A DNA stretch of 36,064 bases from Promethearchaeota archaeon (GTDB lineage Archaea > Asgardarchaeota > Lokiarchaeia > Sigyniarchaeales > SOKP01). A program made the translations under genes and the position numbers. Numbering within the stretch: the first letter of the stretch is position 1; every line of letters starts with the position of its first letter. The notes beneath the pieces are model-generated. The model was not told the origin of the DNA. It was given only the letters and a program-made list of their open reading frames with translations, and searched no databases. Positions 1 to 36,064 of the stretch are shown one piece after another. Location: contig SHMU01000015.1 in NCBI GenBank assembly GCA_008080765.1, positions 1 through 36,064 of the forward strand, read 5' to 3'.

Positions 1-199
1 TGAGGCGATCCGAAAGTGCAAAGTTATAAATCAAGCGGCATTTCTCCGATAAATCCCACAGGAGTTCTAATTGATCTACTGTGGGATAAATCCGAATTTT
101 TTGGGTTAATTGCACGTTCTCTTCTCCTTGCGAGGGTCTCTTTCTCTACTAGTGTATAGTATGCGAGGGATTTAAAAGGAGGGGGTCCGTTACTTTAGT

Positions 200-295
200 G
201 ATGTATAATGCGGAAGATCTCACCCACAGCATAAACCATGGAGATGCTCTGCGAAATTCATCCCCTCCATGAATGGAGGGGACTTCTTTCGCAAT
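200..295 (+). mobile_element. Degenerate right end of an IS200/IS605-type element
   Basis: A perfect 8-bp stem with a TGAA loop (262-269 CCCCTCCA, 274-281 TGGAGGGG) is framed by GCGAAATTCA on the left and CTTCTTTCGCAA on the right. From memory this is the usual look of an IS605-family right end downstream of a tnpB or iscB gene. The preceding stretch (about 217-250, CTCACCCACAGC then ACCATGGAG) resembles the 3-prime part of a TnpB guide-RNA scaffold but its stem is full of mismatches, so the element is decayed. No transposase or TnpB reading frame is visible in bases 1-200; it may lie outside the window or be lost. The TGAA loop recurs in both ends of the IscB element at 24485-26106. Confidence 0.5.
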
Positions 296-518
296 TAGTT
301 AAAACAAGATATAACACAATTAGTAAAATAAGATAGGTAATAAAGGCGGTTATAGGATACGAATTTGAAAACATAATCCATTCTTCTAAATATGCAAATT
401 GCGGCCATGCCTCAATAATTGCTCTTGAGAACATTGGAAATAAGAAAATAAAATAGAACAATAAGCCTATAATTACAAATAATGCCAAGAGATCAGCCAT
501 CAGCTCTTTGTTATTCAT
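258..518 (-). CDS. Small two-helix membrane protein, C-terminus replaced by IS end
   Basis: Function not recognised. The 86-residue product has two hydrophobic stretches, about residues 8-30 and 53-74, with a short charged N-terminus, so it should be a small membrane protein with two helices. The last 11 or so residues (CERSPLHSWRG) are encoded by the hairpin of the IS right end at 262-281, and the stop lies inside that end. The natural C-terminus therefore seems to have been cut off by the insertion, and the present tail is read-through. Whether the truncated product is still made is unknown. No neighbouring gene gives a hint of its role. Confidence 0.4.
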   Translation of the reverse strand: MNNKELMADLLALFVIIGLLFYFIFLFPMFSRAIIEAWPQFAYLEEWIMFSNSYPITAFITYLILLIVLYLVLTNCERSPLHSWRG

Positions 519-804
519 TTTTTATTCATCTTTTATTCAATTTTTATTCATTCCCATTTATACTTTACAGAATAAACTTTTAAATAAAAAGGGTGAAATA
601 GTGAAGATCTTAAAAAGCTTTAAAATATTGTTAATCTTGAAAATTGTAAATGTGTTGAAGATTTGAAAATTCTGAAATAATTTAGTCCAAAACAACTCAT
701 TTTTTAGTTTGAATGTTTGAATTATAACTTCCCTCAAATTTGAGTAAATAGGATTAATTTCAAGATAAACATCAACATGCAATTATACCACCCGGTATTT
801 CATT
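519..804. other. Gene-free AT-rich stretch
   Basis: About 290 bases between the small membrane gene and the TPR gene. An open frame of 74 codons on the minus strand (558-782) is low-complexity Phe/Ile/Lys/Asn text with no start signal, and I do not take it as a gene. I see no hairpin or repeat here. Confidence 0.4.
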
Positions 805-2355
805 CTATTTTTTACGTTTTTCTTTAGTTTTTTGAATCATTCGTCGCCGAGTTTTAGAATCCTTGACAAGATAATCATATTCATATTCTTCCACTTCATC
901 CTCTAATTCCTCAACTTCAGGGTAAATGGGATAGGGTTCATATATATCAAGCTTGCCGATATTGTGTTTTCTTAATAAATCGGATTCCCTATACTCTAAG
1001 GAGCTTAGGGTTTCAATATATTTAGGATTGTGTTTAGCAGCCTGTTTATAAAAATCAACTTGTTTTTTCAGATCATAATATGTATTACCTTTGTAAAATG
1101 TATTACCTCTTTTATACAAGTCTCCAAGAAGATAGTAAACATCTCCAATCAGATGATTATGTTTTTGCTCAACAATTGATGGATTAGTCCAATCAAATTC
1201 CCAATTTAATTCGTTAAAAAATCTGTAATGAGACTTATAAAAATAGTACACCCGTCCATAATCTCTAAGGCTCAAATAACAAATGGTTAAAAATATCGTG
1301 GACATTATTAATTGGGGATATTCCTTACTTTCTTTACTCTCGATGTAGATCGGGGTGAAGACTGATATCGCATCCTTGTAGTTTCTCATGGAAAAATATA
1401 TTTCACCTAATTTTAATCTATATTTGGAGTCGTGTGGACTAATAGTGAGAATTTTTCTCAGTACTTCTATGCATTTTCGAAATTGTTGTTGAGTTTCATA
1501 GATTTCACAAAGAAGATATAATGCTCGAATCTCTTTTGGGTATTTCGCAATAATTTTATTGAGTATTTCCAGAGCTTTTTGCCCTTCATGAATTTCATTT
1601 AAAGCATCCGCTAAATTGAGAGCCGCACTTAACAATGTGGGATTCATTCTGAGAACTCGTTTAAAGAGCGGAATGGCTTTTGAATATTCTTCCTTCTCTA
1701 GATAATAAAATCCCAATTCATACCAACATTGATAATTCTGAGAGTCTAATCGGATTGCTTGCTTAAAAGCATCCAGTGCTTTCTGATTTTTCCAATCATA
1801 TTTATAACATTTTCCTAAATTCATCATAAATCGTGATGTTTGGTTTGATTGTATAATTGTTTCAAATTCTTGCTCCGACAAATACGAGAGATACTCTCCC
1901 TCCATTAAATAATTCATTACAGAAAAAACTCCCGTTGAAAACCGTTCTGCAATTTCATCCTTAAATACTCTTTTAGCAATCGGATCTCCCAGATCTGTTA
2001 ATTTTCTCAAAAGAGGAAAGGCAATATTGCGATGAAGTAATCGAGTATTATACTTATTTTCAACCCATGCGTGAAGATTTGAACAATGCCCCCAGAACTC
2101 GATTTCAGGGGCGATTTCTTTATTTCGTGCAAATTGAAAGTGAAGATCATGACTTAGTTTTTCTTCAGCCTCATCAATGGATTTAATTGTATTTGCTTCA
2201 TCTAATCGATCTTCGGGGATATTTAATAAAAGATATTTACACGTAATAAATGATTGCCCATCAATATAAATATTCGTCTGCTCATTTTCCAATTTCAGGG
2301 TAATATATTTGTTTATTCTAAACACTTTTCCCGCTCGTGGTCCAAAATTATTCAT
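805..2355 (-). CDS. TPR protein with a conserved N-terminal block (516 aa)
   Basis: Probably a cytoplasmic scaffold; partner unknown. Residues about 1-165 form a domain shared with the protein at 8104-10539 (common motifs TNIYI.G..F..CKYLLLN, EFWGHCSNL.AW, TRLLHRN.AFPLL). After it come about five or six TPR-like helix pairs (about 180-350; typical text ALDAFKQAIRLDSQNYQCWY, YSKAIPLFKRVLRMNP, YKDAISVFTPIY), then a helical region, an acidic stretch near residue 480 (EELEDEVEEYEYDY) and a strongly basic tail (TRRRMIQKTKEKRKK). The start is supported by AAGGTG seven bases upstream (minus strand). No signal peptide or membrane segment. It is not in an operon with CRISPR genes. Proteins with this head appear, from memory, to be common in Lokiarchaeota-like genomes, so a CRISPR role is not implied. 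Confidence 0.85.
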   Translation of the reverse strand: MNNFGPRAGKVFRINKYITLKLENEQTNIYIDGQSFITCKYLLLNIPEDRLDEANTIKSIDEAEEKLSHDLHFQFARNKEIAPEIEFWGHCSNLHAWVENKYNTRLLHRNIAFPLLRKLTDLGDPIAKRVFKDEIAERFSTGVFSVMNYLMEGEYLSYLSEQEFETIIQSNQTSRFMMNLGKCYKYDWKNQKALDAFKQAIRLDSQNYQCWYELGFYYLEKEEYSKAIPLFKRVLRMNPTLLSAALNLADALNEIHEGQKALEILNKIIAKYPKEIRALYLLCEIYETQQQFRKCIEVLRKILTISPHDSKYRLKLGEIYFSMRNYKDAISVFTPIYIESKESKEYPQLIMSTIFLTICYLSLRDYGRVYYFYKSHYRFFNELNWEFDWTNPSIVEQKHNHLIGDVYYLLGDLYKRGNTFYKGNTYYDLKKQVDFYKQAAKHNPKYIETLSSLEYRESDLLRKHNIGKLDIYEPYPIYPEVEELEDEVEEYEYDYLVKDSKTRRRMIQKTKEKRKK

Positions 2356-2638
2356 AAAAACACCTTAGATTTAACACCATACTATTTTAGATTTTTACGT
2401 AATAAATTCATTAATAACTTGGTTTCTTACTCTTATATTTACATAAGAAAGGGTGCTATATAAATCATTGAGATAGTGAGATAAGTGATACACTTTCTTA
2501 AATCTCAGAAAATAGCAATGTATGGGAGGACTAATGTACTTTATGAGTTTATGATTTATAGAATTGAAAGAAAACACATCAAATAACAATTATTTCAAAT
2601 CCTACCATCAGCTTAAGAACTCAAGATAGTCATCGGAA
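2356..2638. other. Intergenic stretch between divergent genes
   Basis: This holds the promoter side of the minus-strand TPR gene (AAGGTG just before its start) and AT-rich sequence. Short open frames here have no coding character. I see no RNA gene. Confidence 0.4.
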
Positions 2639-2695
2639 TGAATCTCGTGGGATAATGCAATAATCTAAATATGACCCTATCTTTACATGATATAT
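2639..2695 (+). promoter_or_regulatory. Shared promoter-like element, copy 1
   Basis: About 55 bases closely resemble 13550-13600 in front of the cas operon. Shared core: GAATCTC.TG.GA.AATG, then AAATATGACCCT and TTTACAT. The core holds a TATA-like TCTAAATA. It lies about 170 bases before the surface-protein gene at 2862. Both copies are on the plus strand in front of a plus-strand gene. It could be a promoter with an operator, or debris of a small repeat. Confidence 0.4.
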
Positions 2696-2861
2696 TAATC
2701 TCTGGGAAGAATAATAGAAATTCCAGGTATAAAAATAGATATGTCGTAATAACGATTCTTTATAAGAAGGTGCAAATAAAAAATGAAAAAATCCATGAAT
2801 AAGATATGTTTCCAAGAAGATTCTATTCAAAATAATCTAAGGTTAAGGAGTGCGTAACCAG

Positions 2862-3530
2862 ATGAACAAAAAGCTCATAATACTCATATTTGTAATGTCA
2901 TTCGTTGGGATTATTCCAATTACATTCATCAATAACAATCGAATGAATACAAAACCAAGTTATGCCTTGTTAAAGACATCCGCAACGGAACCAGTAGAAT
3001 TCGGGGAGATTTATCCGAATTGCAATGATGGTAGGCTTGTGGGTGTAATTAATTCTACAATTACTAATGCCGGAACATTTGATTTCATAAATATTACATT
3101 TTCAGCGGTTTCTTTGTTTCCTTCAAATCCCGAAGCTAATAATTTTACGGTGATTGTGCGTATTGAAGGGTCTTTAATCGTGAATGAAACTATCACTGCC
3201 ACAGAGCATACAAATTATACGATAACCAAAATAATTGATAGAACTATAGAGATAGGACAAGAAGTAGAAGTAAATATTACATGTCCCGATGGTGCCGCTC
3301 AAGCCCTCTTTCTGGGGTATTATAATGATGATCCTTCAATTAAATGTACTATTGAGTATTCTGAGGTGTCGGAGAGTCCATTTCCTGGGGGATTGCTATT
3401 ATTAGTGCTCTCTCCGCCATCTGAATCTAACAGAATTTGGTCTTTTCCTTCCTTACTCTTAATACCTATTATTTTCGGCACTATCTTAGGTCTAATGAGA
3501 CATTATCGGAAGATAACAATAGTGGAATAA
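2862..3530 (+). CDS. Membrane-anchored surface protein (hypothetical)
   Basis: Function not recognised. Residues 1-25 from the ATG form a signal peptide or N-terminal anchor (basic MNKK, then hydrophobic LIILIFVMSFVGIIPITFI). The middle is rich in Thr, Asn, Ile and Val, with an alternating strand-like pattern and a few possible N-glycosylation sites (NIT, NET, NYT), typical of an outward-facing beta-sandwich. A hydrophobic helix near the end (PSLLLIPIIFGTILGL) followed by RHYRK would anchor it with the bulk outside the cell. I prefer the ATG at 2862, 11 bases after the AAGGAG at 2845-2850, over the GTG at 2850 that overlaps this site. It stands alone between a TPR gene and CRISPR array 1, with no sign of a CRISPR link. 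Confidence 0.65.
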   Translation: MNKKLIILIFVMSFVGIIPITFINNNRMNTKPSYALLKTSATEPVEFGEIYPNCNDGRLVGVINSTITNAGTFDFINITFSAVSLFPSNPEANNFTVIVRIEGSLIVNETITATEHTNYTITKIIDRTIEIGQEVEVNITCPDGAAQALFLGYYNDDPSIKCTIEYSEVSESPFPGGLLLLVLSPPSESNRIWSFPSLLLIPIIFGTILGLMRHYRKITIVE

Positions 3531-3889
3531 CTGCAATTAAAATGAGAAAATTGGCTTCAATTAGAAATCCAGCATGTTGCATTAAGAAATCTATATTCCT
3601 ATTATTTTAGACAATCCCGAAAATGTTTATCAGAAGGATGTTTGTTTGAATATAAACATTTTTTCCCTATTAATGACTCTAATTTTTTCAATATTGTTTT
3701 CTCAATTAAAATTAAAAGTTCAATATAATGTAAAACGTAAAAAAGCATTTGGAAAACAAAATCATCGATTATCACTCTTATTAAAAATGCTAAAAAATGA
3801 GATAAACGGACAAATGAAAAAAGAAGTGAAAAAGTAGGGAGAAATGGAAAATAAGAAAGAAATCATAGAAATAACAGAAAAGGATAAAA
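3531..3889. other. Gene-poor stretch
   Basis: AT-rich sequence with one open frame of 63 codons on the plus strand (3646-3837) whose product has a hydrophobic start and a lysine-rich end. It has no clear ribosome-binding site and I cannot tell it from chance. Nothing else seen. Confidence 0.35.
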
Positions 3890-4117
3890 ATGAGAAAAAT
3901 TAATAAAAAGGAAATTGATGCATTAATAAAAGAATTAACTTCCATCGAAAATGGAACATGAAAAAAACAACTGATGAACCATTCGGCAGCTATTGGAATC
4001 CATGTGATTGAGCTTTTATTAAACGCAGTTAATGATAAGAAAATCTCCAAAGAGATGGTCATCGGAATATGTAAAAAAATAGAAAACCCATTGCCAAACC
4101 CCTCTTGTATTATGTAG
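3890..4117 (+). pseudogene. Broken small gene with one in-frame TGA
   Basis: Read from ATG 3890, the frame codes 23 residues (MRKINKKEIDALIKELTSIE plus NGT), hits TGA at 3959-3961, then continues open for 51 codons with well-formed protein text (MNHSAAIGIHVIELLLNAV, ISKEMVIGICKKIE) to TAG at 4115. This looks like a gene of about 75 codons with a nonsense change. Selenocysteine at the TGA is unlikely: the context GT(stop)KKQL is not a redox motif and I see no SECIS-like stem-loop nearby. Translation restarting at the ATG at 3974, giving about 47 residues, is possible. Function unknown. Confidence 0.4.
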
Positions 4118-4470
4118 ATAGAATTAAAAGATATTCCTCTCGAACAATTTCTTATTTAATTCAACTCGTTCTTCTTTCTTATCTACACTCATTAGCTTTA
4201 GCCTCTAAATATAGTAGTAGCATTTTTTTCAAATTTCCTTTATTTTTGATTTTTTTAGTTATAATGATTCTTGGAATCCTTAACGAGATAGGTATTGATA
4301 CAACCTATCCATAATCTAGGCACGAATTTCAAACTTAGCTTGTATTAAACAGAATGTAGAAAATTAAAAATTCAAAACTTCTCTCTTTTTGACAGCTAAA
4401 TCTATGAGGAATCTACCAAAGTTAATCTTCTAGTTTGTGGAAAAATCGGAGGAAAAAATCTGACCAATTG
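4118..4470. other. Trailer side of CRISPR array 1
   Basis: About 350 bases between the gene relic and the oldest repeat of array 1. A 69-codon open frame (4105-4314) is hydrophobic, overlaps the relic and lacks start signals, so I do not call it. This is the distal end of the array, where transcripts coming from the right would stop. I see no clear terminator. Confidence 0.4.
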
Positions 4471-7277
4471 ATTTCAATCTACATGTTGAAGCTAAGTTGT
4501 GTGCTACTATCTCTATACAAGCAGAAATTGCAGATGTTGAGGCTTTTATGTTTCAACCTTCAAGTTGAAGCTAAGTTGTTTGCTACTATCTCTATACAAG
4601 CAGAAATTGCAGATGTTGAGGCTTTTATGTTTCAACCTTCAAGTTGAAGCTAAGTTGTTTGCTACTATCTCTATACAAGCAGAAATTGCAGATGTTGAGG
4701 CTTTTATGTTTCAACCTTCAAGTTGAAGCTAAGTTGTGTGCTACGGAGATACTTTATAATATTGATTTCTATTGTACCTGTTGGTTTCAATCTTCGAGTT
4801 GAAGCTAAGTTGTGTGCTACATAAAATTAATAATATGGTTGTTAAAAAATGTCAGAAGTTTCAATCTTCATGTTGAAGCTAAGTTGTTTGCTACGTAATG
4901 GTGATATAATCATGACACCTGAAGGACGATATGTTTCAATCTTCATGTTGAAGCTATGTTCTTTGCTACGATTATATTTTGCAATCAGTCCCGCCTCCAT
5001 CTTTAAAGTTTCAATCTTCATGTTGAAGCTATGTTCTTTGCTACAAAAGTTGTTGTACTAAGATGCGGTTGTGGTTATTTGTTTCAATCTTCATGTTGAA
5101 GCTATGTTCTTTGCTACATGGAAGTGAATACACCACGTTATCTTGATCCTAAGTGTTCCAATCTTCATATTGAAGCTATGTTCTTTGCTACATCGCCCCG
5201 GATCATTATTCATTATCAAATTTAGTGTTGGTTTCAATCTTCATGTTGAAGCTATGTTCTTTGCTACTCATAACCTTTTAACTCGTCAAGATATTCATCT
5301 ATAGTTTCAATCTTCATGTTTAAGCTATGTTCTTTGCTACCTATACAGAAAATGAGACTACAACAATCCAACAAAATGTTTCAATCTTCATGTTGAAGCT
5401 ATGTTCTTTGCTACTTGATTTTTGTTTCATTTATTAGCTTACCTTTCAATGCGTCGTTTCAATCTTCATGTTGAAGCTATGTTCTTTGCTACTTGATTTT
5501 TGTTTCATTTATTAGCTTACCTTTCAATGCGTCGTTTCAATCTTCATGTTGAAGCTATGTTCTTTGCTACTTTTTCCGGTTTGGTGAAGGATAAAAAAGT
5601 CTGCCGTTTCAATCTTCATGTTGAAGCTATGTTCTTTGCTACTGGAAATGATCATTGAAAACAAAGATTACAATTACTATTTGTTTCAATCTTCATGTTG
5701 AAGCTATGTTCTTTGCTACGAAAAATGAGATTCTGTCCGCGTTGTGGCACATTGTTGGTTTCAATCTTCATGTTGAAGCTATGTTCTTTGCTACAATTAA
5801 TTTCTATTCTAATTAATAATTAAAAAGAGAGTTTCAATCTTCATGTTGAAGCTATGTTCTTTGCTACCATGATACGTCAGCCTAATTCGAAGGATTTCAT
5901 AACGTTTCAATCTTCATGTTGAAGCTATGTTCTTTGCTACGAGATCAATTTTTATACGGCAGAGGATTTTGTCTTCAAGTTTCAATCTTCATGTTGAAGC
6001 TATGTTCTTTGCTACTCAATATTAGGCGGCTTCCTGCCAAGAATAAGACCTATCAGTTTCAATCTTCATGTTGAAGCTATGTTCTTTGCTACAAGAATCC
6101 ATTTGCTGTATTCGTGGAATTAAAGGTTATAACGATTGATTGTTTCAATCTTCATGTTGAAGCTATGTTCTTTGCTACGTGCGAAACGGGAAAAAGACCA
6201 CGAATATCTCAGAACGGAGATGTTTCAATCTTCATGTTGAAGCTATGTTCTTTGCTACGATCATACTCGTAATGAACGTAAAGCTTAAATAGTTGTCAAG
6301 ACAGTTTCAATCTTCATGTTGAAGCTATGTTCTTTGCTACCTCCTCCTCCTTAAGAGAGGGAGCAACTTTTAAGAGTCTCTTGTTTCAATCTTCATGTTG
6401 AAGCTATGTTCTTTGCTACTTTTTGCTTTTTTTATTTTTTTGTAAATAATTGCTGTTTGTTTCAATCTTCATGTTGAAGCTATGTTCTTTGCTACATTTT
6501 TTTGAGGAGATGGAAGTTGTATATTTTCCTTGTTTTAGGGTTTCAATCTTCATGTTGAAGCTATGTTCTTTGCTACTTCTACAACGGAAAATTAAACGGG
6601 CATGGAATCCCATACGTTTCAATCTTCATGTTGAAGCTATGTTCTTTGCTACATCATCAACAAAATTGATATAATTGATGATCCGAAATCAATGTTTCAA
6701 TCTTCATGTTGAAGCTATGTTCTTTGCTACTATCCCATAGGAGATAATTGCGTTATCTCTCTTGAGCCGTTTCAATCTTCATGTTGAAGCTATGTTCTTT
6801 GCTACTGGAAAGTGCGTAGCGGAATATCAAGCTACGCACGACATAGACGCTCCTGTTTCAATCTTCATGTTGAAGCTATGTTCTTTGCTACCTTTGATGG
6901 AACATATAGTAATTACAAGTTTTCTGTTGTTTCAATCTTCATGTTGAAGCTATGTTCTTTGCTACTCACAATCTTGATTGCATATATTAGAATCATAATT
7001 AGGGGTTTCAATCTTCATGTTGAAGCTATGTTCTTTGCTACTGTTGCTATTGAGAATTCATATTCTCAACGTATTCTCAAGTTTCAATCTTCATGTTGAA
7101 GCTATGTTCTTTGCTACATCCCCTTTGAATGGGATGATTTTGTAATGAACGCAATCGCGTTTCAATCTTCATGTTGAAGCTATGTTCTTTGCTACAAGAT
7201 CTTGCTGTGTTTGTCGTTGGTGCGGCGAACAGCATTAAACGTTTCAATCTTCATGTTGAAGCTATGTTCTTTGCTAC
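4471..7277 (-). CRISPR. CRISPR array 1: 37 repeats of 37 bp, 36 spacers
   Basis: The plus-strand repeat starts GTTTCAATCTTCATGTTGAA and ends GCTATGTTCTTTGCTAC. Read on the minus strand it ends in ATTGAAAC, the standard 5-prime handle of crRNA, and it can form a CTTCA-ACA-TGAAG stem. Spacers are mostly 35-44 bases (longest 49). Repeats at the right end are perfect, while those at the left are worn (4471 starts ATTT; 4550-4744 carry CAACCTTCAAG; 5154 and 5304 carry single changes), so the leader is on the right and transcription runs leftward. One spacer is present three times (4508, 4587, 4666) and another twice (5415, 5493). The repeat differs from array 2 at two positions (13 and 31). A type III effector operon lies nearby; no Cas6 is seen in the window. 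Confidence 0.98.
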
Positions 7278-7890
7278 CCTCTCAAAGTGTTAATATATAT
7301 TAGTTTAGAGCATTTAAAAAGTTTTAGGTATATGATGCTTAAAAGATTGCTTCGTCAATTCCTCCTATACATTAGAATCTTGGTTGAACAAGGCTAAAAA
7401 TATGTTGCTTTTTTAGAATCGAAGTTAATTTCATTATGTAAAACTGAGATACAGCTCTTTCCTGAGAAATTCTTTTTTTCGATCCGTTTCGAGCATCGCA
7501 TTTTTTGGAAATCCTTTATAAAGAAGCTCGAAGAAATTTGTGCCGAGCAGAGCGCTTCGCAGGTTTTTTTCTCCGAAATATTAATCTTGTATATCGATTT
7601 TGCATTGGATCATAAAGATAGACTTATCTTTTAATAGGAATACCACCTGTTGAAATATAAATCTTCAATCAAAGATCGCTTCGTAAACCTGACTTTTAAT
7701 TGAAATAAAATACACATGGAGCGCTAAGTTAAGCGAAAAAAAACTGCGGGAAAAAAATCCCACAAAAAGTGGTTCGATGCTCGAAAACATTTAAATAGTT
7801 TAAATATACTTTTTCACAAACTTAAAAATTTTGAAAAAATATAAAATTGAGGAGCATGAATATCTCGGTGATTCGGTAAAATTGAAATTC
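7278..7890 (-). promoter_or_regulatory. Leader of CRISPR array 1
   Basis: About 600 bases without a gene, right of the youngest repeat. It aligns in blocks with the leader of array 2. A central block (7487-7570, TTTCGAGCATCG, AAGAAGCTCGA, GAGCGCTT) starts about 210 bases from the last repeat in both. A distal block has GATGCTCGAAA, then ATTTAAATAGTTTAAATAT (from 7789) and GGAGC 61 bases later; it starts 513 bases from the last repeat here and 515 in array 2. TTTCGAGCATCG at 7487 and its exact reverse complement at 7775 form an inverted repeat about 290 bases apart. The TATA-like palindrome in the distal block is the best candidate for the pre-crRNA promoter, which would make the transcribed leader about 500 bases long. 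Confidence 0.7.
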
Positions 7891-8075
7891 TATCCTATTT
7901 CAGTGCAAACAACCTGATTAGAAGCCATCAAGTTTTTAATAATAGCTATTTAGCAGTGGAAAGCTTTCTATTGAGAAAAATGCCTGGTTAAAGAGCCTAA
8001 TAACAAAAAATGGTCTGATCTTTTCATTATTTTCATATTTTCACTATTTCCAGATCTCATTTTCCCATGAGAATA

Positions 8076-8083
8076 TTTAAATA
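8076..8083 (+). promoter_or_regulatory. TATA box of the TPR gene at 8104
   Basis: TTTAAATA lies 21-28 bases before the ATG at 8104, the spacing expected if transcription starts at or next to the start codon (leaderless mRNA, common in archaea). No ribosome-binding site is seen before the ATG, which fits. CCCATGAGAAT precedes the box. Confidence 0.6.
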
Positions 8084-8103
8084 GCAAGAGTTCTTACTAT
8101 AAT

Positions 8104-10539
8104 ATGGAAAAGAGAAGGTGGACAAAAATTCAAGGAGAAACATTTCCCTCAACTAAGGAATTTAAGGTAAATGAATTTATAATATTGAAGTTGGAAAATA
8201 AAAGGACAAATATTTATATAAAGGGAAGGAAATTTTCGCAATGTAAATACCTGCTTTTAAATCTCGAAGTTCAAAAAATTAGGGACTATGAATATGAGAA
8301 GATAAACTCGATTGATGAAGCTGCCGAAACATTAAATCATTCAATGGAACAAACTCAGTTTAATATTCAACACCGTAAAATTACTATTCATTATAAAATA
8401 GAGTTTTGGGGTCATTGCTCAAACTTGCAAGCATGGGCAGAAAATGACTATGATACAAGATTATTGCATCGTAATTTAGCGTTTCCGCTTCTAAAGGCAT
8501 TAGCAGATGTAGGAGATATCATTGCAAAAAGAAAATTTAAGGAAGAGATCGCGAAAAGATTGAGTTCTGGTGTCATATCAATAGTATTATATTTGTTTAG
8601 AGGGGGGTATTTGAAATATCTTACCTTCGAAGAGCTGGAATCCGTCACGGAAAGCCCAGCTTTTCAATTACAGGATGATATAGCGGATATATTCTGGTAT
8701 CACTTGGGAAATGCATATTTTGAAAAAAACCGCCTTGAGAAAGCTTTAAGCGCCTTTGAAAAAGTGAGAGAGAGTAACCCATTAAACCAAAGTATTATCG
8801 AAAAGCTAGCCATTTTGTTTAGTAGAATGGGGAGACGAACTCAAGCTATAAAAATGTATGAAACACATGTAAAGAGAGATGAAAGCAATCCATGTTTATG
8901 GTTAAGATTAGCAATTCTCTATAGAGAGGTTAATAAAACCAATAAAGCGGTAAAGGTTCTGGGAATTATTGAAAAGCTCTCTGTTAATGATCTGGGGCTT
9001 CTTTTAAAAGTGGTAAACATATATGTTATCTTAAAGCGACGAGAGAGCGCAATAAAAGTATATAGAAGGCTTACTGAGTTTAATGAAACCAGAAATTATG
9101 CGTGGAAGAAACTGGGGTTTTTATATGCTGCAGGAAAAGAACATTTAAAAGCCATTAATGCCTTTGAACGAACGATAAAGCTCAAATATGACCCCCCAGA
9201 AAAGAAAACCTTATTAAAATTGAAGAATCTTTATAAGAAAACAGGAATGCTCTGTACAGCAATCCAATTATTTGAGAAAATCATCGAGAAAAATCCACAG
9301 CGCTTCTCTGCCTTACAATTTTTAGGGATTCTTTATATCAAATCTGCCGACTATGAGAATGCTCTTGAGATCCTTACTCAATTAATTAAGAAGTTCCCTG
9401 ACTCACCCTCTATTCTTTCCAATCTCGGATTGTGCCATCTAAAAGAGAAACAGTATGAAAAGGCAATTTCTTTATTTGAAAAAGTCACAAAACGAGCATC
9501 AAATGATAAAAAGGCATGGGCACTTCTCGCTGATGCGTATTATTCTCTACATCAATGTGAAAGGGCAAATATTGCACTAAAACACGCATTAAAAATTGAT
9601 CCCCACTATTTAACGGCGAAGCTTATCAAAGCAAGGATTTTTTATAAGAACGGGTATTGGAATAAATCGAAAGAACTCCTTGAAGGAATTATACAAGAAT
9701 CGCCTCATTCTGTGGTAGCATGGAAAACTCTTAGCTGCCACTATAGAGATGAAGGAGGTGCTAAAAAATTTAGCGAGTGTATCAATGAACTCAATCACAT
9801 TGGGATGCTCCTTTTTGAAAAAGGTAGCTATAGAAAAGCACTCCATGCATTTCAAACCGTACTCGACTTTAATCCCACCAATCAAACAGTGTGGCACTAT
9901 ATAGGATTAATCTATAAAGAGCTGGGGCAATATAAAAGAGCCATAAAAATAATTAAAAAGCGACTTGCTCTTGATCCTTATTGTGCTATATTATGGATGC
10001 AACTTGGAAACATTTATTACATTTTAGAGAAATATCCCACTGCGGCATATTTCTTCAAACGCTCATTACTTCTCGATCATGAAAATAGTTCTGTCTGGTT
10101 TAAAGTAGGATCTATCTATGAAAAATTTAATACCTTTGATTTAGCAATAAACTTTTACCAGTTTGCCTTCCGATTAAATGAGAAAAAAGCAGATATGTGG
10201 TTCAAAATCGGTGAATTTCATCTTGAAAATTTGCATTATCATAAAGCTATCAGCGCATTCAAGAAAGCTATAAATACTTATGAAACCGATATTAGCATTT
10301 TGCAATCGCTCGCAATCTGCTATTTAAAAGTAATCCTGCCCGATAAAGCTTTTAAGATCTATCAAAAAATTACAAAACTTAAGAGATCAAATCTTTCCGC
10401 CTTGATCTGTCTCGCTCACTTATATATTTGGGATGATAAATATGAAGACACACGGGAATTATATAGAAAATCTGTTAAAATTCATCCAATTTGTCAGGGA
10501 TTAGTTGATTTAAAATACAAATTACAATCTATTAGTTAG
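8104..10539 (+). CDS. Large TPR protein with the same N-terminal block (811 aa)
   Basis: Probably a protein-protein interaction scaffold in the cytoplasm; partner unknown. Residues about 1-170 match the head of the protein encoded at 805-2355 (TNIYIKGRKF.QCKYLLLNL, IEFWGHCSNLQAWAEN, TRLLHRNLAFPLLKAL). From about 190 to the end there is an almost unbroken solenoid of some 15-17 TPR units; clear ones are ALSAFEKVRESNPLN, ALEILTQLIKKFPDSPSILS, YRKALHAFQTVLDFNP, YKRAIKIIKKRLALDP and YHKAISAFKKAINTYE. No enzyme domain, signal peptide or membrane helix. A TATA box sits at 8076 and the mRNA is probably leaderless. The gene begins about 210 bases beyond the leader element of array 1, so it may share control with the leader, but nothing shows a CRISPR function. 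Confidence 0.85.
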   Translation: MEKRRWTKIQGETFPSTKEFKVNEFIILKLENKRTNIYIKGRKFSQCKYLLLNLEVQKIRDYEYEKINSIDEAAETLNHSMEQTQFNIQHRKITIHYKIEFWGHCSNLQAWAENDYDTRLLHRNLAFPLLKALADVGDIIAKRKFKEEIAKRLSSGVISIVLYLFRGGYLKYLTFEELESVTESPAFQLQDDIADIFWYHLGNAYFEKNRLEKALSAFEKVRESNPLNQSIIEKLAILFSRMGRRTQAIKMYETHVKRDESNPCLWLRLAILYREVNKTNKAVKVLGIIEKLSVNDLGLLLKVVNIYVILKRRESAIKVYRRLTEFNETRNYAWKKLGFLYAAGKEHLKAINAFERTIKLKYDPPEKKTLLKLKNLYKKTGMLCTAIQLFEKIIEKNPQRFSALQFLGILYIKSADYENALEILTQLIKKFPDSPSILSNLGLCHLKEKQYEKAISLFEKVTKRASNDKKAWALLADAYYSLHQCERANIALKHALKIDPHYLTAKLIKARIFYKNGYWNKSKELLEGIIQESPHSVVAWKTLSCHYRDEGGAKKFSECINELNHIGMLLFEKGSYRKALHAFQTVLDFNPTNQTVWHYIGLIYKELGQYKRAIKIIKKRLALDPYCAILWMQLGNIYYILEKYPTAAYFFKRSLLLDHENSSVWFKVGSIYEKFNTFDLAINFYQFAFRLNEKKADMWFKIGEFHLENLHYHKAISAFKKAINTYETDISILQSLAICYLKVILPDKAFKIYQKITKLKRSNLSALICLAHLYIWDDKYEDTRELYRKSVKIHPICQGLVDLKYKLQSIS

Positions 10540-10741
10540 AAAGGAGATATATTAGCTACAGCTTTAATAAAATTAAAAGCTTCATTCAAGGATTTGAAAA
10601 AGGATTTTAAATGTTAATAAATTGAAAAATAAACCGCTAAGCTTATAAAGAAATATAGTAATTGGAAAAAACTTTCATTAAAAATGATGAAGATATAATA
10701 TTAAAAGATTAATTCTAATAGAAGGTGAAAACTGATAGAAT

Positions 10742-11161
10742 ATGGATATAGGAGATATTAGCTATAATGAACGAAGTATTCGGGCAAATAAGTTAATTGA
10801 TCGTGTTCGAAATCACAATATTAGAGAGAAATTACAAGAAAGCAATCAAGAGCTTAAAATCATTGTACTAAACATTAACTGGGTAGATGAGATGTTTGAC
10901 GAACGAGCAATAGAATCTCATTTATGGGCTCATTTTAGAGGATATTACATTAATGTGATTAATTACTTAGACATTGATGAGTTGCTAATCAATTTCGATT
11001 CAATTACAGAGAAAAAAATTGAAGATTTGACTAAGGAAATTATTGGTATGATTAATAAAGGAGTACAATGGCAATATAATCGATTTAAAACTATGAGCCC
11101 CAAAGAACTGGAAGAGGTCTATGAAAATATGAAGAGATGGGACCAAATAGATCATAGATAG
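10742..11161 (+). CDS. Hypothetical protein, 139 aa
   Basis: Not recognised. The product is charged and mostly helical, with an N-terminal motif region (NERSIRANKLIDRVRNHNIRE), a strand followed by VDEMFDERAIESHLWAHFRG, and a C-terminal helix (SPKELEEVYENMKRWDQ). It has no signal peptide or membrane helix. A weak ribosome-binding site (GAAGGTGA, about 10723-10730) lies upstream. Codon use resembles the neighbouring real genes, and the composition is unlike chance frames here, which are Phe/Ile-rich, so I think it is a real gene. Its neighbours are a TPR gene and, beyond a gene relic, the standalone CARF gene. Confidence 0.55.
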   Translation: MDIGDISYNERSIRANKLIDRVRNHNIREKLQESNQELKIIVLNINWVDEMFDERAIESHLWAHFRGYYINVINYLDIDELLINFDSITEKKIEDLTKEIIGMINKGVQWQYNRFKTMSPKELEEVYENMKRWDQIDHR

Positions 11162-11506
11162 GCTACAATTGGCAGTATTTTATGAATAAAGAGTATTAGT
11201 ATTTATTATAAAGGATTACTCCTGCTTTCAATAAAAAGAAATCTAAAGTTTATTATAATTAAATTTAATACCTCTAAGAGGAGATTTCTTATTCGAAAAT
11301 AACCTCTTTCAAATACAACCCTACTGCTGATTTCAAGCTATATCTAATCAATTTTTTATATATAAAATCTTCCTTTTCCTATAGCATATTCTAACTTTCT
11401 CACGCATAAATTCCTAACATAGCAATCCATAACCAATTATAGATAAATGCTTAATTTGAATCAATCATTTGTAATAAGGAGAAAAGAAACCAAACATCTT
11501 TAAACT
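11162..11506. other. Gene-free stretch
   Basis: About 345 AT-rich bases with no convincing frame, RNA gene or repeat. AAGGAG-like sequence near 11477-11482 precedes the relic at 11507. Confidence 0.35.
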
Positions 11507-11722
11507 ATGAAAAAAATCACCTTTATATTGCCAAAAGAATATCCAAATTGATTAGAAAGAGACACATTAGAGAATCCCGATCATTTATATGGTGAAATTT
11601 AACAACATAAATATCGAATAGAATTTTTCAGATTTCTTTTGCTAGCTTTAAGCAATTTGAGGGAAACATATTTGAATAGCTTCTCGAATATATTAAAGAA
11701 AAATTAGAACATCTCATAAAAA
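11507..11722 (+). pseudogene. Gene relic with two in-frame stops
   Basis: After an AAGGAG-like site, ATG 11507 opens a frame that reads MKKITFILPKEYPN, TGA, LERDTLENPDHLYGEI, TAA, then QHKYRIEFFRFLLLALSNLR and onward to TAG near 11706. The text between the stops has normal protein character, and the first stop sits where a Trp codon would fit. I read it as a decayed gene of about 70 codons. The parent family is not recognised. A chance frame is possible. Confidence 0.3.
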
Positions 11723-11862
11723 ATAAGAAAAATTAACTCAAGTTAGGATATCAAAAATGATAAAGTAAGAATTTTGGAATTTCATCCGTTCATCAAATTT
11801 AAGACTAATATATAAATAAAAATCCTTCCTTTTAGTACTAATTGCTTAAATAATGAAAATAA

Positions 11863-12546
11863 TTATTTAAATGTGTTTTGAATGTCATCGTCAAAACCCT
11901 GCTCACTCAAAGCATCACACCATTCTTTCATAGGATTTTTAACTATAATTAATCTTTCTGTACCAGGTACTGGGATTCTTAACTCAGCATCATATTCATC
12001 ATGAGTAACGTAAAATAAGTCAGGACCGTCAGGCCCGAAGCTAAAAGTTCCTAAACCGCACGCGACACTCATTATTTTCGTCCCACCCGTAATATCCAAC
12101 CCAATATTATTTAAGTCAATTCCTTTTTCTTTATGTAAATAAGATAAACCCATTCCCACGAGATCGACAGCCAATTCAAAGGAATCCTTTTTAATAATTT
12201 CTCGCTTAAATTGAGAAGACTTCAGATTCAATTTATCCACTACTTCATTTACAGTTTGCTCTGATTCTTGGGTATATATAAAAAAGATTGCCTTCGGATT
12301 TGTTGCTAAAATATTCAAAACGAGTGGTTTAGAAGTAAAACCCACGGTAAAAATCATACCCTCATAGGATTTAAAGTCATTTATGTTTTTCGTTTCTAAG
12401 ACAAATTTTTCTTTCGTTAATTCCCATAATTCATTCATGAGTTTCTCTTTCTCAGCGGCTTTCGGTCTTGACTTTTTCAAGTGCTCGTATTTTTCCTTTA
12501 GTTTCGCTTCAAACTCCGCAATTAAGAGATTGATTTTTGGTTTCAT
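11863..12546 (-). CDS. Standalone CARF-domain protein (cyclic oligoadenylate sensor or ring nuclease)
   Basis: Residues 1-58 are a charged helical, probably coiled-coil, segment. Residues about 62-227 form a CARF fold: first strand and loop EGMIFTVGFTSKPLV, then PKAIFFIYTQESEQTV, and the ligand-loop signature LDITGGTKIMSVACG (DITGGTK at 151-157). This pattern is that of the Csm6/Csx1/TIGR02710-type CARF proteins, which bind cyclic oligoadenylate made by Cas10. No HEPN, PD-(D/E)XK or HTH domain follows, so it is either a ring nuclease that breaks the messenger, with Lys157 in the pocket, or a sensor that acts through a partner. A TATA-like TTTAAAAAGC at 12571-12580 lies 25 bases before the ATG on the minus strand, so the mRNA is probably leaderless. 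It is divergent from the cas operon. Confidence 0.8.
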   Translation of the reverse strand: MKPKINLLIAEFEAKLKEKYEHLKKSRPKAAEKEKLMNELWELTKEKFVLETKNINDFKSYEGMIFTVGFTSKPLVLNILATNPKAIFFIYTQESEQTVNEVVDKLNLKSSQFKREIIKKDSFELAVDLVGMGLSYLHKEKGIDLNNIGLDITGGTKIMSVACGLGTFSFGPDGPDLFYVTHDEYDAELRIPVPGTERLIIVKNPMKEWCDALSEQGFDDDIQNTFK

Positions 12547-12570
12547 AATAGTTTAAAATTAATTTATAAT

Positions 12571-12580
12571 GCTTTTTAAA
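12571..12580 (-). promoter_or_regulatory. TATA box of the CARF gene
   Basis: On the minus strand TTTAAAAAGC ends 25 bases before the ATG at 12546. This is the normal archaeal spacing for a leaderless transcript. Confidence 0.5.
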
Positions 12581-12866
12581 TCTTTAGGGAATGATTAAGT
12601 AATGCTATTTTATGTAAGAAATGAATTATTGAGCATTCGCACAATTATCAATAATTTTTATAGACTTAATTTGCCATTCAATAAGGAGGTTCTTAAAACA
12701 ATCTATTTCTTCTATTGATTAGAATAAAATGGAGACACAAAGTTTACAATTTATTTGGAAAATAATTCTTTTCTCTCACTAGTTTGAACTCGCCTTTTCA
12801 AGAGAATATATTATTAAATATCTTAAATTATAATTTCGGAATTAAAAAATTGTTGTTTGTAAGAAG

Positions 12867-12976
12867 GGATTTAAATAGTTTAAATATGATTTTTAAAAAA
12901 TTTGAATTCTGATTTGAATTGCAAAATTCAGGAGCATAGAGTGAATACTGATTGGGTTAAATTGAAATTTAGTTTA
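12867..12976. promoter_or_regulatory. Leader-like element between the CARF gene and the cas operon
   Basis: A third copy of the distal leader block, with no repeats beside it: ATTTAAATAGTTTAAATAT from 12869, GATTTTT, then AGGAGCAT with the GGAGC exactly 61 bases after the TTTAAATAG, and GATTGGGTTAAATTGAAATTT at the end (compare GATTCGGTAAAATTGAAATTC in leader 1 at 7871). The TATA part is nearly palindromic and could start transcription both ways. It lies about 320 bases before the CARF gene and about 750 before cas10. Confidence 0.6.
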
Positions 12977-13549
12977 ATTTCAACTATGATATAAAGAAGA
13001 AAATCCAATAATCTTCATATATACAATTATTGAAGAGAATATCATTTCAAGAGGGAAAAATTTAGCCGATTTAGAACTTCATTAAACTTATCAATATTTT
13101 CTATTTAGCTCATCAAAAAACAATCCATTTTAAATGATTTATGTTTTCATGTGATTTTCCTTTTTCTAAATCTCATTTTTTGGAACAAGTTTTAAGTATT
13201 GCCAAAATGATGTGTAGAAACTTCTTATAATAAAATCCATTTTTTTTTCATAACATCTTATTCTAAAGAGATTTAGTCTGCCCTCTTTAAGGATTCTCCT
13301 TCAAATTATTAAGTTTCCACAATCGGCAATCTAGTATTCATCTTTAAACGTTTTTGTTCCAAATAAGGATGGTTCTTTGTTTAAAGAGAATTATTAGTAT
13401 ATTAGAAATATATAGTAAAAAGGGGGAAGATATAGAAAGGGTAGAGAAATATATAGTAAAGTTTTAATATCTTCAGATAAAAATAGTATTTATCGTCAAA
13501 AGTGTATTCAAAGGGAATTATAATTGTAATGTGGAATAAATCGAATCTC
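12977..13549. other. Gene-free control region before the cas operon
   Basis: Almost 600 AT-rich bases. It holds a possible TATA (GTTTTAAGTATT near 13190) and a short direct repeat (GAAATATATAGTAAA at about 13405 and 13445). No convincing gene or RNA gene. Confidence 0.35.
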
Positions 13550-13600
13550 ATGAGAAAATGAAAAGATTTAAATATGACCCTTTTTTACATATTATTATAG
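13550..13600 (+). promoter_or_regulatory. Shared promoter-like element, copy 2 (cas operon)
   Basis: Matches 2639-2695 over about 50 bases: GAATCTCATGAGAAAATG, then TTTAAATATGACCCT and TTTACAT. TTTAAATA at 13567-13574 is a good TATA box, about 150 bases before cas10. CTCATGAG is a palindrome and a possible operator. Best candidate for the operon promoter. Confidence 0.4.
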
Positions 13601-13724
13601 CATTATTATCCATATACGACATTTTTGATATAAATTATTTTAAAATACGAAACCCAATCATTAAAAATTACATTTACCAATATAACCTTTATCAAATAAT
13701 TTCATACCCTATACGTGAAAATAA

Positions 13725-15488
13725 ATGTCAGAAACCGAAATCAAAAACCCACATTATTTAGTATTATATGATGTAATGGGAATTCAAAATTTTATATTCT
13801 CCACAAACAAACTGAGGGATAATTTGGGGAGTTCTACAATAGTAGAAAACATTTTAAAAGAAGATTTAAAAAATAATGTAATTAATTCCTATGATCATCT
13901 AATTCTGGATTATAAAAAGTACGATAATCCATCTGATTTTAAATTGGATGATATAGAAAAAGATCCCATAGTTATTTATATTGCAGGTGGAAATGCCTTA
14001 CTTTTTTTTAAGGATAAAGAAAGGATTAAAGAAACTACGAAAAAGTTAACACAACAACTGGTATTAAAGACAGGAAATCTCCTTTCAATCGCGATGGCGT
14101 GTAAAAAAATTAATCCTAATGATTTTTTAGGAGATTATGATGAAATAGATAGATTGATAGAAAAAAACAAGCGTGAAAAAATCCAGTCAATGCCTTTATT
14201 AGGGATTGCAATCACAAAAGAAGAGTTTAGCACGGGTTTACCTGCTCAATATTGTATTAAATATGCAGATAAGCCAGATTTAGAATATGTTTCTTATTCC
14301 ACTATATTAAAGCGAAAATCTTCTTATGAAACAACTTATGAAAAAAAATATTTAGAGGATAATGAATATATAAAAGATAGAAAACTTAAATTCAAATATA
14401 AATTCCCCCGAAATATTGATTATTTATGTCAAATTGAAGGTCAGAATGATATTGCCGTAATTCATATAGACGGTAATGATATGGGACGCAAAAGAAAAAC
14501 TTTTCTAGAAGGTAAAAATTACTCACAATCACTTCTAAAAATGAATGAATTATCACAGAAGATAACGAATTTATTTGTAGAAACAACTAAAAAAACGATT
14601 TATAACATAATCGAAAAATTACCTAAACTCAAAAAGGAGGAAATTATAGATTGTGTTCGCAAGGAGAAGAAAAAGGCAATTAACAAGATCAATTTACCAA
14701 TACGCCCTCTAATTTTAAATGGAGATGATATCACATTTATATCTCATGGTAAGCTAGGTATTGGATTTGCTGAAGCGTTTCTTAAGAATCTAAAAAAAAT
14801 CCAAAACGATGTGGAAAAAAAAGAGGATTATCAAATGGATGGAAAAAATCTGAATTTTTCTGGGAGTGCGGGAGTATTAATAATTAACACAAAATTCCCC
14901 TTTCATCGAGCATATGAATTAAGCGAAGCGTTATGTAAATCAGCAAAAACAATGGGCAAAGCTATTGAAATCAAAGGAAAACCAGGGGAAGCAAAAAAAG
15001 GAAACTTTATTTTTACAGAAGGATCTTGGATTGATTTCCACATTTCTCATTCAACAGTAAACATCAATCTTGCCGAGACACGAAACCATCGATATAATAT
15101 TATTGGAAAAGAAGTACCAGATAAGCTAAAGGTTAGATATCTAAGAAATCAATATGAAGTTACTCAATATAACTTATTATGGCGTCCGTGGTGTATCCCC
15201 ACAACGAATGGAAGTTTTCAATTTATGAATGATCATAATTGGTCAGATCTATTGAGTTTGATTGAAAGGTTTAAAAATAAAGACAATAAATGGCCGAAAA
15301 ACAAACTTATTAGATTTAAAAAATCCTTTCTGGAAACCGCAGAACGGGTGGATCAATTTAAATTAGAATTAGAAAGAAGAGAATTAAAAATCCCAGAGTT
15401 TTCAGGTTCGTCAAATATCTGGAAAGATAGAAAGACACCTTATTTTGATGCACTTGATCTAATGGATTATTATTATCAAATTTATTAG
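13725..15488 (+). CDS. cas10: Cas10, compact, without HD domain (type III-D)
   Basis: Large subunit of a type III effector; should make cyclic oligoadenylates when target RNA is bound. Palm 1 spans about residues 10-135: it starts at once with the Csm1-like LYDVMGIQNFIF and has the degenerate hairpin IYIAGGNALLFF. A linker with TGLPAQYC at about 170-177 is where most Cas10 proteins have a zinc site; the cysteine pairs are missing here. Palm 2 has AVIHIDGNDMG (244-254, Asp249) and RPLILNGDDITFI (NGDD 332-335), plus SGSAGVLIINTKFPFHRAY and a helix ending in SAK. The C-terminal domain (about 450-587) is helical. At 587 residues it is far shorter than usual Cas10, and the N-terminal HD nuclease is absent. 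NGDD replaces GGDD but keeps both acidic residues, so cyclase activity is plausible. First gene of the operon. Confidence 0.88.
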   Translation: MSETEIKNPHYLVLYDVMGIQNFIFSTNKLRDNLGSSTIVENILKEDLKNNVINSYDHLILDYKKYDNPSDFKLDDIEKDPIVIYIAGGNALLFFKDKERIKETTKKLTQQLVLKTGNLLSIAMACKKINPNDFLGDYDEIDRLIEKNKREKIQSMPLLGIAITKEEFSTGLPAQYCIKYADKPDLEYVSYSTILKRKSSYETTYEKKYLEDNEYIKDRKLKFKYKFPRNIDYLCQIEGQNDIAVIHIDGNDMGRKRKTFLEGKNYSQSLLKMNELSQKITNLFVETTKKTIYNIIEKLPKLKKEEIIDCVRKEKKKAINKINLPIRPLILNGDDITFISHGKLGIGFAEAFLKNLKKIQNDVEKKEDYQMDGKNLNFSGSAGVLIINTKFPFHRAYELSEALCKSAKTMGKAIEIKGKPGEAKKGNFIFTEGSWIDFHISHSTVNINLAETRNHRYNIIGKEVPDKLKVRYLRNQYEVTQYNLLWRPWCIPTTNGSFQFMNDHNWSDLLSLIERFKNKDNKWPKNKLIRFKKSFLETAERVDQFKLELERRELKIPEFSGSSNIWKDRKTPYFDALDLMDYYYQIY

Positions 15489-15504
15489 AAGAGGAAAAAA
15501 AAAT

Positions 15505-17820
15505 ATGAAAATTAAATTAGAATTATTATCTGATGCGCTTCCTGGTTCGGGAATGGTTTATGGTGAACTGACTGATATCGATATAACTTTCGATAAATAT
15601 GGATTTCCCTATATTCCAGGAAAAAGAATAAAGGGAATTTTAAAAGAAAATGCGCGGGATTTGATAGATATGAAAATACTTGAAATGGATGAAGAAAAAC
15701 TAAACCTTCTTTTTAGTAAAGATTTTCGGTTATCTAATGGCTATTTAGCTGATTATACAATTTATAACCAATTTATGAAATATATTACATATCAAACCAA
15801 AGGTAAAGATAAAAAACCAGATTTTTCTCAGTATTTCTATAAATCGGGAAATATTAATTATTTTGCCTATATTAGAGCGCAAACATCTATTGAATATTCC
15901 TCGGGAGTTGCTAAAAAGCATTCGTTAAGATTTTTACGAGTTCTTAAAAAAGGATTAACTTTTTACTTTGAAATCAAATTTGCTGAAAAAAACGAAAAAA
16001 ATGAGGATAATAAAGAAATTTTCGAAAAAATTTGTAAAATCACGCGAAAATTTGGAACAAGACGGACACGTGGATTTGGTACAATTAAGTTAAACCTTCT
16101 TAATGAGAATAGCGACTCTTCAACCCCAAGCTCAAAATCTTCGGCAAAAAGCTCTGATTCCAATAAAGAAGAAGAAGATGAAAATACTCAAGATAAATTA
16201 ATAGTAGAATTAAAAAATCAAGAACAAATATTAGTAGCAAATCAAATAGGGAATCACGATACAACCGAATATTTCATCCCTGGGAGCACGATTTTAGGAA
16301 CCATTGCCAAAAAATTTATTGAGGAAAAGAAAAAAGACCCTAATTTTAACGATCTTCATAATGATAACACCTTTTTTGACATATTTCTTAGTGGTAAAGT
16401 TAAATTTAGTAATCTTTATCCTAAAGCTAATGGAAAGATTTTCTATCCTTCCCCATTATTTATATCGAAAGATAAATATTTTGATAAGTTCTATGATCTA
16501 ACAAAAGTAAAACGACCTGAAGAAATTGATCTTGTAAATATTCCCTCATCATTAGTTTCAATATGTAAATCTGACTATGGTGATGGATTAGCATTAATTA
16601 CTCCTAATTTAGCGAAAAGTGTTGAATATCACCATGCTAGACCTAAGCACGACAGAACTATTGGACATGCAACAGCAGATCAAGGACAATTTTTTCAATA
16701 TGAAGTAATTAATGCAGGACAAACATTTCACGGAGAAATTATAGGATCTTCGAGTTATTTAGAGGTTATTGAAAACCTCTTAGGTACAGACGGAATTAAT
16801 CTTACTATTGGAAAGTCAAGAAGCGCTCAATATGGAAAATGCACATTAGAACTTAAAGATCCCCAAGAATTAGATGAAAGAAAACTCAGTTTATTAAAGG
16901 GTAATCGAATAATAATAACATTATTGTCAGATATGATTTTGGTAAATGAAAATGGATTTATCACACCTAATATTGAAATATTATTGAAAGAATTAATGAA
17001 AGTTTTAAACATTGATGAGGATAAAGCTGATGGAGTAAATATTGAAAAAAAATATTTGAAGTATAAAAAAATTGGTGGTTTTAAGTATGTCTGGAATCTC
17101 CCAAAACTACAAGCACAAGCAATATCTGCAGGATCTGAATTAGTCATTGAAATCCCTAAAGATCTGAAAATTGAGAAAGAAGACCTAGAGAGGGTAGATT
17201 CTCATTTCTTTGGTGTAAAAACCAAACAAGGATATGGACAAATCAAAGTTAATAGACTTAACCATACAGATGTAGTTGAAGAGAAACTTGAATATCATGT
17301 TCAAAATGTCCCAGAAAATCTGAATAGTATCAGCAAATATATTTGTTTTTGTATTTTTCAGAGAACCAAATATGATTTACAGCAAAAAGCTCATGATGAG
17401 GTTAATAAATTAAAGAAAAATGATAATGTATTCAACTTGTCTAAATCATTTATTTATCGGATTAAAAATTTGTTTGGTCTCTATGATAATAGTGCTGAAC
17501 TGGAAGATATTTTCAAAAAAATCGCAAACGAAGATGAAAAAACCGTTACAATAGAAGGTATTAAGCATTCTATTCCCACTAAATTTAGAGATGACTTTAT
17601 GAACATTTCTAATTTCATTTACTTTAATTGTAATGAAGAAAAGCTTTCTGGATTTGATAGTCTAGTTATAGAAAAGACAAAATTCATTAAAAGTGCAAAA
17701 TTCAAAGGAATCCGGGAGAATATTGATCAAGATTTAAATAAATATTTGAAATCAAAAGAGTTTGAGCTTTATAAATTATATTGCAATACACTTTTAGATG
17801 ATCTCTTATACAAAAAGTAA
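15505..17820 (+). CDS. cas7-cas5-cas11: Cas7-Cas5-Cas11 fusion (Csx10-type RAMP protein)
   Basis: Backbone subunit of a III-Dv-type complex. Residues 1-204 are a Cas7/Csm3-like RAMP domain: YGELTDIDITFD then GFPYIPGKRIKGILKENA, with candidate RNase residues Asp24/Asp26 in the usual Csm3 catalytic loop, ending in the Gly-rich RRTRGFGTIKL. A Ser/Glu linker (about 205-232) follows. Residues about 233-595 form a Cas5/Csx10-like domain (YFIPGSTILGTIAKKF, IGKSRSAQYGKCTLEL, GVKTKQGYGQIKV), which should hold the crRNA 5-prime handle. Residues about 605-771 are all helical and match in place and type the Cas11 (small subunit) part of the Synechocystis fusion; no separate Cas11 gene is present. GAGG lies 10 bases before the ATG, and the gap from cas10 is 16 bases. 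The Cas11 assignment rests on position and helical character only. Confidence 0.82.
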   Translation: MKIKLELLSDALPGSGMVYGELTDIDITFDKYGFPYIPGKRIKGILKENARDLIDMKILEMDEEKLNLLFSKDFRLSNGYLADYTIYNQFMKYITYQTKGKDKKPDFSQYFYKSGNINYFAYIRAQTSIEYSSGVAKKHSLRFLRVLKKGLTFYFEIKFAEKNEKNEDNKEIFEKICKITRKFGTRRTRGFGTIKLNLLNENSDSSTPSSKSSAKSSDSNKEEEDENTQDKLIVELKNQEQILVANQIGNHDTTEYFIPGSTILGTIAKKFIEEKKKDPNFNDLHNDNTFFDIFLSGKVKFSNLYPKANGKIFYPSPLFISKDKYFDKFYDLTKVKRPEEIDLVNIPSSLVSICKSDYGDGLALITPNLAKSVEYHHARPKHDRTIGHATADQGQFFQYEVINAGQTFHGEIIGSSSYLEVIENLLGTDGINLTIGKSRSAQYGKCTLELKDPQELDERKLSLLKGNRIIITLLSDMILVNENGFITPNIEILLKELMKVLNIDEDKADGVNIEKKYLKYKKIGGFKYVWNLPKLQAQAISAGSELVIEIPKDLKIEKEDLERVDSHFFGVKTKQGYGQIKVNRLNHTDVVEEKLEYHVQNVPENLNSISKYICFCIFQRTKYDLQQKAHDEVNKLKKNDNVFNLSKSFIYRIKNLFGLYDNSAELEDIFKKIANEDEKTVTIEGIKHSIPTKFRDDFMNISNFIYFNCNEEKLSGFDSLVIEKTKFIKSAKFKGIRENIDQDLNKYLKSKEFELYKLYCNTLLDDLLYKK

Positions 17821-17861
17821 ATAGAAAAATGAGTAGAATATCAAATTAAAAGGTAATGATT

Positions 17862-19298
17862 ATGGAGAATGAAAAAAAGAAAAATAATGGAATGAATCAA
17901 AAGGATAAGAAAGTAAAAAAATATTATGTGAAAGGTATAATTGATTTAAAGTCTCCCTTAATTATGGGTTCAGGCGAAACAGAAAATTCCGAGTGCGATA
18001 TAATTCGCGATTGGGAGGGAAAAGTTTTTATTCCAGGAACTTCCATCGCGGGAGCAGTTCGATCGTATTTATCAGAGTTTTTTTCCGAAAAAAAATTAAT
18101 CAATATGGTTTTTGGAGAAACGGAAACTACAAAATCTGGCACTACATATCAAAGTATCATAATTTTTCATGATGCCTTTTTGGTGGGTGATTCAAAACCT
18201 ATTATAACCATTAGAGATGGAATAAAAGTCGATCTGTTTAAAAAAGTTACAGAAGAAAAGAAAAAGTTTGATTTTGAAGTATTAGAACCAACTGTAAAGT
18301 TTGAATTTCGATTAGAATTAAATATTTATGAAAAGCATAGAAATACTCAAGAAAAGAATAATGAGAAAGAGAAGAAGATTGAAAAATTATTTTTTGAGAT
18401 CTTAGATGCTTTTGAAAAGGGAAGAATTAAGCTTGGAGCCAAAACTTATAGGGGTTTTGGGGATGTGATAATCAGCGAGAATGATATTGAAATTCTTAAG
18501 CTGGATTTAACAGAAAAAGAAGATGTCTGGAGATGGTTAGATTTTGAATGGTTTAATTTTCAAAAAAATATGGATTTTAAGACTTTTTCAGAAGAAATTT
18601 CAAAATTAAATATTGATTTAGCTACTAATAAAACCCTTACAAAGATAAAAGTATATTTTGACATCCCTTATTCATTACTTATTCGGCAGTACAGCTATAA
18701 AATTGGGGATGAAGCGGATGTTATAGCCCTTGAAGCAAATTATGAAGGTCAGGTAAAGCAAATCATCCCGGGTACATCCTGGACAGGAGCTCTTAGGACA
18801 GCAATTTATAATGTTTTCTTCAATCATAAAGATAATTACAAGATTGTAGAGGGGATAATAAATGAACTTTTTGGTTATGTTGACGAGAATAACTCCGATG
18901 CACAAGCTTCCCACTTGCGTATTTATGAAAGTGTTATTGAAGGGAATGAAACTATTAATTATACCAGAAATCAAGTAGATCGTTTTACTGGAGGAACTGT
19001 AGAAAGATCCTTATTTACGGAGGGTATCTCTTTTAAGGGAGAAGTAGAATTAAGATTGGATGTTGAAAACGCAGAAGAACATAAGATGGGGCTTTTATTT
19101 CTGGCGATCTCTGAGTTATGGAATGGATTACAACCAATTGGTGGAACTACAAGTGTTGGTCGCGGTATTTTGCAAGGAAAGAGGATAGAAATAACACTAC
19201 CAGATGAAGAAACCATAATTATTAATGATCCAATTAAATCCGATAAAATTCAGGAATCTTTTGATGAGTTAGCAATTTATTTAGAAGGAAAAAAGTAA
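17862..19298 (+). CDS. cas7-2x: Cas7-2x: two fused Csm3-like backbone domains
   Basis: Two RAMP domains in one chain, forming two adjacent backbone positions that bind crRNA and cut target RNA. Domain 1 (about 20-205): IDLKSPLIMGSG, SECDIIRDWEGKVFIPGTS, Gly-rich KTYRGFGDV. Domain 2 (about 260-470): IPYSLLIRQYSYKIGDEADV, QIIPGTSWTGALR, VDRFTGGTVERSLF and GGTTSVGRG. Each has an Asp in the Csm3 catalytic loop (Asp48 and Asp288, counted from an ATG at 17856), so both could be active. I chose the ATG at 17862 because AAAAGGT ends 8 bases before it; the in-frame ATG at 17856 is only two codons earlier. Duplication within one gene is the pattern of III-Dv, where this subunit follows the Cas7-Cas5-Cas11 fusion. 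Confidence 0.85.
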   Translation: MENEKKKNNGMNQKDKKVKKYYVKGIIDLKSPLIMGSGETENSECDIIRDWEGKVFIPGTSIAGAVRSYLSEFFSEKKLINMVFGETETTKSGTTYQSIIIFHDAFLVGDSKPIITIRDGIKVDLFKKVTEEKKKFDFEVLEPTVKFEFRLELNIYEKHRNTQEKNNEKEKKIEKLFFEILDAFEKGRIKLGAKTYRGFGDVIISENDIEILKLDLTEKEDVWRWLDFEWFNFQKNMDFKTFSEEISKLNIDLATNKTLTKIKVYFDIPYSLLIRQYSYKIGDEADVIALEANYEGQVKQIIPGTSWTGALRTAIYNVFFNHKDNYKIVEGIINELFGYVDENNSDAQASHLRIYESVIEGNETINYTRNQVDRFTGGTVERSLFTEGISFKGEVELRLDVENAEEHKMGLLFLAISELWNGLQPIGGTTSVGRGILQGKRIEITLPDEETIIINDPIKSDKIQESFDELAIYLEGKK

Positions 19299-19332
19299 AA
19301 AAAACAAAAAATCATAAAAAGAGGTTCTAAAG

Positions 19333-19983
19333 TTGTCATATGATAATGTAATAATAAATAATGAGAGAATTAGAGATTTTAAAGAGAAAAACATTAAGCA
19401 AATTAATACAAGAGTAAAGCCAGAATCATTACCTGGTAAAATCATAGATAAATCTTCCTTAAATGCCACAGTCAAGGAATATGTAAAATATAAAGATCAA
19501 TCCTATATTATGTTAGTACATACTGTTCACAATGTATATTTTGATAAAATTAATTTAAATACTGATTTAGATGAGGTAGTTTCAACTCTCGAATTAAAAT
19601 ATGTAGAGCAAATAAGATTTTTTTCTGAATTCTCAGAATTATTCATCTGGAAACAAGACAATAGCATATATTTCAGGTTTCGTGAGGATGAAGAAGACAA
19701 TTCTACCAAAAAAGATTCGGAAGGATATCTTTCTCGTGATTATTATGAGGAATTCCATATAATGTGGGGAACCCAATTAAAGGAAGGAAATACGCTTTTA
19801 GAAGAGGAAAGAGGAATTAAGTTAGAAATACCTTATACTTTAAAAGAGGACGCTCCCCCACCATTACGTTTTGTAGTTCGAAATTATATTGATTACGATA
19901 AAAAAGATGGATTTTTAGAATTTTTTGATGCTCGATTAGTAAAAATAATAAAGAGAGATGGTTCTGATATTTCAAATTCATAA
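19333..19983 (+). CDS. csx19: Csx19, accessory subunit of type III-D
   Basis: A 216-residue protein that I recognise by its pattern of motifs as Csx19 (TIGR03984 type): an N-terminal half rich in strands (YIMLVHTVHNVYFDKI), then QIRFFSEFSELFIWKQ, YFRFREDE, EEFHIMWGTQL, LLEEERGIKLEIP and a final LRFVVRNYIDYD followed by DARLVKI. Csx19 is a marker of type III-D and is part of the complex in the Synechocystis variant; its biochemical role is not settled. The start is a TTG at 19333, supported by AAGAGGT ending 7 bases upstream and by the lack of any in-frame ATG before the conserved region. The gap from the previous gene is 34 bases. Confidence 0.82.
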   Translation: MSYDNVIINNERIRDFKEKNIKQINTRVKPESLPGKIIDKSSLNATVKEYVKYKDQSYIMLVHTVHNVYFDKINLNTDLDEVVSTLELKYVEQIRFFSEFSELFIWKQDNSIYFRFREDEEDNSTKKDSEGYLSRDYYEEFHIMWGTQLKEGNTLLEEERGIKLEIPYTLKEDAPPPLRFVVRNYIDYDKKDGFLEFFDARLVKIIKRDGSDISNS

Positions 19984-20028
19984 AATAGAAAATTATATTA
20001 AAATTGATGTTGAGGTGAAAATTAAATA

Positions 20029-22155
20029 ATGCCAATAGAAACAGATGAAAAGTTTGTTAATCCTTACATTTTTTTACCCTTAGAAGATGGATGTCAAAAA
20101 AACATCTCTGTTAAGAATCTTAAGGAAAAAGATGATTTACTTACAGGATGGCTCTTATGTAAATTAACCACTAAATCCGCGATTTTTATTCCAAATACTT
20201 CTTATGATCAGACATTTACCTTTAGCAATTATACAATTGATGATAGTACAACGGATTTCAAGAGTCATGATTTTTTTTCCTACACACAATTAGATGAAAA
20301 TACAAAAAATCCTAAACCACCAAAACCAACAATTCCTAGTTCCGAGCTGAGAGCTGTAACCCATATTGCTTATGAATCATTGACTAATTCTTGTCTTCAA
20401 ATTATAGATGAAAGAATAACCATTCATAAAAGATTACCAAATCCAGGTAATCCAGCTCGAATTTATAAAGAAAATAAAAATTGGTTCCTAAAGGAGTGTT
20501 GGAAAGCAAAGCTTGATAAGACTAAAGTAAGTCATATTAAAAATAACCGATTTCAACTTTATGGTACAGATTATCAAGAAGGCGATCAAGTCTATGTAAA
20601 AATTAATAATAGAAATAATAAAGTTAGTAAAATTTCTAAAAAACAGACCCCAGAATGTAATATAAAAGGATACATTCATTTTTCTGCGGAATTCGGGAGA
20701 AAAAGATACGAATCCATTTTTATTGAATCAAACAATAAGCCTATTGAGATTACTAAGGAAGAAGTAGAAAAATACATGAATAATATTCAAGTCTATAAGG
20801 ATAATGATACATATTCGTGGATAAAAAGAGGTAAAAATCACTATTTAGTTTATTATAAAACAAAAAATAGTCATCATTATTTTAAACCTGGAGAAATTGG
20901 AAGAGATGTTTTTTACAATTCTATTACTGATATATTAAGGAAAAAGAACTATAATCCTTGTGTGAGTATAGACCATTTATGTCCTGCATGTTCATTATTT
21001 GGATTTACCAGTAATTTTGAAAATAAGGAAAAAAATGCTCTTGCCTCCCGGATTCGAGTAACGGATGGGGTATGTCTACAAAATGAAAATGTTGAAGATC
21101 TTTATTTTGAAAAAGGTATCTTAGAAGAATTATCGGGTCCTAAAATTCAATCCACTGAATTCTATCTTAAGCGCCCCCAATATGAAAATAATAAAAGGGT
21201 TGATTTATGGACGTTCGATTATGCTGGAAATTGGAATGGGCAACAACTGGAATGGTTAGGATCAAAGCCCTATGAACCCGAAATTTGTGGAAGGAAATTT
21301 TATTGGCATCAAAAAATAGTAACTCAAGATGATCTGCCTTACATTGATAAAGATGATGATGCAAGTAGAAAAGTTGGAGTTCGTCCTTTAAAACCCAATG
21401 TATCCTTTACATTTAAAATCTATTTTGATAATATTACTCAATTAGAACTAAAAATACTAATATGGGTTTTGGAAATTGGAAATAAGGATAATTCCTATGC
21501 TCATAAAATTGGCATGGGAAAACCACTAGGGTTAGGGAGCATAAAGATAGAAGTCCAAGAAGTTAATAAAAGAAAAGTTAAAATAGAAAATAATTCTTTA
21601 ACATATGAGATAATGAAAGATGAAGAAATCCTTACTAATGTAAGAACCCATAAAAATCCTATAGAGTTATTGGGATGCTCAAAAAACACATTGAACTATT
21701 TTAAAGCAATTACTGATTTTAATAATATTCATAAAAATATTGAATATCCTAAAAATATTGACGCCGATGAAAATTATGAATGGTTTATGTCTAATCGCAC
21801 AATTTATCCAGGATCTGCTTTTAATTGGAAAATAAATCAGCATTTATGTAATAATATTGATAATCCCGAATTAAACAAATATGGTAAAGGGAAAACACAA
21901 AAATCCGATTTAAAAGAAAAAGAGCAAAAACCGCGCTCAGGTAAGAAGATGACAGGAACCATTAAAAAAATAATCTCAAGAAAGACAAGTTTTGGATTTA
22001 TCACACCTAATGATGGGTCTGAGGATATTTTCTTCCATTTTGACGAGATTCTGGATAAGAAAGATTCAGAAACGCTCAGAGAACGTGATAAAGTTCAGTT
22101 TGAAGTAATTAAAGCTAAAAAAGGACCTCAAGCCATAAAAATAAGAAAAATATAA
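20029..22155 (+). CDS. cas7-ins: Cas7-insertion RAMP protein with C-terminal cold-shock domain (paralogue 1)
   Basis: Backbone RAMP of the TIGR03986 type. Start FVNPYIFLPL, then LTGWLLCKLTTKSAIFIPN, the RAMP turn PSSELRAVTHIAYESLTNSC, a long inserted region (about 130-320), a zinc-like knuckle LCPACSLFGF (about 323), STEFYLKRPQ, FDYAGNW and the Gly-rich HKIGMGKPLGLGSIKI. In the turn, IPSSELRA replaces the usual IPGSELRG. A Lys/Glu linker (about 625-640) leads to residues 641-708, a cold-shock domain: MTGTIKKIISRKTSFGFI (RNP1-like SFGFI) and DIFFHFDEI (RNP2-like). This fold binds single-stranded nucleic acid and could hold target RNA beside the complex. GAGGTG ends 11 bases before the ATG. The next gene is a paralogue with the same layout. 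Confidence 0.85.
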   Translation: MPIETDEKFVNPYIFLPLEDGCQKNISVKNLKEKDDLLTGWLLCKLTTKSAIFIPNTSYDQTFTFSNYTIDDSTTDFKSHDFFSYTQLDENTKNPKPPKPTIPSSELRAVTHIAYESLTNSCLQIIDERITIHKRLPNPGNPARIYKENKNWFLKECWKAKLDKTKVSHIKNNRFQLYGTDYQEGDQVYVKINNRNNKVSKISKKQTPECNIKGYIHFSAEFGRKRYESIFIESNNKPIEITKEEVEKYMNNIQVYKDNDTYSWIKRGKNHYLVYYKTKNSHHYFKPGEIGRDVFYNSITDILRKKNYNPCVSIDHLCPACSLFGFTSNFENKEKNALASRIRVTDGVCLQNENVEDLYFEKGILEELSGPKIQSTEFYLKRPQYENNKRVDLWTFDYAGNWNGQQLEWLGSKPYEPEICGRKFYWHQKIVTQDDLPYIDKDDDASRKVGVRPLKPNVSFTFKIYFDNITQLELKILIWVLEIGNKDNSYAHKIGMGKPLGLGSIKIEVQEVNKRKVKIENNSLTYEIMKDEEILTNVRTHKNPIELLGCSKNTLNYFKAITDFNNIHKNIEYPKNIDADENYEWFMSNRTIYPGSAFNWKINQHLCNNIDNPELNKYGKGKTQKSDLKEKEQKPRSGKKMTGTIKKIISRKTSFGFITPNDGSEDIFFHFDEILDKKDSETLRERDKVQFEVIKAKKGPQAIKIRKI

Positions 22156-22243
22156 CCTTTCTTATTTTCTAATTAATTGCAATTTAAATTTACAAAAAAA
22201 AAACCAATCACAGAAAAAAAAATTATCAGAAATCTATTATTCT

Positions 22244-24412
22244 ATGCCTAAGGATTATTATATTAAAACTGACGAATTGTTTATTAACCCTTATCATTTT
22301 ATTCCTTTAGATAAATCGTGTGAAAAGACTAATTCTATTAATGATTTAGAGTCAAAAAACGATTTGGTTACTGGTTGGGTTGAATGTGAATTGCATACAT
22401 TATCCCCTATTTTTATTCCTAATTCTACGAATGATGATATCTATGAAATCAAAAACATAAAAGGAGAAAAAATCCCAAGTTTTGACTTTTTTTCTTATGA
22501 AAATCTTACAAAGAAAAATCATTATGAAACAGAAGAACCAGTAATAGCTGGTAGTGAAATAAGAGGTGTTATTCGGACCATCTTTGAAGCTTTGACAAAT
22601 TCTTGTCTTTCTACTCTTGATGAAGAAATCATAAAATACAGAAGGACGACAGAAGTAGGAGAAGCAGGAATATTATATAAAGAAAATGGTAAATGGTATA
22701 TTCAACCTTGTGAAAGATGGGGTGCTCCGTTTCAGGATTTAAGAAATATTAGGCGGATATCCAATATTTCTACCTTCAAAGAGGGAGAACGTATATATGC
22801 CAGAAAATCTCATAGGAAATATAAAAATAGAATACCCTATGTAACTGACATAAGTCGAGAATATCAAGAGGGGTATGAAGAAGGATATATTCATTTTGGA
22901 GAACATTTTGGAGATAAAGAGAGAGATAGAAGACATTTCGAATCCATTCTTTTCGAAGATAAAAAGAAGATTCCAATTGAAATAGATGAAAAGATGATTG
23001 AATTATTTTTGAAAAATATTAAACTCTACAGAAATAACTCTATTAATATTTTGAAAAAAAAAGGATTCCATCATGGATACCCACGAATGCCAAAAAATAT
23101 GGAGGAATTAAACCAGATACTACAAGATAAGAATAGAAAACTCCCTGTTTTTTATACTCAACATACATATTATGATAAAAAGCAAAAAATATATATAAAC
23201 AAAACCTATTTAAATCCCGGGATGATTGGCAGGGAAGTGTATTTTAGATCTTTAAAAAAAATCGTTCAATCATATAAGCCATGTACCTCTGATAATGAAT
23301 TATGTCCTGCATGTTTATTATTTGGATTCATTAGTGAACAAAAAAAGAACAATGCACTAGGATCCAGAATCCGTTTTACCGATGCTGAATATATAAAAAG
23401 TGAAAAAAAATTATTTTTAGACCCTTTCATCTTACCAGAGCTTTCTACTCCAAAATTGTCTTCGACTGAATTTTATCTTAACCAACCTCAATCAAATTCT
23501 AATAATTATAACGCTCACTTATGGAACTATGATTATGCGGGGTATTGGACTAATGAATTTAAAGATTTTAAAAAATATATACCTGAAATTAAAGGAAGAA
23601 AATTATATTGGCATCATAAGTTCAATCCCCAAATTTCCATCCCTAAAAACTCAGCGGATCTTTCCGATAGAAATAGAGCAATAAGACCTGTTAATAAAGA
23701 AGTTTCTTTTGAATTCAAGATTTATTTTAATAATATTACTAATAAAGAACTAAAAAAATTACTGTGGACTCTCGATTTCGGGGGAAAGAGAGGCCAGGGA
23801 CACAAGATTGGCATGGGGAAACCTCTGGGATTGGGAAGTATTTCTATTGAAATAAAAGCTATCAAATTTAGAGAATTTACGATTAATAAAAGTACATTAA
23901 CCTATGATATTATTTCACAGAAACAACTTCTGGAAGATATACATAATATACATGAACCATGGAATGAATTATTAGATTGTGATTTTCCAACGTATAATAA
24001 AATTCTTAAAATAACAAATTGGGAGGAGGGTTTTTCAAACAATAATATTTGCTATCCCAATAATAGTAATGATAAGGAAAACTTCAAATGGTTTATGTTA
24101 AATAAAACATTTAGAGAAGATGCCACTGCTTTTAGATGGATAATTGATCAAAAATTACCCGATATTGAAACGCCAGAATTAAAGAAATATAAAAGGCTTA
24201 ACCCCAACGACAGAATCACCGGAAAAATAAAATGGTTTAATGAAAGAAAAGGATATGGGAATATCGAAGTACCAAATGGGATGGGTGATATTTTTATTCA
24301 TATTAAGAGCGTTTTAAATTGTAATACCTTAGAAGTTGGTGAAGAAGTTGAATTTGAAGTAAGACCATCAAATAAACGACTCTGTAATGCAGTGAATGTA
24401 AGGAAATTATAA
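22244..24412 (+). CDS. cas7-ins: Cas7-insertion RAMP protein with C-terminal cold-shock domain (paralogue 2)
   Basis: Same design as the preceding protein, clearly a paralogue: FINPYHFIPLDKSCEK, LVTGWVECELHTLSPIFIPN, AGSEIRGVIRTIFEALTNSC (closer to the family standard than paralogue 1), an insertion at about 130-345, LCPACLLFGF, STEFYLNQPQ, DYAGYW, HKIGMGKPLGLGSISI. Residues about 655-722 are a second cold-shock domain: RITGKIKWFNERKGYGNIEV (RNP1-like KGYGNI) and DIFIHIKSV, close to bacterial CspA text. No ribosome-binding site is seen, and the gap from the previous gene is 88 bases. III-Dv normally has one Cas7-insertion subunit; a pair could lengthen the backbone or be interchangeable. It was the last gene before the effector gene until the IscB element entered 73 bases downstream. 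Confidence 0.85.
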   Translation: MPKDYYIKTDELFINPYHFIPLDKSCEKTNSINDLESKNDLVTGWVECELHTLSPIFIPNSTNDDIYEIKNIKGEKIPSFDFFSYENLTKKNHYETEEPVIAGSEIRGVIRTIFEALTNSCLSTLDEEIIKYRRTTEVGEAGILYKENGKWYIQPCERWGAPFQDLRNIRRISNISTFKEGERIYARKSHRKYKNRIPYVTDISREYQEGYEEGYIHFGEHFGDKERDRRHFESILFEDKKKIPIEIDEKMIELFLKNIKLYRNNSINILKKKGFHHGYPRMPKNMEELNQILQDKNRKLPVFYTQHTYYDKKQKIYINKTYLNPGMIGREVYFRSLKKIVQSYKPCTSDNELCPACLLFGFISEQKKNNALGSRIRFTDAEYIKSEKKLFLDPFILPELSTPKLSSTEFYLNQPQSNSNNYNAHLWNYDYAGYWTNEFKDFKKYIPEIKGRKLYWHHKFNPQISIPKNSADLSDRNRAIRPVNKEVSFEFKIYFNNITNKELKKLLWTLDFGGKRGQGHKIGMGKPLGLGSISIEIKAIKFREFTINKSTLTYDIISQKQLLEDIHNIHEPWNELLDCDFPTYNKILKITNWEEGFSNNNICYPNNSNDKENFKWFMLNKTFREDATAFRWIIDQKLPDIETPELKKYKRLNPNDRITGKIKWFNERKGYGNIEVPNGMGDIFIHIKSVLNCNTLEVGEEVEFEVRPSNKRLCNAVNVRKL

Positions 24413-24484
24413 CCTAAACAAAATTTGAGAAATAGAAGATTAAAAAAAATATAAAAGGAAGAATTCAAATATAAGAGAGAACTA

Positions 24485-24504
24485 CCCTCGCCTGAAGGCG
24501 AGGG
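24485..24504. repeat. Left-end hairpin of the IscB element
   Basis: CCCTCGCC (24485-24492), loop TGAA, GGCGAGGG (24497-24504): a perfect 8-bp stem. Subterminal hairpins of this kind are bound by the Y1 transposase TnpA in IS200/IS605 elements. Confidence 0.8.
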
Positions 24505-24826
24505 CTTCGTGTGACCACGGAGCTCTTAGTTCACCAGACTGAGCGTGGAGAAATTCATGCGACAATGGACCGGTCATGACACCTTCGGTTGCCGCACCAG
24601 ACCGTTACTCTGTCACCGATGGTTAACAGCCCTGAAGGGTAGGGGTGGTAGCATCGGTGTAAAAAGCCGTTCCATCATTGTCGAGGTGAAGCCAGATTCT
24701 TTGTCTGCTCACGGGGCAAGGATACGCACTACCCGATGAGGCTCGTTGCGTGCTGACGGGCGGAGGAGGATTTACTCGAATGAGAGCACACAGAGGTAAA
24801 ACAATGGAACACCACGAAAAGGAAAG
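24505..24826 (+). ncRNA. Omega RNA region of the IscB element
   Basis: About 320 GC-rich bases directly before iscB with no protein-like frame and strong nested stems. CACCGATG (24614-24621) pairs with CATCGGTG (24652-24659), and inside it CCC-TGAA-GGG (24630-24639). IscB guide RNAs are transcribed from just this place and fold in this nested way. Their guide comes from the host sequence left of the element, here about 24460-24484 after the last Cas7 gene. The exact 5-prime end cannot be seen. Confidence 0.7.
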
Positions 24827-26106
24827 ATGCAGGTGTATGTATTGAACGAGGACGGAACGCCCTTGATGCCGTGCGTTCCCGTGATAGCACGGCTGTTGCT
24901 CAAGGAGGGAAAAGCCAGAGTCGTCATGAGATGTCCGTTCACCGTCATGCTAACGTACCATCCCGCCACCGAACACGTCCAGCCGCTAACATTGGGTCAA
25001 GATGCGGGAAGCATCGTCATGGGTGTAGGTGTGACCGATGAGCAGGGGAATGTGTATTACGCAAGTGAAGTAGAGGTAAGACACGATATCACGGGAAAAA
25101 TGGACAGGCGGCGGAAGTACCGCAGGGCAGACGCAGCCGCAAATGCCGCTATCGAAAATGCCGTTTTTTGAACCGAAAGAATTCAAGAAGAACAGACCGC
25201 TTTGCTCCGAGCATTAAGAGCAAGATTGAGGCACACCTTCGGGAGCTTTCCTTCGTACAACGCATCTTGCCCATCACGCATGTTATTATTGAAGCGGGCA
25301 TGTTTGACCCGCACGCATTACAAAACTCCGAAGTACTCAACAATCCGCAGTTATATCAACGGGGATTGAACTACGGATTTAATAACACGAAAGCGTACGT
25401 GTTGCATCGGGATGGCTACACGTGTCAACATTGTAGGGGAAAGTCGAAAGACAAGCGGTTGCATTCCCAACATATCATTTTCAAGGAACACGGCGGAAGT
25501 GATCACGCCGACAATCTGATCGCCTTGTGTAAAACGTGCCATGATCAGCTTCATGCGGGACAGTTCACGCTACGGAACAAAGGAAAGAAGAAGGGCACGC
25601 TGAAGCACGCTACGCAGATGAATGTAATTCGAACGAAAGTGCTCAAAATAAGTAAAGCAACGGAAACATTCGGCTATATCACAAAGACTCATCGAGAAGC
25701 GTTAGGATTGAAAAAGAACCATGCGATTGATGCCGTAGTGTTTGCGAGCAAGGGGAAACCGCTCACGTTCAAGATTGAAACGGGAATCCTGAAAAAATGC
25801 GTGGCAAAAGGCGATTACCAACAGACAAAAGGCGTAAGAAGTGAGCGGCGCATTCTGACAGGAAAGATTCAAGGCTTTCGCAAGTTTGACAAGGTTCGCT
25901 ATGAAGAGGGTGAATACTTTATCAAAGGACGTATGTCATCGGGCTATGCGGTTCTCATGGATATCACGGGAAAGAAGAAAGAATTCAGACCACTTCCGAA
26001 GTTTTCCAACATGAAGAGACTCTCAGCACGAACGTCACAAATGGTAATGGAATGCTCACTTCATCTCGCCTCTGAAGGGGCGAGTTTTCTTGAGCAGTCA
26101 ATATAA
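24827..26106 (+). pseudogene. iscB: IscB RNA-guided nuclease, frameshifted in the bridge helix
   Basis: Ancestor-type relative of Cas9. PLMP domain: VLNEDGTPLMPCVPVIARLL. RuvC-I: LTLGQDAGSIVMG with catalytic Asp59. Bridge helix: MDRRRKYRR, then after the shift RRSRKCRYRKCRFLNR. RuvC-II: VIIEAGMFDPHAL. HNH: VLHRDGYTCQHC, LHSQHIIFKEHGGSDHADNL, CKTCHDQLH. RuvC-III: KNHAIDAVVFAS. C-terminal part: GFRKFDKVRYEEGEYFIKGR. The frame changes at about 25127-25129: one lost base (for example GCAAGA reduced to GCAGA) throws the first frame into a stop at 25169-25171, while the +1 frame restores the Arg-rich helix exactly. All catalytic residues are otherwise present. GGAAAG lies just before the ATG. The shift may be a recent mutation, a sequencing error or, less likely, recoding. 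Confidence 0.85.
26065..26084. repeat. Right-end hairpin of the IscB element
   Basis: CTCGCCTC (26065-26072), loop TGAA, GGGGCGAG (26077-26084), an 8-bp stem with one G-T pair. It lies inside the last codons of the iscB frame. Confidence 0.75.
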
Positions 26107-26128
26107 AATTTAAAAAATAGGAATTAAA

Positions 26129-28768
26129 ATGAATAATAATAACAATAATAATAATAAAAAGAATGGGGAACATATTCTCATTCTTAATATTGGTGGAAGT
26201 CCAATACCCAACTATGTTGTTGCCTTATTTTCTTTAATAATTGAATGGAAAATTACTTATGAACAAAACCATGAAAATAGAAAACCGATTATAAATTGTT
26301 TAGAGAGTTGTCGGAATCATATACCGAGACCTACTAAGATCATCTTAATCCATTCAACGCAAACGGAAGTTATTGCTGAAAATATTAGAGACAAGTTAAT
26401 ACAAGATAATAGAACTAGCAATTTAGGTTTCAATCATTTTATTCTGATAAATATTCATAATAATCAGAGAAATTTTAGCGCGTTAAACCAAAACCACAAA
26501 TTGTTAACAGAATTAGAACAAACCCCTAATATTTCCTCAATTCATTTCAACTATACTGGAGCAACCAAATCAATGATGCTCAGCGGATATTCTCAATGTA
26601 AAGAATTAAGTGAAGCCATGGAAGAAGATGAACAACATTTTAAACTTATTCTTTCCGATTTAACACCAAGAACTTTCTTTCTAAAATTATTAATTGAAGA
26701 ATTTCCAAATGGACAAGTCTTTTCTATTGAATTACCAGAACCGATACAGAATAATATTTTAAATGATTTAAGAGATTTAATCACTTTATCATTAGAAGAT
26801 ATTTTAGAACTTCACTCGATTGAAATAACTAATATTAATTTAGATCATAATTATCTCTACAGAACTGACAAGATTATAGAGCTTATAGAAATAAAGCTTT
26901 TTGACTATCATATTCCACTTAACTGGCAAATACATATGGAGAGATTAATAGATCAATTTGAAAATCCTCAAAATCTTAATGTGGAAATACCTATTTTAAC
27001 ACAAATCCGAAATCTTCTTAATCTTCTTGTAAATACCAATATAGAATATACAATCCCTTTATTAATTAATGGATTTGATAACGCAGAAGATTTATTGATA
27101 GAAAATGAAGTTATGGAAAATTTAATGGAAGATGATGAGTTCAGAGAACGTTTATGGGAACTCACAGAATTAATAACAGGGAGATTTTTTGAGGATTATA
27201 TTTATGAAATTATTAAAGAAAGGAATTTAGAAATATCTGTTTTAAGTTATATTTATAAAAATGTTGATGCTGAAACTCTAAATCGTAGACCAATGGAATT
27301 TGATGTTGTTATTATTAAAGGATATCAATTATTTATAGTATCAGTTACGACAAGCGTCGATCCGGAATTAGTTAAAGAGAAAGCGTTTGAGGTTCATCAT
27401 CGTGCAATTCAAATCGGAGGAGATGGTGCTAAAGGTATAGTTATATCACTCTTAGACCACCTTCAGGATAATGAGGCGGAGGAAGAAAGAGTTATAGTTA
27501 GCCATTTAAATGATGATTTTAAAAAATTAATAGGACAAGGAAAATTAAAGATATATGGTAGGAATATTATTAATACAAATAATTTGAATGCCCTTGAAGG
27601 AGATTTAGTGGATCCAATTATGCAAAACATATCAACCCATATCACATTAAAAAATACAGAAGCAAGAGAAGTTGAAATAAATTCCGATGAAAAAGAAGAT
27701 ATTTTAATCTTAAATATTGGAAGGAATCCATTACCAAATTACATTATAGCAAGGTGTGCTATATGGGAGTTCGATAATGCACAACAAGATTTAATTAAAA
27801 ATCTACCTCGTCCCACAAGAATAATAATAATTCATTCAAACAAGACTACTAACTTTGCTCATCATATCGAAGATGTATTGAGTAATATGGGAAATTTAAA
27901 TCAATTATTACCTCAAAATGCGTTTATTTACTTAAATATCGGAAATTTTCACCGAAATTTAGATTATATCAATAATCATCTATTAGCTCTTCTGAATCAA
28001 TTCAATAGTATAAATTCTTTACATTTTGGTTATATGGGTGGAACCAAACCAATGGCATTAGGAGTTTATCGAACAATCAATAACTTCATACAAAACCAAA
28101 ATATTCCTACATTGATGTATTCGGATGTAGATTCAGATTTTTTTCAAGTAAACATAAAGCTTATTAATAATAATGGAGAGTATGCCTTGATTTTCCCCAT
28201 TGCTAATAATCAAAATACTAATCAAACTTTAAGAAATTTAATAAACCTTCCAACAGATGATGTAATATATCTTTATAATTTTACGGTAAACAATCTTCCA
28301 GCAGTACAACCCAATCCGATAAATTTAGTAGATAACAATAATAATAATTTATTTATTGATAATCAAACTATTGAAAATTTAATAAAAAATGCTGGATTTG
28401 ACCCTAATACTATCAACCTTATTACTGATCGAAAATTCGGGCATCAGATTTCACCTATTAGATTTTTATTTTCCATTGGATATCAACTTTTTCTTATCAC
28501 ATTTTCTACAGCTGAAAAAATAGGAGCAATAAAGAAAGATGCATTTGAAGCGAAATATCTTTCTGAAATCCTTGGAGGGGAATATGCCATTGGGATTTTA
28601 TTAATACAACAAAACTTAAACCATAATCAATTTGCTGCTTTAAGGGAAGATTTAGCTGAATTTCAAGCTAAAAAAACGTGTATTATCTTAGATGGAACTC
28701 ATATCAATTTATTAACGCAAGTAATTGAAAACGGGAATACTATGAATGCATGGAATAATCTCGTCTAA
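26129..28768 (+). CDS. can1: Can1-like protein: CARF, nuclease fold, CARF, nuclease fold
   Basis: Expected to bind cyclic oligoadenylate from Cas10. After an Asn run (residues 2-9) come CARF-1 (about 14-200; LILNIGGSPIPNYVVAL, RPTKIILIHSTQTEVIAENI, HFNYTGATKSMM), a linker, nuclease fold 1 (about 330-480; GRFFEDYIYEIIKE, RPMEFDVVIIKGYQLF, KEKAFEVHHRAIQIGGDGAK), CARF-2 (about 520-690; LILNIGRNPLPNYIIAR, RPTRIIIIHSNKTTNFAHHI, HFGYMGGTKPMALG) and nuclease fold 2 (about 745-870; FLFSIGYQLFLITFST, KKDAFEAKYLSEILGGEYA). This order is that of Can1, and the halves resemble Can2/Card1. In fold 1 Asp392 stays, but the usual CK before Thr reads VT (Thr407); in fold 2 both Asp (Leu780) and Lys (Ser793) are gone. 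DNA cutting is thus doubtful. AGGA precedes the ATG. It was probably the last gene of the cas operon before the IscB insertion. Confidence 0.8.
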   Translation: MNNNNNNNNKKNGEHILILNIGGSPIPNYVVALFSLIIEWKITYEQNHENRKPIINCLESCRNHIPRPTKIILIHSTQTEVIAENIRDKLIQDNRTSNLGFNHFILINIHNNQRNFSALNQNHKLLTELEQTPNISSIHFNYTGATKSMMLSGYSQCKELSEAMEEDEQHFKLILSDLTPRTFFLKLLIEEFPNGQVFSIELPEPIQNNILNDLRDLITLSLEDILELHSIEITNINLDHNYLYRTDKIIELIEIKLFDYHIPLNWQIHMERLIDQFENPQNLNVEIPILTQIRNLLNLLVNTNIEYTIPLLINGFDNAEDLLIENEVMENLMEDDEFRERLWELTELITGRFFEDYIYEIIKERNLEISVLSYIYKNVDAETLNRRPMEFDVVIIKGYQLFIVSVTTSVDPELVKEKAFEVHHRAIQIGGDGAKGIVISLLDHLQDNEAEEERVIVSHLNDDFKKLIGQGKLKIYGRNIINTNNLNALEGDLVDPIMQNISTHITLKNTEAREVEINSDEKEDILILNIGRNPLPNYIIARCAIWEFDNAQQDLIKNLPRPTRIIIIHSNKTTNFAHHIEDVLSNMGNLNQLLPQNAFIYLNIGNFHRNLDYINNHLLALLNQFNSINSLHFGYMGGTKPMALGVYRTINNFIQNQNIPTLMYSDVDSDFFQVNIKLINNNGEYALIFPIANNQNTNQTLRNLINLPTDDVIYLYNFTVNNLPAVQPNPINLVDNNNNNLFIDNQTIENLIKNAGFDPNTINLITDRKFGHQISPIRFLFSIGYQLFLITFSTAEKIGAIKKDAFEAKYLSEILGGEYAIGILLIQQNLNHNQFAALREDLAEFQAKKTCIILDGTHINLLTQVIENGNTMNAWNNLV

Positions 28769-29213
28769 TCATTTTAATTCAAATATTTTATCATTCAATT
28801 AATCCTATTATTTCAATAAATTAATTTTATGCAAATAAGGTTTAAAGATCCTTAAGATTAGAAAGCCTTTCTATTACATTAATTAATCTGTCTTATTTAA
28901 CCACTTTTTATAGTTCTCGCATCGAAGAGCAGAAAAAGCTATTTTAACAAAAATTTCACATTCAAAAATTCTATTTTTATAATTTTCACCTTGGAATAGT
29001 TGAAATAATCAAAGTATTCCGTCTAAAGGAAATTTCAAATTTTTTACCCCATTATATCTATTTATTTAATCCTTTTCTGATTCTATTTCTCCCAAAAAAA
29101 AACTTCATTTCATTCTTTTTAGCTTTTTTAGCAGTTTTAAGCAAAAAAACTAATTCAATTTGGTATGCTTTGTGAGAGAACTAATGAGTTTATCTGTAAA
29201 CCATCATTTCTAA
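28769..29213. other. Gene-free stretch between the effector gene and array 2
   Basis: About 445 AT-rich bases with T-rich runs (for example near 29040 and 29110-29135) where transcripts from the operon and from array 2, which converge here, could end. No gene or RNA gene seen. Confidence 0.4.
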
Positions 29214-32200
29214 TGCTAAATCTTCATGGTGAAGCTAAGTTGTGTGCTACTGAATATACCGAATGCAGATTTAAAGGTATTGAAGCAGAATATGTTTCAA
29301 TCTTCATGGTGAAGCTATGTTGTAAGCTACAAAAGCAGTCTATGATCATTTCAACAAGGGAAAGGCTCGTTTCAATCTTCATGTTGAAGCTATGTTGTAT
29401 GCTACGAAATATAGTAAAAGGGATTTAATTTATCATTCGAAAGTTTCAATCTTCATGTTGAAGCTATGTTGTATGCTACGAAATATAGTAAAAGGGATTT
29501 AATTTATCATTCGAAAGTTTCAATCTTCATGTTGAAGCTATGTTGTATGCTACGAAATATAGTAAAAGGGATTTAATTTATCATTCGAAAGTTTCAATCT
29601 TCATGTTGAAGCTATGTTCTCTGCTACCTAATCGTTTAAAATTGGTATCTATATCAGGAAAAAAGTTTCAATCTTCATGGTGTAGCTATGATTGTCTTGA
29701 TTATGATGAATGTAGTTTCAATCTTCTTGTTGAAGCTATGTTCTCTGCTACTGCAACTACTGTTTTTGCTAATAATATTATAACAATGTTTCAATCTTCT
29801 TGTTGAAGCTATGTTCTCTGCTACCTCAATCCTTTGCTTGATTATTTTATCATAGAAAATAAGTTTCAATCTTCTTGTTGAAGCTATGTTCTCTGCTACC
29901 TAATCGTTTAAAATTGGTATCTATATCAGGAAAAAAGTTTCAATCTTCTTGTTGAAGCTATGTTCTCTGCTACAGGAAATACTCAAACATATAAAAGAAG
30001 CCGTCGAATGTGTTGTTTCAATCTTCTTGTTGAAGCTATGTTCTCTGCTACCACCTAAAATTTATAAATAGAAATAAAGTTAAAAAAAGTTTCAATCTTC
30101 TTGTTGAAGCTATGTTCTCTGCTACAAATTGATTAAAATCGGAAAGGAGCATGGATATGGAACGTTTCAATCTTCTTGTTGAAGCTATGTTCTCTGCTAC
30201 AATATAAACATAATACTCTGGGTAAATTTCCAGAGTAGGTTTCAATCTTCTTGTTGAAGCTATGTTCTCTGCTACTAGATATTCCCATTTGTTTCAATCG
30301 TTAATATTTCGTCATGTTTCAATCTTCTTGTTGAAGCTATGTTCTCTGCTACCTGTAAACTGAGAGATCTTGGGTGGTTTCGTAAAAAACTGTTTCAATC
30401 TTCTTGTTGAAGCTATGTTCTCTGCTACAAAGTTGTTAGCACTAAATATGAATCTGTACCTGTGTTTCAATCTTCTTGTTGAAGCTATGTTCTCTGCTAC
30501 AGTTTTACAGGACTTACAAGGGAACATCAAATAAAAATAGTTTCAATCTTCTTGTTGAAGCTATGTTCTCTGCTACAGAAAGAATAATTGCCTAAAAATT
30601 AATAAAGAAGGGTTAGTTTCAATCTTCTTGTTGAAGCTATGTTCTCTGCTACAGGATGTTGACGCAAGATTCTGCGTCATATCTTGCGTTTCAATCTTCT
30701 TGTTGAAGCTATGTTCTCTGCTACAGGATGTTGACGCAAGATTCTGCGTCATATCTTGCGTTTCAATCTTCTTGTTGAAGCTATGTTCTCTGCTACAGGA
30801 TGTTGACGCAAGATTCTGCGTCATATCTTGCGTTTCAATCTTCTTGTTGAAGCTATGTTCTCTGCTACTGCTATGATGGAAGCTTTTAAGAAAATGGTTG
30901 AGTCCATGTTTCAATCTTCTTGTTGAAGCTATGTTCTCTGCTACAATCCTACTCCATGTGTGGGAAGATTATTAATTTGTGTTTCAATCTTCTTGTTGAA
31001 GCTATGTTCTCTGCTACGCAATAAAGAGATTTTGATGCCCGAAACAGTAATACCGTTTCAATCTTCTTGTTGAAGCTATGTTCTCTGCTACTCTCAAAAA
31101 GACGAAATATGTTATATTATGATGAAAACAAGTTTCAATCTTCTTGTTGAAGCTATGTTCTCTGCTACGTAATTGAACATCCAAGAACAAAACATAGCAA
31201 AAAACCGTTTCAATCTTCTTGTTGAAGCTATGTTCTCTGCTACGCAGTAGGACTTCATTGTTTATGTGATATGAGAATAGTTTCAATCTTCTTGTTGAAG
31301 CTATGTTCTCTGCTACAAGAGAATCCCCTCTTGATTACAACAATCCCAACAATAATGAGTTATGTTTCAATCTTCTTGTTGAAGCTATGTTCTCTGCTAC
31401 TACTTACAGGTTGATACTGTACTGTATCATCTTCATTCAGTTTCAATCTTCTTGTTGAAGCTATGTTCTCTGCTACAACATCGAAGGTAGGATGTACGCA
31501 ATGCCAGAGAAAAAATATGAGTTTCAATCTTCTTGTTGAAGCTATGTTCTCTGCTACGGGAGATAATTGCGTTATCTCCTATGGGATAACAAGCATCCAG
31601 TTTCAATCTTCTTGTTGAAGCTATGTTCTCTGCTACACCGCCCCCGTATTCTGTACTATTTGTTCAAGGTTTCAATCTTCTTGTTGAAGCTATGTTCTCT
31701 GCTACATCTCTCAGTTTACAGCTATTTGAGAGATCTTAATGTTGGTTTCAATCTTCTTGTTGAAGCTATGTTCTCTGCTACAAGGACTCTATCCATCCTC
31801 CCGAGATGCTGTTCTAACGTTTCAATCTTCTTGTTGAAGCTATGTTCTCTGCTACAAAGTATGGAATCAAGCAAACACTGAGGAGTTTTTACAGTTTCAA
31901 TCTTCTTGTTGAAGCTATGTTCTCTGCTACTTTGGAGAATAACCCGAACTGTGATACTCCTACACTTAAGTTTCAATCTTCTTGTTGAAGCTATGTTCTC
32001 TGCTACGATGAGCCAAATTGTTGTTTATATTTCAACTTTTTCAGGTTTCAATCTTCTTGTTGAAGCTATGTTCTCTGCTACAAAGGGATTGGATTCATGC
32101 TCTTCAAACCGGAGAGATGTTTCAATCTTCTTGTTGAAGCTATGTTCTCTGCTACAAGTTTTTTAAGATATATGATAAGGACTTAGAGGCTATGTTTCAA

Positions 32201-34929
32201 TCTTCTTGTTGAAGCTATGTTCTCTGCTACAAGTTATGCTCTAAAACATCTATTTGAATATCTAAACAGTTTCAATCTTCTTGTTGAAGCTATGTTCTCT
32301 GCTACAATCGTAGTAAAAAACAAATGTAAGAAGGGGAATGGAAGGTTTCAATCTTCTTGTTGAAGCTATGTTCTCTGCTACTTTAATAATAAGGAGTTTA
32401 AGATATAATTATGGTAAGTTTCAATCTTCTTGTTGAAGCTATGTTCTCTGCTACAATAAGGTAAAAAACCTTATTGAAAAAAAAGATTATGTTTCAATCT
32501 TCTTGTTGAAGCTATGTTCTCTGCTACTTTTAGAAACACAAAATTCACAAAAACATCCTTCGTAAAGTTTCAATCTTCTTGTTGAAGCTATGTTCTCTGC
32601 TACACGAGAATATTGTCACGGAAAAAAAAGAACTAAGAAAGTTTCAATCTTCTTGTTGAAGCTATGTTCTCTGCTACTACACAATGGATATTGTGTAAGA
32701 GATTATAATAAGTTTCAATCTTCTTGTTGAAGCTATGTTCTCTGCTACTAAAGTCTGGAATCAGACCAACACAGAGGAGTTTTTACAGTTTCAATCTTCT
32801 TGTTGAAGCTATGTTCTCTGCTACAATGAGAAACACAGAAGTTAATAATACATGTGATAAATGTGTTTCAATCTTCTTGTTGAAGCTATGTTCTCTGCTA
32901 CAAAAAGAGGCTGAAAACATACTGTTGCTTAGCTGGACGTTTCAATCTTCTTGTTGAAGCTATGTTCTCTGCTACATTTTACAATTATATTTTTTCTCTA
33001 ACTCTTTACAAATGTTTCAATCTTCTTGTTGAAGCTATGTTCTCTGCTACGTGTAACTCCGACCCAGATCATCTATGTTTTTACTATGTTTCAATCTTCT
33101 TGTTGAAGCTATGTTCTCTGCTACGAAAAAATTGATGCTGATTTTATAAATCAGATAATAAGGTTTCAATCTTCTTGTTGAAGCTATGTTCTCTGCTACG
33201 AACCAGATTGATTCTCTCCACTCCCGGTTGTTGCATATGTTTCAATCTTCTTGTTGAAGCTATGTTCTCTGCTACATTTTGTTATGATTTACACTAAAGT
33301 AATCATAACCATTTGTTTCAATCTTCTTGTTGAAGCTATGTTCTCTGCTACAGGTTAACTGCGACTATTGTCGCAGTTTAACCGAAAGTTTCAATCTTCT
33401 TGTTGAAGCTATGTTCTCTGCTACTACGTATTGTTATGCAGCAAGAATGGCTAAGCAATATAGTTTCAATCTTCTTGTTGAAGCTATGTTCTCTGCTACA
33501 AAAAACATTTAAAAAAGAGGCTAAAAATGATGTTAAAAAGTTTCAATCTTCTTGTTGAAGCTATGTTCTCTGCTACCACAAGATAATGGCTGGACAGGGA
33601 GGAATTTGATTAACGTTTCAATCTTCTTGTTGAAGCTATGTTCTCTGCTACCCTTATTGTTTCCAAATCTCTGAGCAGAAATATAGTGTTTCAATCTTCT
33701 TGTTGAAGCTATGTTCTCTGCTACCTGCGTAGCTGGGGTTATAGATTTTTAATTTAAGGTTTAGTTTCAATCTTCTTGTTGAAGCTATGTTCTCTGCTAC
33801 TACCAATACTTTACTTCCCCCTGCGACAGCACCATCGTTTCAATCTTCTTGTTGAAGCTATGTTCTCTGCTACGGAAGAAGAAATGCGTGAACTAATGGA
33901 GGAACATAATATAGTTTCAATCTTCTTGTTGAAGCTATGTTCTCTGCTACAATCCAGAATCTTATTACTCTGCTTTCAAGATTGAAAAGTTTCAATCTTC
34001 TTGTTGAAGCTATGTTCTCTGCTACATTTACAAGAGAAACCAGATTTATTAGATTTGTTTTTGAAGTTTCAATCTTCTTGTTGAAGCTATGTTCTCTGCT
34101 ACTTTTAACGGGAGTTATAATTCCTTTTCTAAATTCCCAGTTCGTTTCAATCTTCTTGTTGAAGCTATGTTCTCTGCTACTCTCATGCTCCATGTGGCAA
34201 GGAGAAGACTCCTATTAGTTTCAATCTTCTTGTTGAAGCTATGTTCTCTGCTACAAAAATAAAAAGCATATTTACTAAAATTAAAGATATAAGGGTTTCA
34301 ATCTTCTTGTTGAAGCTATGTTCTCTGCTACAATATCAAGATCAAGACAGGCGATTTTTAATGGAATAAGGTTTCAATCTTCTTGTTGAAGCTATGTTCT
34401 CTGCTACTATCATATCCATTGTTATTTTCATTTTACTTCACCTTAAGTTTCAATCTTCTTGTTGAAGCTATGTTCTCTGCTACCATTAGCTAAAAATAAG
34501 AAGATAATCACTGCGATCGTTTCAATCTTCTTGTTGAAGCTATGTTCTCTGCTACTAAGGCATCAATGTGGCAAGGAGATGGTTCCTTTTAGTTTCAATC
34601 TTCTTGTTGAAGCTATGTTCTCTGCTACAGTAATAATAAAAACAATTGATGGAGAGTATCTATCTCCGTTTCAATCTTCTTGTTGAAGCTATGTTCTCTG
34701 CTACAAATGAAATATTCAATTTGAGTAGTTCTGAAGCTTCTACGTTTCAATCTTCTTGTTGAAGCTATGTTCTCTGCTACGAAGGGATAAAAATTCCGCT
34801 GGATGATGCGATGAAAAAGTTTCAATCTTCTTGTTGAAGCTATGTTCTCTGCTACAGAACCCACAATTTCAGAATACAAGAATAGTATAAATGTTTCAAT
34901 CTTCTTGTTGAAGCTATGTTCTCTGCTAC
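29214..34929 (-). CRISPR. CRISPR array 2: 77 repeats of 37 bp, 76 spacers
   Basis: The plus-strand repeat starts GTTTCAATCTTCTTGTTGAA and ends GCTATGTTCTCTGCTAC; on the minus strand it ends ATTGAAAC. It differs from array 1 by T for A at position 13, which breaks one pair of the repeat stem, and C for T at position 31. The left-most repeats are worn (29214, 29294), so the leader is on the right and transcription runs leftward, towards the Can1-like gene. Identical spacers: 29406, 29480 and 29554; 29628 and 29900; 30653, 30725 and 30797. The unit at 29665 has a damaged repeat (ends GATTGTCTTGA) and only about 13 bases before the next repeat. From 29715 to the right the repeats are essentially uniform, a sign of a well-kept array. 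Confidence 0.98.
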
Positions 34930-35530
34930 CTTTATATATATATAATATAATATAGTTTCGGGGGTTAATAAATGTTTAGGTGGTTTGCGGGACAAATTAT
35001 GGCATATAGGGTATCGACTTGATTTTTCATCATTTCGGGGGATGGTTTAGAATTTCATCCGAGATTAATTTTGGGGCGAACAGATGAATAAAAAAAGGCT
35101 TTCATCTTTCCTGCAAGGAGATCGATTTTTGAGGTGTCGTTCGAGCATCACCACTTTGTGATTTTATTTAAAAAGAAGCTCGACGAAAATCGGCTCGAGG
35201 AGAGCGCTTGAAAAAGTTTTCTCTTGGAAGCATATAACCGGTGACTGGTATTTCTTTTCGAATTTGTGAGATTTTGCGAATCTTATAATCCTTATCCAGT
35301 TATCAGGATATGGCAAATATATTCAAGATTGCAAGATCAACTTACCTTCTCCTAGAAGGGAAAGTGTTTTAAGGCGTTCTTTTGGGGGGTAATTTTTGCG
35401 GTGGGAAAGAAGTGGGAAAAAAGTGATTTGAGGCTCGAAAGTATATTTATAGTTTAAATATGATTTTGTCAAAAAATGAGAAAATAAAAAATCTCTAAAA
35501 TCGAGGAGCGGGGCGGATTTTAGAAACCGG
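34930..35530 (-). promoter_or_regulatory. Leader of CRISPR array 2
   Basis: Homologous in blocks to the leader of array 1. Near the repeats it starts with a TA run (34931-34955). The central block is 35139-35225 (TTCGAGCATCACC, AAGAAGCTCGACGAAA, GAGAGCGCTT). The distal block has GAGGCTCGAAA (35430), a TATA-like TATTTATAGTTTAAATATGA and GGAGC (35505), with the same 61-base offset as in leader 1 and at 12867. The inverted repeat TTCGAGCATC / GAGGCTCGAA spans 290 bases. No open frame of note. The pre-crRNA probably starts near 35440 or closer to the repeats. Confidence 0.7.
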
Positions 35531-36064
35531 TGAAGAAATATATTTTGTGAGGAGGAGTTTTAAGTATTTAGATTTTTACTATTTGGATAATTCTCAAATT
35601 TTAATAAGCCTAGAACAAGAACAAGAACTATAAAAAGTTGATCGCATAGAAAGACCTGTATTGGTTGGATAATATATTAGATATTAATGAGAAATTACGA
35701 GGGAATTAAATAAGTCAACATCATCTTGAAGCAGATAAACCAAAATTAGGGGATCTTTCTTTTTTTAAGTTTAAAAAGAAGATTTCCACTTTAAACTTTA
35801 AGCTTTAAAAAATTAATTCTTATTTCTTATTATTTCTTATTAATTCTTCTGGGGGAAAAATTTAAGCTATCTACAACGAGTGGCATAATTTCGCATGAGG
35901 GTTCACTTATAATTTATAATTATAACAAAATACCCTGTAAAAAAGATTAAAAAAGTAATTTTGGATTGATTATTAAATATATGAAATGGGGTCTTACCGA
36001 CAAATAATTTTAGTGATGAATTTTAATTAAATTCTTCCAAAAGAGACTTCCATTAAAAAAATGA
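35531..36064. other. Gene-free right edge
   Basis: About 530 AT-rich bases beyond leader 2. A TATA-like GTTTTAAGTATTTAG lies at about 35557-35571, but no frame follows within the window. Nothing else seen. Confidence 0.35.

Follow-up and report, generated by a model that had tools for sequence, protein, structure and literature searches.

A tandem Can2-type effector with one apparently intact and one degenerate nuclease domain in the type III-D CRISPR locus of an Asgard archaeon

The window analysed here is an entire contig of 36,064 nucleotides from a Promethearchaeota archaeon, whose genome assembly comprises 3.9 Mb in 274 contigs and is 73% complete. The window contains a type III-D CRISPR locus. 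Its Cas10 gene (13725–15488, + strand) encodes a protein that begins with the palm fold, lacks the HD nuclease domain and carries the palm motifs IDGND and, in palm 2, NGDD. This Cas10 is likely to be the enzyme that makes the cyclic oligoadenylate messenger. Cas10 variants at the first position of the second motif, namely AGDD, SGDD, DGDD, EGDD and KGDD, have been found in effector loci, in a list from which NGDD is absent (PMC11229360), and a type III-D relative with the same gene order and a Can2 beside Cas10 has EGDD. As such first-position variants occur in effector loci, a working cyclase is plausible for the NGDD protein as well. No other Cas10 was found in the host genome in its 73% complete assembly.

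The other type III-D effector genes follow on the same strand (15505–24412, +). Annotation searches including PADLOC assigned them to a Csx10/Cas5 fused to a Csm3-like part, a Cas7, a Csx19 and two TIGR03986 Cas7 proteins. These last two form an adjacent Cas7-like pair (20029–22155 and 22244–24412, +), and each carries a cold-shock domain at its C-terminus (E = 2e-17 and 7e-15); a search of a collection of papers found none on the combination of a TIGR03986 Cas7-like protein with a cold-shock domain. The cas genes are separated from the effector gene that we describe below by an inserted IscB element (24477–26106, +), which has a GC content of 49% compared to about 29% around it. It consists of a HEARO/omega RNA and, behind it, an IscB gene whose reading frame breaks in two at about 25168, following a T run. 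Downstream of the effector lies a CRISPR array (29715–34929) with 70 identical 37-nt repeats and degenerate copies at 29.2–29.7 kb, in which one spacer occurs three times consecutively near 30655–30830. The reverse complement of the repeat ends in ATTGAAAC, from which we infer that the crRNA is probably read from the − strand. On the other side of cas10, a gene on the − strand (11863–12546) encodes a stand-alone CARF protein of 227 aa that is akin to CARF-HEPN proteins in their CARF part and has no HEPN domain; it is possibly a ring nuclease or a regulator. Two long TPR-repeat proteins are encoded upstream of the CRISPR locus (8104–10539, + and 805–2355, −).

The effector gene is a single open frame (26129–28768, +) that encodes 879 aa without an internal stop. 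It lies on the same strand as the type III-D cas genes and thus in the context of a type III ancillary effector. The first-pass annotation had read its domain order as CARF-nuclease-CARF-nuclease and had likened this order to that of Can1. The order was confirmed by PADLOC, phmmer searches against the PDB and the family alignment: PADLOC calls the protein CARF4--CARF_PDDEXK (E = 1.4e-77, in three stretches), and a profile search of the whole genome yields two separate matches inside this one open frame. The likeness to the Can1 architecture, with all four domains in one chain, therefore holds. The first half consists of CARF domain 1 (residues 13–205; 26165–26743, +), supported by PADLOC CARF4 matches, by alignments and by a confident core in the AlphaFold2 (AF2) model, and of nuclease domain 1 (residues 331–485; 27119–27583, +). 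A linker (residues 486–517; 27584–27679, +) joins the halves, with low pLDDT at residues 486–490 and 510–519. The second half consists of CARF domain 2 (residues 518–703; 27680–28237, +), which corresponds to the second profile match (1.3e-23) and has a pLDDT mostly above 80 in a model of half 2, and of a nuclease-like domain 2 (residues 745–879; 28361–28765, +), recognised by alignments and by its Can2-like fold in the same model.

By sequence, the best match of half 1 in the PDB is the Can2 of Thermoanaerobacter brockii (TbrCan2; phmmer, 5.1e-19; PDB 8q3y–8q44), a member of the DUF1887/CARF4-PD-(D/E)xK family with the same order of domains. TbrCan2 is also the best match by fold. The full-length AF2 model has a pLDDT of 72, which rises to about 93–95 across residues 381–440 of nuclease 1, and a pTM of 0.60; it comes without an inter-domain error map, so that the packing of the halves cannot be read from it. 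A fold search with this model returned TbrCan2 first (8q42, E = 5.3e-22; apo structure 8q3y, TMt 0.69), and the match to Can1 was weak (TMt 0.29). The model thus supports the fold of half 1 and not the arrangement of the two halves. Card1 of Treponema, SthCan2 and VC1899 share the overall fold and the E-x-D site with the 879-aa protein but lie further away in sequence (profile E = 1e-22 to 5e-6); they stand for the branches against which the first-pass annotation had measured it.

The first-pass annotation had proposed that the protein is nuclease-dead in both halves, and for half 1 this proposal relied on the absence of the lysine of the ECK motif of Can1 and Card1. Our alignment confirms that Thr407 stands in the column of the TtCan1 lysine. 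The ECK motif is, however, the wrong yardstick, since the nearest family is the TbrCan2 branch. We compared half 1 to 36 distinct relatives of one unit each, drawn from further Asgard genomes and from groups such as Bacillota, Nitrospirota and Desulfobacterota, and at position 407 these have Thr in 29 cases, Ser in four, Lys in two and Gly in one. Thr is thus the norm at this position in the S-x-T-T branch of Can2, and the lack of the E-x-K lysine does not amount to a dead half 1. TbrCan2 itself reportedly has an S-x-T-T-S active site, as described by Jungfer et al. in 2024.

All other residues of this site are present in half 1 as well. The motif FELDIFLINGYQLIGISLTTSSTRELCKLKGFEV of TbrCan2 aligns to MEFDVVIIKGYQLFIVSVTTSVDPELVKEKAFEV, and the residues E-x-D, S-x-T-T-S, E, K, FE, R, Q and GG are the same in both proteins. 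The E-x-D pair of the metal site, E390-F391-D392 (27296–27304, +), corresponds to E341 of TbrCan2, E276/D278 of SthCan2 and E541/D543 of TtCan1, and the mutant E276A/D278A of SthCan2 is inactive (PMC7969007). The motif S405-V-T-T-S409 (27341–27355, +) includes Thr407 and was aligned by phmmer and in the family alignment. Further downstream is the helix lysine K416 (27374–27376, +). Among the 36 homologues, E390 is shared by 33, and D392, S405, K416, the FE at 420–421, R425 and Q428 are shared by every one; half 1 is identical to the family at all these positions and at 407, and it has all the residues that characterise this branch of Can2 (E-x-D, S-x-T-T-S, K, FE, R, Q and GG). In a separate alignment, half 1 retained every family-invariant column, namely G22, P25, K147, H229, G351, E355, D392, S405, K416, F420, E421, R425, Q428 and G431. 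Furthermore, the titles of the PDB entries of TbrCan2 with DNA name the mutants E341A and E364R (the numbering of the crystallised chain is two higher than that of the titles), and both positions have their glutamate in half 1 (E390 and E413). Lys397, which had been put forward as a migrated catalytic lysine, was rejected in this role: its place is the turn that precedes G398, where the family is variable (relatives have N, K or others). K416 is a candidate for a catalytic lysine that could take the role of the missing one. Half 1 thus has the appearance of an ordinary Can2 nuclease and probably works.

In half 2, the claim of a dead nuclease stands. With the GYQL turn as an anchor, E390-F-D392 aligns with P776-I-R778 (28454–28462, +), and the S-x-T is replaced by T791-F-S793 (28499–28507, +). 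Both the Asp and the Lys are lost as stated earlier and Ser793 is indeed in the column of the Lys, but the equivalent of the Asp is Arg778 rather than Leu780. The losses extend to the Arg (L811), the Gln (I814) and the counterpart of E413 (G799), so that P776 and G799 occupy the positions of E341 and E364 of TbrCan2. Half 2 has no metal-binding set and no acidic residue at either metal-binding strand, and its nuclease is dead as far as this can be judged from the residues. The model of half 2 (pLDDT 83) nevertheless retains a Can2-like fold, with TbrCan2 as its best match in the PDB.

Could both halves be dead, so that the protein is a sponge for cyclic oligoadenylates or a sensor that recruits another effector? 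Half 2 is dead, the CARF signatures are largely kept and position 407 has no Lys, all of which would fit. We consider this reading very unlikely since half 1 misses no invariant residue, since Thr407 is normal in the branch and since TbrCan2, with the same motif, was crystallised with DNA substrates. With the complete Can2-branch set in half 1, the readings of the protein as a sponge, a recruiter or a ring nuclease lose their main support.

The CARF signatures remain in both halves, as noted before. CARF1 has TGATKSM (residues 143–149, including K147; 26555–26575, +), where the family has TGGTK; the Gly that is replaced by A145 is present in 36 of 36 homologues. CARF2 has MGGTKPM (residues 636–642, including K640; 28034–28054, +) with Met636 in place of the Thr, and it retains G531, P534 and K640. 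In addition, both CARFs have an Asp where a Tyr is usual in the family of TbrCan2: D177 in CARF1 (26657–26659, +) and D666 in CARF2 (28124–28126, +). The Tyr is found in 34 of the 36 relatives, and D177 is motif-aligned with Tyr118 of SthCan2, which bonds a phosphate of cA4 (PMC7969007). The two CARFs also diverge in different ways (A145 compared to M636, T179 compared to D668). The same change from Tyr to Asp occurs in a single-unit Can2 encoded directly before cas10 in another III-D operon (L051; 7775–9067 and neighbours), and this protein possibly points to a Can2 family with a changed messenger pocket.

Given the Asp in both CARFs together with A145 and M636, the binding of cA4 is not to be assumed. 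From the family, cA4 is the default ligand, yet these residues would allow a different one. A more specific version of this idea is that an asymmetric pocket (A145 and D177 on one side, M636 and D666 on the other) binds a ligand other than cA4 or an asymmetric or mixed one, with the dead nuclease 2 acting as a fixed clamp that alters the choice of substrate; we regard this as a tentative suggestion that is more doubtful than probable. CARFs of other families can cut cyclic oligoadenylates, and both pockets are unusual here, which might be taken to suggest a ring nuclease or another messenger-degrading CARF protein. Can1 and Can2 have however been tested and showed no ring-nuclease activity (PMC7969007, PMC9704534), and the nuclease 1 that appears intact makes a pure ring-nuclease role unlikely. 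We thus give this explanation almost no weight.

When comparing the halves to each other and to their relatives, we find that the best match of half 2 is half 1 (89 bits, with the next match at 68). In an IQ-TREE phylogeny the halves are sisters (support 97/85); both are long branches, a situation in which, according to a warning from the program, the grouping may be spurious. The closeness of half 2 to half 1 makes an internal duplication of a Can2 the most likely origin of the gene. A duplication introduced by the assembly was rejected as the source, as the halves are just about 30% identical. When one half is left out, the nearest sequence to either half is the same protein (L040), a Can2 with one unit only, whose genome belongs to the Thermoanaerobacter phylum; its gene immediately precedes cas10 in a III-D operon composed of the same types of genes. 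This protein shares the Asp with both halves, and the change from Tyr to Asp is thus probably older than the fusion. The simplest account of these sequences is that a Can2 of a III-D locus that already had the Asp was duplicated internally and that the second copy then lost catalysis.

To estimate how rare such a tandem is, profiles were searched in 228 Asgard genomes and in 396 and 399 other genomes sampled from two bacterial phyla, with small overlaps. Matches occurred in 33 genomes besides the host, and every open frame was at most 500 aa long, so that no second tandem Can2 was found in these roughly 1,000 genomes; tandems may exist elsewhere. No relative, tandem or single, was detected by tblastn against phage records or by alignment-based pattern scans of viral contigs, a pattern scan with the single protein found no relative, and a search of plasmids returned one distant DUF1887 protein.

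The presence of the tandem in a single genome, the lost active-site residues of half 2 and the IscB element that separates the effector from the cas genes could also indicate a decaying gene, with half 2 degenerating after the duplication and little function left in the protein. Such decay is highly improbable in our view, as all 879 codons are open without a stop and CARF2 has kept its fold and its Lys. Furthermore, the losses are mostly in the nuclease part: between the halves, the CARFs have 34.7% identity and the nucleases 22.6%. This resembles selective retention and is expected if both CARFs remain in use.

Half 1 has a CARF followed by a TbrCan2-related nuclease with E-x-D, S-x-T-T and the invariant residues that define this branch of Can2, a residue set that half 2 lacks. 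At about 437 aa, TbrCan2 comprises one unit, and Can2 proteins are single CARF-nuclease units of about 350–500 aa. Here, in contrast, two units are fused into 879 aa, the second of them catalytically dead by its residues, and we thus file the protein as a fused Can2 derivative and not as a plain Can2. It is also distinct from Can1. TtCan1 of Thermus thermophilus (PDB 6sce) likewise has the order CARF-nuclease-CARF-nuclease, with one nuclease that has active-site residues and one that does not, but its live half is C-terminal whereas here it is N-terminal, and its active site is E-x-D...E-x-K instead of E-x-D...S-x-T-T. Half 1 resembles Can2 more closely than it does the N- or the C-terminal half of Can1. 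The PADLOC models of Can1 (PDLC01902 and PDLC01069) recognise TtCan1 at E = 0 and match neither the 879-aa protein nor either of its halves. Together with the residue pattern, a dead C-terminal half and an N-terminal E-x-D...S-x-T, this led us to reject membership in Can1, which earlier work describes as confined to the genus Thermus (PMC9704534). In effect, the protein is a mirror-image and independently made analogue of Thermus Can1, with the active half first. Another dimeric CARF effector that was duplicated and fused in type III-D loci is Csm6-2 (CARF-HEPN-CARF-HEPN; PMC11229360); it is a HEPN ribonuclease rather than a PD-(D/E)xK nuclease, and active-site residues were reported in both of its halves.

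We therefore come to the reading that we hold to be likely, from the sequence and its relatives: the gene encodes a single-chain fused Can2 that is triggered by a cyclic oligoadenylate and has one live site, in nuclease 1, within the type III-D locus of an Asgard archaeon. The Cas10 without an HD domain would make the messenger. CARF1 and CARF2 of one chain would then pair as a pseudo-dimer and form a single pocket for it. As the full-length model is blind to packing, this pairing is proposed by analogy to Can1, a single chain with one live and one nuclease-like domain that binds one cA4 (PMC6981274, PMC9704534), and to Can2. Binding of the messenger would close nuclease 1 against the nuclease-like domain 2, itself inert, which would provide the second wall of the substrate cleft, and nuclease 1 may then cut single-stranded DNA or RNA or nick DNA without sequence guidance.

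Alternatively, two chains of 879 aa might form a homodimer, in which the partners of CARF1 and nuclease 1 are CARF1' and nuclease 1' of the other chain. There would then be two live sites as in an ordinary Can2, and the two copies of half 2 would form a further pair of sensors, regulatory or scaffolding in role, that binds messenger in a pocket of its own. In favour of this, Can2 itself forms a homodimer (PMC9704534), half 1 retains the entire family signature, and the different divergence of the CARFs (A145/M636, T179/D668) could fit a self-pairing of each CARF. Can1 and Csm6-2, the analogues with fused units that have been described so far, act however as single chains (PMC9704534, PMC11229360), and one live and one dead nuclease is the pattern that a single-chain pair would tolerate. 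We thus regard the homodimer as unlikely and the single-chain fused Can2 as the better explanation.

The fused design with one live and one dead nuclease is the same as in Can1, here from a different branch of Can2, in an Asgard archaeon and with the live half at the opposite end. Our comparison also corrects an error of reading, as a Can2 of the S-x-T-T branch that lacks the E-x-K lysine need not be dead. If confirmed, the protein would suggest that fusion of a dimeric CARF nuclease can repeatedly lead to the loss of one of its two active sites, and that it is irrelevant whether the live half comes first or last.
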